In this document: positions 1 to 58,840 of the stretch, piece by piece
Numbering within the stretch: position 1 is the stretch's first letter
Layout: the number at the start of each line of letters is the position of its first letter
From: a virus
Reading direction: 5' to 3' (one strand)
Length of the DNA: 58,840 nt
Virus record (IMG/VR): IMGVR_UViG_3300050119_000051
Location: 1 to 58,840 of that record
The notes under the pieces: generated by a model
The model's input: only the letters and a program-made list of their open reading frames with translations
What the model was told of the DNA's origin: nothing
Databases searched by the model: none
Made by a program: the position numbers and the translations under genes

Positions 1-83
1 AGTCCGAGCAGCCCGAGCAGCGCGAGCAGTCCGAGCAGCGCGAGCAGCCCGAGCAGCGCGAGCAGCCCGAGCAGCGCGAGCAG
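1..83. repeat. 9-bp tandem repeat encoding Cys-Ser-x units
   Basis: A 9-bp unit (gagcagcgc with variants gagcagccc and gagcagtcc) repeats without interruption up to the left edge of the window. On the minus strand each unit encodes Cys-Ser-(Arg/Gly/Asp), so this is a coding repeat inside the partial gene at 1-220. The unit length is a multiple of three, so copy-number change would keep the frame. The array continues beyond the window. Confidence 0.85.
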
Positions 84-220
84 TTTTCACAGTTCTCGCA
101 ATCCTTGAGCGAGATCAGCGCCTCTTGCGCCGCTTCCGCTGTCCCGAAATATTCCTCACTACAGCGATTGCCTTTGGAGTCGGAGAACCAGGTCGGTTCT
201 TTTTCTGCGTCGTCCGTCAC
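1..220 (-). CDS. Cysteine-repeat (CxxC)n small phage protein, 3' end outside window
   Basis: Minus-strand reading frame open from a GTG at 220 to the window edge. The first 40 or so residues are an ordinary acidic/polar stretch (starts VTDDAEKEPTWFSD). From about residue 44 every third residue is Cys (DCENCENCSRCSGCS), giving at least ten CxxC-spaced cysteines. A Shine-Dalgarno-like AGGAG lies about 7 nt upstream of the GTG. Cys-x-x repeat proteins occur as small uncharacterised phage proteins; the spacing could bind metal or form disulfides, but nothing here proves it. It is the first gene leftward of the divergent control region at 221-315 and is probably the head of, or continuous with, the leftward arm at the other end of the window. 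Confidence 0.7.
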   Translation of the reverse strand, partial: MTDDAEKEPTWFSDSKGNRCSEEYFGTAEAAQEALISLKDCENCENCSRCSGCSRCSGCSRCSDCSRCSGCSD

Positions 221-256
221 GGCTGGCTCCTGAGTGAGTGGTTAGCGAGTGTTTGC

Positions 257-285
257 ACGATTGCACACTGTTATCAGCTTGTCAA
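257..285 (-). promoter_or_regulatory. Possible divergent promoter for the leftward gene
   Basis: On the minus strand a perfect -35 hexamer TTGACA (280-285) is followed after 17 nt by a poor -10 (AATCGT, 257-262). It overlaps the -35 of the rightward promoter through the near-palindrome GCTTGTCAAGC (277-287). The -35 match is clear and the -10 is weak, so an activator or a different start may be used. Confidence 0.35.
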
Positions 286-307
286 GCGCCGTGCGTTCGG
301 TTATACA
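279..307 (+). promoter_or_regulatory. Sigma70-like promoter for the HTH regulator gene
   Basis: TTGTCA (279-284), a 17-nt spacer and TATACA (302-307) make a good sigma70 match. Transcription would begin near 314, only about 2 nt before the ATG at 316, so the transcript would be leaderless or almost so, like lambda cI from its maintenance promoter. The -35 lies inside GCTTGTCAAGC (277-287), and TTGCACGATTGCAC (253-266) is a direct repeat just upstream; both are candidate operator sequences. Confidence 0.6.
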
Positions 308-315
308 TAGGCCAC

Positions 316-504
316 ATGAACATCGTACAGACGCGAGCGCGTGCCGCCGTAAAACAGCACAACGGCCTGCGTAAAGCAGCAAAAGCGCTGGGTGTGAACT
401 ACAGCACATTATCCTTGCTGCAAACTGGAAAACGTGCTAGCGCCAGCGAACGCACGCTGCGGGCACTCGGGCTCACGCGCGAGCCAAGACCGGTGCGGTC
501 ATGA
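316..504 (+). CDS. Small Cro/CI-like HTH regulator
   Basis: 62-residue basic protein. Residues about 12-45 fit a helix-turn-helix: an Ala-rich helix (LRKAAKALGVNYSTLSLL) with the AAxxLGVNxSTLS pattern typical of phage Cro-like and Fis-like DNA-binding helices. The ATG at 316 is chosen over an upstream GTG at 238 because a good promoter ends at 307; a transcript starting near 314 would include only the 316 start. It overlaps the next gene by 4 nt. Position at the divergent control region fits a repressor or antirepressor switch role (inference). Confidence 0.65.
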   Translation: MNIVQTRARAAVKQHNGLRKAAKALGVNYSTLSLLQTGKRASASERTLRALGLTREPRPVRS

Positions 505-776
505 TGTACCTCGTCCTCCTGCATCTCGCGACGCAAATCCCGGTCGGCTCGGACGGCCCGTACACCGCCGCACGGTGCTACCAACTCGTAAATGCCCGCA
601 CTCAATACGATGACCGGCACGACGACGCGGTGCTCACGCGTCACGGCTTTCAGTGGGGATGCGTGACCGATAAGCAGGTTGCGTTGTTCGTACGCCTCAA
701 TCACTGCGATGTGGGCCAGTCGGTGAAATCGAAGTACGGCGGCGTGGCGAAAACGTATGAGTGTGTGGGGAAATGA
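501..776 (+). CDS. Hypothetical protein
   Basis: 91-residue protein with no motif I recognise. It starts with an ATGATG inside the end of the regulator gene (4-nt overlap) and its TGA overlaps the ATG of the helicase gene, so it is translationally coupled on both sides. Content is mixed polar with four Cys. A normal phage early gene of unknown role. Confidence 0.55.
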   Translation: MMYLVLLHLATQIPVGSDGPYTAARCYQLVNARTQYDDRHDDAVLTRHGFQWGCVTDKQVALFVRLNHCDVGQSVKSKYGGVAKTYECVGK

Positions 777-2164
777 GCTACGCCGACTTCCTTGACCGCA
801 AGTCGCAACTTGATGAGTTGCATGGATTCGAGCCGCATGACTTGCCGGATTTCTTGTTCGACTTTCAGCGCGACCTCGTGCTGTGGGCGCTTCGCAAAGG
901 CCGTTCCGCCATCTTTGCCGACTGCGGCTTAGGAAAGACGCCGATGCAGTTGGTGTGGGCGGATCAAGTTGCGCGGCACGAAAACAAGCCGGTGCTGATT
1001 CTTACGCCGCTGGCAGTTGCACATCAGACTGTAGCCGAGGCTGCAAAATTCAGCATTGATGCGCGTCGGTCTATCGCTGGCGAGATCACCGCGCCGATCA
1101 TGGTGTGTAACTATGATCGTCTGCAGCACTTCAATCCAGACGACTTTGCGGGCGTCGTGTGCGACGAGTCGAGCATCCTGAAATCGTTTGACGGATCGAC
1201 GCGCCAAGCCATCACTGAATTCATGCGCAAGGTTCCGTACCGGCTGCTATGCACGGCAACTGCGGCGCCGAATGACTACATAGAACTAGGCACGTCTAGC
1301 GAAGCCTTGGGGTATCTCGGCTACACCGACATGCTGACCCGGTTCTTTAAGAACGACCAGAACACGGTGAAGCCGGTTATCTATCGGCACGCCGGCCAGA
1401 ACTTCCAAAAGCTGGACGACGCCGCTAAATGGCGATTCAAGGGCCATGCGGAAATGCCGTTCTGGCGCTGGGTGTGCTCATGGGCTCGCGCCGTGCGACG
1501 CCCTTCTGACTTGGGCTACAGTGACGAGGGATTCATTCTGCCGTCGCTGGTCGAGCGGGATCACCTAGTGGACGTGGCTTCGCTGCCGAACGGGATGCTG
1601 TTCGCGCTTCCGGCCGTAGGCTTGGCGGAACAGCGTGACGAAAGACGCCGCTCGATCAAAGAGCGATGTGAGCGTGTCGCTCAGTTGGTTGACGGTAAAG
1701 AGCAGGCGCTGGTGTGGTGCCACCTGAACGACGAAGGCGATTTGCTGGCCGATATCATTCCTGACGCACTTCAAGTCAGCGGCCAAGATTCCGAAGAAGC
1801 TAAAGAGGCCGCGTTCATCGCCTTCGCTAACGGCGAGCGGCGTGTGCTGGTCACGAAGCCAAAGATAGGCGCGTGGGGTTTGAACTTTCAGAACTGCCAC
1901 CACGTCACGTTCTTTCCGTCGCACTCATTCGAGCAGTATTACCAAGGCGTGCGGCGGTGCTGGCGCTACGGACAAACAAGGTCGGTGCTGGTCGATATCG
2001 TGACTTCGGAGGGTGAGAAGTCAGTCCTGCAGAACCTGCAGCGCAAAGCAAAAGCGGCCGACACGATGTTTTCTAACCTGGTGCGAGAAATGAACAACGC
2101 GCAATCAGTGGACCGCAGCGCGCACTACAATCAACCGGAGATCATGCCGACATGGCTGTCTTAG
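773..2164 (+). CDS. SF2 DEAD/DEAH-type helicase
   Basis: 463-residue superfamily 2 ATPase. Visible motifs: a Q-like FQRDLVLWAL upstream of Walker A DCGLGKT (about residues 50-56), motif II VVCDESS (about 130), motif III LLCTATAAP, and a C-terminal RecA-like lobe with VSGQD, WGLNFQN and GVRRCWRYGQT (motif VI). This helicase type is common in phages directly upstream of a DNA methyltransferase, exactly as here. The start at 773 is preferred over 761 because it forms an ATGA overlap with the previous stop. It overlaps the methyltransferase start by 13 nt. Likely role is DNA remodelling in replication or modification. Confidence 0.85.
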   Translation: MSYADFLDRKSQLDELHGFEPHDLPDFLFDFQRDLVLWALRKGRSAIFADCGLGKTPMQLVWADQVARHENKPVLILTPLAVAHQTVAEAAKFSIDARRSIAGEITAPIMVCNYDRLQHFNPDDFAGVVCDESSILKSFDGSTRQAITEFMRKVPYRLLCTATAAPNDYIELGTSSEALGYLGYTDMLTRFFKNDQNTVKPVIYRHAGQNFQKLDDAAKWRFKGHAEMPFWRWVCSWARAVRRPSDLGYSDEGFILPSLVERDHLVDVASLPNGMLFALPAVGLAEQRDERRRSIKERCERVAQLVDGKEQALVWCHLNDEGDLLADIIPDALQVSGQDSEEAKEAAFIAFANGERRVLVTKPKIGAWGLNFQNCHHVTFFPSHSFEQYYQGVRRCWRYGQTRSVLVDIVTSEGEKSVLQNLQRKAKAADTMFSNLVREMNNAQSVDRSAHYNQPEIMPTWLS

Positions 2165-2672
2165 ATCAAATCGTCACAGACACCTACGCGCTCTACAATG
2201 GCGACTGCATCGAAGTCATGGCGAAGATGCCGGCGCAGAGCGTTCACCTTTCCGTGTACTCGCCTCCGTTCGGTGGCCTCTACAACTACAGCAGCAACGA
2301 ATGCGACCTGTCGAACTGCACCGACTACACGCAATTCTTCGAGCACTATACTTTCGTAGTCCGAGAACTAGCGCGCCTCACGCATCCCGGTCGCATGACA
2401 GCCGTGCATTGCATGGATGTTCCGAGCGGCAACAGCGGCACGGATTACCTCGTAGATTTTCCCGGCGACATCATTCGACTGCATGAGCGTGAAGGATTTC
2501 GGTACATTGCCCGTTATGCAGTGTGGAAGGTGCAGTGTGTCAGGGCCGACTCGGAATTGGTGTCGAACTGAAACCATCCTACTACCGGCAAGCCGTGAAG
2601 AATTTGGCAACGGCGAAGCGTGGCAACATGGAGGCACAGATTGATCTGCTGGCGGACGCGATACCGCTATGA
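2152..2672 (+). pseudogene. N6-type DNA methyltransferase with an internal deletion and frameshift
   Basis: The 5' part (2152-2571) reads as the first half of a phage adenine-N6/N4 methyltransferase: YNGDCIEVMAKMP, the catalytic SPPF motif (VYSPPFGGLYNYS), and GFRYIARYAVWK. It then runs into a short non-matching tail and stop. In another frame (about 2529-2672) the sequence reads GRLGIGVELKPSYYRQAVKN, the normal C-terminal end of the same family. The stretch expected between them, including the AdoMet-binding PFxGxGS segment, is absent. The simplest reading is a deletion of several hundred bp with its junction near 2527-2538 that also shifted the frame. The remnant should have no methyltransferase activity. 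A 139-residue truncated product could still be made. Confidence 0.8.
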
Positions 2673-4042
2673 CCGACGCCGTGGTCCTACGCGATTACCA
2701 GCTCGACATCGAAGAGACCGCGCGCCAGCATTTCCGGGAAGTCCCCGCAGTTCTGATTCAGCTTGCCACCGGCGCAGGTAAGTCCCTTATTGGCGCGTCG
2801 ATCTGCAAAAAAGCCTCCCTGAGAGGCCAACAGGTATTCTGGATCACACACCGACGCGAACTGATCAAACAGGTATCTGGCGCATTCACCGCGCACCGCG
2901 TAGAGCATTCATTCATCGCCGCCGGTTTTACATACGATCGTGCAGCGCGGGTGCATATCTGCAGCCTTGAGACTCTACGCCGAAGACTCGGTGTCGTGCC
3001 GACACCTGATCTAATCGTGTGGGACGAAGCCAGGCATCTCCAATCGGCCACATGGAGCATGGTCTATCAGCGCTGGCCGCAAGCGTGGCACCTTGGCCTG
3101 GACGCCACGCCCACCGGAGGACTTGGAAAATACTTTCAGCGCATGGTGTGCGGTCCGCCAGTGCAGGATCTCATTGATCGCGGATACCTCGCTAAATACA
3201 GGCTTTTTGCGCCTAAGACCCCTGACACATCGAAGCTTCATCTTCGCGCGAATGAGTTTATTACTGACGAACTTGAGGAGATGTTCGATAGACCGACCGT
3301 TGTCGGGGACGCGATCAGTCACTATGAGAAATTCGCCAGCGGTAAACGTGCGCTGGTGTTCTGCGTATCGGTGGAGGCCAGCAAGCACATGGAGCAGGCG
3401 TTTCGCGAAGCCGGATACCAAGCCGTCCACGCTGACGGAAACCTGAACAGCCAAGTTCGCGACACCGTCATCGCTGACTTTCAAGCTGGACGGATTCAGA
3501 TTCTATGTAATGTCGGACTTTTCACTGAGGGACTCGATGTCGTTGGAGTCGAGTGCATCCTGCAATTGCGTCCGACGAATTCTGTTTCTGTATATTTACA
3601 GATCATCGGCCGCGGGCTCAGGCCAGCTCCTGGTAAGACGGAGTGTATTATCATTGATGCGTGTGCGAACTGGCGCGCGCATGGATTGCCGAGTGATCCT
3701 CGCGATTGGAGTCTGAAAGACGATCCGCGTGGCCGCGCTAAACCCCGCGACCGCGCCCTGAAAATCTGCAGGTGGTGCTTCGCCGCAGCCTATGCGGGGC
3801 CACCGCTGTGCCCGAACTGTCAACGTCCGTTCCCAATTGAATCGCGCGAGGTCAAGCGTATTGCCGGCGAGCTCGGTGAGGTCAGCGGCGACGATCTACT
3901 GCGCGCCCGGCAGATCCGCGACCGGCGCCAGCAACAGGGCCGCGCGAAAACCTTAGAGGAACTCGAGGCGTACGGGCGCATAAAAGGCTATAAACCCGGA
4001 TGGGCGCGCAGAATCTATGCGGCAAGGCAACTCAAACAATGA
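2669..4042 (+). CDS. SF2 helicase with C-terminal zinc-ribbon-like segment
   Basis: 457 residues, related to UvsW/Ssl2-type phage helicases. Motifs: LRDYQLDIEE (Q-like), Walker A ATGAGKS (about 33-39), ITHRRELIKQ (Ia), motif II WDEAR (about 118), LGLDATPTG (III), CNVGLFTEGLDV (V) and QIIGRGLRP (VI). After the helicase core come CRWC and CPNC pairs (about 367-384), a likely zinc ribbon, then a basic tail. The start overlaps the degraded methyltransferase stop (ATGA). Likely acts in replication fork remodelling or recombination. Confidence 0.88.
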   Translation: MTDAVVLRDYQLDIEETARQHFREVPAVLIQLATGAGKSLIGASICKKASLRGQQVFWITHRRELIKQVSGAFTAHRVEHSFIAAGFTYDRAARVHICSLETLRRRLGVVPTPDLIVWDEARHLQSATWSMVYQRWPQAWHLGLDATPTGGLGKYFQRMVCGPPVQDLIDRGYLAKYRLFAPKTPDTSKLHLRANEFITDELEEMFDRPTVVGDAISHYEKFASGKRALVFCVSVEASKHMEQAFREAGYQAVHADGNLNSQVRDTVIADFQAGRIQILCNVGLFTEGLDVVGVECILQLRPTNSVSVYLQIIGRGLRPAPGKTECIIIDACANWRAHGLPSDPRDWSLKDDPRGRAKPRDRALKICRWCFAAAYAGPPLCPNCQRPFPIESREVKRIAGELGEVSGDDLLRARQIRDRRQQQGRAKTLEELEAYGRIKGYKPGWARRIYAARQLKQ

Positions 4043-4437
4043 GCGAAAATATAGTTGTCCGCGACATTCAGGCCAAGTTGTCGAATAACGAGGTACGATT
4101 GTGGAGGAATAACTGCGGGAATGGGTGGCTAGGCAACGCGACGGTGCTTGAGAACGGTGATGTGCTGCTCAGGAATCCGCGGCGTATCCAGTTCGGTCTC
4201 GCGGCCGGCTCCAGCGATATCGTAGGATGCATATCGAAAATAATCACGCTCGACATGGTCGGCCAGAAATTCGCGCAGCTCGTCAGCATCGAAGGGAAAT
4301 CTAAAACCGGACGCTTACGCGACGAGCAAGCGCTGTGGCTCGATTGCATGCGCTCGCTCGGCGCACTGCATGGCGTGGCACGATCAGTGGAGGATGCGCG
4401 CAGAATACTGCAAGGGTTTAGGCCAAGCGCAGCCTAA
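4039..4437 (+). CDS. VRR-NUC domain nuclease
   Basis: 132 residues. The pattern of the VRR-NUC (PD-(D/E)xK superfamily) fold is visible: NEVRLWRNNCG near the N-terminus, GSSDIVG (about residues 58-64, catalytic Asp), SIEGKSKTGRL (about 84-94, the ExK pair) and a following DEQALWLD helix. Such proteins are short phage nucleases next to SF2 helicases. The ATG at 4039 overlaps the helicase stop by 4 nt and replaces an earlier in-frame ATG at 4000 that would lie inside the helicase. Confidence 0.82.
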   Translation: MSENIVVRDIQAKLSNNEVRLWRNNCGNGWLGNATVLENGDVLLRNPRRIQFGLAAGSSDIVGCISKIITLDMVGQKFAQLVSIEGKSKTGRLRDEQALWLDCMRSLGALHGVARSVEDARRILQGFRPSAA

Positions 4438-4454
4438 GAGCGCAGAATACTGCA
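4398..4454. repeat. 15-bp direct repeat at the end of the VRR-NUC gene
   Basis: GCGCAGAATACTGCA occurs at 4398-4412 (inside the last codons of the nuclease gene) and again, identical, at 4440-4454, just after its stop. The copies are 42 bp apart, or four helical turns. Within the repeat GCAGAATACTGC is nearly palindromic, so each copy could be an operator half-site or an iteron. Confidence 0.7.
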
Positions 4455-4763
4455 GCTTTGAAAAGTCAATAGTTAGCGTCTCAAAATATTGACTTGAGTT
4501 TCTCATAAAAGGGAGTAAAACGGCTGTTCGTCCGCTGATTACTAGCCGATAACAATGTGGCTTATATAGATGACTCACCTGCGTATTCTTAGCCGGATAA
4601 GCATGGTTCCTTCATTCGTCGCGCACACCACTCGAATTCGTGGACTTCAGGACCGCAGAAGATGCGGGCCAAGGCGTCATGTTCGGCAATGAGTGCGAGG
4701 GAATGTGCGGTGTCTAAGAGAATCAACGATATAACTCCCAATTCAACTCTAGGGGTCGCTCCC
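4438..4763. other. Non-coding control region before the RHH and primase genes
   Basis: 326 bp without a convincing gene. It holds the second copy of the 15-bp repeat, a perfect inverted repeat (4463-4495), an AT-rich stretch and a TATATA box-like element (4563-4568) without a good -35 partner. Its position directly before a ribbon-helix-helix gene and the primase fits an operator/promoter or a replication-initiation region. Confidence 0.5.
4463..4495. promoter_or_regulatory. 9-bp perfect inverted repeat, candidate operator
   Basis: AAGTCAATA (4463-4471) and TATTGACTT (4487-4495) are exact reverse complements separated by 15 nt. The right arm contains TTGACT, a possible -35 element. There is no T-run, so it does not look like a terminator. 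A dimeric regulator, perhaps the RHH protein encoded at 4764-4931, could bind here (inference). Confidence 0.5.
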
Positions 4764-4931
4764 ATGCCTGAGAAAATGGTCATCACATCCATTTCGATCC
4801 CGCCAGCGCTGCTCGATCGGCTCAGAGAACTGGCGGCTAAGAATGGGCGCAGCGTATCCGCGCTCATCGTTCGGGCTATGAACAGGCGATACCCTCCACG
4901 GCCTCCGAGCAATAGCTCTTCCACGCGCTGA
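4764..4931 (+). CDS. Ribbon-helix-helix (Arc/CopG-like) regulator
   Basis: 55 residues. The pattern is MVITSISIPPALLDRLRELA (beta strand, then helix A) followed by NGRSVSALIVRAM (turn and helix B), the classic Arc/MetJ/CopG layout of a DNA-binding dimer. The ATG at 4764 has AGGGG upstream and is preferred over the ATG at 4662, which would add unrelated sequence; ATG 4776 is a further alternative. Sits between the control region and the primase gene, so autoregulation or control of replication is likely. Confidence 0.7.
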   Translation: MPEKMVITSISIPPALLDRLRELAAKNGRSVSALIVRAMNRRYPPRPPSNSSSTR

Positions 4932-4941
4932 CGCGGCTTCG

Positions 4942-7170
4942 TTGTCCGTCGATTTCGCTCGAGTCGCTGCCGCTGCATTGGCGCAAGCGGAACGTCTTTG
5001 CGCTGAGTGGCTCGGCGGTAAACGTCAGGGCCACGAGTGGGTCGGCGAACGCCGTGCCAACGGCGGCCTCGGCGACAGCTGGTCGGTGAATCTTGAGACA
5101 GGCGCGTTCGCACACTTCGGCGGTGACGAAAAAGGCGGTGACCTGATCAGCCTGTACGCAGCCCTCAACCATGTCGATCAGGGCACTGCGGCGCGCGCTG
5201 TGGGCGAACTCGTCGGTGAGTCTAACGGCGTGGCTGGGCCAGTTCGCGCCCCGCCTTCCGAACAGGCATGCGAGCCCCTCCCTGCCACCGATCCGCCGCC
5301 CCACCCCAAACACGGCGAGCCGGCGGCTATTTACCGCTACGGCGATGCGTTCGTTATCGGCCGCTACGATACCGCCGACGGCAAGACCTTTGCGCAATGG
5401 ACCTATCGCAACGACCGCTGGACGCTGAAATCCTATCCGGCGCCGCGGCCGTTATTCAATGCTCAGGCCATTCAGGATAAGCCCACAGCGCCCGTACTGA
5501 TCGCGGAAGGGGAGAAGTGCGCCCAAGCCGCCAGCGCCGTCCTCGTCACGTATGCGTGCGTTTCCTGGGCTGGGGGCGCCAATGCGGTCAAAACCGCCGA
5601 TTGGTCGGCACTCGCGCGTCGCAACGCGATCATCTGGCCCGATGCCGACGAGCCCGGCATCAAGGCCGCGCTGACATTGGCGGAGATTCTATTGCCGATC
5701 TGCGAGCGTGTACGCGTGATTCGGCCCGACGATCATACTGACGGCTGGGATGTCGCCGATGCGATTGCTGATGGCTGGGATTACGCGCGGATTATTGAAT
5801 GGGCACGGACGCACATACAGGATATTAAAAAGCCGGAATCCGTAGCACCAAAAATCGGGCGGTTACACGATAACAAGGCACCGATCGAGCATGAGTCCGA
5901 AGCACCCGAGACAGAACCGGAAACACGGATAACGCAGCCCGAGTCTGCTGTCATGAGTTGGCAATCGCTCGGGCTCCAATGCAACAGCGGAGGCATTCCG
6001 CACCCAATGGAGGCCAATGTCGTCGCGGCCCTGTCGCAGCACCCGCGGACACGCGACAAAATTTGGTTCGATACATTTAGGCAGGAGGTCTATCACACAT
6101 TGAACGGTGCGGAGCGGGCGTGGACCGACCAAGATTCCCGCGATTGCGTTTATTGGCTACAAAAGGAATTGCAGCTCGTTAAGTTCAGTAAGCGCATTGT
6201 CGACGAGGGCGTGCTGATGTACGCGAGCATGCGCGCCCGCAACAGCGTGCAAGAATTTATTGAGGCTGAGCCGTGGGACGGCATTAATCGCAGAGAGCAC
6301 TGGCTGTCAGATTTTCTCGGCTGTCCTAACGACCCGCATCACCGCGCTGCCGGCAGTAATTGGCTGATCTCAATGATCGCGCGAGCCTACAATCCGGGAT
6401 GTCAAGTCGATCACATGTTAATTTTGGAAGGCGAGCAGCGTAAAGGAAAATCGAGTGTGCTGCGTGCGCTAGCGTACCCATGGTATGTCACGCTGACGCA
6501 ACGTTTCGGCTCCAAGGAATTTCTGGAGTCCATTCAAGGTAATTGGCTCGTTGAACTGGCGGACCTTACAGCGCTCGCTGGCGCCGGACACGCGCACATT
6601 CTGGCGAGCATTACTAATCGCTCCGATCGCTACCGTGCGCCATGGGATCGGTTGGCCAGCGCACATGATCGACGCTGCGTATTCGCCGGGAGCACTGAAA
6701 AACACAATGACTACTTAGCCGATACCTACGGCATCGGGCGCTTCTGGAGCATTCGCTGCGACGGGGATATCAACGTCGATGCGGTCACCGCAATTCGCCA
6801 GCAATTATTCGCTGAGGCATTAGCGCAATTCCGTGCCGGCGAGCCGTTCCACCTCATGCCGGAGCAGACGCGTGCCGAACAAACCAGCCGTGTCGAAAGC
6901 GACCCATATCTGGAGCGGGTGCATTCGTACTTGAGCGGGAAAGCGGAGACCACAGCGCTTGAGGTGTTCGAGGCCATATTTATTCAGCGCGACGACTTCG
7001 GCCGGATGATTGGGCGTTCGATAATGGAAGATAAAGACGGCAAACGAATCGCGAAAATACTGCGTTTGATCGGTTGGTACTCGATCGCGGCAAAACGAGA
7101 GGGACGCAAGGTCAATCTATGGCAACCGCTCATTGGAGAAATGACTACCGGAACCGGAACCCGTACGTGA
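4942..7170 (+). CDS. Primase/helicase: Toprim plus VirE-type ATPase
   Basis: 742 residues. The N-terminal 100 residues match phage primase N-domains (WVGERRANGG, WSVNLETGAFAHF, GGDLISLYAAL). A Toprim domain follows, with IAEGEKCAQ (about 187) and WPDADEPG (about 234). From about 460 to 640 is a virulence-associated-E/D5-like helicase domain with Walker A LEGEQRKGKS (about 497-505), a FGSKEFLESIQG segment and GIGRFWSIRCDG near its end. It would make primers and unwind DNA at the phage fork. The start is TTG at 4942, 11 nt after the RHH stop, with a poor ribosome binding site, suggesting coupled or low-level translation. It is full length for the family. Confidence 0.88.
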   Translation: MSVDFARVAAAALAQAERLCAEWLGGKRQGHEWVGERRANGGLGDSWSVNLETGAFAHFGGDEKGGDLISLYAALNHVDQGTAARAVGELVGESNGVAGPVRAPPSEQACEPLPATDPPPHPKHGEPAAIYRYGDAFVIGRYDTADGKTFAQWTYRNDRWTLKSYPAPRPLFNAQAIQDKPTAPVLIAEGEKCAQAASAVLVTYACVSWAGGANAVKTADWSALARRNAIIWPDADEPGIKAALTLAEILLPICERVRVIRPDDHTDGWDVADAIADGWDYARIIEWARTHIQDIKKPESVAPKIGRLHDNKAPIEHESEAPETEPETRITQPESAVMSWQSLGLQCNSGGIPHPMEANVVAALSQHPRTRDKIWFDTFRQEVYHTLNGAERAWTDQDSRDCVYWLQKELQLVKFSKRIVDEGVLMYASMRARNSVQEFIEAEPWDGINRREHWLSDFLGCPNDPHHRAAGSNWLISMIARAYNPGCQVDHMLILEGEQRKGKSSVLRALAYPWYVTLTQRFGSKEFLESIQGNWLVELADLTALAGAGHAHILASITNRSDRYRAPWDRLASAHDRRCVFAGSTEKHNDYLADTYGIGRFWSIRCDGDINVDAVTAIRQQLFAEALAQFRAGEPFHLMPEQTRAEQTSRVESDPYLERVHSYLSGKAETTALEVFEAIFIQRDDFGRMIGRSIMEDKDGKRIAKILRLIGWYSIAAKREGRKVNLWQPLIGEMTTGTGTRT

Positions 7171-7187
7171 TTGATTTTAAAGTTAAA

Positions 7188-7305
7188 GTTCTAGGTTCTA
7201 GTAGGTGCATGCAAAAGCTCATGGGCCGCGCGCGTGCGCGCGCGTAGGCGCGGGCGCGTGCGCGCACGTGAATGTATTATATATATATACTAGAACTACT
7301 AGAAC
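7188..7305. repeat. Inverted repeats flanking alternating CG and TA tracts
   Basis: GTTCTAG occurs twice in tandem (7188-7201) and its reverse complement CTAGAAC twice further on (7290-7296 and 7299-7305). The longest exact arm is GTTCTAGTAG (7195-7204) against CTACTAGAAC (7296-7305). Between the arms lie an alternating G/C purine-pyrimidine tract (about 7226-7270) and an alternating TA tract (about 7275-7289). Partial outer arms are GGAACCGGAACCC (7150-7162) and GGGTTCTGGTTCTGG followed by TTCC (7355-7373). Confidence 0.75.
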
Positions 7306-7375
7306 TACTGGTACTAAGGAAAGCAAAACAAGAACTTAGGAGTGGTTCCAGTTAGGGTTCTGGTTCTGGTTCCTC

Positions 7376-7404
7376 TTGACTATCTGATGTGGGTCTGTTC
7401 AAAT
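7376..7404 (+). promoter_or_regulatory. Putative sigma70 promoter of the recombinase gene
   Basis: TTGACT (7376-7381), a 17-nt spacer and TCAAAT (7399-7404) lie 35-63 nt before the ATG of the serine recombinase. Five of six -35 bases and four of six -10 bases match consensus. Only sequence match supports this. Confidence 0.45.
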
Positions 7405-7438
7405 ATCTCCAGTAATCTGGATGTAGAGTTGTAAGTAT

Positions 7439-8125
7439 ATGTCTAATAAAGGAAAAATATCCGCAGTAGCCTATTTTCGCACCAGCTCTATGACTAACGT
7501 CGGGCCTGACAAAGATTCGCTACCGCGGCAACAAAGTGCAGTGCGCAAATACGCCAAGGCGCATCGGCTGGACGTCGTGCGTGAGTTCTATGACGCTGGC
7601 GTGCCGGGTCGTGATCCGGTTGATAGTCGCCCAGGGTTTGCGGAGATGCTGGACTACCTGGCGGGCAATGGCGCGCGCATGGTGCTGGTCGAGAGCGCAT
7701 CACGGTTTGCCCGCGATCTGATGGTGCAGCTCGTCGGCCATGACCTACTACAGAAACGCGGAATCGCCCTGGTGCCGGTCGACGCAGCGGATTACTTCAC
7801 CAACGAGACTGACACTGCCGTGCTGGTGAGGCAGATACTCGGCGCAGTAGCGCAGTTCGAGAAGAGCGGATTGGTCGGGCGCCTTCGCAAGGGTCGTGAG
7901 CGCAAACGTCTGCGCGGGGGCCGCTGGGTCGGCCGCAAGACGCTCGCCGAACGCTATCCGGAAGCGGCGGCGCGAGCTTTGGTATTAAGGCATGCGTCCG
8001 GGTCACTTCGAGAGATCGCCGCCCTGTTGGCATCTGAAGGGCTTGTGGCTGATTCTGGGAAACCGTATTCGCCTAGCACGTTGATGTATCTTTTCAGGAG
8101 GGAGGATCAGAAATGCAGCCACTGA
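7439..8125 (+). CDS. Serine recombinase (resolvase/invertase family)
   Basis: 228 residues. The N-terminal catalytic domain shows AYFRTSS with the nucleophile most likely Ser16 (YxRxS pattern), SLPRQQSAVRKYA, VESASRFARD with the active-site arginines (around residue 83), and DTAVLVRQILGAVAQFE. A short C-terminal HTH-like region (SLREIAALLASEGL and YSPSTLMYLF) would bind DNA. It is far too short for a large serine integrase and has the size of resolvases/invertases. Role could be excision/integration, dimer resolution or inversion; the structured region just upstream is a natural candidate for its target site. Overlaps the next gene by 13 nt. Confidence 0.85.
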   Translation: MSNKGKISAVAYFRTSSMTNVGPDKDSLPRQQSAVRKYAKAHRLDVVREFYDAGVPGRDPVDSRPGFAEMLDYLAGNGARMVLVESASRFARDLMVQLVGHDLLQKRGIALVPVDAADYFTNETDTAVLVRQILGAVAQFEKSGLVGRLRKGRERKRLRGGRWVGRKTLAERYPEAAARALVLRHASGSLREIAALLASEGLVADSGKPYSPSTLMYLFRREDQKCSH

Positions 8126-8370
8126 GGCAGTTGGAACCCGGGTTCGATCGCAATGCCTTGCGCCGTGAACGCGCCATGACGCTCTTACTTGTCGCCGGCT
8201 CGTCGTCGTGGTTTGCTACCACCATGTGCGGCAAGGATGAACTGATAGCCAAGTGGCGCAGCGACGGAGGGCGTCTGATGCTGGCTTGGAACGGGCAATG
8301 GCGCAGCGATGTCTTTGAGCTATCGTCAACAGACATTGAAGCCGCCTTCCCTCCGGTTAAAACCCCATGA
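8113..8370 (+). CDS. Hypothetical protein
   Basis: 85 residues, unrecognised. A strong ribosome binding site (AGGAGGGAGG) within the recombinase 3' end precedes the ATG at 8113, which argues that the gene is real. Residues 55-72 (GRLMLAWNGQWRSDVF) are rich in aromatic residues. Co-transcribed with the recombinase. Confidence 0.6.
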   Translation: MQPLRQLEPGFDRNALRRERAMTLLLVAGSSSWFATTMCGKDELIAKWRSDGGRLMLAWNGQWRSDVFELSSTDIEAAFPPVKTP

Positions 8371-8526
8371 CAATCCCCATCAACCACCCCGCGCCGCGTG
8401 GCACGATTTTGACCACCCGGCACCCCCCTTTCTGGAGGATCGGAGTCCCACGGTACCGGTCCTGTGCCCCGCATCAATATATTCAAAATTCTCCCGATCT
8501 CCTGACCTCTCATGTATATTCACTGC

Positions 8527-8697
8527 ATGTCAGTCTCACGAATAATTTCCCGGAGAACATTCATGCGTTCCGGTGCGTGGGCCGTCGCGGGAGCGATCGT
8601 GGTGCCCGCGGTATCGACGATCTTTCTGCCGTCTGTCCCGCGCGATTTCGATACGGCGGCCATAGTGGCTAGGATCACTGAGGCGTGGTCGACGTGA
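8527..8697 (+). CDS. Small protein with a twin-arginine-like signal
   Basis: 56 residues. The N-terminus reads SRRTFMRSGAWAVAGAIVV: a twin-arginine pattern (SRRxFM), then a moderately hydrophobic Ala/Val helix and a short soluble tail. This fits a Tat signal or a Tat-routed membrane anchor. An in-frame ATG at 8512 is the alternative start. No family recognised; it follows a 140-bp stretch (8371-8511) in which I see no convincing gene. Confidence 0.5.
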   Translation: MSVSRIISRRTFMRSGAWAVAGAIVVPAVSTIFLPSVPRDFDTAAIVARITEAWST

Positions 8698-8721
8698 CAC
8701 GCTCGGCCCAGAGTTGACGTT

Positions 8722-8886
8722 GTGAGCGGCCCGAAACCCAATCGCACCTTCAAGGCACAGACGCTGTACCTGACTCCTGCTGCAGTGATCGAGTTGGCGG
8801 CGCTGGCAAAGCGCACGCGGATCTCAAAGGCGGTCCTGCTGCGCGAGGCGGTTGATACGCTGCTGAGGAAATACGAGCGTGAGTGA
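8722..8886 (+). CDS. Ribbon-helix-helix-like small protein
   Basis: 54 residues from a GTG start. The sequence has a short strand (FKAQTLYLTP), then AAVIELAALAKRTRISKAVL and LLREAVDTLLRKY, the strand-helix-turn-helix pattern of CopG/Arc DNA-binding proteins. Second RHH gene in the window. It overlaps, or lies 16 nt before, the next gene depending on the start chosen there. Lies just upstream of the packaging genes. Confidence 0.6.
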   Translation: MSGPKPNRTFKAQTLYLTPAAVIELAALAKRTRISKAVLLREAVDTLLRKYERE

Positions 8887-8902
8887 ATCACGGGGAGGCA
8901 AA

Positions 8903-9091
8903 ATGACTGACCCAGAAAAGCCAGAGTCGAACGTGGTAGCGATCCGCTGGCTCATCCATAAGGTCGAGATTGTGATGCTGTTGCCGCAGCCGGTGGACAA
9001 CCTGAGCTTTACTCCGGATCAGGCGCGGGACGTAGCGGGGAGTTTATTGAAGTTTGCGGCGCAGACGGACCCACCGGGGAAGAAAAATTGA
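8903..9091 (+). CDS. Hypothetical protein before small terminase
   Basis: 62 residues; unrecognised. The ATG at 8903 has a GGGGAGG ribosome binding site 6 nt upstream, better than the alternative GTG at 8879. A beta-rich middle (VEIVMLLPQPVDNLSFTP) precedes a helix (DQARDVAGSLLKFAAQ). Four bp before the small terminase gene, so same operon. Confidence 0.6.
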   Translation: MTDPEKPESNVVAIRWLIHKVEIVMLLPQPVDNLSFTPDQARDVAGSLLKFAAQTDPPGKKN

Positions 9092-9094
9092 ACG

Positions 9095-9802
9095 GTGCCA
9101 CGCGTGGCCGGTAAACCGCGCCGCCGCGCTCGCCGTGCGGCCGAGGAAGCCGAGCGAGTGCAGGGGTTGCTCGAGCAGATCAGCGGGGGACCGGCGAACG
9201 AGACGGCCCCGGAGGATATGCCCTGGGTAAGTGGCATTCGCCCAGACCCTGCACTGGACCGCGAGTACTTGGAGCGCTGGTGGCGTGAGCACATGGCGGC
9301 GATGGAACTTGCGACCGCGGCACGTCGCGAGTTGCTCGGAGCGGTGAGCGAGCATCCTTCAGCGATATTCGCAAGGCAGGCCCGCGTGTTCGGCGCACTT
9401 GGGATGCCTCGCGACATGGCGGCCGTGTTGCTCGAGATCAGCGAGGCGCAGTTCGCCTCGTGTTACGGCAACGAGTACGCTGTGGGCAGTGCCGGGGTGC
9501 TGCAGCAGGTCTCGGCGAACATGCTGAGGATTGCGATGTCGACGAATGATCGCGTAGCCGTGAAGGCGGCGACCGAGTTTCTGAACCGACGCGGCGGCGA
9601 GGAGTGGCGGCCGCCGGCGCAGAAGCTGGAGATCGACGACAGCAGGAAGGCGAAGGGTAAAGTGATCGACAGTTCGCAGTTGACGTGGGAGCAGCGGCAG
9701 ATGCTTCGTGATATTATTGTGAGTGCGACGGGACGCAGGATTGAAGGCGACGTGGTCGCGACGGGCGTTGTGCCGCAGATTGAGAGCGAAGAGGCCGAGT
9801 GA
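9095..9802 (+). CDS. Probable small terminase subunit
   Basis: 235 residues from GTG 9095. N-terminal basic segment, central helical region with an HTH-like stretch (MAAVLLEISEAQFASCYGNE) and a following helix (IAMSTNDRVAVKAATEFLNR), the layout of phage TerS proteins that bind pac/cos DNA. The acidic C-terminus would contact the large subunit. The position upstream of the large terminase, separated by three very small genes, supports the call; no diagnostic catalytic motif exists for this family. Confidence 0.65.
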   Translation: MPRVAGKPRRRARRAAEEAERVQGLLEQISGGPANETAPEDMPWVSGIRPDPALDREYLERWWREHMAAMELATAARRELLGAVSEHPSAIFARQARVFGALGMPRDMAAVLLEISEAQFASCYGNEYAVGSAGVLQQVSANMLRIAMSTNDRVAVKAATEFLNRRGGEEWRPPAQKLEIDDSRKAKGKVIDSSQLTWEQRQMLRDIIVSATGRRIEGDVVATGVVPQIESEEAE

Positions 9803-10005
9803 GCTGGATGCAGCGGGTTCGTGATGGGGAAGCGGTGTTCGTATTCTGGCCGCTGCGATTCTGGCCGCAGTGCTGGGGCAGACATCGCTGGCAAGTATTC
9901 CAGCACAACGTCGAGGCGAACGAGGATATACGCTGCGTGTTCGTGATTTGCTGGAAGCAATGCGTGCGGTGCGGGAAGTCGAAGTTGATGCATATTGTTC
10001 AGTAG
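9799..10005 (+). CDS. Hypothetical Trp/Cys-rich protein
   Basis: 68 residues from GTG 9799, overlapping the small terminase stop (GTGA). Rich in Trp, Phe and Cys, with CxxC near the C-terminus (KQCVRCGKSK). Looks like a mini zinc-binding or structural protein. Function unknown. Confidence 0.5.
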   Translation: MSWMQRVRDGEAVFVFWPLRFWPQCWGRHRWQVFQHNVEANEDIRCVFVICWKQCVRCGKSKLMHIVQ

Positions 10006-10012
10006 CGGCGCC

Positions 10013-10288
10013 GTGAGCAACGTACACGAAATCAAGCGAGTCAGTTATCTAGATCTGGCAGCGAAACTGCGCGAGTGGGCTGATCAGATCGAGAGGATTC
10101 CGGACATTAAAACCGTCACCATCGTAATAGGCTATCCCACGGGACACGTCGCGGTGCGTGGCGCTGGTGAGCGCTCTAGTTCGCTCGAATTATCCGGCTG
10201 GCTTTCGCGCGGAGTGACCGCTGTCAATGAGCGGCTCAACGCTGACGATCAGGGGTACGCGGGACCGATTCCTCCAGGCGCAGCGTGA
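10013..10288 (+). CDS. Hypothetical protein
   Basis: 91 residues from GTG 10013. A helix (YLDLAAKLREWADQIERI) is followed by a strand-rich region. Unrecognised. The next gene starts at 10290, 1 nt after this stop. Confidence 0.5.
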   Translation: MSNVHEIKRVSYLDLAAKLREWADQIERIPDIKTVTIVIGYPTGHVAVRGAGERSSSLELSGWLSRGVTAVNERLNADDQGYAGPIPPGAA

Positions 10289-10289
10289 C

Positions 10290-10490
10290 ATGGAGGGAAC
10301 GGCTACAGCGCAGTGGATCGCAAGCTTAGCCGATCACATCAAGGCGGCGAGACATTGGGTGTGCGAATGCGGAGCGCGCGCCGATGGCTGCTCTTCCGAT
10401 TGGCGATGGAACGGACAGCAGTGGGAGCATTATCACGGCTATCCAATCGGACACGTCCGTGCCGCATATTCACCGCTGCCAGCTGCATGA
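10290..10490 (+). CDS. Hypothetical protein upstream of large terminase
   Basis: 66 residues from ATG 10290, Trp- and His-rich with a CECG pair (residues 20-23). Its TGA overlaps the ATG of the large terminase (ATGA at 10487), implying translational coupling. Function unknown; could be a small metal-binding accessory. Confidence 0.5.
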   Translation: MEGTATAQWIASLADHIKAARHWVCECGARADGCSSDWRWNGQQWEHYHGYPIGHVRAAYSPLPAA

Positions 10491-12124
10491 ACTCCGCGCC
10501 ATTCAATCCCAGCGAGTTCGACCCACGCTCGGTAGACGCCGAGGCGCAGCTGCTCGATATTGATCGGGCGGATTGTGAGGAATCGTTTTATGTATTTCTG
10601 AAAGCCGCGTGGCGCTACATCGACCCGGCGCCGTTCCAGGAATCGTGGGCGATCGATGCGATCTGCGAGCACTTGCAGGCTGTTGTCGATGCGCAGATCA
10701 GAAAATTGTTGATCAATTGCATGCCTCGCATCGGCAAGTCGAACACCGTGTCGGTAGCCTTCCCAGCTTGGGTATGGGCACAACCGAATGTCAGTCCGAC
10801 GTCTGGCCCAGGCGTGCCGCTGCTATACGCATCATATGCCGACAAATTGTCGCTGAGAGATTCGGTGAAGTGTCGGCGGTTGATTGAATCGCCGTGGTAT
10901 CAGGCGAGATGGGGCACGCGATTTCAATTAGCGAGCGATCAGAACACTAAGTCACGCTTCACCAACGATAAGGGCGGCGAGCGACTAATTACATCTATTG
11001 GCGCTGGCGTTACTGGCGAGGGCGGAAATATCATCGTGGCGGACGATCCGAATGCCGCGAACGAGGTCGCGAGTGAGGCGTCGATTCAAACGACGATTGA
11101 TTGGTGGACCACGGCGATGCCGACGCGCGCCAACGATCCAGATCATGCGGCGTGGATCATCATTCAGCAGCGTCTCGCGGAAAATGATTTGACTGGCCAC
11201 ATTCTCGAACATGAGGCCGATGGTTGGACGCATCTGTGCCTGCCAGGCCGCTATGAGCCTGAGCGATCGTTTCACACGGTGATCGGCTGGAAAGATCCTC
11301 GCACGCAGCCTGGTGAGCTGTGCTGGCCTGAACGATTCAGCGAGGAGATGCTTAAAGGCTTGGAACGCCGTATGGGTCCGTATATTTTCGCCGGGCAAAT
11401 CCAACAGCGCCCTGAGCCTAGAGGCGGAGGAATCGTGAAGCGCGATTGGTGGAAGCTCTGGGACCGAGAGAAGTACCCACCGATGGATTTTATTCTTGCC
11501 TGTCTCGACACGGCATACACCGAGGACACGATGAATGACCCCTCCGGCATGATTATTTGGGGGATCTTCTCGGGCGACGTGAAGGCGCAGACGACGCGCA
11601 TTGCCGGTCCTAATGGCGAGTTGATGATACCGAGTTCAACATATTCAGAATTTGCCCCACACGTTATGTGCATGCACGCTTGGGACGAACATCTGGAATT
11701 GCACCAGCTAGTCGAGAAGGTTGCAACGACTTGCGTCAAGATGAAAGTCGATACGCTGCTGATCGAGAACAAGGCGTCCGGTATTTCCGTCGCGCAGGAG
11801 ATTCGCCGGCTCTACAGCCGCGAGAAGTTTGGCGTTGAGTTGTTCGATCCTAAGAGCCAGGACAAGACGGCGAGGCTCTACAGTGTGCAGCACTTGTTCG
11901 CCGAGGGCATCGTATACGGGCCAGACCGACCGTGGATGGAGAAGGTCATCGCGCAGGTGGGCCAATTCCCCAAGGGCAAGCATGACGAGTTTGTGGATTT
12001 GACGTCGATGGGCCTGCGAAAACTGCGCGATATGGGGTTGCTGGTGAGGCAGCCGGAGAGGGAGGCTGAGCTTGATGAACAAAAGATTTATCGCGGCCAG
12101 GAACAGCCGCTCTACGCGGTGTAA
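10487..12124 (+). CDS. terL: Terminase large subunit
   Basis: 545 residues. ATPase domain: Walker A MPRIGKS (79-85), Walker B IIVADDP (about 181-187), coupling/adenine motifs nearby. C-terminal RNase H-like nuclease: LACLDTAYTED (about 339), TLLIENKASG (about 423) and KHDEFVDLTSMG (about 497) supply the acidic metal ligands. It powers DNA packaging into the procapsid and cuts concatemers, docking on the portal encoded downstream. The start at 10487 is chosen over 10313 because the extra 58 residues would overlap the preceding gene and do not match the family. Confidence 0.93.
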   Translation: MNSAPFNPSEFDPRSVDAEAQLLDIDRADCEESFYVFLKAAWRYIDPAPFQESWAIDAICEHLQAVVDAQIRKLLINCMPRIGKSNTVSVAFPAWVWAQPNVSPTSGPGVPLLYASYADKLSLRDSVKCRRLIESPWYQARWGTRFQLASDQNTKSRFTNDKGGERLITSIGAGVTGEGGNIIVADDPNAANEVASEASIQTTIDWWTTAMPTRANDPDHAAWIIIQQRLAENDLTGHILEHEADGWTHLCLPGRYEPERSFHTVIGWKDPRTQPGELCWPERFSEEMLKGLERRMGPYIFAGQIQQRPEPRGGGIVKRDWWKLWDREKYPPMDFILACLDTAYTEDTMNDPSGMIIWGIFSGDVKAQTTRIAGPNGELMIPSSTYSEFAPHVMCMHAWDEHLELHQLVEKVATTCVKMKVDTLLIENKASGISVAQEIRRLYSREKFGVELFDPKSQDKTARLYSVQHLFAEGIVYGPDRPWMEKVIAQVGQFPKGKHDEFVDLTSMGLRKLRDMGLLVRQPEREAELDEQKIYRGQEQPLYAV

Positions 12125-12209
12125 CAGCTATCCAATTGACTTTATGCAAAAATTGGGGTTTCTGCTGTGACTGAGGTAGACTCGGCAGGGAACGACAGAG
12201 GACGCGCCC

Positions 12210-12281
12210 ATGACTTGGTTTTTCATTGCAATCTTCGTCTGGACCATCTATACGTTTTGCGCGGATCGCAAGCGCCGATGA
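12210..12281 (+). CDS. 23-residue one-TM micropeptide
   Basis: ATG 12210 to TGA 12281 encodes a peptide with a hydrophobic core (WFFIAIFVWTIYTF) and a basic end (DRKRR), the layout of a single-pass membrane micropeptide with the basic end in the cytosol. Its stop overlaps the next start (ATGA at 12278). Real translation is inferred from the overlap only. Confidence 0.4.
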   Translation: MTWFFIAIFVWTIYTFCADRKRR

Positions 12282-12535
12282 TCGTGACGCCGCAGAGCGC
12301 GATGCCTCGCTGTACCTGCGTGGTTGATCTGATCTCGCGCGTATTCAGGCCGTATCTGTTTTTGGTGACGGTGACCGGAGTGCCTCCCCATCAGGGCGTG
12401 CGCCGGTACAAGGTTGCCGCAGATTCGGACGATAGCGCCGCCATGAAGGGACTTGAATTGTTCGTCAAGGAATTCATGCCGCCCGTGGTTCGGGACGAAA
12501 TGGCGACGCTGGCGCCGCGGGCGAAGCTGCAGTGA
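12278..12535 (+). CDS. Hypothetical protein between terminase and portal
   Basis: 85 residues from ATG 12278, which is preferred over an in-frame GTG at 12167 because it overlaps the preceding micropeptide stop. Residues 20-50 look beta-rich, followed by a helix (MKGLELFVKEFM). Unrecognised; a small accessory head protein is possible. The 145 bp after it (12536-12680) hold no gene I can support. Confidence 0.5.
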   Translation: MIVTPQSAMPRCTCVVDLISRVFRPYLFLVTVTGVPPHQGVRRYKVAADSDDSAAMKGLELFVKEFMPPVVRDEMATLAPRAKLQ

Positions 12536-12680
12536 TTGGTGCCGAAACCAGCCGAGTTTTGTGGCCGACATCTCGTCGGGCGCGCCTTAGTCGTGAGTCG
12601 CGCGCATTGTCGAAAGTAACCGCGACAGCTGGGAGGTTTGCCTTCGGGCTGAACTCCTCCCCCGTCGCGGCCAGCAACCT

Positions 12681-15056
12681 ATGGCCGGCCTAGCCCCCAA
12701 CACCTCCCTGCGCCTCGTGCCGTCCCCAGAGCCGGGCCTGCCGCCCCCTGCCGACGTCCAGGTGGAGATCGCGAATACCGATGACGCTCCGGTCATTGAC
12801 GACAAAAATAATATCGTCCGGATCGAGCACGGCGACGGTTCGGTTACCGTCTCGCTCGACGGCAAACCATTGGGCGAGCCGCGTCCCGAAAAGCCTTCCG
12901 AGTGGTTCGACAATCTCGCGGAGCGCATCGATGCTAGCGAGCTCTCGATGATCACCGAGGACCTGCTACGCGGCATCGCCGATGATCTGACCTCGCGCCA
13001 GGAGTGGATCGAGGATCGCGCGCTCGGCGTGAAGCTGCTGGGGCTCAAGATAGAATTGCCGAACGTCCAAGGCGCAAGCGACGGCGCGCCGGTTGAGGGC
13101 ATGAGCAAGGTCCGGCATCCGCTGTTGCTTGAGGCCGTTTTAAGATTTCAGGCGAACGCGCGATCGGAACTGCTGCCGACCGACGGCCCGGTCAAGATCA
13201 GGAACGACTCGACCTCGCCGACTGCAGTTAGTGATGCGGTTGCCGATGCGCTTGAAAAGGATCTGAATCACTACCTGACGGTGGTCGCTACCGAGTATTA
13301 CCCGGATACCGACCGCATGCTTTTTATGACTGGATTCGGCGGGACCGGCTTCAAAAAAGTCTACAAGTGCCCGCTGCGAAATCGTCCGATCTCAGAATCC
13401 GTCGATGCCGATGACCTGATCGTTAATCAATCGGCGACTGATTTGGCGAACGCCCAGCGCGTCACGCACCGCTCGATGATGAAGCCATCGACCGTCAAGC
13501 GCATGCAGATTCTGGGCGTGTATCGGGATATCACGCTCAGTGACGCCGTGGCACCGCAGTCCGACGCGCTGCAGGATGAGGAGCGCGCCCAGCAGGGCAT
13601 TGCTGTAGATACGATGCGGCGCCCTGAGGACCGCGAGCGGCAGATCTACGAGACCTGCTGCGAGATCAATATCAAGGGGTACGAACACAAGCACAAGGGC
13701 AAGGAATCCGGGCTGGCAGTGCCCTACGTTGTAGCGATCGATGTGTCCTCGCGCGAGTGCCTGTCGATCGTGCGCAATTTTGATCAGGACAACCAGCCGC
13801 TGCCGACGGCCAAAAAACGGTTCGTGAAGTACCCGTTCGTTCCTGGCATCGGGTTCTACGATATCGGGCTGCTGCACATCATGGGCAACACGACGAACGC
13901 GGTGACCGCGGCGTGGCGCGAGATGCTGGACTCAGGTATGTACGCTAACTTCCCTGGCTTTCTGATGGCCGACGGCGGCGGTCGGCAGAACACGAACATT
14001 TTCCGCGTGCCACCTGGGGGCGGCGCGCCGATCAAGACGAATGGTCAACCGATTCGCGAGGCTGTCATGCCGCTGCCGTACTCGACGCAGGGCATGCCGG
14101 CGCTGATGCAGTTGGTCGATAACATGGTGCAGATGGGACAACGTATCGGCGGCACGGCCGAGGTCCAGGTCGGCGAGGGTCGTGCGGACGTGCCGGTGGG
14201 CACGGTCATGGCGATGATCGATCAGGCCATCAAGGTCATGAACGCGGTTCACAAGCGCATGCACGCGGCCCAAGCTGAGGAATTCCAGCTGTTGAAGCAG
14301 CTGTTTCGCGAAAATCCGGACACGATCTACTGCAAGGGGTGCAAGCCGAAGCAGCCGATCGACAAGCAAAAATACATCGAGGCACTGAACAATTGCGATC
14401 TAGTGCCGCAGGCTGATCCGAATACATCCTCGAGCGCTCAGCGCATGATGAAAGTCATGGGATTGAAGCAACTGCAGCAGGGCAATCCGACGCTGTACGA
14501 TCCGATCAAGGTCGATGCTGTCGCATTGAGGGTGATGGGGTGGAGTAACCCAGAAGAATTTTGGGTACCGGCCGCCGCACGCGCGCAGCCGCCGCCGCAG
14601 CTCCTGCAGATGCAGCAGCAGATGGCGAACGAGAAAGCAGCTGCCGACGCCAAGCTCCAAGAGGCACAGGCGCGCACCACGGAAGCGAATGCGAGAGCGG
14701 CCGAAGCCCAAGCGAAAGTCGAGACGGGCCACTTCGCGCCTAAGCCTGAGGTCGGCGTGGCAGAGGGCGCGCAGCCGGAGGAGTCGGTGCTCGATATCGC
14801 CAAGGCCCAAGCCGCAGTGATCGACGCGCATACAAGGGAACGCGAAGCGGCGCTGAAGGCGCGCACCGCAGGGGTTGAAGATCAGAACCGCGATCAGGAT
14901 CGGCTGGCGAAGCAGCAGGATACAGCCATCGACCTGGCGAAAGCCGTGATCGGCGCCCCCACTGCCGGCGAGTCTGGTAAGCAGGTCGGCGTGTCTGGTG
15001 TTGGAGCTAAGACTTTGGAGATAATTAAGGACGTCGACAGGGGGATAGGAACGTGA
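12681..15056 (+). CDS. Portal protein
   Basis: 791 residues, podovirus-type portal. Family-like segments include VRHPLLLEAVLRFQANARSE and ELLPTDGPVK (about 150-180), MLFMTGFGGTGFKKVYKCP (about 215) and a long helical C-terminal part. From about 640 to 720 is a coiled-coil/barrel-like Ala-Glu-Lys-rich helix (KLQEAQARTTEANARAAEAQ). The dodecameric portal forms the DNA channel at one capsid vertex and docks the terminase. Position after terL and before scaffold is canonical. Confidence 0.88.
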   Translation: MAGLAPNTSLRLVPSPEPGLPPPADVQVEIANTDDAPVIDDKNNIVRIEHGDGSVTVSLDGKPLGEPRPEKPSEWFDNLAERIDASELSMITEDLLRGIADDLTSRQEWIEDRALGVKLLGLKIELPNVQGASDGAPVEGMSKVRHPLLLEAVLRFQANARSELLPTDGPVKIRNDSTSPTAVSDAVADALEKDLNHYLTVVATEYYPDTDRMLFMTGFGGTGFKKVYKCPLRNRPISESVDADDLIVNQSATDLANAQRVTHRSMMKPSTVKRMQILGVYRDITLSDAVAPQSDALQDEERAQQGIAVDTMRRPEDRERQIYETCCEINIKGYEHKHKGKESGLAVPYVVAIDVSSRECLSIVRNFDQDNQPLPTAKKRFVKYPFVPGIGFYDIGLLHIMGNTTNAVTAAWREMLDSGMYANFPGFLMADGGGRQNTNIFRVPPGGGAPIKTNGQPIREAVMPLPYSTQGMPALMQLVDNMVQMGQRIGGTAEVQVGEGRADVPVGTVMAMIDQAIKVMNAVHKRMHAAQAEEFQLLKQLFRENPDTIYCKGCKPKQPIDKQKYIEALNNCDLVPQADPNTSSSAQRMMKVMGLKQLQQGNPTLYDPIKVDAVALRVMGWSNPEEFWVPAAARAQPPPQLLQMQQQMANEKAAADAKLQEAQARTTEANARAAEAQAKVETGHFAPKPEVGVAEGAQPEESVLDIAKAQAAVIDAHTREREAALKARTAGVEDQNRDQDRLAKQQDTAIDLAKAVIGAPTAGESGKQVGVSGVGAKTLEIIKDVDRGIGT

Positions 15057-15361
15057 GGACACGAATTGTTCGGATGTTCAGTCAGTCCAAGGCCCGAGAA
15101 GTATACGTCGTTCAGCAATGGATGACCAAAGAAAAGATCACGCGCCTGAAAGAGATTCGTCGAGAGGACAACTTGTCGCCGCCCAATCCCAATGAATGTT
15201 GGGAATCGCTCGTCGAGTTTAATCTTGACGAGTACGACAAAGCGGCCGACCATGCGATGAATCTTAGTTGGGAGAAGAAAGGGCCAAAGGAAGTTGCCGT
15301 GTTCGAGAATGGGACACAGGTGCCGTCGCCATTCTCGGCTGCCGCAGATCCGTTGCCGTGA
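15053..15361 (+). CDS. Hypothetical protein after portal
   Basis: 102 residues from GTG 15053 (GTGA overlap with the portal stop); ATG 15074 is the alternative. Charged, with a helical N-terminal half (TKEKITRLKEIRREDN) and an acidic middle. Unrecognised head-module protein. Confidence 0.55.
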   Translation: MRTRIVRMFSQSKAREVYVVQQWMTKEKITRLKEIRREDNLSPPNPNECWESLVEFNLDEYDKAADHAMNLSWEKKGPKEVAVFENGTQVPSPFSAAADPLP

Positions 15362-15519
15362 GCCGATTGCATCGCTATCTTCTGCGGACGCAGCGCTGGC
15401 GTCAGCCGAAAGGAAACCGGTGGCCTCACGCAATAGTGTTTGCCTGCAGTTACACGGTCACAAGGAAGGAAGTTGCCGATGTTTTATATGAAATTGCGCC
15501 GGCGCTGCGTAAAGCGTAA
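15358..15519 (+). CDS. Small basic hypothetical protein
   Basis: 53 residues from GTG 15358, overlapping the previous stop by 4 nt. Rich in Arg and Trp near the N-terminus (SRLHRYLLRTQRWRQPKGN). No family recognised. Support is the coupling and its conserved-looking position in a tightly packed operon. Confidence 0.4.
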   Translation: MSRLHRYLLRTQRWRQPKGNRWPHAIVFACSYTVTRKEVADVLYEIAPALRKA

Positions 15520-15549
15520 ATTCGGCACCATGTCAACCGTGAGGCATCC

Positions 15550-16815
15550 ATGAGCGAAATGTCAGAAGAGGCCCGCGCCAAGGCGAAAGACAAAGCCGAG
15601 CGTTTGGTTCGTTCAGACCCTCGCGCACGGGTAGACGCATCGGGGTACTCCCCCGAAGGCGCCATGGATGCAGATGTGCAGACCGGACCGCGTCCCATCT
15701 CCCGCCGCCAATTCCGTAGAGGCGGCAAGGTCGCAGGGGAAGCCTCGGCCGCACGCGCTGACCGCAAACCGCGGGCAAACGGTGGCCGAACCCTTACCGC
15801 TGATTCGCTCATCAACCGCGATGTCAAGGCGGCCAACGAGGAGCGCGACGGTACCAAGCACGTCGGCGGTATGAAACGCGGCGGCCGGGCTCACAAGACC
15901 ATGGGCGGCTTGGCGTTACCGAACTGGGCCGATGCGGTCTCGCGCAAGTCCGGAGGACGGACTGGGAAACTGATGGGCGGTGCGATGAGCCCGCAACAGC
16001 GCATGGGGTTACAGCAGCCACCGATGGCTGCGGGGGCGCCTCCCGTGGCGCAGGGCGCAATGATGCGCAAGGGCGGCGGCAAGGTCGAAGATCATGCGAC
16101 TGGCTGCCAGTGCGAGAAGTGCGGCGGTGGGCGGGTTGGGCGAAAAGACGGTGGCGCGATCAATGACGGTACGCGCCCGGTAGCTGGGCGGCTCGCTCGC
16201 AAAGGCGGAGGGCGCGCGAAGAAGGGCACTAACGTCAATATCATCATCTCGCAGCCGCCCGCACGTCCGCCGATGCCGCCTATGGGCGGTCCACCTCCAG
16301 GCGCGCCGCTTCCAGTAGGACTGCGCCAAGGCATGCCGCCACCGATGCCGCCAGCCGGCGCACCGCCTCCTGGAGCAGCGCCAGGCATGCCCCCAGGCGC
16401 CATGATGCCGCGGGCGACTGGCGGTCGCGCGATTGATAAGCCGCAGGCAGCAAAAAAAGGCGGTGGCACCAGTACGAGTACTGGCGGCGCGACAGCACAC
16501 CGAAATACTGGAGCCGCGACAGGCGGTGCGGTAACGGTGACTATTTCTGGATCAAGCAGCACAGACACTTCAACTGCGACATCAACTGGCGCCAAAGGCG
16601 GTGCTAAGGGAACTCCAAAGGGAGGTGCTGGTAAAGCTAAAGAACCGCCAAACACCATTAACCTTACTGTAAATTCTACGGGTAAAAGTGGCGACGCTAT
16701 TGATGCTGCTAAACCGAAGCCACGCGCTTTCGGCGGCCGCGCATATCCGATTGACGCCGGTGCTGGCAGCGGACTTGGCAGATTGGAGAAAGCCCAACGC
16801 GCGGCGCGGGGATGA
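15550..16815 (+). CDS. Structural protein with many Gly-Gly-Arg motifs
   Basis: 421 residues, low complexity. It has about ten copies of a short basic Gly-Gly motif (RRGGKV, KRGGRAHK, KSGGRTGK, CGGGRVGRK, KDGGAI, KGGGRAKK, ATGGRA, FGGRAY) interspersed with a Pro-rich stretch (about 240-290) and a Ser/Thr/Gly-rich region (about 310-350). A CQCEKC cluster sits at about 183. Similar motifs occur in at least four other virion genes of this window. It lies between portal and scaffold, so an internal or connector role is likely. Function unknown. Confidence 0.65.
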   Translation: MSEMSEEARAKAKDKAERLVRSDPRARVDASGYSPEGAMDADVQTGPRPISRRQFRRGGKVAGEASAARADRKPRANGGRTLTADSLINRDVKAANEERDGTKHVGGMKRGGRAHKTMGGLALPNWADAVSRKSGGRTGKLMGGAMSPQQRMGLQQPPMAAGAPPVAQGAMMRKGGGKVEDHATGCQCEKCGGGRVGRKDGGAINDGTRPVAGRLARKGGGRAKKGTNVNIIISQPPARPPMPPMGGPPPGAPLPVGLRQGMPPPMPPAGAPPPGAAPGMPPGAMMPRATGGRAIDKPQAAKKGGGTSTSTGGATAHRNTGAATGGAVTVTISGSSSTDTSTATSTGAKGGAKGTPKGGAGKAKEPPNTINLTVNSTGKSGDAIDAAKPKPRAFGGRAYPIDAGAGSGLGRLEKAQRAARG

Positions 16816-17018
16816 GTTTCACCGTCAGCAGTCGATTCGAGGCAGAGCTAAAAAAGCGCATCGACAACGAACTCATCCGTTTGCATGAAGAATTAGGGCT
16901 TGGAATGTCCGTGAAAGACTATGCCGACTACAAAAAATACACGGGACAGATCGCGGCTATGTCGAAAGTCCGCGACGAGTTCTGCGACGAAATCAATAAG
17001 TCAATAAACGAGGGATAG
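16812..17018 (+). CDS. Small helical head-module protein
   Basis: 68 residues, overlapping the previous stop (ATGA). Almost fully helical, charged, with VSSRFEAELKKRIDNELIRL and SVKDYADYKKYTGQIAAM. Resembles short phage proteins found between portal and scaffold whose role is unknown, possibly a connector or assembly factor. Confidence 0.6.
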   Translation: MSFTVSSRFEAELKKRIDNELIRLHEELGLGMSVKDYADYKKYTGQIAAMSKVRDEFCDEINKSINEG

Positions 17019-17020
17019 TT

Positions 17021-17464
17021 ATGCCGGCTACAGCTATCAAACAGCGCGACAGAGCGGAATTCGATCCGAAGCAGGAGATTATCGACAAGATCGGCGATAT
17101 TTCAGCTGTCGAAATCGCTCAAAACGAAGTTCTGATCGCCATCTACCGGCGCCCCGAAAAGACTGCTGGCGGCATTGTGCTGCCATCCTCCAACTTGAAG
17201 GAGGATCAGTATCAGGGAAAGGTCGGACTGGTGCTGAAAATCGGCGCTGCCTGTCGTTTTGAGCGCGAAAATCCGAAGACGGGCGTCAGATATGGCATCC
17301 CGATCGCTATTTATGACTGGGTTGTCGTGCGCCCGAGCGATACATGGTCGCTGGAATTCAACGCACGCCCTGATGCGATGGCCCGCGAGGACTTTTTGTG
17401 GTGCCGACTCGTCTACGACGATCAGATTCGCATGAAAATTCCGTTACCACAGATGGTCTGGTGA
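17021..17464 (+). CDS. GroES-like co-chaperonin-type protein
   Basis: 147 residues with a GroES/Cpn10-like pattern: NEVLIAIYRRPEKT, then a mobile-loop-like AGGIVLPSS (about 49-57), then GKVGLVLKIGAAC (roof strand) and WVVVRPSDTW. Phage co-chaperonins such as T4 gp31 replace host GroES so that the capsid protein can fold in GroEL. Position between portal and scaffold, upstream of the capsid gene, fits that role or a related head protein. It is longer than host GroES (about 97 residues). A ribosome binding site GAGGGA precedes the ATG. Confidence 0.6.
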   Translation: MPATAIKQRDRAEFDPKQEIIDKIGDISAVEIAQNEVLIAIYRRPEKTAGGIVLPSSNLKEDQYQGKVGLVLKIGAACRFERENPKTGVRYGIPIAIYDWVVVRPSDTWSLEFNARPDAMAREDFLWCRLVYDDQIRMKIPLPQMVW

Positions 17465-17468
17465 ATTT

Positions 17469-18428
17469 ATGGCTGAAAACGACGAAATCACCCTGGACAT
17501 TGACGCTCTCGACGCTGCAAAGGCCAAAAAAGAGGCCGATAAAGGGAAAACTGCCGATTCCGACCCCACAGTAATCGTCGACGCTGATCTAGCGTCAAAA
17601 AACGACGACAAAACAGTCCTGACACCGGAAGCCGGGCTCGACAAGCTGAAGCAGCAGCTCGCGGACGAGAAAACGGCGCGCATCGGGGCTGAACAGCGCG
17701 CACGGGAATCCGCTAACGCTGAAGCTGCGGCCCGTGGTGATGTACAGAAGAGCCACCTGGACCTTATCAAGGGCGCGATTGACCAGACGACCCAGCAACT
17801 CGACGTGCTCGAGAATCAGTACGCTGAGGCGATGGCAGCGCAGGACTTCAAAGCTGCCGCGAAGGCTCAGCGCGAGATGTCCGCGAAGTCTGCCCGGCTC
17901 TCACAGCTTGAAGCCGGTGAAAACGCGCTCAAGAATGCGCCGAAGCCGACTCCGCGCGCGCCGGTTGATCCCGTCGAGGCTATCGCATCGAAATTATCGG
18001 CTCAATCTGCCGCTTGGGTGCGTGCTCATCCGGAATTCGCTCGCGATCAGCACAAATACGATCAGATGGTGGCCGCTCACCAGCTCTCGATCGCGCGCGG
18101 AAACAAGGCCGACACGCCGGAGTACTTTAAGTCGATTGAGAAGACGCTCGATCTGAATTCGTCCGCGCCCACTATCGTGGCACCGCACGCCGATGATCCT
18201 GAACCCATGGCAGATGCAGCCACTGCCGCGACCGGCGGTCGCAGCGCGGCCCCTGCTGCGGCTCCCGTCAGTCGCAGCGGAAATGGCGCGGCCGGTCGGC
18301 CTGGGATCGTGAAACTCGGCCCGCAGCAACGCGAGATGGCCAAAAATATGTTCCCGGATTCCAAAGACCCTGACCTGGAATATGCGAAGAATATGACTTC
18401 CGAGGAAAGAAAACGAGGCCCAATGTGA
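17469..18428 (+). CDS. Probable capsid scaffolding protein
   Basis: 319 residues, acidic N-terminus (EITLDIDALDAAKAKKEAD), a long predicted coiled coil (about 55-150, KLKQQLADEKTARIGAEQ) and a compact C-terminal segment with AWVRAHPEFARDQHKYDQMV, a pattern found in podovirus scaffold-type proteins. Its place just ahead of the capsid genes supports a role in procapsid assembly. Overlaps the next gene by 4 nt. Confidence 0.7.
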   Translation: MAENDEITLDIDALDAAKAKKEADKGKTADSDPTVIVDADLASKNDDKTVLTPEAGLDKLKQQLADEKTARIGAEQRARESANAEAAARGDVQKSHLDLIKGAIDQTTQQLDVLENQYAEAMAAQDFKAAAKAQREMSAKSARLSQLEAGENALKNAPKPTPRAPVDPVEAIASKLSAQSAAWVRAHPEFARDQHKYDQMVAAHQLSIARGNKADTPEYFKSIEKTLDLNSSAPTIVAPHADDPEPMADAATAATGGRSAAPAAAPVSRSGNGAAGRPGIVKLGPQQREMAKNMFPDSKDPDLEYAKNMTSEERKRGPM

Positions 18429-19051
18429 GCACCGAAAACTCCGTACCGAATCGTCGCCCAGGTCCGCATGCGCCGCTGCCTAATGCAGCCGCCGCGGCTG
18501 CCGAGCTCGCCGAATCTCTAGCTGCTGGCACCCAAGCCGACCAAACGGCCACGACTACGAAACCAAATCAGGCAGTCGATGCACGTGATGAAGACCCTCG
18601 TGCCCGCGCCGCGCGCCGTGCGCTCGAGTTGCGCGAACACGGGAGTTTGGAGGAGGGCACGGACAAGTTCTACGTCGACCCGCGCGTCATTCCAGACGGC
18701 TGGTCGTACGAATGGAGAGCGCTGACGATTCTTGGCAAGGAAGATCCGTCATACGCGGTCAATTTAGCGCGCAAGGGCTGGGAAGCGGTTCCGCGTAGTC
18801 GTCACCCCGAGATGATGCCAGAGAACTATGCGGGCAACACTATCGTGCGTGACGGGCAAATGTTGATGGAGCGTCCGAAGGAAATTACTGACGAGGCCAA
18901 AGCAAAGGAATACCGCGCAGCCCGCGATCAGGTGCGCGCCAAGGAAACCCAGCTTAGCGGCGCACCGCCCGGACAGTTCGAACGCGATAACCACGGGGCG
19001 CCGATGGCGGCGATCAAGAAATCGTACGAGAGCGTAAAAATACCAGACTGA
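18425..19051 (+). CDS. Conserved virion-module protein
   Basis: 208 residues from GTG 18425. The first 70 residues are Ala/Pro-rich and flexible; a compact domain follows (FYVDPRVIPDGWSYEWRAL, then ILGKEDPSYAVNLARKGWE, and SRHPEMMP). I recall this domain as a conserved hypothetical next to scaffold and capsid genes of podoviruses; the role is unknown, and assembly or minor capsid functions are possible. Confidence 0.6.
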   Translation: MSTENSVPNRRPGPHAPLPNAAAAAAELAESLAAGTQADQTATTTKPNQAVDARDEDPRARAARRALELREHGSLEEGTDKFYVDPRVIPDGWSYEWRALTILGKEDPSYAVNLARKGWEAVPRSRHPEMMPENYAGNTIVRDGQMLMERPKEITDEAKAKEYRAARDQVRAKETQLSGAPPGQFERDNHGAPMAAIKKSYESVKIPD

Positions 19052-19175
19052 ACAGCTGATAGAAGCAAGCGACGCGGTAATCGTTGGAGAAATGGGCGCC
19101 GTCCTACTTGAGTCTGTCACAGGCTAGGCGTAGGGTTCGCGCCTGAGCGTCTTCCAATCACTTAAGGAAATACCC

Positions 19176-19565
19176 ATGTCAGCCAATCTCATCTCCGTTA
19201 TCGTCGCTATCGCCAAAGGCGCCAGCGTCAACAGCCCAACTGGTGCGGCGTTTGCCTCTACCAGCGTTGTAGTTACCGATTCCAGCGGCGTCGCGCAGCC
19301 AGCCGTCCTTCTGACCGGTGTCGAAACTCCGACTCCGTGGGCATTCTCGACCAGCGTCAATGTCGGCGCTGGCACTGCGGTAGCAACCGATCTCGATGCC
19401 AATGGCGCAACGCTTGGCGCCCCAGTGTCTCAGTCGTTCACCGAAGCCGGCAGCCCCCCGACCTTCCTGCCGACGACCGGCATCACTGTGACGCCGGTCA
19501 GCGCCGCGACCGCTGCGAGCGCCTCGACTGCAGCCCGCGCTGCTGCTGCTTTGCGCACGCGGTAA
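19176..19565 (+). CDS. Small Ala/Thr-rich, probable capsid-associated protein
   Basis: 129 residues, beta-rich and low in charge, with an Ig-like feel (VVVTDSSGVAQPAVLLTGVE) and an Ala-Ser-rich C-terminal tail. Could be a head decoration or linker protein. The stop overlaps the next start (TAATG). Preceded by a 124-bp gap (19052-19175) without a clear promoter. Confidence 0.55.
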   Translation: MSANLISVIVAIAKGASVNSPTGAAFASTSVVVTDSSGVAQPAVLLTGVETPTPWAFSTSVNVGAGTAVATDLDANGATLGAPVSQSFTEAGSPPTFLPTTGITVTPVSAATAASASTAARAAAALRTR

Positions 19566-19783
19566 TGACACGCCAGACGTGGGAAGAGGAACGGGACGCG
19601 CGCATTCTTGCGCGCGTCCTTTTAGTGCTTGAGGAAGTCTTTGAAATTCTGAAGCGCGCGTTTCCTCCTCCGCAATATCGGCCGACGACTGCGATTGTTG
19701 TCACGCCGGCCGCGCCGCGCGCGCCCGTTGTTCAACATGAGTCGCCGCTCTCACATCCGATGCCCTATCTGCCGCCGCGCTGA
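19565..19783 (+). CDS. Small helical, Pro-rich hypothetical protein
   Basis: 72 residues from ATG 19565. A helix rich in Glu, Leu and Val (EEERDARILARVLLVLEEVF) is followed by a Pro-rich tail. Unrecognised. Followed by a strong terminator. Confidence 0.5.
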   Translation: MTRQTWEEERDARILARVLLVLEEVFEILKRAFPPPQYRPTTAIVVTPAAPRAPVVQHESPLSHPMPYLPPR

Positions 19784-19810
19784 TCCTCCCTACTTTGCGT
19801 GCGGCATCCT

Positions 19811-19837
19811 AAGCCCCTCTTAACGAGGGGCTTTTTT
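19811..19837 (+). terminator. Rho-independent terminator
   Basis: Perfect 9-bp stem AAGCCCCTC (19811-19819) / GAGGGGCTT (19825-19833) with a 5-nt loop, followed by a T tract to 19837. It separates the scaffold operon from the following decoration/capsid genes, which therefore need read-through, antitermination or their own promoter. Confidence 0.85.
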
Positions 19838-19973
19838 ATGTTCAACTTGACTTTCGGCGTCGACGCGTGCGATAAACGCGGCTTGGACTGCCTGGCGCAG
19901 TTCTTGGAAGCAAGATTTCAGGTCACTCATAGCCCGGTGCTCATGACGACCTCCGTTCTCGGAGTGCACGCCA
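19838..19973. other. Ambiguous stretch between terminator and next gene
   Basis: No clear gene. A plus-strand frame starts with ATG 19838 right after the terminator (MFNLTFGVDACDKRGLDC) but continues into an arginine-rich shadow of the next gene. A minus-strand frame (start 19930, MSDLKSCFQELRQAV) has a GGAGG upstream. Neither is convincing; a promoter or leader for the next genes may be here. Confidence 0.4.
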
Positions 19974-20594
19974 TTGAGCAATACAAGCGGCCCCTTCGGC
20001 TTCACGCAGAGAGCAGGTCTCGGAAGCTCGCCAACTTACGAATTCGCATCTGGCTACCGCAATGGCGCCATCGCCTACAATGCCGGCGCCATCTACTTCG
20101 GTGATCCAGTAGTCCCAACGAGCACGACCGCTGGCACGCTTGTGCAAGCCGCTGGGGCCGCTGGCAGCAGCACGGTCACGCTGGCTGGCATCTTCTACGG
20201 CTGCAAGTACCTATCGAGCGCGATGAAACGCATCGTCTGGTCAAACTACTGGCCGGGATCGGATGTGGTCAGTGGTGCCCAATCCAGCATCGAAGCCTAC
20301 GTCGTCAACGATCCGAACGCGCAGTTTCTCTGCCAGAGCGATTCTACCGGTGTGGCACAGGCAGACGTCGGCGCCAACTTCGATTTCAATATCGGCACTG
20401 GCACAGCATCGAATGGGCTCTCGGGGGCTTATCTGTTGCATACCGGCGCCGTAACGGCGGCTTTTCCGTTTCGCCTTGTGAGTCTCGTCCTGGATCCGCC
20501 TGGGGCGCCTGGTACCGCAAGTGGGGCGTACAACTACGCGGTCGTGGCGTTTAACAACGTCCAGACCAAGAACACCCTTGCGTACAACGCTTGA
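19974..20594 (+). CDS. Probable capsid-associated (decoration-type) protein
   Basis: 206 residues from TTG 19974 (GGAG about 12 nt upstream). Begins MSNTSGPFGFTQRAG and has FASGYRNGAIAYNAGAIYFG and a beta-rich Gly/Ala/Ser body (SIEAYVVNDPNAQFL). This arrangement resembles small capsid-decorating proteins encoded directly before the major capsid gene. No catalytic motif. Confidence 0.6.
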   Translation: MSNTSGPFGFTQRAGLGSSPTYEFASGYRNGAIAYNAGAIYFGDPVVPTSTTAGTLVQAAGAAGSSTVTLAGIFYGCKYLSSAMKRIVWSNYWPGSDVVSGAQSSIEAYVVNDPNAQFLCQSDSTGVAQADVGANFDFNIGTGTASNGLSGAYLLHTGAVTAAFPFRLVSLVLDPPGAPGTASGAYNYAVVAFNNVQTKNTLAYNA

Positions 20595-20610
20595 GGCAGG
20601 AGCAACGTAA

Positions 20611-21525
20611 ATGGCCATCAATTTAGCTGCGATCAAAGATCTCCTCCTGCCGGGTTTGCGAGGGATCACTGGCAAGTACGAGCAGATCCCGAGCCAGTAC
20701 GACAAAGTTTTCACGAAGTTCAATTCGAAGCTCGCTCTGGAGCGCACGGCCGAGATGCGCTACCTCGGACTCGCGCAGCTCAAGACCGAAGGCGGTCAGA
20801 CGCAGTTCGACAACAACGCCGGTGAGCGCTACGTTTACAATCAGGAGCACGTCGAGATCGCTCTCGGCTATGCGATCACCCGCAAGGCGATCGACGACAA
20901 CCTGTACAAGACCCAGTTTCACCCGTCAAATCTCGGCCTGATGGAGTCTTTCCGCCAGACTCAGGAGGTCTACGCGGCGAACGTACTCAACACCGCGACC
21001 ACGTACAACGCCAATGTCGGCGGCGACGGCGTTGCGCTGTGCGCGACCACGCATCCTGTCGACGGCCTGACGGTCGCCAACACCCCGACCACGCAGGTGG
21101 ATCTGAACGAGTCGACGCTGCTGAACGGAATGGTCGGAATCCGCACGAACTTCCGAGACCAAGCTGGCCTCAAGATGTTCGCGCGCGGTCGCAAGTTGAT
21201 CGTGCCAACGGCGTTAGAGCCGACCGCGATTCGCTTGACCAAGACCGAACTGCGGCCAGGAACTGCCGACAACGATGTCAACGCGATCCTGTCCACGGCG
21301 GGCGGTATCCCAGAAGGCTACCTGGTCATGGACTTCCTGACCTCGTCCTTCTCGTGGTACCTGCTGACGAACATCGCGGGACTGGCGTTCATGGACCGCA
21401 TTCCGTACGAGACGGATATGCAGGTGGACTTCGTGACCGACAATTTGCTTGTTAAAGGGTACTCTCGTTGGAGCTTTAATTACTTCAATTGGCGCGCATT
21501 GTACGGCTCATTCCCGACGTCGTAA
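20611..21525 (+). CDS. Major capsid protein (HK97 fold, Mu gpT-like)
   Basis: 304 residues. Features of Mu gpT-type capsid subunits: GKYEQIPSQYDKVFTKF near the N-terminus, the spine-helix region EIALGYAITRKAIDDNLY, KMFARGRKLIVPTALEPTA (P domain) and a C-terminal SRWSFNYFNWRALYGS. A strong AGGAG site precedes the ATG. Forms the icosahedral shell with scaffold and portal. No N-terminal delta domain, consistent with the separate scaffold at 17469-18428. Confidence 0.88.
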   Translation: MAINLAAIKDLLLPGLRGITGKYEQIPSQYDKVFTKFNSKLALERTAEMRYLGLAQLKTEGGQTQFDNNAGERYVYNQEHVEIALGYAITRKAIDDNLYKTQFHPSNLGLMESFRQTQEVYAANVLNTATTYNANVGGDGVALCATTHPVDGLTVANTPTTQVDLNESTLLNGMVGIRTNFRDQAGLKMFARGRKLIVPTALEPTAIRLTKTELRPGTADNDVNAILSTAGGIPEGYLVMDFLTSSFSWYLLTNIAGLAFMDRIPYETDMQVDFVTDNLLVKGYSRWSFNYFNWRALYGSFPTS

Positions 21526-21537
21526 GGCAGATTCATC

Positions 21538-22122
21538 ATGACTGCCTACGTCACCCCAACTAGCGGCCAAGCGTACCCGGACATTGAGGGCGGCGCGCTG
21601 ACGCAGCCGAATGGCAGTCCGCCGGTGCCGGGCACGCAGCTCACTGGCCCCGTGCTGGCTGGCCCCATCTGGGCGTCTGACGGCAGTACGAATCTGGCAG
21701 GCGTCGGCGGCACGGTCGGCGTCGCCAATTCCGGCTACTCGGTTACCGCGCAGTCCTGCGTCATCACGCAGGCGACGAACGTCGGTGTCGCTGGAAAATT
21801 CGCCTGTCCGATCGTGATCCCGGCGCAGTCGCAGATTCTGCGTATCACGTTGAATGTGACGACGGCCTTTACCGGGAGTGCCACAACGGCAGGTATCGGT
21901 ACCGGGGCTTCGGCGACGGCTCTAACGGCCGCGAACGCCGTGGTGACCTCGGGCGCACTCGGCCAGGTCGCTGTTACCCCAGGCGCTGTGGCCGGAGCGA
22001 TTGCCAACTGGGACAACGTCGGTACGCAGGACGTTCAAATCGTGGTGCAATCGACCAATACCGGAAGCGGCGTCGCCACGCTGACGGTCGAATATTTACC
22101 TCAGATAAATTTGGCCTCGTAG
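21538..22122 (+). CDS. Beta-rich virion-associated protein
   Basis: 194 residues, Gly/Ala/Thr-rich, starting MTAYVTPTSGQAYPDIEGG, then a predicted jelly-roll-like domain (about 75-190, PAQSQILRITLNVTTAF). Probably a head decoration or fibre protein given its place immediately after the capsid gene. Confidence 0.55.
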   Translation: MTAYVTPTSGQAYPDIEGGALTQPNGSPPVPGTQLTGPVLAGPIWASDGSTNLAGVGGTVGVANSGYSVTAQSCVITQATNVGVAGKFACPIVIPAQSQILRITLNVTTAFTGSATTAGIGTGASATALTAANAVVTSGALGQVAVTPGAVAGAIANWDNVGTQDVQIVVQSTNTGSGVATLTVEYLPQINLAS

Positions 22123-22138
22123 GCACCGGAGATTTGAA

Positions 22139-22471
22139 ATGAAATGGCACATGCGCAAACATCGAGAAACCGGCGGCGTGAACGAGGCCGAAGAGGACAT
22201 CAAGGACAAGCCGGAAGCCCGCACCAACGCGACCAAGGAAGACGAGGAAGCCGAAGAGATGAAGAAAGGCGGCCGCGCGAAACGTAAGCGCGGCGGCAAA
22301 CTCGTCGGCAAGGTTGAAGGCGAGAAAGGCGCGATGCACGCCGGCCGCAAACCGCGCAAGAGCGGCGGTCGATCGAGTTCCGATGCGACGCCGTTCACCA
22401 GTGCGCGCCGCGGCGATGATGCGCCGGGTCGCAAACTCATGAAGGGTGAGCTCGAGGGCGGCGAGGATTGA
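22139..22471 (+). CDS. Small very basic protein with GG-Arg motifs
   Basis: 110 residues, strongly Lys/Arg/Gly-rich. Carries the same short motifs as other virion genes here (MKKGGRAKRKRGGKL, RKSGGRSSS) and an acidic helix near the N-terminus. High positive charge suggests binding to packaged DNA or to acidic partners. Function unknown. Confidence 0.6.
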   Translation: MKWHMRKHRETGGVNEAEEDIKDKPEARTNATKEDEEAEEMKKGGRAKRKRGGKLVGKVEGEKGAMHAGRKPRKSGGRSSSDATPFTSARRGDDAPGRKLMKGELEGGED

Positions 22472-22514
22472 ATCGGATGACGTAGGGCGACAATGGCCCA
22501 CTGGTGGACTAGAA

Positions 22515-22545
22515 CGGGCCTCTTCGCGAGGCCCGACTCATTTTT
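22515..22545 (+). terminator. Probable Rho-independent terminator
   Basis: CGGGCCTC (22515-22522) and GAGGCCCG (22528-22535) form a perfect 8-bp stem with a 5-nt loop; the T-run (22541-22545) starts 5 nt later, so termination may be partial. It ends the capsid unit before the secreted/fibre block. Confidence 0.6.
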
Positions 22546-22554
22546 GGAGAACGT

Positions 22555-23199
22555 ATGAGACGGATCATTTCAAGTGTAGGGCCACTCGCCGTAGCCGCAG
22601 CAAACAACATCGCGCTGTCTCAGACGCCCGCTGGCGCCGGCGCGCTAACGCTAAATGGATCGCTGGTCACTAGTGGTGTCGCAACCCTAGACAACCCGCG
22701 GCGCGTCCTGATCACGACCGCCGACACGACGCACCTATTCACGGTCACTGGCACCACGCCGACAGGCTCGGTAATCAGCGAGGTTGTGGGTCCCATCACG
22801 ACGTCGGCCTATACCGCGCAGGACTTCGCGACCATCACCTCTGTGACGATCAACGGCGCAGCGACGGCCGCTGTGACGGTGGGTACGAACGGGGTTGGCT
22901 CAACGCCTTGGGTGCGCACGGACGAGTGGGCGGATGCAGCTCTGTCGATCCAGTGCGATGTCGTCGGTACGGTGAACTACACCGTACAAGCGTCGAACGA
23001 TGATCCGAACGACCCGACCAATCCGGTACTGCCGAGCGCGATGACGTGGATCAGCACGAATGATCCAAACGGCGTTGCAGCGACTGTGGCGATTCTGACT
23101 AACTACCTGTTCGCTCCGCAGTACGTGCGCGCACTTTTGAATAGCGGCACAGGGTCTGTGTCGATGACCGTGACTCAGTACAACGTGGTGAATCGATGA
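22555..23199 (+). CDS. Beta-rich virion-associated protein
   Basis: 214 residues with no signal peptide (start MRRIISSVGPLAVAAANN is only weakly hydrophobic). Thr/Val/Ala-rich strands such as RRVLITTADTTHLFTVTGTT suggest an all-beta domain of the decoration or tail-attachment type. Its stop overlaps the next start by 4 nt. Confidence 0.5.
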   Translation: MRRIISSVGPLAVAAANNIALSQTPAGAGALTLNGSLVTSGVATLDNPRRVLITTADTTHLFTVTGTTPTGSVISEVVGPITTSAYTAQDFATITSVTINGAATAAVTVGTNGVGSTPWVRTDEWADAALSIQCDVVGTVNYTVQASNDDPNDPTNPVLPSAMTWISTNDPNGVAATVAILTNYLFAPQYVRALLNSGTGSVSMTVTQYNVVNR

Positions 23200-26054
23200 T
23201 GAAAAATATACTGATTTGGCTGGCGCTGCTGGCTCCAGGACTGGTGCTGGCGCAGCCCGCCAACACCTATGTTCCTGGCCCCTCTCCCTACGCGCCTTCT
23301 GGCACGCCGTCGAACGGCCAGTGCCTAGTCTGGAGCTCGACCGCAGGGCCGAACTCGTCAGGAGCCTGGATCAATGCCGCGTGCGGGGGCGGTAGCGGCA
23401 TCACGGCGCTGACTGGTGTGGTGACTGGAACTGGGCCTGGTAGCACGCCTACGTCGTTTGGGTCTGGCGCGACTGCGGCGCTCCCGGCCGGCGCTCTGCC
23501 TTCCGGCGTGACGACCACAGCCGGCGGCGTGCCGACAGGCAATGCCGACACGGCTACGCTTACTAACAAAACTCAAAGCTACGCGAACAACACGTTCATA
23601 GGCTTCGGCCAGATGATTCCCTGCACGGGGACATTCGCGACCGATACGGCGCTCCTGGCTGCTGCTACCGCGATCGGCGGCAACATCACGCTTACTGGCA
23701 ACTGCGTGGTCAACGCGACCACGGTTATCAATTCCAGCACCCTCCTTAACGGTAACGGTTTCAAGATCACAGCGGCTGCTGCTGCAAACTGGTCAGGCAG
23801 TGTTATCAGAGCTGCATTCAATGCAGCGGACGGCGCCACTAACGTCACGATTGAAAATACAACGTGGGACTGGACCGGCGCTCCGGCCAGCACTCACATC
23901 CTGAATTTCGACGACCCTCCGGCGACGTTCTCCAAGATATCAATCTTAAACAATACTGCGCTGGTGGCTCCTGGGGACTTCGTTGCTCTGGTGAATGTGA
24001 CGGATGCCACGATCACCGGCAACAAGGTCGGCGACGCCACTCATGGATGCGCGGGTGCCTGTTTTGATCTCTGGGGCATTGATACCAACGTCGTGGAGAC
24101 CGGCAATTCCGCCTCAGTGGCCTCTGAGGGCATCGGCTATATCTATACCGGCTTCTTCGATTCCTCCCATCCGAGCAATGCGACCAATATCAATATCTCG
24201 CATAACTTCGCCTATCTGATCGACTCCTCAGGCGGGGTGCCGATCGGCATTTATATTCAAGGCTACGAGACGTCGTGCAGCTTCGGTACGACCAACGATG
24301 CCTACAACACGGTCGCGGACAATCAGATTGTGCTCACGGCCGGTGTCAACGGTCGCCCGATCTGGGTCAACTCCTGCGCCTATTACACCGATGTTCACGA
24401 CAACATCATCACCGGCGATAACGTTACTGCGCAGACTGCTCCGGCTATCGAAGTCAACGGATTATCCGGCGCCTCGATAGGCATTCAGATCCACGACAAC
24501 ATAGGCTATGGCTTCCTTGCCCCAACGACGGGATCGGATGCCGGGGATTTCGTCAATAAGGGCTCCAACGGCTCTATCATCAATAACACGTGCTTTAGCT
24601 GCGGCGCGCTGCTGGTCGGAACTACAGGGGTGCAGTCGAGCACCCGTATCTACGGCAATGACAATGGCACCGGTATTGACACCTTTGTTACCCCGGCTAC
24701 CTTCAGCGCCGCCGCGATACTCAACGGCCCGACTTCTGGTACTGGACTCGACGCCTACGCGCTAGCCTATCTGGCAGGCGGCCATCCGGTAGCGGCTTCT
24801 ACTCTGTCATCGACCAGCGCCCCTACCGTGAATGGGGTCGCTGCCCCGGTTAATCTGTTTAGCTGGGGCATTCCTGTCGGCATTCCGCCGTCCGGCTTCT
24901 TCGCGAACAACGGCGTCTATATCGTAGGCCAAGCCCCCGCTTCTAGCGCCACCGTGACATTTGGCGCGACCAGCGGCAGCACGTCGATGACATTCAGCGC
25001 TGGCACGCCGTTCGCCAACGGTGCAGCCGACATCGGGCGCGTCTTGACGGTTCTCGATACCGTCTCGGTCACGGCAACGAGCGCATCGCCTGCCGTGTTC
25101 ACCGGTGACACGCTGCCCAACGGTACGATCATCACTAACATCGGTGGCACGCCGCCCACCGGGTTCTCTGCAGGGACGTTCTACTACGTCGTCAACACGT
25201 CTGGAAACACGTTCCAACTATCCGCGACGCCAGGTGGCACGGCCATCAATTCGTCGAGCACCGGAACATCGGTCACGGTAGCCTCTTACAAGTTCGGTAC
25301 TTGCACGGCAGCGGTCAGTACAACCGTCTGCACGGCGACGATCAGCGGCGGCACGCTATCAACTGCAGGCGCCTGGGCCAACAATGTCATTTGGCTCTCC
25401 GGCAGTCCGACCACGAACATCAGCGCATTCTCTGTGCCGCTGCCTGCAGCGGTCTTGGCTCATGTTTATTTTAATCTTCCGGTCAATGTCATTTCGGCGG
25501 CCACCGCAGCGGGCATCTATAACGCCACCTGCGCGACCTCGACGTTCTGCATTGTCACCAATAACGCGCTAGCCAGCGGCTTGCCTACGATACCGGGAAG
25601 CCCAACGATCTTTGCAACCACGGGAACGGGCGCATTTTCTCAAAGCACTTCAGCGCTTAACATTCTCACCCTGTCTATCCCCGCTAATAGCTTGGGAGCG
25701 AATGGGTCTCTTGTTTCCGATATCTTTGCAAATCGTGATAGCAATGCAAACACCGTTGCATTACAGACTTTCTACGGAGGGGTGCAAACCGCTCAATTCT
25801 CGGTGGTAAGCGTAGTGTGGTATGGGACGCACCGGACTATAAGGAATTTGGGAGCGACAAATTCTCAAGTGCTGTACTGCGCGACGTGCGTGGGTGCGAT
25901 GACTGACGCTACTACGAATAACAATACGAGTAGTACTCTCACGGTTGACAGCACGCAAGCTCAGAACTTCGTCGTAAAGGGCGCATCGACTACGGCAGCA
26001 ACCGACTGGATTTTCACCCTTGGCGGCACGATTCAAGCGAACTACGCGCCATGA
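23196..26054 (+). CDS. Signal-peptide-bearing beta-helix fibre/spike-like protein
   Basis: 952 residues. The N-terminus is a textbook Sec signal peptide (KNILIWLALLAPGLVLA, cut before Gln). A tail-fibre-like region follows (GITALTGVVTGTGPGS; TATLTNKTQSYANNTF). From about 130 to 500 are parallel-beta-helix repeats of the pectate-lyase type (NVTIENTTWDW; NINISHNFAYLI; YTDVHDNIITGDN). The C-terminal half is all-beta, Ser/Thr-rich. It may be a receptor-binding spike or a secreted glycan-binding/degrading protein. An export signal on a gene inside the virion block is unusual. Confidence 0.75.
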   Translation: MMKNILIWLALLAPGLVLAQPANTYVPGPSPYAPSGTPSNGQCLVWSSTAGPNSSGAWINAACGGGSGITALTGVVTGTGPGSTPTSFGSGATAALPAGALPSGVTTTAGGVPTGNADTATLTNKTQSYANNTFIGFGQMIPCTGTFATDTALLAAATAIGGNITLTGNCVVNATTVINSSTLLNGNGFKITAAAAANWSGSVIRAAFNAADGATNVTIENTTWDWTGAPASTHILNFDDPPATFSKISILNNTALVAPGDFVALVNVTDATITGNKVGDATHGCAGACFDLWGIDTNVVETGNSASVASEGIGYIYTGFFDSSHPSNATNINISHNFAYLIDSSGGVPIGIYIQGYETSCSFGTTNDAYNTVADNQIVLTAGVNGRPIWVNSCAYYTDVHDNIITGDNVTAQTAPAIEVNGLSGASIGIQIHDNIGYGFLAPTTGSDAGDFVNKGSNGSIINNTCFSCGALLVGTTGVQSSTRIYGNDNGTGIDTFVTPATFSAAAILNGPTSGTGLDAYALAYLAGGHPVAASTLSSTSAPTVNGVAAPVNLFSWGIPVGIPPSGFFANNGVYIVGQAPASSATVTFGATSGSTSMTFSAGTPFANGAADIGRVLTVLDTVSVTATSASPAVFTGDTLPNGTIITNIGGTPPTGFSAGTFYYVVNTSGNTFQLSATPGGTAINSSSTGTSVTVASYKFGTCTAAVSTTVCTATISGGTLSTAGAWANNVIWLSGSPTTNISAFSVPLPAAVLAHVYFNLPVNVISAATAAGIYNATCATSTFCIVTNNALASGLPTIPGSPTIFATTGTGAFSQSTSALNILTLSIPANSLGANGSLVSDIFANRDSNANTVALQTFYGGVQTAQFSVVSVVWYGTHRTIRNLGATNSQVLYCATCVGAMTDATTNNNTSSTLTVDSTQAQNFVVKGASTTAATDWIFTLGGTIQANYAP

Positions 26055-26103
26055 TATGCACTGGATGAGGAAGCGAAGCATGCAATTACGAGAGGTCTTG
26101 TTT

Positions 26104-27153
26104 ATGAAACGAGTATTGCTGCTCACGCTCCTATTGCCGCTGACCTGCTTGGCGCAGAGTCCTGGCGTCGGGTTGACGTCGATAACCGCCGCTAGCAATG
26201 TCGTCGGGAACGAACTGATATTCGCTTGGCAACAAGGGAGTGGTGGCAGTGGGGTTAATGCCTGTATCAGCGGGTGGTGCCCGATCACATTCACGCCCGC
26301 TCTGCTGAACACCTATTTCTCTGGTGGTGGTGGTACTCCGGCGAATCCCACCGCAAAGGTCGGAACGTCCGCCGTCAACGGCTCTGCTACCACGTACATG
26401 CGTTCGGATGCCGCGCCGCCTATTGACCTGACGTTCTCGCCGACGTGGACCGGCACGCATACATTTAACGGCACGATCGCAGGAACTGCGCTCTCGGCCT
26501 ACCTAGCTGCTCCTCCTGCGATAGGCGGCACAACGCCAGCGGCTGGCGCCTTCTCAAGTCTGAAGGATACCGGCATTAGCGGTTCGACGCAGTGTTTGCA
26601 TGCGAGTACCGCAGGTATCATATCTGGAACTGGCTCGGATTGCGGCAGCGGCGGTTCTAGCGCATTCAGCACGCTCACCAGTGGCACGAATACGTCGGCT
26701 GCAATGATAGTCGGAAGCGGCGCATCTTTGGCGGCTACCGGATCCGGAAGCATCGCCGCCACGAGTCTCAGCGGCATGACCGCCCCAAGTACGAGTGGGG
26801 TATTAGGTTATCTGGGGCTGCCGGAACCACGCGGAGTGCTTACCGGAGCGGTGACTATCGCGTTGACCGATAACAGCAACGTGCTGCATTTCAATTGCAC
26901 GTCGGCCTGCACGCAAAACATCCCTGCAAATTCAGGAGCTGGCAGCGTCGCGTTCCCGGTCGGTGCGGTGCTAATATTCGACAATGACTGCACCGCGACC
27001 ACAGCTCTCACTGTGACCCTCAGCAGCGATACGATGTACTTAAGTCCACTGCCATCGGTCACCGGTACGCGAAGCGTATCGATCTGCGGGGAGATGTTCG
27101 CGCGCAAAGAAACCTCTACGACTTGGAAAGTGACTGGTACTGGAGTCACATGA
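26104..27153 (+). CDS. Signal-peptide-bearing tail-fibre-like protein
   Basis: 349 residues. Starts MKRVLLLTLLLPLTCLA with a likely cut before Gln; GAGAGG lies upstream of ATG 26104. The body has phage fibre phrases: TYMRSDAAPPIDLTFSP, TWTGTHTFNG, IGGTTPAAGAFSSL, GSTQCLHASTAGIISGTG. The C-terminal domain (about 250-349) is a compact beta domain ending in TTWKVTGTG. The combination of fibre repeats and a Sec signal is odd. ATG 26056 is a possible upstream start but would bury the signal. Stop overlaps the next start. Confidence 0.75.
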   Translation: MKRVLLLTLLLPLTCLAQSPGVGLTSITAASNVVGNELIFAWQQGSGGSGVNACISGWCPITFTPALLNTYFSGGGGTPANPTAKVGTSAVNGSATTYMRSDAAPPIDLTFSPTWTGTHTFNGTIAGTALSAYLAAPPAIGGTTPAAGAFSSLKDTGISGSTQCLHASTAGIISGTGSDCGSGGSSAFSTLTSGTNTSAAMIVGSGASLAATGSGSIAATSLSGMTAPSTSGVLGYLGLPEPRGVLTGAVTIALTDNSNVLHFNCTSACTQNIPANSGAGSVAFPVGAVLIFDNDCTATTALTVTLSSDTMYLSPLPSVTGTRSVSICGEMFARKETSTTWKVTGTGVT

Positions 27154-29024
27154 TGCGAGGTGTGCTCGCAGCGCTATTGCTGGCAGTCATGGCACTGCCT
27201 GCTCACGCGCAGGCGCTGGCCTCGGCTAGATCGAGTTTTCTGTGGATCACGCCGATGCTCAATGATGCATTCGGGCGCACCAATGGATCTCTGATCTCGC
27301 CCTGGGCCGTGGTCACAGGATTGCCAGCAAACCTGGCCATTTCCAGCACTACGGTGATCACCAGCCATTTGACGGCCGACACGGCGTATTACAACTCTGG
27401 AGCGACGTGGCCTGGCGATCATTATTCCTGCGCCACGGTAGTCAATGCGAGTTCTGATGCCCCCAATCACGGCTACGGAGTCTCGGTGCGCGTCAGCTCG
27501 AGCGCGGAGAGTTTCGATCGAGCCGTGTTCGGCGCGGCCGGTTGGCAGACTCAGGAAGTCGTGGCGGGCGCAGCCACGGATCTTAATAGCTCTACCACCG
27601 TGCAATGGGTAGCAGGGGATCAGGGCTGCTTGTTTGCAGTCGGTTCGACGCTGACTCTATACAAGATTTCAGGCGGCTTATGGACGCAAGTGGATGTTGA
27701 GTCCAGTACGCTCACCGGAGGCTCGCCGGGACTTGCCTATTCCAGTACGAACGTTGCTGGAGGGGCGATCAACAACTGGTATGCCGGCGTGGTCAATACC
27801 AGAGGCCCGCTCGGGGGCGCAGGCGGTACAGCTATAAAGTGGCACCCTGGCCATTACACGCAGTCTGACTTCTACATGACCACGTCGCCGTCATCGGACG
27901 GCACGTTTGATGATATCGACCGTATGGCCGCGGTAGTGGATGGGAGTGGCAATCCTCGATTCAAAGGTTATATGATCCAATTCCATTGGTCTGATATCGA
28001 ACCCACAACGCAGGGTTCGTACAGTGCAGCGATGGTCACGGCGATTAACGCCGTGCGTACCCGATTGCAGACCAACTACACCTATAACGGCGTCGTTAAT
28101 CCGTTTCGCTTGATGATTAGGCTCAGGGTCGAGGCAGGCAACCATTTGCCGGCTTACATTACCAGCGGTATCAGCGGGCTTGGTTCGGATGCCGTTGCGT
28201 GTACGGGCTCTGGGCCAGGCAGTATGGCCCCAGCTTTCTGGCGCGCCCCAGTCATGAGCGCATATATCAACATGCTCAATTACCTCGGCTCGCTGTACGA
28301 CTCTGACCTACACGTAGAGGCCATCGCAGCGCTGGAAGAAGCCTCCATCGCTTACACGTCGCCCCCTGGGGACTACTCGGGAGCGGCCTTCTACGCTCAA
28401 TTTCAGAACATGGTGAATGGTCTATCGAGTTGGCCCACTACGCTCAAGACCCCCAATCTGAACTTCGGTCCCACGGGCACTAATCAGGCTTGGGTCAACA
28501 CGGCCACTGAATTCCTCGCTCCTAAGCTTGGTTGGGGCATTGGTGGACCGGATGTGCTGACTGCGACCGGCGGTTACGGGGAGACGTGGGGAGAACTGGC
28601 ATTCTATGGAGGCAGCGGTTCGGATAGCATCAACAGGCAGGGACATACCAGTGAAATCATCGGCATCGAAGACGACGTGTACCTTTGGACCGCACAAACT
28701 TCAGCCGGCGATGAATCCTATGGCTATAGCACCCTGCACCCCACGCACATGGTATGGATGATCTTTCCAGAGTCTGAATACAGCGGGGTTGCTGGTAATT
28801 CCTCACAGTGGTGGGAGACCGGAACGGTGCCGGCATTGCAAGCGGTGAATTTTCGTCTAGCGGCTAGTGCGCTGCCTTGCCCGAGCGCCTATAACAGCGT
28901 CGGCTGCAACACGATGGGCTTTGGTTGGTCGTGGATAGTGATGTTGCCGATGCTGGCGCGGCGACGCCGAGGCTTATATGAAGCCGCCAACGATGACGAT
29001 TTCGAGCAGCGCGTCAGAGCGTAG
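27150..29024 (+). CDS. Secreted two-domain protein, probable glycoside hydrolase
   Basis: 624 residues. Signal peptide RGVLAALLLAVMALPAHA cut before Gln. Residues about 30-230 form a lectin/jelly-roll-like domain (LNDAFGRTNGSLISPWAVV). Residues about 235-590 look like a TIM-barrel glycosidase: KGYMIQFHWSDIEPTTQGSY, VNPFRLMIRLRVEAGNH, VEAIAALEEASIAY (candidate acid/base Glu) and IIGIEDDVYLWTAQTS (candidate second acid). The C-terminus has a short hydrophobic patch and RRRR (MLPMLARRRRGLY). It would degrade host capsule or matrix polysaccharide. GH family not assignable by eye. Confidence 0.65.
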   Translation: MMRGVLAALLLAVMALPAHAQALASARSSFLWITPMLNDAFGRTNGSLISPWAVVTGLPANLAISSTTVITSHLTADTAYYNSGATWPGDHYSCATVVNASSDAPNHGYGVSVRVSSSAESFDRAVFGAAGWQTQEVVAGAATDLNSSTTVQWVAGDQGCLFAVGSTLTLYKISGGLWTQVDVESSTLTGGSPGLAYSSTNVAGGAINNWYAGVVNTRGPLGGAGGTAIKWHPGHYTQSDFYMTTSPSSDGTFDDIDRMAAVVDGSGNPRFKGYMIQFHWSDIEPTTQGSYSAAMVTAINAVRTRLQTNYTYNGVVNPFRLMIRLRVEAGNHLPAYITSGISGLGSDAVACTGSGPGSMAPAFWRAPVMSAYINMLNYLGSLYDSDLHVEAIAALEEASIAYTSPPGDYSGAAFYAQFQNMVNGLSSWPTTLKTPNLNFGPTGTNQAWVNTATEFLAPKLGWGIGGPDVLTATGGYGETWGELAFYGGSGSDSINRQGHTSEIIGIEDDVYLWTAQTSAGDESYGYSTLHPTHMVWMIFPESEYSGVAGNSSQWWETGTVPALQAVNFRLAASALPCPSAYNSVGCNTMGFGWSWIVMLPMLARRRRGLYEAANDDDFEQRVRA

Positions 29025-29030
29025 CCAGTC

Positions 29031-29807
29031 ATGACCGGCACAGTCATCGTCGGAGGCGGCAGTAATAATACCGTCGAGGTAGCGGCGACCGGTACGCAGG
29101 GACCGGGCGGACAAAATCCGCTGAATACTTCTGGCACGTACAACTTTGCGCCGAGCATGGGCGAGGCGGTTTTGTTCGCATACGGCTCATGCGGCGTTCG
29201 CAGGACGGCTTTAACTCAACAGCATTTCGAAGATGCACGTTTTGCGACCAATATGCTGATGGGGCGCTGGAGCGCGGACGGCGTCAATCTATGGGCGGTG
29301 GACTTACAAAAGATTCCGCTGGTACAGGGCCAGTCAACGTACCAAGTTCCGTACAACACAATCGTGATGCTGGACACTTACTACACAATTATTAACGGTG
29401 GAGAAGAAATAGATCGGATTATGACTCCGGTAAGTCGTACGGAGTACGCCAACTACCCGCGTAAGCAGCAACAGGGAAGCCCTAGTATATTCTGGATGGA
29501 CAGATTGTTATCGCCAACGGTCACTATCTGGCCAGTGCCAAATGGTCAGCAGGCGTGCTTGAAGTATTACAGGCTGCGCCAGATTCAAGATTCAAACCTA
29601 CAGAATGGGCAGAATGTAGAAATACCGCCGTACTTTCTTGAGAGCTATGTATACGGTCTTGCAACACGGCTTGCAGGCATTTGGGCACCAGAGCGAGCCG
29701 TTGGATTGAAGGCCATGGCCGACGAAGCATGGGGAATTGCGACGCGACAAAACACAGAGACGGCTAACCTGTATATTTCACCGATGATCAGCGGGTATTT
29801 TCGGTAA
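29031..29807 (+). CDS. P22 gp4-like head-completion/DNA stabilisation protein
   Basis: 258 residues. The compact domain from about 120 matches phage tail-accessory/gp4-like proteins: MTPVSRTEYANYPRKQQQG, SPSIFWMDRLLSPTVTIWP, then a helical end with PPYFLESYVYGLATRLA. These proteins plug the portal after packaging and provide the first ring of a short tail. Placement before the other connector genes fits. Confidence 0.72.
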   Translation: MTGTVIVGGGSNNTVEVAATGTQGPGGQNPLNTSGTYNFAPSMGEAVLFAYGSCGVRRTALTQQHFEDARFATNMLMGRWSADGVNLWAVDLQKIPLVQGQSTYQVPYNTIVMLDTYYTIINGGEEIDRIMTPVSRTEYANYPRKQQQGSPSIFWMDRLLSPTVTIWPVPNGQQACLKYYRLRQIQDSNLQNGQNVEIPPYFLESYVYGLATRLAGIWAPERAVGLKAMADEAWGIATRQNTETANLYISPMISGYFR

Positions 29808-30538
29808 TGGCCTATGCCAGCAGAAGCGGAAGGGCGCGGACTTCTACAAAGAAGCCAAGTGCCTTCTATGTCTGCGATCGTTGCGGAATTTGGGGAAATC
29901 GCGTGGACGGCCAGTGGCAAATGGAATGGCGCGGCACCAGCCTTCAAAATCTGTGGATCCTAGTTTGTCGCCGATGTTTAGACGTGCCTCAGGAGCAACT
30001 TCGCGCGATACAACTCCCAGCTGATCCTGTTCCAATTTGGCAGCCTCGCATCGAAAACTTCGCCGATGCCGAAACTGACTACCGCTCAACACTTCCGGGA
30101 ACCGTTGATCCGATCACCGGCATTCCAATCCCGTCAACGACACTGCGCGTCACGGAGGATTGCCAGAATCGCATCACGCAGCCGATCGGCATACCTGACG
30201 GACTTGAACAAAACGCCGTCATGCCGTACAACGGCGGCGTGCAAAAGGCGTTCGGTGTGCCTCTCTCACTGTTGTCAGTCATCGCCAACGGCACTGCAAC
30301 AATCGCCGTGACGTGCTCCAAGCCGCATGGCCTGCAGACCGATGGACAGATATCGGCTGAGGGACTGACGGCCGCCAACGGCTTCTACAGCGTGATCGTG
30401 GTCAGCGCGACGGCGTTTACATATATGATGGCGTCGAATGTAGCCGCGGCTTCGCTGTTGACGCCGACGACCAGGATTGTGACCGCGCTAGTCGGGTTGC
30501 CGTACGGTTCACCGGCCATTCCCACTGGAGTGATTTGA
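29807..30538 (+). CDS. Connector-module protein with N-terminal zinc ribbon
   Basis: 243 residues, start overlapping the previous stop. Two Cys pairs in the N-terminal part (FYVCDRCGIWG and VCRRCLD, about residues 21-66) look like a zinc ribbon. The C-terminal half is beta-rich with KPHGLQTDGQISAEGL, a pattern also common in phage tail proteins. Function unknown, likely structural. Confidence 0.6.
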   Translation: MAYASRSGRARTSTKKPSAFYVCDRCGIWGNRVDGQWQMEWRGTSLQNLWILVCRRCLDVPQEQLRAIQLPADPVPIWQPRIENFADAETDYRSTLPGTVDPITGIPIPSTTLRVTEDCQNRITQPIGIPDGLEQNAVMPYNGGVQKAFGVPLSLLSVIANGTATIAVTCSKPHGLQTDGQISAEGLTAANGFYSVIVVSATAFTYMMASNVAAASLLTPTTRIVTALVGLPYGSPAIPTGVI

Positions 30539-31038
30539 TGGCCACGACGACCATATTGCAACTCCCTCAGATTGTTGGCGGCGCAACGGGCCTCGAGCAA
30601 TTAGAAGTCGCGCAGCCGACGACTCTGCCTAATGGGCAGCCAGGATGGGTGTCTATACGACTATCGTCCGCGCAGATCGCGGCTCTTGCGTCACAGATCG
30701 CGGCTACGGGGCCGACGGGCGTTATATACGATTCTCCAGCCGCCGGAGCGCATAACGACTACACCGTAAATAACCAAATGGGTCCGACCGTCGGCTTCAT
30801 TGAACTTACGCCCACTGCGAACTGCAACATCACTGGGTTGAAAGCTGGACTCGACGGGCAACTTGTCGTAATCACAAATCTTGCCGCCGGCTTCAGCGCC
30901 ACTCTGAACGCGCTCAACGCGGGCTCGCAGGCTGCGAATCAGCTCAGAATGGTTCAGGACTTCGCCTTGATACAGAACGATTCGAAGTCGTTCAAGTATT
31001 CGATCACCATTGGAAAATGGATAGCGATAGAGTTCTGA
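30538..31038 (+). CDS. Fibre/cement-like beta protein
   Basis: 166 residues from ATG 30538 (TTG 30535 is possible). Residues 1-55 look like a fibre-type N-terminus (TTTILQLPQIVGGATGLEQ); the C-terminal domain reads GFIELTPTANCNITGLKAGL and ends in KYSITIGKWIAIEF. Such domains are typical of phage fibre or head-fibre proteins. Two nt before the next gene. Confidence 0.5.
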   Translation: MATTTILQLPQIVGGATGLEQLEVAQPTTLPNGQPGWVSIRLSSAQIAALASQIAATGPTGVIYDSPAAGAHNDYTVNNQMGPTVGFIELTPTANCNITGLKAGLDGQLVVITNLAAGFSATLNALNAGSQAANQLRMVQDFALIQNDSKSFKYSITIGKWIAIEF

Positions 31039-31039
31039 T

Positions 31040-31828
31040 GTGACCGCGCCAGCTACCAACCCGCTGTCCTACAACGCCTACGTCCAACAGCTTGGCGTGA
31101 TGGCGGTTGCGCTGACTCAGGAGACTGCCGGCGTTTACAGCTTCGTCGATGAGCCGCTGCAGACGGCGTTACTGCAGGCGCTAGGATACGCCGAGTTGAG
31201 GATTCAGCGCGACATAGATTTCCTGAATGCCCGCGCGTCGAATACTTATGCGCTTACGGCCGGCAGTAACCTGTTGTCGATTCCGATCAACGATTTTCTC
31301 ATCGTCGAAACACTTGAGATCACGCAGAACAATGGCACTCAAGTCGTCAACAGCATGCCGCTTACGCCCGTGTCTCGCGAACTTATCCAGAACTGTTATT
31401 CAGGACTGGCGCAGGCATCGCAGCCCCGATTTTTTGCCATGGCGGGAGACAATTTTGGTGACGGCGCGAATTTGAACATCAACGTGCTGCTTGGGCCAAC
31501 GCCTAACTTCGCGTATCAGGTACGCGTCAATGGCGTGATTCGCTTGCCGTCGCTGGCGAAGTTTGCTGTATCAGGAGTTGCTGACACCTCGTACACGTAT
31601 ATCTCGGAATTCCTGCCGGACATGCTGATGATGGCTAGCCTGATTTATATCTCGGCGTTCCAGCGTAACTTCGGTGTAGCGAGTTCAGATCCTGACTCTG
31701 GGATGACATTCGAAAAACAATATCAAGCGCTGAGGTTGGGGGCCATTTCGGAAGAGAATAGAAAGAAGTTTCAGGGAAGCGCTTGGTCTTCTTATTCCAC
31801 GCCAGTTGCGGCAACCCCGACAAGATAG
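31040..31828 (+). CDS. Tail adaptor/connector protein
   Basis: 262 residues from GTG 31040. Helical N-terminal part (YNAYVQQLGVMAVALTQE; ALGYAELRIQRDIDFLNAR) and a beta middle with SIPINDFLIVETLEITQN, then YISEFLPDMLMMASLIYISA. This fold pattern resembles phage adaptor (gp4/gp11-type) proteins attached to the portal. Second such protein in the block. Confidence 0.6.
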   Translation: MTAPATNPLSYNAYVQQLGVMAVALTQETAGVYSFVDEPLQTALLQALGYAELRIQRDIDFLNARASNTYALTAGSNLLSIPINDFLIVETLEITQNNGTQVVNSMPLTPVSRELIQNCYSGLAQASQPRFFAMAGDNFGDGANLNINVLLGPTPNFAYQVRVNGVIRLPSLAKFAVSGVADTSYTYISEFLPDMLMMASLIYISAFQRNFGVASSDPDSGMTFEKQYQALRLGAISEENRKKFQGSAWSSYSTPVAATPTR

Positions 31829-31834
31829 GTATTT

Positions 31835-32539
31835 ATGCCTGTGTGTAGAACATGCGGTGTAGAGAAATCGGAGGATCTGTTCTCTATAAGAAAAAGAACA
31901 GCCAAAATAGTTACGCAATGCAAGGAATGCAAAAATGTCGCGATAAACGCGTGGAATAAGGCGCACCCAGAACGGCGCGCAGAGACTTCTCATAGGAACT
32001 ATGCAAAGACAGTAGGGAAAGACCCGGAAGACTGTCGCGGACGCATAGGAAGCAAAGAATGGGAGACGCGAAAGAAACCAAACAAAACGCCATACTATCA
32101 CCGCAACAAGGAGAAGGTTAAAGCGCAAGTAACGGCCAGGGCGCAAAACAAAGTGGCTGAGATAAGCGCATATCATAAGAAATGGCGCACATTGAACGCT
32201 GAGAAAAAAGCGGAGAACGATCGCCAGTGGCGCCTAGGGAATCCTGATCTAGTAGCCCTGTATTCCAATACCAGGCGCGCTCGTAAGCTTAAGTCTCAGC
32301 CTCAATGGTTGACTGAGGTTCAGTTGGCTGATATGCGAGAGTATTACGAGATTGCAGCTGCTCAACAAAAACTGACCGGCGGCAAATTTCACGTTGATCA
32401 TATATTCCCACTCCATGGAGCGAAATTCTGCGGGCTGCACGTACCGTGGAATCTACAAATACTGACAAAAACAGAAAACCTCCAGAAAGGTCGATCGGTG
32501 CCGCAGGAATATGCGCACATGCTCGACTATGTGCGGTGA
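31835..32539 (+). CDS. HNH endonuclease (homing-type)
   Basis: 234 residues, Lys/Arg-rich. N-terminal zinc finger CRTCG (4-8) and CKECK (about 29-33); a long basic helical linker; C-terminal HNH motif with FHVDHIFPLHGAKFCGLHVP and NLQILTKTENLQKG (about 185-222). Free-standing HNH genes often sit between virion genes and spread by homing. It is less GC-rich than its neighbours, supporting recent transfer. It lies between the adaptor and tail-hub genes. Confidence 0.85.
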   Translation: MPVCRTCGVEKSEDLFSIRKRTAKIVTQCKECKNVAINAWNKAHPERRAETSHRNYAKTVGKDPEDCRGRIGSKEWETRKKPNKTPYYHRNKEKVKAQVTARAQNKVAEISAYHKKWRTLNAEKKAENDRQWRLGNPDLVALYSNTRRARKLKSQPQWLTEVQLADMREYYEIAAAQQKLTGGKFHVDHIFPLHGAKFCGLHVPWNLQILTKTENLQKGRSVPQEYAHMLDYVR

Positions 32540-32542
32540 CGC

Positions 32543-34579
32543 ATGCCTCACGCTATGTTGCGCCTAGCGGGCGGGGTCAATACGACTGAGACGGCAGCCC
32601 TCAATGAAAACTCTGGGATTTCGTCCTCTAACCTGATCCGATATTTTTACGATGTAAACGGCCCGGCGCTCGTTGGCAAACTCGGCGGCTGGAGCAAATT
32701 TTTTCCTTCCGCAATGGCCGCCATCGTGCGCGCGTTGTGGGCATGGGAGGATATCAACGATAACGCAAATCTGGCATTAGGCACGCAGGTATTTCCATCT
32801 GGCGCACGCTCTCAGTTAGCCGTCATCACAGCCGGTGCGCTCACAGATATCACGCCTGTTCAGGCGGTAAGCGCGATTCCACCGGTTGTGGTTGCAACTG
32901 CTATTGGAAGCCCGCTGATTGCGGTGGTAGACACCACCACTATCGGTATCACCAATACCTGCAGCGTGTACATCGCGACGCAAATCGCCGTTGGCGGACT
33001 GGTGCTGTTTGGTCTTTATCCCTGCGACGAATTGGGCTCCATTTATTCCAACAGTTACACGCTCTACGCCCGAGATATCCTAGGAAATCTGAGACTAGCG
33101 ACAACCACGGCCGCGGCCACTCTCCCAACATTTAGTACGCAGCCGCAGTCCAATGCCGTCGCCGTCACATTGACTGCGCACGGTTATGCGCCTGGTACTA
33201 CCTTCCCTATCCTTTTTGCCACGCTGGTGGGGGGCATAACGCTACAGGGAAACTATGTTATCCAGACCGTTGTCGACGCCAATACATTCACGATCCAATC
33301 CACATCTGCGGCGACTTCTGCTGCTACCGCAACATTAAACGGCGGCATTGCCGTTTTTGTGTACAACGGCTTGGGCGCGACGCCGCCATCCGCGCTACCA
33401 ATCGAGTCCGATGACTGGACACTGGATAACTTCGGACAGGATTTGATCGCGTGCCCCACGACTTCCCCAGGGTTGCCGGGAGGCATTTCCTATCAGCCGA
33501 TCTATCTCTGGTCGCCGACCAGTCAGCCGAATGCCGCAGTGATTCCGCAGGCGCCTGCGGTCAACGACGGGATATTCGTCGCAATGCCGCAGCGTCAGAT
33601 CATCGCGTGGGGATCGACTGAAACCGGCATCCAGGATCCGCTACTCATCAACTGGTGCGATGTCAATAATCCCAATCAATGGATTGCGCTCCCGACCAAT
33701 CAGGCAGGCTCATTTCGGATCCCAAAAGGCTCTCGCATCGTGGGCTGCGTTCAAGGGCCTCAGCAGGCCCTTGTCTGGACGAACATCGACGTGTGGTCAA
33801 TGCAGTTCATCGGCACTCCGTACGTCTATTCGTTCAATGAAATTGGTACCGGCTGCGGTCTGATTGCGCGCAAAGCCGCTGCGTCCCTGAATGGCATTTA
33901 TTACTGGATGGGACCATCACAGTTTTATAGCTTGGGCGGAGAGGGAGTGTTGCCCATACCATGCCCGGTGTGGGATGTTGTCTTTCAGAATCTTAATCAG
34001 GGCGCATTGTCGAAAATTCGCGTTGCGGTCAATTCCAGATTTGGCGAAATCCAGTGGTTCTATCCGTCAGCCAATGGCGGCGGCGAAGTCGATTCATACG
34101 TCAAGTACAATGTCTACATGAACGTATGGGATTATGGATCACTCGGACGAACCGCCTGGGTAGATCAATCGGTACTCGGGCCGCCAATCGGCGCGGATCC
34201 TGGGTCGTTATTGCTGTACCAGCATGAGACCTCTAACGATGCAGACGGCGTGGCGATGTTACCTTTCCTTCAGACTGGATATTTTGCGTTGAGTGAAGGG
34301 GATTTTCAGACGTTTGTGGATCTCGTTTGGCCAGACATGCGCTGGGGACAATGGTCGGAGGCGCAGAATGCGACGGTGCAAATCTCGTTCATTGTCGTCA
34401 ACTATCCCGGTGATACGCCGGTCACTTACGGCCCGTATTCAGTGACGCAGGCGACCAAATATTTCAACACGCGGCTGCGCGGGAGGCTCGTCGCGGTCAG
34501 GATATCGAGCAGTGATCTGGGCACTTGGTGGCGTATCGGTGCCCTGCGGTATCGTTATGCGCCGGACGGACGGTTCTAA
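32543..34579 (+). CDS. P22 gp10-like tail hub / DNA stabilisation protein
   Basis: 678 residues, beta-propeller-like and beta-rich. The N-terminus (MLRLAGGVNTTETAALNENS; SSSNLIRYFYDVNGPAL; KLGGWSKFF) is the pattern of P22 gp10-type packaged-DNA stabilisation proteins. Further segments include PQRQIIAWGSTETG, LINWCDVNNPNQW and KAAASLNGIYYWMGPSQF. Forms the hub that closes the portal channel and receives the spikes. ATG 32555 is an alternative start. Confidence 0.72.
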   Translation: MPHAMLRLAGGVNTTETAALNENSGISSSNLIRYFYDVNGPALVGKLGGWSKFFPSAMAAIVRALWAWEDINDNANLALGTQVFPSGARSQLAVITAGALTDITPVQAVSAIPPVVVATAIGSPLIAVVDTTTIGITNTCSVYIATQIAVGGLVLFGLYPCDELGSIYSNSYTLYARDILGNLRLATTTAAATLPTFSTQPQSNAVAVTLTAHGYAPGTTFPILFATLVGGITLQGNYVIQTVVDANTFTIQSTSAATSAATATLNGGIAVFVYNGLGATPPSALPIESDDWTLDNFGQDLIACPTTSPGLPGGISYQPIYLWSPTSQPNAAVIPQAPAVNDGIFVAMPQRQIIAWGSTETGIQDPLLINWCDVNNPNQWIALPTNQAGSFRIPKGSRIVGCVQGPQQALVWTNIDVWSMQFIGTPYVYSFNEIGTGCGLIARKAAASLNGIYYWMGPSQFYSLGGEGVLPIPCPVWDVVFQNLNQGALSKIRVAVNSRFGEIQWFYPSANGGGEVDSYVKYNVYMNVWDYGSLGRTAWVDQSVLGPPIGADPGSLLLYQHETSNDADGVAMLPFLQTGYFALSEGDFQTFVDLVWPDMRWGQWSEAQNATVQISFIVVNYPGDTPVTYGPYSVTQATKYFNTRLRGRLVAVRISSSDLGTWWRIGALRYRYAPDGRF

Positions 34580-34671
34580 TGGCCGCTGGCCTTTTAGCTA
34601 TTATTCTGCAGATATGGAGAGAACGCTCCATGCAGTTCGCGAGCGTTTGTCAACGTACGGTAAGTATGTAA
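34579..34671 (+). CDS. 30-residue micro-ORF linked by TAATG overlaps on both sides
   Basis: The hub stop codon forms TAATG with the ATG at 34579; this frame ends at TAA 34669-34671, which forms TAATG with the next gene's ATG at 34671. The peptide (MAAGLLAIILQIWRERS then a mixed tail) is hydrophobic at its N-terminus. It may be a real micropeptide or only a coupling device between two genes. Confidence 0.4.
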   Translation: MAAGLLAIILQIWRERSMQFASVCQRTVSM

Positions 34672-35036
34672 TGGCTGGAGCTTCACAGTCTGCTGGAGCC
34701 TCTCTCTCTGATCTGCTCTCGGCAGTGAAAAATCTCGTGCAGGCGGCTGGCACAATCGCGCAGAATTACCTCAACGTTCAGGGGCAGCAGAGCGCGGCCG
34801 CATTGACAGCGCCCACGATCATCAAGATTTCTGGTGGAAGAATCGCTCGGGTCAGCGTGATTGTCGCTGGCTCTGCGGTCGGTACGGTCTATGATGGGGC
34901 TAGCCTGAGTGCAACGGCGAGTCCTCTCTACATCATCCCTAACACGGTGGGCGTTGTCGAAGTGAACATGCCGGCCAATGTTGGGATTTTGGTCGCACCT
35001 GGGACTGGGCAGAAAGTCAGCGTGAGTTTTTCATAA
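34671..35036 (+). CDS. Small tail/virion protein
   Basis: 121 residues from ATG 34671, chosen over the in-frame ATG 34614 and the earlier start because it gives the compact length and the TAATG junction. Helix (SLSDLLSAVKNLVQAAGTI), NYLNVQGQQS, then a beta domain (KISGGRIARVSVIVAGSAVG) ending with VSVSFS. A conserved type of phage virion protein; role unknown. Confidence 0.6.
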   Translation: MAGASQSAGASLSDLLSAVKNLVQAAGTIAQNYLNVQGQQSAAALTAPTIIKISGGRIARVSVIVAGSAVGTVYDGASLSATASPLYIIPNTVGVVEVNMPANVGILVAPGTGQKVSVSFS

Positions 35037-35948
35037 ATGGATCCGATAACCATAGCTCTCCACACTGCGCGCAAACGGCGCGATGATGGCGGCTCTGTTG
35101 AGACCACACGGACCGTCGGCGCGAAATTCCACGCCGGGCCGATTCACAGCGGGGTGGCGGGGCGTACCGATCATCTGCCGATCACGGTACAGTCAGGGTC
35201 ATATGTCCTGCCAGCCGATATCGTGAGTGCCGGCGGCTCGGGCAATACGCTCGCCGGCTTTAAAGTCCTGCGCCGAACCTTCGGCGGCGAGCCGTACGGC
35301 GCTGGCAGCGCGCCCTACGGCCAGAACAAGGGCGTCTATGGACTGCCGGTCACATATGCCCGCGGCGGCCGCGCCCGAGCCGCCGGCATCCTGTTCCTGT
35401 CGCCAGACAAGGAAGTGCTCCTGATGCGCCGGACAGAGGACGATGGCCACAAGGGCGAATGGGCCTTCCCGGCCGGTGGCATCAAAAAGGACGAAACACC
35501 TGATGCGGCTGCCAAGCGTGAAACCGGCGAGGAAACCGGGTACAAACACGAGGGCGGACTGTCGCCTTTCATGCACAGCGAGGATAAAAATCTAGACTTT
35601 ACAACGTACTTAGCTCACTCTCAGCGCTTCGATCCGAAGCTGAATCATGAGCATGATGGAGCCAGATGGGTGACTCTAGATGAGGCCAAAAAACTACAGC
35701 TGCATCCGGGGGTCAAGGCTGCGCTCGAGAAACTCGCCACGCGTGCTGGTAAGGCCCACGGCGGTGAATCATCGGGCGTGCCGATCGTCGCGGCCGGCGG
35801 CGAATGGGTTATCAGCCCGGAGCATGTGCGACGCGTCGGTAACGGCGACATCGATATGGGACACCGAGTGCTCGATGCGTTCGTACACCGGGTCCGCAAG
35901 GAACTGATCGGGACGCTCAGCAAGCTGCCAGGACCGCGCCGTGACTGA
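35037..35948 (+). CDS. Virion-module protein with an embedded Nudix domain
   Basis: 303 residues. The flanks look like a phage structural protein: AGPIHSGVAGRTDHLPITV and SGSYVLPADIVSAGGSGNT at the N-terminus, and GVPIVAAGGEWVISPEHV with TLSKLPGPRRD at the C-terminus. Between them (about 118-235) lies a Nudix hydrolase with a complete box (G-x5-E-x7-RExxEExG, about 147-169; visible as KRETGEETGY). It carries the YARGGRARA motif right at the domain border. Nudix enzymes hydrolyse nucleoside diphosphate derivatives; the substrate is unknown. Either an enzyme carried in the particle or made with tail proteins. Confidence 0.75.
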   Translation: MDPITIALHTARKRRDDGGSVETTRTVGAKFHAGPIHSGVAGRTDHLPITVQSGSYVLPADIVSAGGSGNTLAGFKVLRRTFGGEPYGAGSAPYGQNKGVYGLPVTYARGGRARAAGILFLSPDKEVLLMRRTEDDGHKGEWAFPAGGIKKDETPDAAAKRETGEETGYKHEGGLSPFMHSEDKNLDFTTYLAHSQRFDPKLNHEHDGARWVTLDEAKKLQLHPGVKAALEKLATRAGKAHGGESSGVPIVAAGGEWVISPEHVRRVGNGDIDMGHRVLDAFVHRVRKELIGTLSKLPGPRRD

Positions 35949-36120
35949 CTCACCTTACACAGAAAACATGTTCGACATCGCCGTCCATCTGGCGACCAAG
36001 ATCATGGATGCACCGGACGTCTGGACGGCACACGACTTGACGTACTTGATCGAACGCGAACTCGACAAGTACATCGAGGAAGGTAGCTTGCGGTTTGCAA
36101 AACCGGTGAATCGGCGATGA
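35941..36120 (+). CDS. Small hypothetical protein
   Basis: 59 residues from GTG 35941, overlapping the previous gene by 8 nt and the next by 4 nt. Helical (FDIAVHLATKIMDAPDVWT; DLTYLIERELDKYIEEGS). The tight double overlap supports translation. Unrecognised. Confidence 0.55.
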   Translation: MTDSPYTENMFDIAVHLATKIMDAPDVWTAHDLTYLIERELDKYIEEGSLRFAKPVNRR

Positions 36121-36650
36121 CTCAGACCGCTGTAGCGCGCACAGAGCAATCGTCACGCGCGCCCGAACCGGCGCTCCAAATCCGGCTTGCCACGCCAGCA
36201 GACATGAATGAAGTGATGAAGCTGGCGGTTACTGCGTGTAAAGAGAATGCTTTTCTAGAGGCATCTGCGGAAATGTTGGCTCGCGAGATTTGGCCGGCTC
36301 TCGTACAAGACCACGGGCTTATGGCTTTGATAGGTCCTCCAGGCGGGGCGATTGAGGGATTGGTTTTGCTGCGAATAGGAACCATCTGGTATAGCAAAGA
36401 GCAAGTTTTGGAGGAAAAGGCAATATTCGTCTATCCAGAATTCAGATCGGCGAAGGGCGGCCGCGCGAAGAAACTTTGCGACTTCAGTAAAAAAGTGGCT
36501 GATACATTGGGAATGAAACTTCTGATCGGAGTGCTTTCTGCGCATCGGACTGAAGGCAAGGTTGCAATGTATACGAGACAGTTCGGTCCACCGATGGGAG
36601 CTTTTTGGCTCTACGGCACGACTACTGGCGATAAACAGGTAGTAGCATGA
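36117..36650 (+). CDS. GNAT-type acetyltransferase
   Basis: 177 residues. GNAT-like pattern: QIRLATPADMNEVMKLAV (beta1-alpha1), LVLLRIGTIWYSKEQVLEE, FVYPEFRSAKGGRAKKLC in the acetyl-CoA-binding motif A position (R-x-x-G-G-R/G-like) and KLLIGVLSAHRTEGKVAMY. Phage GNAT proteins between tail genes are common; the target is unknown. The SAKGGRAK stretch also resembles the GG-Arg motif of neighbouring virion proteins. Confidence 0.7.
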   Translation: MTQTAVARTEQSSRAPEPALQIRLATPADMNEVMKLAVTACKENAFLEASAEMLAREIWPALVQDHGLMALIGPPGGAIEGLVLLRIGTIWYSKEQVLEEKAIFVYPEFRSAKGGRAKKLCDFSKKVADTLGMKLLIGVLSAHRTEGKVAMYTRQFGPPMGAFWLYGTTTGDKQVVA

Positions 36651-36683
36651 TCAATCTTGATAGTGTGAACTGAAGGCCATACC

Positions 36684-39600
36684 GTGTCGGGCAAACAAAG
36701 TACTAGCACGTCAGGGGTATCAATCCCACCGGCTGTGCTCGCGCAATATCAATCGGTGAACGCGGCCGCCAATCAAACCGCGCAAACCCCATTCCAACAA
36801 TACAATGGCGAATTTGTCGCCCCTGTCAACGATGAACAGTACGCCGGTGTCGCCGGCACCAACTCTGCCGCGACTGAGGCGCAGCCTTTCTATTCTGCGG
36901 CCACTGCCGGATTAGGCGCTGCGCAGGCCGGGACGGCCCCCTATAACGCGGAAGCTGCGGGCACGCTCGGCGCTTCGCAGGCTGGTACGCAACCATACAA
37001 CGCGATGGCAGCGAATACACTCAGCGGCGCTCAGGGTGCAACGGCACCAGTCAACGCGGCTGCCGAGGCTGGAACCGCCGCGAGCGCCGCGCCGTTGTCT
37101 GGTTCTCAGATCGAACAATATCTGTCGCCATATTTGAGTACGGTTTTGGGTTCTGAGGCTGGCGTCCTCAACCAAAATAATCAGCAGCAGCAGGCCGGTC
37201 AACTAGGGGACGCGATCACATCTGGCGCCTTTGGCGGTGACCGCACTGGAATTGCTGCCGCGAATCTGGAGGAGCAGCAAAATCTAGCGAACTCGAATAT
37301 TTACTCCAACATCCTGAACACCGGCTATCAGTCGGCCCTGAGCACGGCGCAGGGGCAGCAGCAGATCGGCCTCGCCGGTGCGCAGCAACTCGCCAGTATC
37401 GGGCAGACGGCCTATGGCGAAGGCGCGAATACAGCATCAGAGGCCGCGGCGCTCGGCCAGACAGCTTACGGCGAGGGTGCGAATACAGCATCAGAGGCCG
37501 CGGCGCTCGGCCAGACAGCTTACGGCGAGGGTGCCAACACGGCATCAGGATTGGCGGCCTTGGGAACTGGGGCGCAAACCGCTGGGCTCCAAGGCGCGCA
37601 GGCACAGATTGGCGCCGGTACGGTGGAGCAACAGACGCAGCAGGCCGAGGACACCGCGCAATACAATCAGTTTCTACAGCAGCAGTCCTATCCGTTTCAA
37701 GTCGATCAGTTCCTCGCGAATATTGCCGAGGGCACTGGCGCGCTGTCTGGATCGACGACTACCACGACGCAGCCTGGAGGATTCTTCAGCGACCGTCGCC
37801 TGAAGCGTGATATAAAAAAGATCGGCGAGACGTTCGATCACCAAGACGTCGTCACTTACAAGATGGGCGACGACGACCGCACACGCATCGGATTGATCGC
37901 GCAGGACGTTGAGAAGAAGCATCCGGACGCGGTCGGCTTGGCAGCCGGATTTAAGGTGGTAGACTACGGTAAGGCCACGAAAGATGCGGCGAAGCGCGGC
38001 AAGTTCGCTGAAGGGGGTCTTGCTGGCGCGGGCGCTCCTATAATAGATCCTGCAACGCTTCGGGCATCAGATGAGGACATGGGCGCGCATATCAAGGCGA
38101 CCCACCCTATGGGGGCGAGGATGACCGGCGGTGGGACTCGGGTTCACCTAAACGATGGTTCGACTTGGGAGCAGCGCGGGGGTCGTCGTGGCGATTGGCA
38201 TCGCGGGCACTTTGACCGCGGCGGTTACGCGACCGGAGGATTGTCGCCAGGCAGGAGCTCGCCAGCTGGCTCCATTGCCGCTCAAGCTGGTCTGGGCGCC
38301 CCGTCGTCGCCGTCCGGATCGATCGCCGCGCAGGCTGGATTAGGTGCCACGTCGTCGCCCCTCCCAGGATCCATCACCGCACAGCTCGCGCCGACTACGG
38401 GTAGCGCGCCAGCTAGCGCACCAAGCAGTGTGCCATCCCCAGTGCCGATACCAGCAGGGGCGATACCGAGCTCCACTCACGTTCCTGAGACGCCAGGACC
38501 GGCATACACGACGCCCCCAGCCTATGCGATGCCTGGGGCGACGCCGGCATTCGCGTCGCCTGGATCAACCTTTGCGACAACGCCAGGTTTTTGGTCACCG
38601 GATCTCTCTGGTGGATTTGCTCATGGCGGGGATGTTAGGCATCGCGATGCCGCCAATAATGATCATTTCTACGAAGGCGGTGTGGTGCCGTTCAGACGTG
38701 CGCGAGCTGTGGGCGGTACTGACGACGGGCTCGCCGGAGCCTTGCAGGCGCAGCAGGCCATGTACTCTGGGATGCCTGGAGGGGGCGCACAGCGGCAGAT
38801 CAATCAATCGGGCACCGGTGGTGGTAGTCACTCGCTTCCAGTGTCCAATGCGCCAGCCGTGGCTCCGCAGTCGGGTATCAGTCAGGTCAATAGCGGGATC
38901 AATACTGTCAATAACGGCTACAAGCTGTACGGCAACATGACGAAATCGGCGGCTACGCCCTCGGGTGGCGTGGTGCCGGCTCAGGCAGTCGCCCAGCCTA
39001 CGGGACTACAGGCGGCTGGCTTGCAGCCGTCCGGGGCAATCACTGCTGGTGCGCCTGCCGATTCGGCCACCGAAGGCGCACTGGCTACGGCCGCGCCCAT
39101 GGACACGGCTGTCGATGCCGGAGCTACTGCAGCTGGCGAGGGCGCTGCGGCCGATGCAGCAGGAACAGCAGCCACGTCCGCTGCTGCCGGGGCCGCAGGA
39201 ACCGCGGCGGCTGGCGCTGCGACCGACGCTGCTGCGACCGCAGCGGCAGAAGCGGCAGCGGCACTTGCGGCCGAATACGCGGTGGCGGACGTGGGCGCTT
39301 CGGCGATCCTATTGGCCAAGCGGGGCGGCGCGATACGGCGCAAATATGATGCGGGCGGTACGCCCTATCTCGAATCCAGCTTGGACAGTAGTGGCAACCT
39401 AAACATCCCAGAGGACCCTAACACGTCCACGCTGAAAGCCGCCCCAGGCGCCGGTAAGCTGCCGACCGGATTACAGACCATGATGAAGATGGGGAATCCT
39501 ACCGATTGGAGTGACATGGCCGGATCCATGTTTTCTAATCAGGCACTGGCGACTGGCGGCGTCGCTGGGCGGCGCGGCTATGATGATGGCGGGACGCCAA

Positions 39601-41531
39601 CGGCTGACGACACGGTTCAGGTGCCAGACCAAACTGTCGGCGTAGCGGCCTCAGATGCTTCTGCGTCGGCTCCAAGCGATGGCGGCGTAGCTGGCGGGGC
39701 AGTGCCTGCGGCGTCGGCAGAAGATACGCAGAGCGGCCTCGGTGCCATTTGGAACAAGGTCAAGGGCAGCGCACTCGCGAAGCCGGAAAACTGGGTACCA
39801 CTGCTCTCAGCCATCAGTGCGATGGGCACGGCGAAGACGGTGCACCCGGGCGTTGCGTTGGCGGCGGGGCTCGGCGCTGGCGCTCAGGCGTATCAAGGCG
39901 AACAGACGGCGCTCGCTCAGCAGCAAAGAACGCAGGCGGAAACGGGACTGATTGGGGCGCGGGCGACCGGCGCTGGCCTCCAGAATCAGATGACGCAGTT
40001 GGGAATAAACGACATACGTAATCCGCCGCCAACGTCCTTGCCAGATCCGGTGCGGCCAACTGGGATGACACCCAGCGATCCGACCGATCCGCAGGAACTG
40101 GCATTCCAGAAGTTCGCGCCCCTGCCGACCGCGCGCCCAGATTATGTGACTAATCGCATCAATGCGTACAACATGGCGAACAAGCCAGAAGTCGCCAAGA
40201 GCATCGGCGATCAGTATGACCAGCAGATAGCCGGTGCCAATCAAACGCGAACCCTGGGCGCAAGTTCGGCCTATCTCAGCTTTGCCAATGCCGCCAACGC
40301 GCCTTCTGGACAAGCGTTGTCGATGGTGGCAAAGCTCAATCCGCAAAAGGCCGCACAGATACAGCAATCCGGTGCTGATCCAGCAACACAGGATCAGCAG
40401 GCCAGAGACTGGGCCGGGGCAATGGGACTGCAAGCTCATTCGTGGTCTGGCAGACCAACGACGATGCAGAACGGCGTACTGATTGACCAACCTACATCAT
40501 CCCCAGTGGTCGGCTCGAATCAGCTCCTGACCGGGCTCACGCCTGAGGATAAACAGGCAGCGTACACCGAAGCGATGCAACCGATAACGCTCGACAACGG
40601 GCTGCCGGGGCGCAATTACCAGAAGTTTGGCATGACGGCACCAGAGCAGTACATCATGGCGAAGGATAAGGCCGCTAGGATGATCGGCGGGACGCCCAGT
40701 GGCGGCATGGTACCAGCGCAGGGTGGTGCTCCACCAACGACGACTCTGCGAGCCGTACCATCGCCAGCGGCCGGGCCAGCGGCCGCGCCTGCGGCGCGCA
40801 AACTCCCCCGGGCCGCCCCTGCTGCGGTTCCAGCTGCTGCGACTGTTTCCGCACAAACGCCAGCGGTAGATCAGCCGACTGCCGACCCTTATCTCAGTAA
40901 GGCGCTCGCCGACCCAAAGTTCAATTTGCAGCCGCTGCCGAAGGTAGTCGATCAGACTACAAGACAAGCTGCGCTTACACAGCAAGGCATCAACCAGAAT
41001 TCGGCCGCAAAGCTCAAAAATGACGCGGCGGGTATCACTGATTCGGCATCAATGGCACTGCAATACTTGACTTCGGCTAGATCGATCATGAATTCGAAAG
41101 GCGCAACCGTAGGCATGTATGGCGGATTACTGACGCAAGCCAGCCGAGTTCTTGGTGGCGGCCCGCAATCTACAAATTATCAGGAGTTAGCGAAGTACTT
41201 GGGGAATGCAGGAGTGCAAGCCGGGAGAGGAAATTTTCCGAACGCTACTCAGCAAGAGATGGGATTGCAACTCACCGAACTTAGCCCGCATGAAAAGATG
41301 AACGCTGACACGATTAATGATCTGTTGGCGACCAATATTCGTGCTACGAAATACACGCTGGCATCCGCCGATCGAGCACCCCAGTATGTCGCCGCTGGGA
41401 AAGACCCGCAGGCTTTCCAGCAGTGGAATCAGGCGCACTACCCGCGCGAGAAAGTGGTGAACGCATCACAGACGGCGAGCGGGCCAGGTGGCCAAAAGAT
41501 GTACGAAATTAACGGCAAGTGGGTGCAATGA
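36684..41531 (+). CDS. Giant internal virion/ejection protein with internal S74-like domain
   Basis: 1615 residues from GTG 36684. The first 340 residues are Ala/Gln/Gly-rich with three 18-residue repeats. Residues about 365-430 match an S74 intramolecular-chaperone/peptidase domain (FFSDRRLKRDIKKIGETF; TRIGLIAQDVEKKHPDAVG); Ser369-Asp is the expected cleavage dyad. Past it come many GG motifs (FAEGGLAG, FDRGGYATGG, FAHGGDVRHR, LAKRGGAIRR, YDAGGTPY, ATGGVAGRRGYDDGG), Pro/Ala-rich linkers and a helical C-terminal third. Length, position and composition suggest a protein ejected with the DNA or a tape-like internal protein. Overlaps the next gene by 4 nt. Confidence 0.65.
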   Translation: MSGKQSTSTSGVSIPPAVLAQYQSVNAAANQTAQTPFQQYNGEFVAPVNDEQYAGVAGTNSAATEAQPFYSAATAGLGAAQAGTAPYNAEAAGTLGASQAGTQPYNAMAANTLSGAQGATAPVNAAAEAGTAASAAPLSGSQIEQYLSPYLSTVLGSEAGVLNQNNQQQQAGQLGDAITSGAFGGDRTGIAAANLEEQQNLANSNIYSNILNTGYQSALSTAQGQQQIGLAGAQQLASIGQTAYGEGANTASEAAALGQTAYGEGANTASEAAALGQTAYGEGANTASGLAALGTGAQTAGLQGAQAQIGAGTVEQQTQQAEDTAQYNQFLQQQSYPFQVDQFLANIAEGTGALSGSTTTTTQPGGFFSDRRLKRDIKKIGETFDHQDVVTYKMGDDDRTRIGLIAQDVEKKHPDAVGLAAGFKVVDYGKATKDAAKRGKFAEGGLAGAGAPIIDPATLRASDEDMGAHIKATHPMGARMTGGGTRVHLNDGSTWEQRGGRRGDWHRGHFDRGGYATGGLSPGRSSPAGSIAAQAGLGAPSSPSGSIAAQAGLGATSSPLPGSITAQLAPTTGSAPASAPSSVPSPVPIPAGAIPSSTHVPETPGPAYTTPPAYAMPGATPAFASPGSTFATTPGFWSPDLSGGFAHGGDVRHRDAANNDHFYEGGVVPFRRARAVGGTDDGLAGALQAQQAMYSGMPGGGAQRQINQSGTGGGSHSLPVSNAPAVAPQSGISQVNSGINTVNNGYKLYGNMTKSAATPSGGVVPAQAVAQPTGLQAAGLQPSGAITAGAPADSATEGALATAAPMDTAVDAGATAAGEGAAADAAGTAATSAAAGAAGTAAAGAATDAAATAAAEAAAALAAEYAVADVGASAILLAKRGGAIRRKYDAGGTPYLESSLDSSGNLNIPEDPNTSTLKAAPGAGKLPTGLQTMMKMGNPTDWSDMAGSMFSNQALATGGVAGRRGYDDGGTPTADDTVQVPDQTVGVAASDASASAPSDGGVAGGAVPAASAEDTQSGLGAIWNKVKGSALAKPENWVPLLSAISAMGTAKTVHPGVALAAGLGAGAQAYQGEQTALAQQQRTQAETGLIGARATGAGLQNQMTQLGINDIRNPPPTSLPDPVRPTGMTPSDPTDPQELAFQKFAPLPTARPDYVTNRINAYNMANKPEVAKSIGDQYDQQIAGANQTRTLGASSAYLSFANAANAPSGQALSMVAKLNPQKAAQIQQSGADPATQDQQARDWAGAMGLQAHSWSGRPTTMQNGVLIDQPTSSPVVGSNQLLTGLTPEDKQAAYTEAMQPITLDNGLPGRNYQKFGMTAPEQYIMAKDKAARMIGGTPSGGMVPAQGGAPPTTTLRAVPSPAAGPAAAPAARKLPRAAPAAVPAAATVSAQTPAVDQPTADPYLSKALADPKFNLQPLPKVVDQTTRQAALTQQGINQNSAAKLKNDAAGITDSASMALQYLTSARSIMNSKGATVGMYGGLLTQASRVLGGGPQSTNYQELAKYLGNAGVQAGRGNFPNATQQEMGLQLTELSPHEKMNADTINDLLATNIRATKYTLASADRAPQYVAAGKDPQAFQQWNQAHYPREKVVNASQTASGPGGQKMYEINGKWVQ
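37401..37562. repeat. Three 54-bp in-frame tandem repeats
   Basis: Units at 37401-37454, 37455-37508 and 37509-37562 each encode an 18-residue module beginning GQTAYGEGANTAS. The first and second share one long identical stretch and the second and third another, a mosaic typical of recent unequal exchange. The third ends in a diverged tail (GLAAL). Confidence 0.9.
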
Positions 41532-43915
41532 GCGACGGCTCTCTACCTGCTGGGTTTACGGTTGATTCTGCTGACGATGATTCGCCGGGCTCCGACACGC
41601 TGCCCAAGGGTTTCAAAATAGACCCAGGAAGCGACGACGATGCGCCGATGATACGCAGTGCGCCGCAAATGCCTACCAATGCGCAGTTGACGGACCCGAA
41701 CGCCTCGAACGAGGACATCGGAGCGATGGCGCGCCAGACTGGCGACGCACTTGCCGCCGGAAATGGCCCCGCAGAAACTGGTCCCGGTATTGTCGATGCC
41801 GCTGACACCGCGGTCGCGCTCGGCTCTGGTGCCCTTGTCGGTGGTGTCGGTGGTGGCGTAGCCGGGCTCGCGGCGCGCATCAAGGCATCGTTCACTGGCG
41901 ATAAGACTCCGGATGAAGCCGCCGCTGACGCCCATAAATGGGTAGATCAGTACGTGTACAAACCGCAAACCGAAGGCGGTAAAGCGGCCGTCAACGCTGT
42001 CGGTAACGCGATAAATTACGTCACCGCACCGTACAAGGCCGAAGAACAATCTGCGGAGACGGCGCTTGGGCCAACTGCTGGCGGACTCCTACATACCGTT
42101 GTAGGCACCGCAGGCGATGTGCTGAATGCAACGCCAGCTATTGGCGCTGCGAGCAGCGCGTTTGACCTAGCCAAGAGTGGGATCGCTGGAGAGGCGTCGA
42201 GCTTAAAAGTTCCGGGCGACTCCAGCATGCCTGCATCGGGTACGCCTCAGAGCGCCGAAAGCGTACTTGCGAATGCGGCCGCGCAGTCCAAAGGAAATAT
42301 GGGAGCCGCGGTAGCCGCTCCTTCACTGGAAGGCGTCTCGCCTGGATTGAAGCAGGCGATTGCCAGTGCGACGAATCCGAATATGGAAGCAGCGACTCGA
42401 CAGATCAACGCCGATACGCTGCCGATGCCTGATGGCATGAGCCCGGCGCCGCTGCGTAAGGGACAGGCGATGCGCGATGATCAACAGATTTCGGACGAAA
42501 AGAACATGCGGGCTGACCCGGACACGCAGGGATTACTAGCGAAATCAATCACCGATCAGAACGACACGATGGGCGCAAGTATGGGCGAGATCCGCCAACG
42601 GGCGACGCCCGATATAGTTCAGCGCTCCACGGCCGAACAGGGCCAAGCGAATGTCGATGCGATCAAGACACAGGATAACGCTGCGGTGACTGGCACTAGG
42701 CAGAAATACAAGGCGCTCTCCAATGCCGCCGGCGGCGTAATGCCGATCGATACAGGCGCGACTATTGCCGGTATCAAAAGCGCCTTGTCTGAAAAACTTC
42801 TCGTGCGCACGGCAGCGAATGATCCGGCCATCTCTGAGGTCATGGATAGTTTATCGTCCGGACAGCCAATGCCGTTTGAATCATTTCATAACGCACTCAG
42901 TAATCTTGCAGAAGTGCAGCGCAATAAAGGATCGCCAGCGGCCGCTGCAACCGTCGTACGAAATGCATTGGAAAGCATGCCTCTGACGCCTGAGTTCGCC
43001 AATCTGAAGGGATTGAGAGACGTGGCATCGTCTGCGGCGAAGGCGCGGTTCGACACCATCGAACAGAACCCAGCTTATGACGCGGCGGTCAACGACAACG
43101 TACCGAAAACCCAGAACGGTCTGCACGTGATCGGTGTGCCGTCCCCACTTGCTGACACGTTCATGGAGCGCTATTACCTAGGAAACGGTCCCAGTGCGTC
43201 TCGCGCCTATGTGAGTCGCATCCAGAGCATCATGCAGGATAACCCGGATTTTTCTCAGTCCATCGAAGCGTCTGCGCTCAACAAATTACGCGATGCCGCG
43301 AAACTCGATCAGTACGATAGCGGTAATTTCGCGAGCGCCAGTTTTCGCAATGCGCACAATGCGCTGGCGCCGAAAGCTGATGTTCTGGTGAGTCCTCAGA
43401 CCGCAGATAATTTGCGTCGGCTCAGACAGTATTCCGACGATGTGAGCTATGAAGGCAAAGCCTCCTCGGTGAATCGTCCGAACACAGCGCTGACGCTGCA
43501 GCGCCACGGGGCAATGTATCCGCCCCCAGATACCATGGGTGCCCAGTTGGCAGATATGGGAACGGACCTTGTCGCAGCTCATGCCGGAGCTGTCGGTTAC
43601 GCGGCCAAGAAGATCGGTTCGGCATGGTGGAAAGGCAAGCAGGCCGAAAAATTTACTCAGTCGATTAAAGACGCGAAGTTTAAATTCGCTCAGGACGCCA
43701 CTGCGCCCGGCGCCGGCATTGATACGCCAGCAGCTCCGATCACGGCCCGCGCCGCTGGCGGACGCGTGGATCACAAGGCGCTGGCCGATCAGTTATTCAC
43801 GCGCTGGAAACAGGCGCAAAAAGAATCGGATAAAAACACGGAGCCATTGTTAAAGTTTCCGGACGCGACGATTATAAAAGCGCTTCGCATAGCCCAGGCG
43901 CAGCCACTGACATGA
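41528..43915 (+). CDS. Second large internal virion protein, putative membrane-active
   Basis: 795 residues. The acidic N-terminus has two repeats of the LPxGF(x)(I/V)D type (LPAGFTVDSAD and LPKGFKIDPGSD), seen in ejected proteins. A Gly-zipper hydrophobic segment (about 95-125: VALGSGALVGGVGGGVAGLA) could insert into a membrane. A long helical body follows and the tail has AAGGRVDHKALADQLFTRW and FPDATIIKALRIAQ. Probably injected with the DNA to help it cross the envelope. The ATG at 41528 overlaps the previous stop. Confidence 0.6.
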   Translation: MSDGSLPAGFTVDSADDDSPGSDTLPKGFKIDPGSDDDAPMIRSAPQMPTNAQLTDPNASNEDIGAMARQTGDALAAGNGPAETGPGIVDAADTAVALGSGALVGGVGGGVAGLAARIKASFTGDKTPDEAAADAHKWVDQYVYKPQTEGGKAAVNAVGNAINYVTAPYKAEEQSAETALGPTAGGLLHTVVGTAGDVLNATPAIGAASSAFDLAKSGIAGEASSLKVPGDSSMPASGTPQSAESVLANAAAQSKGNMGAAVAAPSLEGVSPGLKQAIASATNPNMEAATRQINADTLPMPDGMSPAPLRKGQAMRDDQQISDEKNMRADPDTQGLLAKSITDQNDTMGASMGEIRQRATPDIVQRSTAEQGQANVDAIKTQDNAAVTGTRQKYKALSNAAGGVMPIDTGATIAGIKSALSEKLLVRTAANDPAISEVMDSLSSGQPMPFESFHNALSNLAEVQRNKGSPAAAATVVRNALESMPLTPEFANLKGLRDVASSAAKARFDTIEQNPAYDAAVNDNVPKTQNGLHVIGVPSPLADTFMERYYLGNGPSASRAYVSRIQSIMQDNPDFSQSIEASALNKLRDAAKLDQYDSGNFASASFRNAHNALAPKADVLVSPQTADNLRRLRQYSDDVSYEGKASSVNRPNTALTLQRHGAMYPPPDTMGAQLADMGTDLVAAHAGAVGYAAKKIGSAWWKGKQAEKFTQSIKDAKFKFAQDATAPGAGIDTPAAPITARAAGGRVDHKALADQLFTRWKQAQKESDKNTEPLLKFPDATIIKALRIAQAQPLT

Positions 43916-44370
43916 ACGGCTGCTGCATCGCCAACTATAATTTTTGCGTCGATCAAAACGCGACTCTGACGCGCGTGTTCACATGGATTACACAGCAGTG
44001 CTGCAATGCCGTCGGCTCGCAGCCCGCGCCAGTGGATTTGACCGGCTACACGGCCGCCATGCAGATCAGGCCCTATCCGCTGTCGAATACCGTGCTGTAT
44101 GACGCCAGCGCTGATATCACACTCGGCGGCGTAGCGGGTACGATTACGCTGGTGATACCGGCTACTGCTACGGCAGTCTTTACGTGGTGGACCGGCGTGT
44201 ATGATTTGCTGCTGACCGACCCGTCAGGTGTGGTGACGCGATTATTGAGCGGATCGGTCAGCGTTTGTCCGGGAGTGACGGCGCCAGTAGGACCGCCAGG
44301 ACAGTACGTGTTGCTACCGGGAGGGCAGGCGACCTTAGCGCCCAGCGGACAGGGGATTTTGACGCCGTGA
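43912..44370 (+). CDS. Tail-fibre-associated beta protein
   Basis: 152 residues. A domain seen in many phage tail/fibre modules: NATLTRVFTWIT, PVDLTGYTAAMQIRPYPL, a strand set with GGVAGTITLVIPATATAVF and YDLLLTDPSGVVTRLLSGSV. Short Pro/Gly-rich C-terminus. Four Cys near the N-terminus (NGCCIANYNFC and QQCC) are unusual for this family. Overlaps the previous stop by 4 nt. Confidence 0.65.
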   Translation: MNGCCIANYNFCVDQNATLTRVFTWITQQCCNAVGSQPAPVDLTGYTAAMQIRPYPLSNTVLYDASADITLGGVAGTITLVIPATATAVFTWWTGVYDLLLTDPSGVVTRLLSGSVSVCPGVTAPVGPPGQYVLLPGGQATLAPSGQGILTP

Positions 44371-44407
44371 GTGGACGCGCATTCCTATTAATTGTCGAGA
44401 GTAAGCG

Positions 44408-44680
44408 ATGAACGTCCCTGACATTACGGCTGCCTTCATATCTGCACAGCCCGGATACGTTCGATGCGCTGATGCTCACCTTCGCGGAGCTCGTGAACGT
44501 CAAGCGCAACTCCACCTCGGTGGCGATCGAGGGCGGATTGCCTGCATTTACCTGATCCAGGGTCTTGAAATATCGGTGACCTGTGGGACGCTTCTTGTCG
44601 CCATGAGCGACGCCTGGAAAATCGACCCGAACGCCGCCCCGTACCTGCCTGCAGGTGCGGTGGTGGCTGGGCGTTCTTAG
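44408..44680 (+). pseudogene. Small gene with a probable frameshift
   Basis: From ATG 44408 the frame starts plausibly (MNVPDITAAFIS) but then becomes arginine-rich, shadow-like sequence. The +1 frame over about 44450-44553 reads like real protein (YLHSPDTFDALMLTFAELVN, then KRNSTSVAIEGGLPAFT and a stop). A one-base change near 44445-44455 would join the two. The 3' part of the original frame again looks coding from ATG 44602 (MSDAWKIDPNAAPYLPAG). Reported as one frameshifted or two overlapping mini genes. Function unknown. Confidence 0.4.
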
Positions 44681-44692
44681 ATAGGAACCGCC

Positions 44693-45367
44693 ATGCCCGC
44701 ACCCAAAGATGCCCATGGCGAGGGGGAGAACGGAAGGATGCCGCGCGAGTCGCGTCCAATACCAGACCCTACTTCGCTCACGACGCAGCAACTGATACGC
44801 GAAACATCAGCGCTCAAGGAGCTTATGTCCACCCGCCTTGAGGGCATGGACCGCGCGATAGTTTTATTCAATGAAAACATTACACGGGTGTCGACCGACG
44901 CTGACACGAAAATTACGTGTCTGCGCGAATTCATCCTTGAGAAATTTGAGACGACGGCGCAGAAGTTCGAGTCTATCCAGACGCAGTTCAAGGAGCGGGA
45001 CATCCGGGTGGAGCAGACCGCAAAGGCTTCCAAAGAGGCGCTCGATGCAGCATTGCAGGCAGCGAAAGAGGCGGTAGGAAAGCAAAACGATTCCTTTGCT
45101 CAGTCGATCAACAAAGTCGAGGCTGCTTTCACCAAGCAAATGGATCAGTTTGGAGTTTTGCTAACCAGTACGGTATCTGCGCTCAACGACAAGATCGATG
45201 AAACAAAGGGACGCTTGGGGCTCATCGAAGGCGTGGATCGTGGAAAGACTCATGCCGTGGTAACCCAGCAAACCGCGGGCATGAACAGCGTCAGCATGAT
45301 GGCTCTGGTGATAGGAATTCTGTCTTTGCTGGCCGGCATTGTCGTGGGCGCATTGAGGATTCATTAG
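44693..45367 (+). CDS. Coiled-coil protein with C-terminal membrane anchor
   Basis: 224 residues: polar N-terminus, long coiled coil (about 35-175; FILEKFETTAQKFESIQTQF) and one hydrophobic C-terminal segment (MMALVIGILSLLAGIVVGAL) with a short basic end. Resembles membrane-anchored phage proteins encoded just before lysis genes. Could position lysis proteins or tether another factor to the inner membrane. Confidence 0.6.
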   Translation: MPAPKDAHGEGENGRMPRESRPIPDPTSLTTQQLIRETSALKELMSTRLEGMDRAIVLFNENITRVSTDADTKITCLREFILEKFETTAQKFESIQTQFKERDIRVEQTAKASKEALDAALQAAKEAVGKQNDSFAQSINKVEAAFTKQMDQFGVLLTSTVSALNDKIDETKGRLGLIEGVDRGKTHAVVTQQTAGMNSVSMMALVIGILSLLAGIVVGALRIH

Positions 45368-45368
45368 A

Positions 45369-45647
45369 GTGAGCAACTGGAAACAAGGCGGGGAGATCTA
45401 TCTGCCGGCGCTGGCCGCCGCAGAGGACAGCTTTGCGATCCCGATCGATTTGCTCGCGCGCATCGCGTTCCAGGAGTCCAGCTGGCTTGCCTCAGTGGTC
45501 AACGGCACCAGGCTCTCGAGCGCTGGATGCGTAGGGCTTATGCAGCTCAACCCGAAGTTCTTTCCTGGCGCCGGCGCGAATTGGCAGAACGATATTGTGA
45601 CAGCCGGCCGCGAGCTTGCGCGCCTGCACCTGCCTGTGCCTCTTTAG
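45369..45647 (+). pseudogene. Truncated SLT-type lytic transglycosylase
   Basis: From GTG 45369, 92 residues read as the N-terminal half of a phage SLT lysozyme: LLARIAFQESSWLASV (catalytic Glu in the QESSW motif), SAGCVGLMQLNPKFF and NWQNDIVTAGRELARL. The expected second half (the AYN(A/W)G motif and C-terminal helices) is missing, and the frame ends at a TAG after a short foreign tail. The junction is near 45625-45655. Without the second half the fold is unlikely to be stable. Confidence 0.72.
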
Positions 45648-45670
45648 TCACTGCTGTCGCCACGCCTTTT

Positions 45671-45964
45671 ATGGCGCTTTTTATGTACTGCATGGGCCGC
45701 GATGTGAAGAAAGGCAACGCTGAAGGCATCAAGCGAGACGCTGTCATTGCAGCAGTCAAAGGCTCCGTTGATGAAGTCAAGGATCATACCGATGGCGTGA
45801 ATGCGCAAATGATTAAGATGGCAAAGGCTGCTGGCGAGAAAGAAGGGCATGTGCGCGCGACTGCGGCAGGTGAGGCGACTGCCGCTACCCTCGCCGAAGG
45901 CCAGGCACAAGGGCGTGCCCAGGCGCACGAGCAGGATAACAAGACCGATGCGGACAACAAATGA
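45671..45964 (+). CDS. Small membrane protein with soluble helical tail, N-terminus possibly lost
   Basis: 97 residues from ATG 45671: a short hydrophobic start (MALFMYCMG) then a charged helix (KRDAVIAAVKGSVDEVKDHT; IKMAKAAGEKEGHVRA). In the same frame, hydrophobic codons continue upstream (LVTAVATPF), so the natural start probably lay before the junction with the broken lysozyme gene. Typical of one-TM phage proteins near lysis genes. The next ATG overlaps its stop. Confidence 0.5.
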   Translation: MALFMYCMGRDVKKGNAEGIKRDAVIAAVKGSVDEVKDHTDGVNAQMIKMAKAAGEKEGHVRATAAGEATAATLAEGQAQGRAQAHEQDNKTDADNK

Positions 45965-46461
45965 CCTTTCGCAGCGCCGAATATCGACGTGATGTGTTAC
46001 GAGGCGTGTATCCGATGGGTGAGGCAACGCCTATGACCCTCACCATGACCACGCTCGGCAGCGATCAGTCCACTACTGGCACGCTCGTTGCTGGCGCGCA
46101 ATCGTTCTACACGATCGAACCGCCGTGGCTCGACAACGCACCGTTTACGTCATGCGTGCCTGGCGGCACATACGACCTAATCCCCTATGACTCGCCCGTG
46201 CATGGCCCGACGTGGTGCCTGCACAATCCAGACTTGAACGTCTGGGGGATGCCTGATCCGCCGGCCGGCATGCGAACGCGCGTGGAGATCCACAGCGGCA
46301 ATGTGGTCGAGGATTCTGAAGCGTGCATCTTGCTCGGGCTGACGGCTGGCGAACTGTCTGGTGAGACAGCGGTGCTGCAATCGGTCGCGGCAATCACTGA
46401 TCTGCGCGCCATTTTGACGCCGATGTCCAGCGGGAACATACTACAAATCAAGAGGCTATAG
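45961..46461 (+). CDS. DUF5675-like phage protein
   Basis: 166 residues (start 45961 by ATGA overlap; ATG 46033 is a shorter alternative). Family-like pattern: TGTLVAGAQSFYTIEPPWLD, SCVPGGTYDLIPYDSPVHGP, RVEIHSGNVVEDSEACILLG. DUF5675 proteins are found in phage lysis/tail regions; the conserved His and Cys suggest an enzyme but the activity is not known to me. Confidence 0.65.
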   Translation: MTFRSAEYRRDVLRGVYPMGEATPMTLTMTTLGSDQSTTGTLVAGAQSFYTIEPPWLDNAPFTSCVPGGTYDLIPYDSPVHGPTWCLHNPDLNVWGMPDPPAGMRTRVEIHSGNVVEDSEACILLGLTAGELSGETAVLQSVAAITDLRAILTPMSSGNILQIKRL

Positions 46462-46463
46462 CT

Positions 46464-46616
46464 ATGTGGATTCTCATTGTCATCTTGCTCGTGCTATGCC
46501 TGGGCGGCCTGCCGCACTGGGGCTACAGTTCTAACTGGGGCTATGGCCCTAGCGGTGCGCTGGGCACGATACTGGTTATTCTGCTCGTGGTTTACCTTTG
46601 TGGAGGATTCCGATGA
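46464..46616 (+). CDS. DUF3309-like small membrane protein
   Basis: 50 residues: hydrophobic N-terminal segment (MWILIVILLVLCLGGLPHW), the motif SSNWGYGPSGALG and a second hydrophobic segment (TILVILLVVYLCGGF). This two-helix hairpin with the WGYGPSG loop is the DUF3309 pattern, common in Proteobacteria and phages. A holin-type function is possible. Its stop overlaps the next start. Confidence 0.7.
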   Translation: MWILIVILLVLCLGGLPHWGYSSNWGYGPSGALGTILVILLVVYLCGGFR

Positions 46617-46777
46617 CAGCTTTTTCAATCATCTTTCTCATTCTCGTGGTCGGTGCGGCGATCATTGCAATCTATTCGCAGGTAAAGCCTGCGCCAATTC
46701 TGTGGATCGCAGTGCTGTTGCTGGCGATTGCTATGGCTATTTCGATGGGCGGCAGCGAGCATCTGTTTTCTAGATAG
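46613..46777 (+). CDS. Two-TM holin-like small protein
   Basis: 54 residues: TM1 (FSIIFLILVVGAAIIAI), a short polar loop (YSQVKPAP) and TM2 (ILWIAVLLLAIAMAISM). Overlaps the preceding DUF3309-like gene (ATGA). Size and topology fit a small holin or antiholin, but nothing diagnostic is present. Confidence 0.55.
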   Translation: MTAFSIIFLILVVGAAIIAIYSQVKPAPILWIAVLLLAIAMAISMGGSEHLFSR

Positions 46778-46780
46778 CCA

Positions 46781-47005
46781 ATGGCAGTTAAGATGGCGAG
46801 CAAGCCTGTCCCCAGGAAAGCGGCATCGCCCATCAGTGATTTAAGCACATGGGGCGTGCGGGCCGTTCTGATAGGAATGGGTAGCCTGATCCTCTGGGAA
46901 GTCCGTAGCGTGCAGCAGATGCATGAGGATGTGGCCGTGGTCAAGATCGTAGTTGACTCCCATTCCAAACAGATTCAAGAGATCTGGGAGCGATTCCGCA
47001 AATGA
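46781..47005 (+). CDS. One-TM protein with cytosolic or periplasmic coil
   Basis: 74 residues: basic N-terminus (KMASKPVPRKAASP), one TM (WGVRAVLIGMGSLILWEV) and a C-terminal helix (VVKIVVDSHSKQIQEIWERF). Resembles Xhl/haemolysin-like phage proteins that assist holins. Four-nt overlap with the next gene. Confidence 0.55.
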   Translation: MAVKMASKPVPRKAASPISDLSTWGVRAVLIGMGSLILWEVRSVQQMHEDVAVVKIVVDSHSKQIQEIWERFRK

Positions 47006-47370
47006 ACGAACTAGCCACTTACGCCGCTCATGTCCAAGCTCGACTCACTTATGCAGCGCTGGCTATTTTCTTCGCAGTAATTGTCGGTGTTGGTGTGTTG
47101 GCAGTTTATGCCAAAGATATCAACACACAATTGCTGACGCTGCTGGTCACGCTTGCCACCGCGACAGTCACGCTCGCGACAGGCGCTTTTGCATTCTGGC
47201 TTGCAAGACATCGAACTCAGCAAGAGCCTGATCCGACCACTACGACCACCAGCACACAGACCACCACGACCCCTACGCCATTAGTCATTCCACCGGGGAC
47301 GGCTGCAGCCACTGCGCCGGCATCGCCGGTAGTCATCGCCCCTTTAGCACCATCGGAGCCACAACTATGA
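47002..47370 (+). CDS. Two-TM membrane protein with Thr/Pro-rich tail
   Basis: 122 residues: two TMs (LTYAALAIFFAVIVGVGVLA and LLTLLVTLATATVTLA extending to AFAFWLA) then a low-complexity Thr/Pro/Ala tail (about 75-122). Candidate holin within the lysis block. Overlaps both neighbours by 4 nt. Confidence 0.55.
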   Translation: MNELATYAAHVQARLTYAALAIFFAVIVGVGVLAVYAKDINTQLLTLLVTLATATVTLATGAFAFWLARHRTQQEPDPTTTTTSTQTTTTPTPLVIPPGTAAATAPASPVVIAPLAPSEPQL

Positions 47371-47804
47371 GCCTTCTTCAGCCTCTTGAGACCATCGCCG
47401 CTACTGGCATTACTGGCCTACTTATCACCTTGGGCGCAAAGGGATTGCCCGCCACGCTGGTGAAGCGTGCCAATGCGTACCTTGCTGTAGCCAATGCGAT
47501 CACGGCCGCTGAGAGTGGCAGTGTGACCAGTCTCATCGGCACACTGACCACCATCATCAGCACTTCGGGCCTCGATCCAGCGGAGGGGCTTGCGCTGACG
47601 GGGCTACTCACGGCGATTGTCAATCAACTGGCGCTAGCGCAGTCGCTCACTGGCGCGACGCTGATAGGAGAGACGCTCACAGGCTTCCTCAACAATCTCG
47701 CCACTGGCATGGCCGCAGGAGCCAATGCGGAGATCGCAAAATATGGCCCGATCGCAGCGAGTGCGACGCCCACGCCGGCCGCTCCAGCTACGCGGGTGCT
47801 CTAA
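47367..47804 (+). CDS. Hydrophobic hypothetical protein
   Basis: 145 residues, Leu/Ala/Thr-rich with several amphipathic or membrane helices (TGITGLLITLGAKGLPATL; GLLTAIVNQLALAQSLTG). Low charge. Unrecognised; in the same coupled series as the holin-like genes. Confidence 0.5.
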   Translation: MSLLQPLETIAATGITGLLITLGAKGLPATLVKRANAYLAVANAITAAESGSVTSLIGTLTTIISTSGLDPAEGLALTGLLTAIVNQLALAQSLTGATLIGETLTGFLNNLATGMAAGANAEIAKYGPIAASATPTPAAPATRVL

Positions 47805-48022
47805 TGCCACTGCTCACGCTTCTACAGATCATCAGCGCTGCAGCCGGCGGATTGGATGCGCTGGTGAAGATCAAAAACGATCTACAGGCCAAAGGGGCGA
47901 CACCAGAGACACAGCTCAGTCCCGAACATGTGGCTGTAGTCACGGCTGCTGTAGCCAAATTACAGGCCATCACTACTGAACCTTCCGCGGCAAACTTCGG
48001 CTCCGGGGGTCGGTCATTTTGA
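47804..48022 (+). CDS. Small helical hypothetical protein
   Basis: 72 residues: hydrophobic first helix (LLTLLQIISAAAGGLDALV), then EHVAVVTAAVAKLQAI and a flexible C-terminus ending GSGGRSF. Couples the previous gene and the next (TTG start within its end). Confidence 0.5.
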   Translation: MPLLTLLQIISAAAGGLDALVKIKNDLQAKGATPETQLSPEHVAVVTAAVAKLQAITTEPSAANFGSGGRSF

Positions 48023-48528
48023 AGACCATCGATCTGCGATTTGTCTCCGGTTTCGGCTGCGGATCTGGGGCGATCCGAGAAGTCAGTCACGGCGAGTTCA
48101 CGCATGTCGATGCCGTCGTGCCGAAAGGCGGTATTGCCAACATCGAATGGCCGGAAGGAAGTCTGGTCGGTGCGCGTTCTGACAAAATCGGCGGCAAGCC
48201 TGCGGGGTTGCAGTGCCGCCCCTTTGGCTACGAGCCGGTAAAAAAGGCCGTCATATTTCATTTGGCAGTTAACAATCTGCAGGAGCAGGGCTTCTGGTCA
48301 TTCCTCTATTCTCAGGAAACCCACAAGTACGATAAGCCGAGCATTCTCGCCAATGTGTTCAATGCCAACTGGCACGCGGCTGGGCACTATGTGTGCTCGG
48401 CGGCGATTTGCGATGCGCTACAGAGCGCCGATTGGTTCAAGCCCTGCTATTCTTCCTGGTGGGAAATCAGGCCCGTGGCGCTTGCCGATATGGTGAGCGC
48501 GAACGGGGCTACTTGGGAATCCTCATGA
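48019..48528 (+). CDS. Permuted NlpC/P60 (YiiX-like) papain-fold protein
   Basis: 169 residues from TTG 48019. The order of key residues suits a circularly permuted papain-like hydrolase: early His (SHGEFTHVDAVVP, about 24-36) with the following Gly-rich strand, late Cys (GHYVCSAAICDAL, about 132-144). Such enzymes cleave peptidoglycan peptides or other amides. In a lysis block it could be an auxiliary endolysin. Assignment rests on the motif order only. Confidence 0.55.
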   Translation: MKTIDLRFVSGFGCGSGAIREVSHGEFTHVDAVVPKGGIANIEWPEGSLVGARSDKIGGKPAGLQCRPFGYEPVKKAVIFHLAVNNLQEQGFWSFLYSQETHKYDKPSILANVFNANWHAAGHYVCSAAICDALQSADWFKPCYSSWWEIRPVALADMVSANGATWESS

Positions 48529-48578
48529 GCAGCAACTTTGACGGCAATCCGTTTTGTCCAGTTATTAAGGTGATTTCC

Positions 48579-49457
48579 ATGAAAAACTTTCTCGCCGTTC
48601 TTGCCCTGCTCTGTCCCGGCATCGTCTTTGCCGCTGCGCCAGCCACTCTCGCCGCCCCATCAACCGTGACTGGCTCACTCAGCGGTACAACCTTCACGCT
48701 TAAGTGGAGTGAGGTTACCGCCGCATCTGGCTACAATATCCGTTGCGCTGCGAGCGATACTGCGTTAACCGCACTCGATGCGAGCGACCCGTCCATGACC
48801 GCGACGCCGCCGACCGTCAACGGCACGCCGCTCAATCCCAACACCGTCACCAGCTATCCCGTGCCGAACATCACTGCGGGCATGTCGTGCGAAGTCGGCG
48901 CTTGGAGCTGGACGGCGACCGCTTCCGCCGTGAGTGTGCCGAGCGCGCATGTGATCGCCACGGCGGCGGTCTCCAGCAGCTCCAGCTCTGGCGGTAGCAG
49001 CTCCGGTGGCGGTAGCTCCTCGTCGTCTAGTAGCGGGGGCTCATCTTCTAGTAGCTCAAGCTCTGGCGGCGGATCGTCCTCTGGCGGCAGTTCCAGTTCG
49101 TCAGGCGGATCGGTAACGCTGCCTAACGGTACGGCTGTAATCACCTGGACCGCACCGACCACGAACACCGACGGCAGCGCTATCCCGGCGAGCGAGGTAC
49201 TGACCTACAACGTCTACGAGGGAACGGTATCGCCGGTGTCGCTGACCACGCCGCTCAACGCCACGCCGCTCAGTGCGCTTACCTGCTCGGTCACGCTCGC
49301 GCCCGGCACCTACTACTTCGCCGTCGTGGCTCTCAACGGCAGCGCGGGGAGTGGGCCGGCAACCAGTCCGCAGGTAATCGTGCCCGTAGTTACCGTCATT
49401 GAAACGCCGAGCGCACCGGGCAAGATTAGCGTGACCTACACCGCCACGACGCCGTGA
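48579..49457 (+). CDS. Secreted FN3-like protein with poly-Ser/Gly linker
   Basis: 292 residues. Signal peptide MKNFLAVLALLCPGIVFA (ATG 48579, AAGGTG upstream). Residues 25-130 form an FN3/Ig-like domain (FTLKWSEVTAASGYNIRC), 132-178 are an almost pure Ser/Gly linker, and 180-292 a second FN3-like domain (AVITWTAPTTNTDGSAIP; YNVYEGTVSPVSLTT; PGTYYFAVVALNG). Poly-Ser linkers join modules of secreted polysaccharide-binding and -degrading enzymes in Cellvibrio-like bacteria. Likely exported binding protein; no catalytic domain seen. Stop overlaps the next gene. Confidence 0.72.
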   Translation: MKNFLAVLALLCPGIVFAAAPATLAAPSTVTGSLSGTTFTLKWSEVTAASGYNIRCAASDTALTALDASDPSMTATPPTVNGTPLNPNTVTSYPVPNITAGMSCEVGAWSWTATASAVSVPSAHVIATAAVSSSSSSGGSSSGGGSSSSSSSGGSSSSSSSSGGGSSSGGSSSSSGGSVTLPNGTAVITWTAPTTNTDGSAIPASEVLTYNVYEGTVSPVSLTTPLNATPLSALTCSVTLAPGTYYFAVVALNGSAGSGPATSPQVIVPVVTVIETPSAPGKISVTYTATTP

Positions 49458-49723
49458 CTGAGCAGGAAGCGATAAACTCTGCGCGCCGAACGTATTGGTG
49501 TGCGCTGCTGCGAGAAACGCGCGGCAACGTCGCCTTGGCCGCGTTCATCGCCGGCAGGAACCGGACCGGAGCGCACCAGATACTGCGCAAATTAGGCATC
49601 GAACGCGGTCAGTTCCGGCTCAAGAAGGAGAAGCCGAGACGGACCCGATGGCTAGGCCCTATGCGATGTCCCGCGCGAGATAGAGCGGCGCATCAGGGAA
49701 TTTTCACTGCGGCAGTTCGATAA
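49454..49723 (+). CDS. Fis-type HTH protein
   Basis: 89 residues from GTG 49454. Residues 12-50 follow the Fis/NtrC C-terminal HTH pattern: RETRGNVALAAFIAGRNRTG then AHQILRKLGI. A basic tail follows (KKEKPRRTRW). Last gene of the rightward series; its 3' end overlaps the end of the convergent lipoprotein gene by 20 nt. May regulate late genes. Confidence 0.6.
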   Translation: MTEQEAINSARRTYWCALLRETRGNVALAAFIAGRNRTGAHQILRKLGIERGQFRLKKEKPRRTRWLGPMRCPARDRAAHQGIFTAAVR

Positions 49724-50762
49724 TGGCAAATGTCTCAGTAGATCCAGATGCCTGCAAGTTGATAGTCATTCGTAGGGCGGTGGGACTGACGGTGTAATCC
49801 AAGTACGCCAGTCCCGTGCCCGTCGCCCCTGGGTATTCGCACCCCGCGCTGTAGATTATGGCGATAGAGTACGCATTGTGATTTGGGTCAATGAGCGAGA
49901 CTTGCCCGCTCAGAGCACAAGTGCCATCGGCGCTGTGCTCAGAAATGATACCGTTTCCGTCAATGGTGAAAGGCGCCCGCTCGCCGCCAATGATAACCGG
50001 GCCATCCATGCCCGGCAGTTCTCCCCAAGCGCCTGCGATTTGCGCTAGGCCGGAGGAATAGTTGTAGAGTCCGTTATAAGTCCAACTGTCCGTACCAGCG
50101 CCGTTAACGGCAAAGGTAAGGCTTACCCCTTGAGTCACAGTCCCGACATCTGGCGTTGAACTGATCGTGGCTCCGCATATGTCGGTGGTGATACAGCTAC
50201 CGCTCTGTATGGGGGCGAAGTATTCGTAGCCACTGATCTGATTGCCAGAGACGGTAAATGTGCCGGTGGAGATAGCTCCAGCATCGCCGGCCGCCGAATG
50301 AGGCTCGCCGTCGTAGAAGAACTGGCCGGTATCAATCGTGAGCATCCATAAGGTGCCGATGGCATCGGGCGCGCTTGGATCACTGATGGGCCTCGCCCAG
50401 ATACCGCCGAGGATTTGATTAGTAGGTGATCCGCCTGAGGATGAAGAACTACTAGAGGACGACGAACTGCTTGCGCCCGAACTTGAGGAACTGCTGCTGG
50501 AGGAAGATTGACCGCCAGAGCTGGAACTAGACGAAGTAGGAAGCGGTACTACCGGAGCTGGAGCAACAATAGGAACTGACGAAGGAGCAACAGGAGCAAC
50601 AGGAGCAGGAGCGGGCGCCACAACAGGAACTGGCGCAGCAACGGGAGCAGCAACAGAATCTGGTGCCGCTAGTGGAGTTATGGAATCAGTCGATGGAGAT
50701 CCAGAGCCTCCGCAACCAGCGATAAGGATCACTATAAACAGACTTGCTGCGATAAATTTCAT
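49704..50762 (-). CDS. Lipoprotein with Pro-Ala-Val repeats and poly-Ser linker
   Basis: 352 residues. N-terminus KFIAASLFIVILIAGC is a lipoprotein signal with lipobox IAGC (Cys17). Residues 31-76 are a Pro/Ala/Val repeat, 77-112 nearly pure Ser, then a beta-rich C-terminal domain (ILGGIWARPISDPSAPDAIG; GQFFYDGEPHSAA) with paired Cys. After processing it would be anchored in the outer membrane with a display stalk. Could be a superinfection-exclusion or surface-remodelling lysogenic conversion factor (inference). Start overlaps the stop of the upstream gene (ATGA). Confidence 0.72.
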   Translation of the reverse strand: MKFIAASLFIVILIAGCGGSGSPSTDSITPLAAPDSVAAPVAAPVPVVAPAPAPVAPVAPSSVPIVAPAPVVPLPTSSSSSSGGQSSSSSSSSSSGASSSSSSSSSSSSGGSPTNQILGGIWARPISDPSAPDAIGTLWMLTIDTGQFFYDGEPHSAAGDAGAISTGTFTVSGNQISGYEYFAPIQSGSCITTDICGATISSTPDVGTVTQGVSLTFAVNGAGTDSWTYNGLYNYSSGLAQIAGAWGELPGMDGPVIIGGERAPFTIDGNGIISEHSADGTCALSGQVSLIDPNHNAYSIAIIYSAGCEYPGATGTGLAYLDYTVSPTALRMTINLQASGSTETFAIIELPQ

Positions 50763-51010
50763 GTTTGTTCTGCTGGTGGTTCGTCATCGTCTGGATCTTC
50801 AAATTCTTCCCACCCGTCGTCATGAACTGAGTCGGTCCTATCGTTGCAAACGAACTCCAATTGCTTCCCGGAATGGGCGTTCAGAAATCGTTTCAAGCGC
50901 TCTATTATTTCCGGTTCGCCAGTATAAAAGGTGGACATTGAACCGCGCCCTTGCCCGATCCATATGCGCCGCTTCGTCTCTCTGCAGACGAGTGAAAATG
51001 TTTCGCTCAC
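50759..51010 (-). CDS. Small acidic-tailed phage protein
   Basis: 83 residues: a compact domain (SLVCRETKRRIWIGQG; FYTGEPEIIERLKRFLNAH) and an acidic tail (WEEFEDPDDDEPPAE). Occurs as a conserved hypothetical in phage early regions. Couples with both neighbours by 4-nt overlaps. Confidence 0.55.
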   Translation of the reverse strand: MSETFSLVCRETKRRIWIGQGRGSMSTFYTGEPEIIERLKRFLNAHSGKQLEFVCNDRTDSVHDDGWEEFEDPDDDEPPAEQT

Positions 51011-51354
51011 GACTTCACTTCTGGTTCGAGAGCGGAGCGTGCTTCGTAGATCATTGAATACGGATACTCGCTGTCGAGTTCGATGTACTCAATCAGCTCC
51101 TTCAGGTGCGCCCGCAGCCGCTCATTCTTGGCATGAAGATCGAAGTAAGTGCGCTGCCCAAGTGAAGCCGCGTACTTCTTCAGTTGGGTGTATTCAGCGA
51201 GTTCGCCAGTTAGGCGTTCTACCTGAACCTTGAGAGAGGCTATCTGCTCATCCTTAGTGTAGAACGGCCCGTAAGTTATGGGGCTCGCCACATGCGACTC
51301 AACTGCGGATGTGCCTGGCGGACGCGGAGCGCCGAATATGTAGTCGTTATTCAT
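51007..51354 (-). CDS. Coiled-coil hypothetical protein
   Basis: 115 residues. The middle is a coiled coil (QIASLKVQVERLTGELAEY; NERLRAHLKELIEYIEL). No family recognised. Overlaps its neighbours by 4 nt. Confidence 0.5.
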   Translation of the reverse strand: MNNDYIFGAPRPPGTSAVESHVASPITYGPFYTKDEQIASLKVQVERLTGELAEYTQLKKYAASLGQRTYFDLHAKNERLRAHLKELIEYIELDSEYPYSMIYEARSALEPEVKS

Positions 51355-51587
51355 GGCTTCATTCTCTGAGCCGGCGACATCTCCCCTGGGCAGAATTCCA
51401 GCATGAGCGCGTCGATCTTGGCTTGCTTGGAATTGACCGCGTTGCGGTAGTTGTCGCGTTGGGTGGTCAGCCGCTCGATCTCCGCCCGCAGCTCTTGAAC
51501 CGCCTGTTCTGACTCACATGCCGGGCAGCTTCGCGCGAGATGTCCGTGCTTGCAGTCCCTTGTGTTAACCTCGTTTGTCATTCCCAT
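51351..51587 (-). CDS. Coiled-coil protein with CxxC, paralogue of the 53613-54107 N-terminus
   Basis: 78 residues with CKHG and CPAC pairs (about residues 12-24) and a coiled coil (QELRAEIERLTTQRDNYRNA). Its last 37 codons are closely repeated at 53906-54017 (VNSKQAKIDALMLEFCPGEM). ATG 51581 is a possible alternative start. Function unknown. Confidence 0.5.
   Translation of the reverse strand: MGMTNEVNTRDCKHGHLARSCPACESEQAVQELRAEIERLTTQRDNYRNAVNSKQAKIDALMLEFCPGEMSPAQRMKP
51371..51482. repeat. 112-bp direct repeat, copy 1
   Basis: Matches 53906-54017 over 112 bp without gaps, with scattered substitutions concentrated in the middle. It encodes the QRDNY to GEMSP coiled-coil segment. The identical reading frame and good conservation point to a duplication or to recombination between the loci. 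Confidence 0.8.
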
Positions 51588-51924
51588 AGCTCCTTGATGA
51601 CCTTTCCCTCACGCCGCGTCCGATAGGCCGTTTGTGCATGGTGGTGCCGATCATAGTGCAGATGACAGCCCTGACACATCGCCTTGAGATTGCCATCGCT
51701 GCAATCCTCCGGCGTATGGTTTAGGTGCGCCGTGGTCAGCACGACCTTTGAGCCTGTACCGTATGCCTCGCCGCCGTGGACGTTCGGACAGCGGCCCTCA
51801 TGCGTGCCCCTGCCGCACATTCCCCCTCACACTCACAACGCCAGGCAGCGCGGTCCTTGATCGCGGTACTGATGGCTTCCCATGTGACCGGGTAGCGCGA
51901 TGCGTTTTCAGGTCTGATCGGCAT
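51578..51924 (-). pseudogene. HNH-type nuclease gene with a frameshift
   Basis: The 5' part from ATG 51924 reads MPIRPENASRYPVTWEAIST then DRAAWRCECEGEC; the 3' part in another frame reads CGRGTHEGRCPN, VVLTTAHLNHTPEDCSDGNL and KAMCQGCHLHYDRHHH. Together they give one phage HNH protein of about 115 residues (zinc Cys, HLNH and CHLxxDRxHH). The break is at about 51815-51830, next to a run of five G, so a homopolymer error or a real one-base loss are both possible. Confidence 0.7.
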
Positions 51925-51947
51925 GCGAGGTCAGTCTGAGTTAGACG

Positions 51948-52337
51948 CTAAATAGCCCTGAGATTTCGGTATAGAGCCGAATATCCAGGCGGCAATTTGC
52001 TTGCCGAAAAATCACAGCCAGCGGTAAACCCTCGGGCGAATGCGTCCATCAGAAGGATGGTCAGCTGCTCTTTTGGCAGAAAGATGCGCTGGCTCAGGGT
52101 GACGGGCGCCGTGACCTTATCGGCAGCATTGCGAGCCATCGCTATTATTTCTTCAGTGGTCGTGGAGCGCGTAGTCTCGGCGTAAATGACCACCTTTGGC
52201 GTCTCGCCGTTGTCGGCGCTCCAACTACCGATGCTGTTAACTCCAAGCAGCTTCAGCGCGTGACCATCAACTATGACGACCACCTCTTGATCGTGTGGCT
52301 GCGCCATCAACTGGTAAGCGAGTTCACTGACTTTCAT
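51948..52337 (-). CDS. Hypothetical protein
   Basis: 129 residues. The first 50 residues match a small phage fold (KVSELAYQLMAQPHDQEVVV, then DGHALKLLGVNSIG). The C-terminal half is helical. Start shares an ATGA with the preceding stop. Unknown function. Confidence 0.55.
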   Translation of the reverse strand: MKVSELAYQLMAQPHDQEVVVIVDGHALKLLGVNSIGSWSADNGETPKVVIYAETTRSTTTEEIIAMARNAADKVTAPVTLSQRIFLPKEQLTILLMDAFARGFTAGCDFSASKLPPGYSALYRNLRAI

Positions 52338-52513
52338 GTTGACTCCTGTTTTGATAATACGTGGGGAGGGAAGCCGCAGGGCTGGCCGACGCTATCACCG
52401 GCACGTGGACTTTCACCGTTCAACCACTGCGGCCGCCCAAAGAAGGCAGCAATTAGGGACAGAGCTATCAATAGCGCTGCCGCCATGCGCTCAGAAATGC
52501 TAGGTTTTTCCAT
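52334..52513 (-). CDS. Small one-TM protein
   Basis: 59 residues from ATG 52513: SISERMAAALLIALSLIAAFF is a membrane helix; the rest is a short polar tail (GDSVGQPCGFPPHVLSK). Stop overlaps the next start. No family recognised. Confidence 0.5.
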   Translation of the reverse strand: MEKPSISERMAAALLIALSLIAAFFGRPQWLNGESPRAGDSVGQPCGFPPHVLSKQEST

Positions 52514-52586
52514 GTTGCGCCCCCACGGTTAACTCGTAGACTTCCTGCCCCATGCGTTGCATTTCCGCTGCCGCCTCATAAGTCAC
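52500..52586 (-). CDS. 28-residue micro-ORF
   Basis: GTG 52586 to TAG 52500 encodes MTYEAAAEMQRMGQEVYELT and eight more residues. It overlaps the preceding stop (GTGA) and the following gene by 14 nt. Supported only by this coupling. Confidence 0.3.
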   Translation of the reverse strand: MTYEAAAEMQRMGQEVYELTVGAQHGKT

Positions 52587-52786
52587 TGCTGATCTCCCAC
52601 GGTTGGATGTGAGCGTCGCATTCCGTCATCCACCTTTTCGTCAAACTCAGTTGACGTTAGCCAACTAGTCAAACTGCGCGCACCAAAGAACCCCATGTCC
52701 GACGTACGTTTGCGCATCCAGCGATAGCGCGTAGCATCTCGGCGCTCGTCCTCGCATCTGGCGCAAAAGCACGAATTGTGGCTCAC
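52583..52786 (-). CDS. Small phage protein
   Basis: 67 residues from GTG 52786. CFCARCEDERRDATRYRWMR: a Cys-rich start then the DxxRYRWxR pattern common to many small phage proteins. The role is unknown. Confidence 0.5.
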   Translation of the reverse strand: MSHNSCFCARCEDERRDATRYRWMRKRTSDMGFFGARSLTSWLTSTEFDEKVDDGMRRSHPTVGDQQ

Positions 52787-53070
52787 GGCTTCTCCTGTTG
52801 CGGGTGTGCTGCGGCGCTGGGATGAGAGCCAAGCGAGAAAGGTGCCGCGGCCTCATCTATCCTTGCGGAAGCGCCCGAGGGCTCTTGTCGATGAGTAAGG
52901 CTCGTCTCAATCCCGCTTGGCCCATTCAACTGTGAAAGACGCTGAAGCATGGATATGACGTAGATTGCTCTATCTATCAAATCGCGCTCAGTTAGCAACA
53001 CCTGAAGCTTGGCTCCAATTACCATATCGACAAGTTCTTTGTCGCTAAAAACGTATGGCCCTCGGATCAC
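52783..53070 (-). CDS. Hypothetical helical protein
   Basis: 95 residues from GTG 53070, chosen for its GTGA overlap with the upstream stop (an ATG at 53097 would lie inside the upstream gene). Helical middle (DKELVDMVIGAKLQVLLTER). Low-complexity C-terminus. Unrecognised. Confidence 0.45.
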   Translation of the reverse strand: MIRGPYVFSDKELVDMVIGAKLQVLLTERDLIDRAIYVISMLQRLSQLNGPSGIETSLTHRQEPSGASARIDEAAAPFSLGSHPSAAAHPQQEKP

Positions 53071-53339
53071 TTCGCTTCCTCCCGATCTTGAAAGCAAAGA
53101 CGGTCGTCCTGTTCGCGGTCTCTCAATACATCAGGGTCTGGGCCGTCATCTGGCGGGTCATCCTCGCAATCGGTCGAGCCGCAGTTCTGGCAGACCCACC
53201 CTGAGCAGTCGCATGTGCCGTAAGGAATGGACGGATCGCCGTACCAGTCATTGACCCACTTCCAGTCGTGGTCGCACAGAGCGGGGTCGAGTGCTGGCTC
53301 TTCGTCTACTTCTACTTCAACTTCGACTTCGTGGTTCAT
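53067..53339 (-). CDS. Acidic zinc-ribbon-like protein
   Basis: 90 residues, very acidic. EVEVEVEVDEEPALD at the N-terminus, then CDHDW, CDCSG, CQNCG and CEDD cysteines (about 22-58), then an acidic tail. Possible metal-binding protein or DNA mimic; no family recognised. Confidence 0.5.
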   Translation of the reverse strand: MNHEVEVEVEVDEEPALDPALCDHDWKWVNDWYGDPSIPYGTCDCSGWVCQNCGSTDCEDDPPDDGPDPDVLRDREQDDRLCFQDREEAK

Positions 53340-53360
53340 GCTGCTCTCCGTCTCTATTTC

Positions 53361-53591
53361 CTAAACAGTCCGATGCGCGTCGCGCTGATGCTGCGGCAAG
53401 CCGACCGCCTTGAACTTGCGCCCACAGGTAGGGCAGGCGACTTTCTTCTGCCCTTCGGCCTGCTGCGCTTCGTAGCGGTCCTGTAGCTGACAGCCGCCGC
53501 ATGTACGTGGATAGCCCACAGCCTCACCGAGTTCTTCGCCACAGACTTGGCAAATTTCACCATCAATCATCAGGTCTGCGATTTCACCCAC
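53361..53591 (-). CDS. Double zinc-finger protein
   Basis: 76 residues. Two motifs: CQVCGEELG/CGGCQ in the first half and a C2H2-type finger CPTCGRKFKAVGLPQHQRDAH near the C-terminus (split here as CPTCGRKFK and GLPQHQRDAH in function). Likely DNA- or RNA-binding regulator. Independent start 21 nt after the preceding gene. Confidence 0.6.
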   Translation of the reverse strand: MGEIADLMIDGEICQVCGEELGEAVGYPRTCGGCQLQDRYEAQQAEGQKKVACPTCGRKFKAVGLPQHQRDAHRTV

Positions 53592-53612
53592 GACCCTCTC
53601 CTGTTCTCTGTC

Positions 53613-54107
53613 CTAAGCTTCGAGTAATTGGCTCTGCGGATGCGTGCCGCGAATCATCGCCAGCACGTCCTCAAGCATGTGATCGAATCGACTCATGCCG
53701 CTGCCATCGCAGGAATCTGCCAGCCCGATCCAGTTGCGGCAACGATCGGCGGTATTGATGCGCCCCACGTGCACCCACATCCCCAGCATCTTCGCGCAAC
53801 GAGCTGCTGCGAACGCCTGTTTGCTGATCTTGAAGGCATCCGTGCCGCCGATGAATACTGCGTCCAAATCAGACCAGGGAATGCGCGTGTACTCAGCTCT
53901 CTGTACCGGCGACATCTCCCCTGGGCAGAATTCCAGCATGAGCGCGTCGATCTTGGCCTGCTTTGAATTTACGGCAGTGGCGTAGTTGTCACGCTGAGTG
54001 GTCAGCCGCTCGATCTCATCGGCGGCAACGCTGCGCAGTTCCTTGCACAGCCCTGAGCTGCAAAGCCCTTGGCGCAGATCACCTAGCAGAATTTCATTCT
54101 TTGTCAT
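53613..54107 (-). pseudogene. Coiled coil fused to the C-terminal part of a DpdA/TGT-like enzyme
   Basis: 164 residues from ATG 54107 (TGATG overlap). Residues 1-67 are the coiled-coil segment that is duplicated at 51371-51482 (ends CPGEMSPVQR). The rest looks like the end of a DpdA/tRNA-guanine-transglycosylase-like protein: IPWSDLDAVFIGGTDAFKIS, GMWVHVGRINTADRC and GLADSCDGSGMSRFDHML. The barrel's N-terminal two-thirds is missing. The fusion point at about 53900 coincides with the end of the 112-bp repeat. DpdA inserts 7-deazaguanine bases into phage DNA. The fused protein is probably not active as such; it may also be a separate innovation. Confidence 0.55.
53906..54017. repeat. 112-bp direct repeat, copy 2
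   Basis: Copy of 51371-51482 in the same strand and frame (2535 bp apart). The left border at 53906 is where the downstream reading switches from coiled coil to DpdA-like sequence, so this repeat probably mediated the fusion. Confidence 0.8.
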
Positions 54108-54190
54108 CACCGCCTCCACTGAAACGTCAGAAACAGCACCAGCGCTATGCCGGCGAAGATCCAGAATGCGGGATCGCGTAGAGCGGTCAT
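54107..54190 (-). CDS. 27-residue one-TM micropeptide
   Basis: ATG 54190 to TGA 54107. DPAFWIFAGIALVLFLTFQW is one clear membrane helix with flanking Arg. Its stop overlaps the next start (TGATG). It begins 4 nt after the end of the secreted beta-helix gene. Confidence 0.5.
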   Translation of the reverse strand: MTALRDPAFWIFAGIALVLFLTFQWRR

Positions 54191-54194
54191 GTCG

Positions 54195-56279
54195 TTAATG
54201 CGCCGCGTACGCGCCCAAGTCGTTGACGTTCGGCCGAGGCACGATGCCGATCACCGTATTGCCGTACTGACCTGTTACCTGCAGATTCGACAAGCTAGCC
54301 GCCGCATTCGGTACGCTGATAGGATAGGCCGTGGCCTCTCTGAGCAGCGGCGAGCCAGACGTTGCGGACAAGGTAAAGTCGCCATTCAACAGTGGACTTG
54401 TGCCAGTGATCACATTGCCTTGATTGTTGAGCGTGACCGTATTGCCGTTCTCGCCACTGCCCACGTAGCCGGTTGAGATCCAGTTCGTATCGATGAGATT
54501 GACCGTTCCGCAGCAGATGCCCAGCTCGTAGGTATCGTCCGGTGCTCGCGCGTTGAACCAGATGACATTATCGGCAGCGTCCACCGATTGCTGGTTGCTG
54601 GGCATATCAAAGATGCCCCAGCGCGTATAGTCGGCAGTCTCGTTCTCGACCACGACCGTGTTGTAATAGAAATACAGCGGGCCGTTGTGGTAGTTCGAGG
54701 AACCTGTCTGATCCCCCTGGCTGTCGCCGCCCCAGTGGATGAGATCTGTTGAGCAGATGCCCAGCGCACAGTTATCGACGATCACGTTGCCGTATACCCA
54801 GCCGTAGTTGTAGAGCGGATCGGCCTGCACAATGTCCCCGCCCTCCGGGTCAACCAGATCAATCGCCCGTGCGGAGGCGACGATGGTGTTGTTGCGGATG
54901 ACCGGGCCGCTGCTGCGGTCCTTGAGTGAGCTGCCTTGGGCGCTCGGAATCAGAGCATTGATGAAATTGCCCTCATACAACGAGCGAATCCCCTGCACGT
55001 AAATGTTGTGAACGAGGTAGCTGCCGCTCAGGCCGTTGTTGAAGAAGTCGTTCCCGCGCAGCGTGACAAACGAGCTAAAGCGCTGATCGTCCTGCGTGTT
55101 GAAGAAAACACCGCCATCGTTGGCGTCAATGGTGTCGTATTGGATCGTGGTGTGATCCACGGCGACACCATAGACGGCGTAAGCCCCGGAGGCATAGTTC
55201 ACGATCTGGCCGGAATGGTTGGTGAATTTATTGGTGCCCTTGGCGCCTGTCATCTCCACGTTCTGAATGGTGATGTAGCTTTGCCGTGTAGCGTAGGCTT
55301 CAGTCGGCCCCCACAGGAACACGATCAGGCCCAGCGGCTCGACAATCGTGCCGGCGGTTCCGGACCAGAACCCGGCCACAATGCCGTCGGCGGCCGTGAC
55401 GGCATTGGCGCCATCGATCACCGGGCGATCGCAATTGGCGTCAGTCACACCATTGATCACGATCGGCTGCGCTGCGGTTCCAACGGCCTGAAGGCCGATC
55501 TTGGTGTTGTAGTGCGCCGCCTGATAATAGATATTCACCACATCTCCGGGCGCCAATGACAGCCAAGGCACTGCCGTGAGCGTGGTGTACTTCTGCCCAG
55601 GACCGACGTTGTAGGTCGCGTGCGAGCCGGTCATGGGCTGCGATACGCAGGTCGTCGGCGTTGCCGCGATAGCCGGCGGCCACAGCGCTGTCCCGCCGCT
55701 CGAAGATGAGCTGGAGGACGATGAGCTGCCGCTGGAGCTTGACGAACTCGACGAGCTTGAGCTTCCCGAGGAACTGGACGAGGAACTATGGCCGCCGGAA
55801 CTGCTCGAGGACGATGAGCTGGATCCGCCCGATGAGCTTGAGCTGGACGAAGAACTTGACGAACTAGACGATGATCCGCCACTTGAAGAACTACTGCTCG
55901 ATGACGAACTGCCGCCGCCGGTCAGTGTCAGAACCCCGTTCGCCGCCGCGCTGCCCGTGAGTGGATAGCTTGCAGTTTTGGTGACGACGCTGTTGACGTA
56001 GACCGCAGTGCCCGAAAGCGCAACCGATTTGCTTCCCTTGACCTCATTGAGCGTGCAGCCCTTGAGCGAATAGGTGCCGGACTGCAATGCAGGAATTGAG
56101 GCCGTGCCGGAGCAACCAAAACTGCCGGAGCCGGTAGCCACAGCAGGCAACGTCAGCGCGCCGGAAATACCGACTTTGTACTGACCGTTCATAGCCGCAG
56201 CAGTGCCGGAAAACGGGTACGATTGCGCGAACGCTGCGGGCGCGAACGCCAGCAAAATAAGAAACAAAAGACGTGTCAT
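54195..56279 (-). CDS. Secreted beta-helix protein (polysaccharide lyase/hydrolase-like) with poly-Ser linker
   Basis: 694 residues. Start at ATG 56279 (GGAGATCGAT upstream) rather than 56426, which would bury the signal peptide. MTRLLFLILLAFAPAAFA is a Sec signal cut before Gln. Residues 20-120 form a beta domain with four Cys. Residues about 121-198 are a poly-Ser/Gly linker. Residues about 200-694 form a right-handed parallel beta-helix with repeats such as SYITIQNVEMTGAKG, TTIQYDTIDANDGGVF, LRGNDFFNNGL and IRNNTIVASARAI, as in pectate-lyase-like enzymes. Likely exported glycan-cleaving enzyme or adhesin; catalytic residues cannot be assigned by eye. Confidence 0.75.
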   Translation of the reverse strand: MTRLLFLILLAFAPAAFAQSYPFSGTAAAMNGQYKVGISGALTLPAVATGSGSFGCSGTASIPALQSGTYSLKGCTLNEVKGSKSVALSGTAVYVNSVVTKTASYPLTGSAAANGVLTLTGGGSSSSSSSSSSGGSSSSSSSSSSSSSSSGGSSSSSSSSSGGHSSSSSSSGSSSSSSSSSSSGSSSSSSSSSSGGTALWPPAIAATPTTCVSQPMTGSHATYNVGPGQKYTTLTAVPWLSLAPGDVVNIYYQAAHYNTKIGLQAVGTAAQPIVINGVTDANCDRPVIDGANAVTAADGIVAGFWSGTAGTIVEPLGLIVFLWGPTEAYATRQSYITIQNVEMTGAKGTNKFTNHSGQIVNYASGAYAVYGVAVDHTTIQYDTIDANDGGVFFNTQDDQRFSSFVTLRGNDFFNNGLSGSYLVHNIYVQGIRSLYEGNFINALIPSAQGSSLKDRSSGPVIRNNTIVASARAIDLVDPEGGDIVQADPLYNYGWVYGNVIVDNCALGICSTDLIHWGGDSQGDQTGSSNYHNGPLYFYYNTVVVENETADYTRWGIFDMPSNQQSVDAADNVIWFNARAPDDTYELGICCGTVNLIDTNWISTGYVGSGENGNTVTLNNQGNVITGTSPLLNGDFTLSATSGSPLLREATAYPISVPNAAASLSNLQVTGQYGNTVIGIVPRPNVNDLGAYAAH

Positions 56280-56404
56280 ATCGATCTCCGTGCATAAAGG
56301 GTGAGTTTGCGAATAGGTTTTCGATGGCCGCGATCGAGCGCGCGGCTCAATAGACGCATTGCGAAGAACAGTGCGGCGATGGCAAGGAAGGCGGTGGCGC
56401 TCAT
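56276..56404 (-). CDS. Small one-TM protein
   Basis: 42 residues from ATG 56404: MSATAFLAIAALFFAMRLLS is a membrane helix, followed by a basic tail (RGHRKPIRKLTLYARR). Stop overlaps the secreted protein's ATG. Could regulate or assist the downstream export gene. Confidence 0.5.
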   Translation of the reverse strand: MSATAFLAIAALFFAMRLLSRALDRGHRKPIRKLTLYARRSI

Positions 56405-56580
56405 GGCTCGCTGCCCTGATCCACATCGATTGAATCGGTCATGTCGTGCTGGGGCGGCAACGGTGGCAACGGCTTTGCGGTCAGCGCCTTGATGGCCTTG
56501 GCGTGCTCGCTGAAGCGAATCCATTGACCCTTATCGTTGGCCTTGGGACTGCCGCGAAGGGTGTAGCGCTGAATATTCAT
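56401..56580 (-). CDS. Small phage protein
   Basis: 59 residues: MNIQRYTLRGSPKANDKGQW then FSEHAKAIKALTAKPLPPLP and an acidic end. Resembles small early phage proteins. Start overlaps the end of the methyltransferase frame; stop overlaps the next start. Confidence 0.5.
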   Translation of the reverse strand: MNIQRYTLRGSPKANDKGQWIRFSEHAKAIKALTAKPLPPLPPQHDMTDSIDVDQGSEP

Positions 56581-57197
56581 GGCGCGGCTCTCATGATTGC
56601 GCGCCCGATGATTTCCGCGATCTGCGGGACGACGGCGTTGCCGAGGGCTCTAAGGCGGTGTGCCCGATCGGCAGGCCCATCAACCATTCTCGGAACGTGT
56701 ACGACCTGACGAGGTCCTGGCGGCCAGTATCCACAAGCTGATCGCAGAGGTTCGCTATGTGCAGCCGTCCATTGTTGCCCCGACGTTCCCGGTTTCCGCG
56801 CCCAGATTGGCCCTTGTAATCCCGCGTCGTCGGGGTATGCCAGTATCCAGGCTCGTTTTCGGTGCTGACTGGCTCCAATATCGTCAGCTCCAAGCACTCG
56901 CCATTCCGCGTCATACCGCAGGTCGGCAAGGTCTCCGAGAACGGTGAGAAGTCCTCTAACAGTGAGAGCTGCAACGTTCTCCACAATCGCAAACTTCGGT
57001 CGTACCTCGCCAATAAGCCGGGCGAATTCGCACCAAAGCCCGCTGCGCTCGCCAGAGAGGCCCGCGCGCCTTCCGGCATGACTGACGTCTTGGCAGGGGA
57101 AGCCGCCGCATATGACGTCTGCTGAGGCTCCCGTAAGCGTTCTGACGTCTTCATGGCACGGGATGCCGGGCCAGTGCTTTGCAAGGCCCGCTCGACT
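56577..57197 (-). pseudogene. C5 cytosine DNA methyltransferase, N-terminus replaced
   Basis: The frame reads most of a C5 methyltransferase: LAKHWPGIPCHEDVRTLTG, motif IV VICGGFPCQDVSHAG with catalytic Cys (about 57090-57107), GERSGLWCEFARLIGEVRP, motif VI IVENV, LGDLADLRYDAEW, motif VIII IGASQHRKRAWILA and motif X RLRALGNAVVPQIAEI. The first about 50 residues (motif I, FSGIGG) are absent and no ATG/GTG/TTG occurs before a GTG at 56984. The 5' end merges into the start of an HNH gene (57151-57279), so a deletion near 57185-57195 joined two genes. Target-recognition region also looks short. Confidence 0.75.
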
Positions 57198-57223
57198 TCA
57201 TATAGCCCAGCCACGGCCAGCAC
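56591..57223 (-). CDS. Overlapping-frame protein across the methyltransferase
   Basis: 210-codon open frame with ATG at 57223, one base off the methyltransferase frame on the same strand. It reads SLRLWRTLQLSLLEDFSPFS, TLPTCGMTRNGEC, GYWHTPTTRDYKG, FREWLMGLPIGHTALEPSA and TPSSRRSRKSSG. I recognise this series (W-T-P-T, M-G-x-P-x-G-x-T, SATPSS) from methyltransferase-associated phage sequences. It is exactly the alternate reading of the conserved MTase motifs, so it may be a real overprinted product or a shadow. Not proven to be translated. Confidence 0.35.
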   Translation of the reverse strand: MLAVAGLYEVERALQSTGPASRAMKTSERLREPQQTSYAAASPAKTSVMPEGARASLASAAGFGANSPGLLARYDRSLRLWRTLQLSLLEDFSPFSETLPTCGMTRNGECLELTILEPVSTENEPGYWHTPTTRDYKGQSGRGNRERRGNNGRLHIANLCDQLVDTGRQDLVRSYTFREWLMGLPIGHTALEPSATPSSRRSRKSSGAQS

Positions 57224-57279
57224 TCATCCGGCCCACGCTTATCGACCTTGGCCCAGAATGATGGGTCTTTGATGCTCAT
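57151..57279 (-). pseudogene. N-terminal fragment of an HNH endonuclease
   Basis: 42 residues from ATG 57279. The first 30 (MSIKDPSFWAKVDKRGPDEC, then WPWLGYMKSSG) are the start of a phage HNH/DNA-binding family (FWAKVDKRxxxxCWxWxG). The frame then runs into the methyltransferase sequence and stops. A 15-codon frame (57276-57323) precedes it with overlaps on both sides. Confidence 0.65.
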
Positions 57280-57316
57280 GCCGCGATCAACTCGTTAGCC
57301 TTCGCCAGCAGTTCAG

Positions 57317-57604
57317 CTACCACGACACCACCTCGTCCTTGATCAACGCTGCCTGGGTGCGCATCACGCCACGCAGCAGCAGCAGCAGCTCGCGTCCTTC
57401 ACGGTTTGCGCTGGTCTCCTGATCCACGAACGAATGGCACCGACTGCAACACCACGCGCCGAGTAGGTCGGGACTTTCAAGGCCCATCCCAGAGATCCCC
57501 ACTTGGCGGACGTGCGCAAGGACAACTGTGCTGCTATCTCCATTACAAGCCGGAGACCTAACCAAACACGGCTTGTCGCGCGCGTAGTCCCGCAAGTTGG
57601 TCAC
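57317..57604 (-). CDS. YbcO-like (DUF1364) nuclease
   Basis: 95 residues from GTG 57604 with GAGGAAAG upstream. Pattern of DUF1364: DKPCLVRSPACNGDSSTVVL, AHVRQVGISGMG, SPDLLGAWCCSRCHSFVDQE; the Cys and His residues form an HNH/Zn site. YbcO proteins are small prophage nucleases thought to act in recombination or replication. Confidence 0.72.
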   Translation of the reverse strand: MTNLRDYARDKPCLVRSPACNGDSSTVVLAHVRQVGISGMGLESPDLLGAWCCSRCHSFVDQETSANREGRELLLLLRGVMRTQAALIKDEVVSW

Positions 57605-57614
57605 GGCGCTTTCC

Positions 57615-57797
57615 TCAGCGCCCTACTGTGACGCATGCGGTCGGCATGGTATTTTCTATAGGCATCGGTATCGCCACGATGAATGGAAAAGCCTTGATCA
57701 GCAGCAGTATCAGGCAGGCACCAACTAGACCAATGAACCACAAGGCCAACTGCCACAGGCCGTCCAGCGTCTCTAGTACGAAGCGCTTAAAGGTCAT
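57615..57797 (-). CDS. Small one-TM protein
   Basis: 60 residues from ATG 57797. LWQLALWFIGLVGACLILLL is a membrane helix. The C-terminal segment is semi-polar with one Cys. Start shares an ATGA with the preceding stop. Unknown function. Confidence 0.5.
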   Translation of the reverse strand: MTFKRFVLETLDGLWQLALWFIGLVGACLILLLIKAFPFIVAIPMPIENTMPTACVTVGR

Positions 57798-57889
57798 CGC
57801 ATGATCCAGATTATCAGGACCGTGACGGAGACCACCACCACGATCAGAGTGATTCTGCCAGATAGGGACATACCGGGATCGGGTCTCAT
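57794..57889 (-). CDS. 31-residue one-TM micropeptide
   Basis: ATG 57889 to TGA 57794: short basic start, then ITLIVVVVSVTVLIIWIM, a clear membrane helix. Overlaps neighbours on both sides by 4 nt. Confidence 0.45.
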   Translation of the reverse strand: MRPDPGMSLSGRITLIVVVVSVTVLIIWIMR

Positions 57890-58065
57890 CGGCGCTGATC
57901 CCGTTCAAACTGGCCCTGCCAGTCCCGAGTATCCTCTGCCGGCTCCTGATCGCTATAGTCGTGATCGTCATTGAAGCCCAGGAACTTGCCGATAAAGCAG
58001 GATATGCCCAGTAGCACAAACGCGCCTATCGGCAGGCTGATCGCGAGTAAATTAAACCAGTTCAT
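57886..58065 (-). CDS. Small one-TM protein with acidic tail
   Basis: 59 residues from ATG 58065 (longer starts give no plausible N-terminus). WFNLLAISLPIGAFVLLGIS is a membrane helix; the tail is acidic (FNDDHDYSDQEPAEDTRDW). Unrecognised. Confidence 0.5.
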   Translation of the reverse strand: MNWFNLLAISLPIGAFVLLGISCFIGKFLGFNDDHDYSDQEPAEDTRDWQGQFERDQRR

Positions 58066-58195
58066 CTTCGCTCTCCTCATCATTCCACTGCTCTCTTGCC
58101 GCCTTCTCCTCGCGATCCGCATTCATCTCCGCCATGCTCTCGGCATCACTGCCGATATCGTCGGTGCAGTCGCCGTAGGACTCGTATGGATCAGC
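58052..58195 (-). CDS. Small acidic protein
   Basis: 47 residues from GTG 58195, overlapping the preceding stop; acidic throughout (IGSDAESMAEMNADREEKAA; DEESEDELV). Unrecognised. The last 14 nt overlap the next gene. Confidence 0.45.
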   Translation of the reverse strand, partial: ADPYESYGDCTDDIGSDAESMAEMNADREEKAAREQWNDEESEDELV

Positions 58196-58433
58196 CACGG
58201 GGAAACACCATCGGCACCTTGGGGCCGAGTACGTTGAAGATTTTGTCAAACACATCGGTGGTCTGGTTCGAGCCAGCGGAAGCACTGAAAGCGGTTTCGG
58301 CGTTGCGCGCCTCGATGCGCTCTTTCATCGCCATCAAGCGCTCCAGTTTCTCCACATCGACGGCAGGATTGAGGGCCGCGCGCTCGATCATGGAAAGCGT
58401 TTCGTCGCGTGCGACCAGTGCGGTATCGTTCAT
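58191..58433 (-). pseudogene. Truncated ERF-type single-strand annealing protein
   Basis: 80 residues from ATG 58433. Residues 1-49 match the ERF family N-terminal helix (TLSMIERAALNPAVDVEKLE, then RLMAMKERIEARNAETAF). ERF proteins are normally about 200 or more residues; here the core is missing and the sequence changes to SASAGSNQTTDVFDKIF and ends. Likely internal deletion with junction near 58285. It cannot anneal DNA as a full-length protein would. Confidence 0.55.
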
Positions 58434-58591
58434 TGTGTGTGCTCCGAAGTTTCTGACGCCCGATCCATTATGAAATCCTCGTACTCGCGGTCGTTGTCTT
58501 CGACTTCTTCGGCGTGGCCGGCTTCTCCGCAATGCGGGCTCTGTGCGTTGGCAAGAGGTTCACCGCAGTACGGGCACATCCAGTGGGTCAT
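58430..58591 (-). CDS. Small zinc-ribbon protein
   Basis: 53 residues from ATG 58591: MTHWMCPYCGEPLANAQSPH then CGEAGHAEEVED. CPYCG and HCGEAGH could form one zinc site. Acidic C-terminal half. Overlaps the next gene by 4 nt. Confidence 0.5.
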   Translation of the reverse strand: MTHWMCPYCGEPLANAQSPHCGEAGHAEEVEDNDREYEDFIMDRASETSEHTQ

Positions 58592-58595
58592 GGCG

Positions 58596-58748
58596 CTACT
58601 CCTTGCCGTCACTGAAACAATCGCCGTCGATAGGGTTACGCCAGCCCTCGTCATCGCACCAGCGGATGCAGCGGCCGATGAACAGGCCCGCATAGACCGA
58701 TAGGACCAGCGCTGCCATGACGATGGTGAAGGCGGCTTGAATGCTCAT
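58596..58748 (-). CDS. Small one-TM protein
   Basis: 50 residues from ATG 58748. MSIQAAFTIVMAALVLSVYA is a membrane helix; the C-terminus has two Cys (RCIRWCDDEGWRN). Start overlaps the preceding stop (ATGA). Confidence 0.5.
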   Translation of the reverse strand: MSIQAAFTIVMAALVLSVYAGLFIGRCIRWCDDEGWRNPIDGDCFSDGKE

Positions 58749-58840
58749 GCTGCTTCCGTGAGCCAAAGCCACTGGCAACCCGGCGCGTTCATGTCGATTA
58801 GAATTTCGACGACTTTCTCGCAGAAGTCGGCGAGCGATTT
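58745..58840 (-). CDS. 3' end of a gene that continues outside the window
   Basis: Open frame from the right edge to TGA 58745; the last 31 codons read KSLADFCEKVVEILIDMNAP and end LWLTEAA. Only the C-terminal part is visible; not recognised. Shows that the leftward arm continues to the right. Confidence 0.55.
   Translation of the reverse strand, partial: KSLADFCEKVVEILIDMNAPGCQWLWLTEAA

Follow-up and report, generated by a model that had tools for sequence, protein, structure and literature searches.

Sec signal peptides in a phage virion operon of SU10 type: candidate exported fibres and a probable glycosidase

Assembly of tailed phages is, according to the textbook, a cytoplasmic process. 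What, then, are export signals doing in a virion operon? The question arises from a 58.8-kb virus record in IMG/VR (the window, i.e. the whole stretch of DNA analysed here), in which three adjacent genes of an SU10-type virion operon, P1, P2 and P3, begin with apparent Sec signal peptides.

Signal peptides and gene starts

A sequence-only reading had reported textbook Sec signals, predicted to be cut before Gln, on three neighbouring virion genes, and all three N-termini are present (Table 1). The flanks are also as described there, with the major head protein on one side and SU10 adaptors on the other. P1, P2 and P3 are co-oriented and most of them overlap their neighbours by a few bases. Portal, both adaptors and nozzle of the SU10-type module were detected by profile in the window.

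Table 1. Features of the window, with predicted signals and profile matches
Feature	Position	Strand	Remarks
SU10-like portal protein	12681..15056	+	no signal; PF23899 SU10_portal 1.4e-8; anchors the virion operon
Major head protein	20611..21525	+	no signal peptide; phrog_371 3e-10
P1, predicted exported fibre/spike-like protein, 952 aa	23196..26054	+	16 Cys (even) in mature part
Predicted Sec signal peptide of P1	23196..23252	+	MMKNILIWLALLAPGLVLA, then Q; score 4.94
P2, predicted exported fibre-like protein, 349 aa	26104..27153	+	8 mature Cys
Predicted Sec signal peptide of P2	26104..26154	+	MKRVLLLTLLLPLTCLA, then Q; score about 4.9
P3, predicted exported, probable glycosidase, 624 aa	27150..29024	+	charged C-terminal tail ARRRRGLYEAANDDDFEQRVRA
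Predicted Sec signal peptide of P3	27150..27209	+	MMRGVLAALLLAVMALPAHA, then Q; score about 5.4
SU10-type adaptor 1	29031..29807	+	no signal; PF24175 2.2e-9
Small protein with LPxxxxLTGxE-type N-terminal domain	30535..31038	+	signal-less
SU10-type adaptor 2	31040..31828	+	no signal; PF24175 5.6e-11
Tail nozzle	32543..34579	+	no signal; phrog_3287 3e-63; PDB nozzle 8zkk/8zkm 2e-8
Internal-virion-type protein, 1615 aa	starts 36684
Predicted exported protein with poly-Ser linker	48570..49457	+	score 5.09
Protein with lipoprotein signal and poly-Ser linker	49704..50762	-	MKFIAASLFIVILIAGC; from scorer and sequence
Predicted exported poly-Ser protein	54195..56279	-	repeat C-terminal half; 8 mature Cys; score 5.71

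Signals were scored with a rule-based script of our own (charged n-region, hydrophobic core, AxA site) rather than with SignalP, calibrated on eight known E. coli signals, which scored 3.5-5.7, and on 626 background phage ORFs. P1-P3 score 4.9-5.4, inside the range of the E. coli controls, and show n-, h- and c-regions with an AxA-type cleavage site. Their hydrophobic cores are short (about 12-15 residues), a proline precedes the clean AxA-type site and the +1 residue is consistently Gln. A threshold of 4.2 was passed by 18 of the 626 other phage ORFs (2.9%), so that three signals in a row would be expected by chance at about 2e-5 per triple. This background rate and the recurrence of signals in independent samples (see below) rule out a chance origin.

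The gene positions proposed earlier needed revision in two places: the longest-ORF starts of P2 (26020, TTG) and P3 (27123, TTG) are unlikely, and the likely starts are 26104, preceded by AGAGG, and 27150, with GGAG 5 nt upstream, both motifs resembling ribosome-binding sites. The start of P1 overlaps the stop of the upstream gene as ATGA. On these grounds mis-called starts were rejected as the source of the signals. Judged from sequence, the three signals are genuine and under selection, and export of P1-P3 appears very probable.

At least three more genes of the window, absent from the sequence-only reading, carry predicted export signals, all combined with poly-Ser linkers (Table 1). The repeat C-terminal half of the product of 54195..56279 is probably parallel beta-helix-like. 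Long poly-Ser/Gly linkers are in the style of secreted polysaccharide-degrading enzymes of some gammaproteobacteria. Positions 1-220 (minus strand) encode the N-terminal portion of a short protein, truncated at the contig end, that contains tandem CSGCSRC-type repeats.

Fibre features, cysteines and relatives

The fibre phrases noticed earlier in two of the three proteins are real (TALTGVVTGTGPGS in P1, GGTTPAAGAFSSL in P2). P1, which had no PHROG or Pfam match, has a repetitive, presumably beta-helix-like middle, and in its C-terminal region it shows kinship with a fibre-like protein encoded by MW202691. For P2, matches were to phage proteins that include, at a weak level, Gordonia minor tail proteins; of its relatives in IMG/VR some carry signals and some do not. 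IMG/VR searches found no homologues of P1 and P3. Fibre-type repeat phrases and fibre homology occur in proteins that, unlike cytoplasmic Caudoviricetes tail fibres, bear an export signal.

The suggestion that all three might be fibre-like lectins or depolymerases does not extend to P3, which is not fibre-like. P3 itself matched neither Pfam, NCBIfam or PDB entries nor a glycoside hydrolase family profile, and its structure prediction was unusable (pLDDT 35). It is weakly similar to exported gene 2954 of the relative L004 (E 0.004), and in L009 the slot of P3, immediately upstream of the same adaptor, is taken by a GH5 cellulase (PF00150 1.7e-8; ELYNEP motif). This weak similarity and the positional link suggest that P3 is probably a secreted glycosidase. 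Further carbohydrate domains occur in relatives: L009 has a CBM5/12, L004 a domain of chitobiase type. A charged C-terminal tail is common to P3 (window 28958-29024) and an L004 gene (5190-5267), with the sequences LYEAANDDDFEQRV and LLADNDDYFHQRL; the L004 gene is an exported one just ahead of the same adaptor, and the tail could serve in docking or sorting.

Tail fibres normally lack export signals, as had been stated. Scanning IMG/VR with the fibre phrase GGTTPxxG[AT]F, an approach that picks up fibres whatever their N-terminus, gave 72 complete genes, 68 of them signal-less and four signal-bearing (L020, L053, L073 and L074). Signal-bearing tail fibres are a recurrent minority. When relatives of the studied phage were gathered with the nozzle as bait, most near ones proved to carry runs of signal-bearing fibre-like genes: L002, L003, L004, L006, L009 and L012 have one to five each, placed variably within the corresponding stretch, and in G008 (L007/L011) a classical fibre is followed by four consecutive ones. 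P2 relatives elsewhere (L234, L239, L240, L245) likewise lie in runs. By inspection, L245 has contractile-tail baseplate-type genes upstream, so the trait is seemingly not confined to short tails. Phage isolates yielded the exported-fibre domain solely in relatives without a signal, such as DSL-LC05. A fibre-like gene of the exported kind is present in MW202444, which is uncultured, and no match came from scanning 398 genomes of a single phylum for the pattern. Tat-like twin-arginine signals were seen on probable phage spike or exported proteins of L074 (975-2012, minus strand; SRRKLIVG) and of L160 in G001 (14152-16233, minus strand; TRRQMLARTG). A small Cys-rich protein encoded at 43912-44370 of the window matches phrog_1084 and 'L-shaped tail fiber protein assembly' (phrog_3304, 3e-8), and genes resembling it sit ahead of exported fibres in L004 and L012.

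The mature chains of 17 exported proteins of the lineage contain 1.59% Cys, about ten times the content of signal-less fibres (0.20% in homologues, 0.17% in 73 random fibres; p=1e-7 in a fibre-only test). Signal-less fibres are the right comparison group; exported proteins set against all other genes gave p=0.09, a comparison that is uninformative because cytoplasmic enzymes are Cys-rich. Even numbers of mature Cys were found, by automatic calling, in 24 of 30 exported proteins. A held-out sample fetched afterwards gave 17/20 exported proteins versus 23/55 signal-less ORFs, and 87 of 214 further signal-less ORFs had even counts. Pooled, the figures are 41/50 versus 110/269, kinship between sequences being ignored. 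For the set, the counts agree statistically with oxidised, paired cysteines; they are even in P1 and P2 (Table 1) and odd in P3 (5). This suggests that the exported mature chains are disulfide-bonded, as far as Cys counts can predict it.

Exported and signal-less fibres are also linked by their N-termini. An ISALPAxxxLTGxE domain opens many signal-less fibres and, in exported ones, follows directly after the predicted cut, as in MADTKISALPA of signal-less DSL-LC05 versus AAFA|DTKISALPA of exported L222. A Cys pair within this domain is present in 6/8 exported versus 0/26 signal-less copies (2/4 versus 0/23 in the blind sample alone, p=0.017). The LPxxxxLTGxE-type domain of the small signal-less protein of the window also heads signal-bearing fibres of relatives. 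Moreover, the same operon slot is occupied by signal-less fibres in L148 and L154 and by exported ones in L003 and L006, and the signal-less fibre of L150 is homologous at its C-terminus to the exported fibre of L002 (E 4e-9). No classical signal-less fibre was found in the studied genome or in G002, and the sole classical-fibre match of G001 lies inside an exported fibre. G008 and G009 keep a classical fibre alongside exported genes, and exported genes are therefore not always a replacement for it.

Where the exported proteins may act

In the L073 lineage, which is separate from that of the studied phage, the nozzle itself (phrog_3287, 3e-22) bears a signal, which is present in all 13 genomes with readable starts and has survived 33-54% nucleotide change; in simulations of equally large neutral change it persists in 1-11% of trials. 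Decoration-like (weak PF09956), fibre and lipoprotein genes of this lineage are signal-bearing as well, head protein and adaptor are not. The link between the two nozzle groups rests on the shared phrog_3287, their A2-A3 profile comparison being weak, and the structure prediction for the decoration-like protein was unusable (pLDDT 41). In L073 and L133-L146 an O-antigen-ligase-like membrane protein (PF04932) adjoins the adaptor.

We consider it an evenly balanced proposition that P1-P3 are exported by Sec and oxidatively folded in the periplasm, the fibres most likely joining virions outside the cytoplasm. For the joining step as such, the chances seem even or slightly below. P1-P3 would be expressed late and together, exported by the host Sec machinery, cut by signal peptidase before Gln and, given their cysteines, folded with disulfide bonds in the periplasm. 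DNA-filled heads with capsid, portal, adaptor and, here, also nozzle would be made in the cytoplasm, while the external parts would be kept in the periplasm until lysis mixes the two compartments and lets them dock. Alternatively, the external parts might be released alongside the particles and open surface polysaccharide; the probable glycosidase P3, once released, would open extracellular polysaccharide. Generalising, we tentatively propose that virion completion takes place outside the cytoplasm in some tailed phages: head, portal and adaptor would be built inside, and fibres would leave through Sec, acquire disulfide bonds in the periplasm and be attached as the envelope opens. A similarly tentative extension is that nozzle and decoration-like protein of the L073 lineage take the same route.

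A role as virion parts is favoured because slot and N-terminal domain are kept, the exported L002 fibre shares C-terminal homology with a signal-less one and a classical fibre is absent here. Against it count the presence of both kinds in G008 and G009, the signal-less nozzle of the studied phage and the odd Cys number of P3. The main competing explanation, a strong one although we rate it as less likely than not, is that P1-P3 are exported and never enter the virion. As lectins and enzymes degrading polysaccharides, either secreted or bound to the surface, they would remove capsule or matrix, hide receptors as a protection against superinfection or debris, or act as shared goods; ligand-binding domains in common would account for the fibre look. 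The probable glycosidase in the same run, the carbohydrate-related domains in L009 and L004, the three exported poly-Ser proteins outside the virion block and the coexistence with a classical fibre in G008 and G009 fit with secretion, and phage lambda provides a precedent: its Lom protein, whose gene lies among the tail genes, bears a signal and resides in the outer membrane (PMC12309495). Secretion does not explain the nozzle signals of the L073 lineage, and it sits poorly with exported fibres that retain domain and slot of signal-less ones and with a studied genome in which no other fibre candidate was found. Among the options first considered, the exported nozzles and the signals grafted onto standard fibre N-termini make us lean towards assembly that uses the envelope.

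Uncleaved anchors displaying fibres on the infected cell, also among those options, are the least likely of them and improbable altogether. The N-termini are hydrophobic, and phage endolysins include examples of uncleaved signals of SAR type. This is opposed by the short cores, the proline before AxA-type sites, the consistent +1 Gln, the disulfide-like mature chains and the ISALPAxxxLTGxE domain beginning right after the predicted cut. It is similarly improbable that the N-termini are unused for export, whether as cytoplasmic hydrophobic peptides serving virion assembly or as mis-called starts. Signal prediction falls short of proof and tailed-phage assembly is otherwise cytoplasmic, but both the Cys enrichment and the even Cys counts go with the signal, the nozzle signal outlasts extensive nucleotide change and ribosome-binding-site-like motifs precede P2 and P3. 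The least probable explanation is that P1-P3 are morons, cargo of lysogenic conversion that a prophage expresses and that alters the host surface: a serine recombinase is encoded in the window and an integrase-like C-terminus in a sister contig, whereas P1-P3 lie gapless within the late virion operon, overlapping their neighbours.

If virions are completed outside, the compartment of tail completion becomes a testable variable, phages gain disulfide-stabilised receptor-binding proteins, and such exported genes are overlooked or wrongly labelled by fibre predictors and in virion reconstructions of environmental phages. If the proteins are secreted instead, phages encode extracellular lectins and glycosidases that are co-expressed with virions.

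Comparison with known systems

By profile matches, the operon shares portal, two adaptors and nozzle with the SU10-type virion module, from which it differs by the run of predicted exported fibre and enzyme genes between capsid and adaptor. With Caudoviricetes tail fibres of the GGTTPxxGxF and LPxxxxLTGxE types, the exported fibres have repeat phrases, N-terminal domain and operon slot in common; the sampled Caudoviricetes fibres mostly lack signals (68/72) and contain almost no Cys, whereas the exported fibres have both.

Virion proteins with Sec signals that are assembled outside the cytoplasm are familiar from filamentous phages, in the coat proteins pIII and pVIII. These phages are unrelated, contain single-stranded DNA and are extruded through the membrane, with no tailed virion. 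In a full-text search with few subscription journals and preprints, the only signal-bearing proteins of tailed phages to turn up were lysis proteins and lambda Lom; neither fibres nor nozzles exported by Sec were described. Lambda Lom is an outer-membrane barrel and, unlike P1-P3, neither fibre-like nor a glycosidase. Signal-bearing lysis proteins are represented by T4 RI (PMC8385771) and by an endolysin with a Sec signal (PMC8951688). Here, tailed phages make use of host Sec and signal peptidase as proposed for P1-P3, for the benefit of lysis regulators or enzymes and not, as in P1-P3, of candidate virion parts.

Follow-up and report, generated by a model that had tools for sequence, protein, structure and literature searches.

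The methyltransferase locus in the window (the whole stretch of 58,840 nucleotides that was analysed, IMG/VR virus record IMGVR_UViG_3300050119_000051) is best explained as a nested pair of genes for one two-subunit C5-cytosine methyltransferase, as in M.EcoHK31I, a reading to which we assign a probability of roughly 0.83. One frame of the pair, frame B, lies in the +1 frame relative to the methyltransferase frame (frame A) and is a protein-coding frame maintained by selection, rather than a shadow of A. Motif IX of the enzyme is present in B and not in A. Since frame B holds the motif that A lacks, the pair most likely represents one enzyme, and by analogy with M.EcoHK31I we infer that the products of A and B form a complex and that activity requires B.

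Both frames and all features described for them lie on the minus strand. Frame A (56577..57197) is a 5'-truncated C5-cytosine methyltransferase gene, putatively encoding the large (alpha) subunit, with matches to PF00145 (1e-28, covering only positions 57-166 of the 324 of the profile) and to phrog_363 (1.9e-53). It contains motif IV, GGFPCQ, with the catalytic cysteine loop (57107-57090, aligned with M.HhaI), as well as ENV (56981-56973), QHRKR (56867-56853), LAYPDDAGLQG (56843-56811) and motif X, ALGNAVVPQ (56648-56622), of which the GN column is conserved in the alignment of the relatives. Motifs IV, VI, VIII and X could be identified in the window copy, and motif I and the start codon are missing. 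Frame B (56591..57223), the putative small (beta) subunit, matches phrog_1008 (1.4e-17), which is labelled 'DNA methyltransferase' in PHROGs, and gave no match to Pfam and NCBIfam models. It contains WRTLQ (56983-56969), WHTPTTRDYKG (56842-56810), motif IX TFREWLMGLPIGHT (56698-56657; assigned from motif coordinates, relatives and the match to the single-chain relative L121), which includes MGLPIGHT (56680-56657), and PSATPSSRRS (56647-56618). Compared with the single-chain plan, motif IX is thus not in the frame of the other methyltransferase motifs. The third frame has stops throughout the locus.

The original prediction had named GGFPCQ, ENV, QHRKR and ALGNAVVPQ as motifs of frame A, and WRTLQ, HTPTTRDYKG, MGLPIGHT and PSATPSSRRS as motifs of frame B; the former are all found where they had been placed, and the latter could all be located. 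Its observation that ALGNAVVPQ and PSATPSSR, and likewise LAYPDDAGLQG and WHTPTTRDYKG, are read from the same bases was confirmed, with B as the +1 frame of A. Frame B had also been described as open for 210 codons and as having an ATG. The open length holds, but the frame opens with a GTG at 57223, and the ATG (at 57154) is internal, leaving 187 codons. This ATG is more likely to be the start of B than the GTG.

To gather relatives, two samplings were made, one via frame B and one via frame A, the second because choosing for an open frame B had to be avoided. Matches of the B profile fall in the +1 frame of A at almost all loci. Of 64 A-sampled relatives, 57 have no stop in frame B between PCQ and the end of motif IX, and none of the 64 has a third frame (frame C) that is open over this stretch. 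Over the first 70 codons that follow PCQ, B has 0.07 stops per 100 codons, and over the remainder up to motif X it has 0.63, compared to 3.3 before PCQ, 7.0 after motif X and 3.4–6.6 in frame C. Stop codons in frame B of homologues, which the original prediction had regarded as evidence against a second gene, are therefore rare in this broader set, and they are absent from the clade described below.

An alternative explanation is that frame B is a shadow, i.e. a frame that is open and alike among relatives only since A is conserved and GC-rich, and from which no protein is made. GC-rich genomes do favour open frames, B is coupled to A, and B has not been annotated in many records. However, when the A protein was held fixed and its synonymous codons were shuffled (20 shuffles per locus), many more stops and a far lower similarity were obtained in B: the mean B profile score of the A-sampled set dropped from 148 bits to 62 bits, and the observed score was higher than all 20 shuffles at 178 of 178 loci. 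Moreover, frame B is open over 298 codons in a phage of 42% GC. The four-fold sites of A, which are the second codon positions of B, differ by 0.443 in the overlap versus 0.582 before the overlap (pairs 60–70% identical), even though the first and second codon positions of A vary more inside the overlap than ahead of it. In the segment from motif VIII to motif X, mean identity among the window and the eight relatives closest to it is 0.637 in A, 0.825 in B (0.79–0.90 for the window versus each of the eight) and 0.324 ± 0.010 in shuffled B, so that over the last third B is more conserved than A. The corresponding values between motifs IV and VIII are 0.636, 0.382 and 0.264.

In a clade of relatives recognized by the beginning of the large chain, NELALFAGAGG, frame B has a fixed start. 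The start is usually NTGAATGAG, in which the ATG of B follows the start of A by four bases. All 71 distinct A-sampled loci have a frame B without stops between this +4 ATG and motif X (median 267 codons), and in none of them is frame C open over the same stretch. The Asn of codon 2 is encoded by AAT followed by G in 69 of the 71 loci, and other Asn codons are divided into 262 AAT and 401 AAC (Fisher 2e-26 for AAT+G at codon 2 versus the other Asn codons of the same genes). The +4 ATG of B is retained also where A begins with GTG or TTG. No Shine-Dalgarno signal above background was found for the shared start of A and B. In five loci (L039, L043, L064, L076 and L112) the ATG of B is kept, but no NTG directly precedes it in frame A, and the large chain must therefore start at a TTG a few codons further on or elsewhere. 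In relatives that fall outside the NELALFAGAGG clade, conservation of the B start is weak, with an ATG at one site in about half of them.

In this clade, a simple OLGenie-like count, uncorrected for repeated hits, gave dNN/dNS values for B of 0.55 in the N-terminal part, 0.53 between motifs IV and VIII and 0.28 between motifs VIII and X, versus 1.12 past the end of B. For A, dNN/dSN is 0.07–0.32 throughout by the same count. A ratio below 1 for B only inside the overlap argues against a shadow. The original prediction had left the choice between an overprinted gene pair and a shadow to checks that included such a substitution analysis in both frames; the open frame B and the constraint on it in A-sampled relatives support the overprinted pair.

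The conserved start of B also bears on the possibility that a programmed +1 frameshift joins A and B into one fusion protein, instead of two free chains being made. A separate conserved B start is absent outside one clade, and natural alleles exist (L009, L129 and L130) in which A and then B are read in one frame; both points speak for a fusion. On the other hand, loci of the NELALFAGAGG clade have at the 5' end a conserved ATG that belongs to B, motif X would be lost from an A-B fusion and yet stays conserved in A, and in mycobacteriophages the beta subunit is a separate downstream gene. We therefore consider a fusion very unlikely.

The division of the motifs indicates that the two nested frames most likely encode parts of one enzyme. 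In the relatives, frame A has motifs I-VIII and X, and lacks motif IX. A strict motif IX (xEWLMGxPxxW) was found in frame B in 139 of 171 relatives, and in frame A in one (L121); in 133 of the 139 it is located 18 codons before the GN of A's motif X. L121 is a single-chain relative, with motif IX in frame A (LNPDWVEWLMGFPFGWTEGGTYKQRLMGLGNAVVPQ) and a frame B that is not open, and the B profile matches this in-frame motif IX with an hhalign probability of 97.5%. Alignment of M.HhaI motifs IX-X with the same region is collinear, with a score (-1.4 bits) that is not significant alone.

As a control, C5 methyltransferases were collected from 22 bacterial genomes that hold relatives. Among these, 16 have motif IX in B, and their frame B contains 2 stops where shuffles predict 47.6; the other 13 (labelled 'single-chain' by the script in 5 cases and 'unclear' in 8) have 115, compared to 114.6 expected. 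Five of the 8 'unclear' ones (L328, L330-L332 and L350) have a motif IX-like stretch in A by eye. An open frame B thus goes together with the absence of motif IX from A, and is not seen where motif IX is present in A. One methyltransferase, from a Paenibacillus genome (L354), has several stops in B and no motif IX at the expected position of either frame; its motif IX may sit elsewhere. Together, the shuffles, the selection ratios with their control past the end of B and the single-chain methyltransferases of the same genomes, if these are representative, rule out a shadow, the chance of which we regard as close to nil.

It could also be envisaged that B is an overprinted protein in its own right with a different function, e.g. 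in counter-defence, and not a methyltransferase subunit. The N-terminal part of B is conserved (SWRTSQ, FSETWPRSGMMRNG) and has no known counterpart, no Pfam family was found for B, and loci in which A is interrupted and B is open do occur, the window included. Nevertheless, B holds exactly the motif that is missing from A, at a fixed distance from A's motif X, and no open B is seen where A has motif IX; we regard a different function as unlikely. Less favourable to the two-subunit reading, besides the M.HhaI score and the loosely fixed start of B outside the one clade, are the structure predictions: AlphaFold gave a weak model for frame B alone (pLDDT 66, pTM 0.32), without a structural match in the PDB, and the B profile had no match among PDB sequences. 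For the single-chain L121 the large domain was modelled well, and the motif IX region had mostly pLDDT <50.

We propose that frame A encodes a large subunit with motifs I-VIII and X, responsible for SAM binding and catalysis, and that frame B encodes a small subunit that bears motif IX and, probably, a large share of the part that recognises the target. The two would be read from one transcript, B from its own start, and the assembled chains would methylate DNA, which in a phage presumably guards against host restriction.

A nested arrangement of this kind is already known, and the window locus is a further member. In 1995, Lee, Kam and Shaw reportedly described the coding sequence for the small chain of M.EcoHK31I as lying within the large-chain gene, in a different frame. 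The enzyme is made up of two polypeptides; motifs I-VIII and X are in the larger and motif IX is in the smaller (PMC3404938, PMC3439449). As compared by published description, the pair described here likewise has two chains with the same motif division, and in the window and its relatives B is encoded in the +1 frame of A inside the gene of the large chain. Differences are, first, that the recognition domain of M.EcoHK31I (YGGCCR) has been placed in the larger chain (PMC3404938), whereas between motifs VIII and X of the pair described here it is B that is better conserved. Secondly, the large chain of the window copy is missing its start and motif I, and it belongs to a phage gene for which no restriction partner was seen. 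M.AquI (CYCGRG) is also a split enzyme with motif IX in the small chain, but its small chain has motif X as well (PMC3404938, PMC3439449), whereas in the window motif X belongs to frame A and the two genes overlap completely. In the literature searched, M.EcoHK31I and M.AquI were the only precedents found for nested phage methyltransferase genes.

Some phage relatives, i.e. Ryadel gp7 and Alma gp82 of mycobacteriophages, follow the M.AquI plan. In Alma, Ryadel and Streptomyces phage Lilbooboo the large chain ends after motif VIII, and a downstream gene in the +1 frame, with a short overlap, carries motif IX and a motif X. A comparison by hhalign identifies Ryadel gp7 as a homologue of frame B (99.4%, 134 columns). 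Escherichia phage K1ind2 represents a second subfamily, in which both frames have been annotated. Frame-B proteins are contained in phrog_1008, phrog_26627 and phrog_35493, and the first of these is named 'DNA methyltransferase' although the protein is without catalytic motifs. In the Paenibacillus larvae phages Diva and Redbud the nested frame has been recorded as 'g49/g50 internal gene', with no function given. In Pseudomonas phage PMG1 (L242) only frame B has been annotated, as 'Mte8-like', and the methyltransferase frame is unannotated. A second frame inside a phage methylase gene is also found in the ShiLan type, where it encodes a homing endonuclease that has been inserted. Frame B is not an insertion and does not resemble HNH proteins, and an out-of-frame HNH insertion was ruled out as frame B matches no HNH family.

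The window copy itself is damaged. Frame A has a TGA at 57200 and then no ATG, GTG or TTG until 56984, in agreement with the earlier remark that it has no ATG. The reason for this is that its 5' part is missing, and not that B is the sole gene. The start and motif I of A were lost at a junction where A is joined to part of an HNH endonuclease gene (57151..57279, minus strand; phrog_3593, 1.3e-5), a fragment which accounts for about 31 HNH residues of a 42-codon ORF in the third frame, and which (57279 to ~57190) is directly followed by the first residues of frame A. As motif I is absent, the large chain of the window copy is probably inactive, with frame B still open. The TGA of the HNH fragment overlaps the ATG of B as ATGA, and frame B could therefore still be translated. 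Immediately upstream of the fragment and the methyltransferase lies a gene for a YbcO-like HNH nuclease (PF07102, 9e-22; 57317-57604, minus strand). On the other side, at 54195-56426 (minus strand), is a 743-codon ORF with a signal-peptide-like stretch (MTRLLFLILLAFAPAAFAQ) and a long linker of nearly all Ser and Gly; its C-terminal part resembles a parallel beta-helix, with no significant Pfam match.

Neither frame has decayed compared to its relatives, which implies either that the loss is recent or that the contig end is chimeric. The chances are about even that the window locus is a dead remnant or an assembly chimera, in which B is open since the damage is recent. The absence of a start and motif I in A fits with this, as do the position of the junction 1.6 kb from the contig end and the fact that the junction near 57190 was not found in other IMG/VR contigs. 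The undecayed state of B, with its high identity to relatives between motifs VIII and X, and the ATGA overlap, which permits coupled translation, argue against it. This question concerns the window copy, and does not compete with the explanation for the family: the truncation weakens the two-subunit claim for the window copy, but not for its relatives. Other damaged loci were also observed. Four loci (L026, L099, L102 and L109), sampled via B, have one internal stop in A and an intact B. In L009, L010 and L024 (IMGVR_UViG_3300050137_000241, 3300050020_000062) two compensating frameshifts have produced one frame consisting of the N-terminus of A, the middle of B and the C-terminus of A, so that both subunits are disrupted in the same allele. 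In L004 (~3420-4120) and L125 (~3230-3640), profile matches suggest a second nested A/B pair downstream on the same contig.

More speculatively, frame B could be a specificity subunit, with target recognition written in the +1 frame of the catalytic gene, an idea that we consider rather doubtful. If true, recognition and catalysis would be forced to co-evolve on the same bases. Copies with a broken A and an intact B, i.e. the window and the four loci with an internal stop in A, would then supply B in trans, and this would alter what the large chain of another phage or of the host methylates.

With the nested two-subunit enzyme as the preferred reading, the interest of the locus lies in the breadth of the nested pair in phages and in its weak annotation. 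The second protein has been annotated inconsistently, being either missing or called 'hypothetical', 'DNA methyltransferase' or 'internal gene'. Recoding of frame A in cloning would destroy frame B, and this could explain failed activity tests. As single-chain, partly overlapping and fully nested forms all exist, the locus is a good test bed for the encoding of two proteins on the same bases. The results show that a same-strand nested pair of about 180–350 codons is a normal arrangement in a large family of methyltransferases of phages and prophages, rather than an oddity confined to one restriction-modification system.
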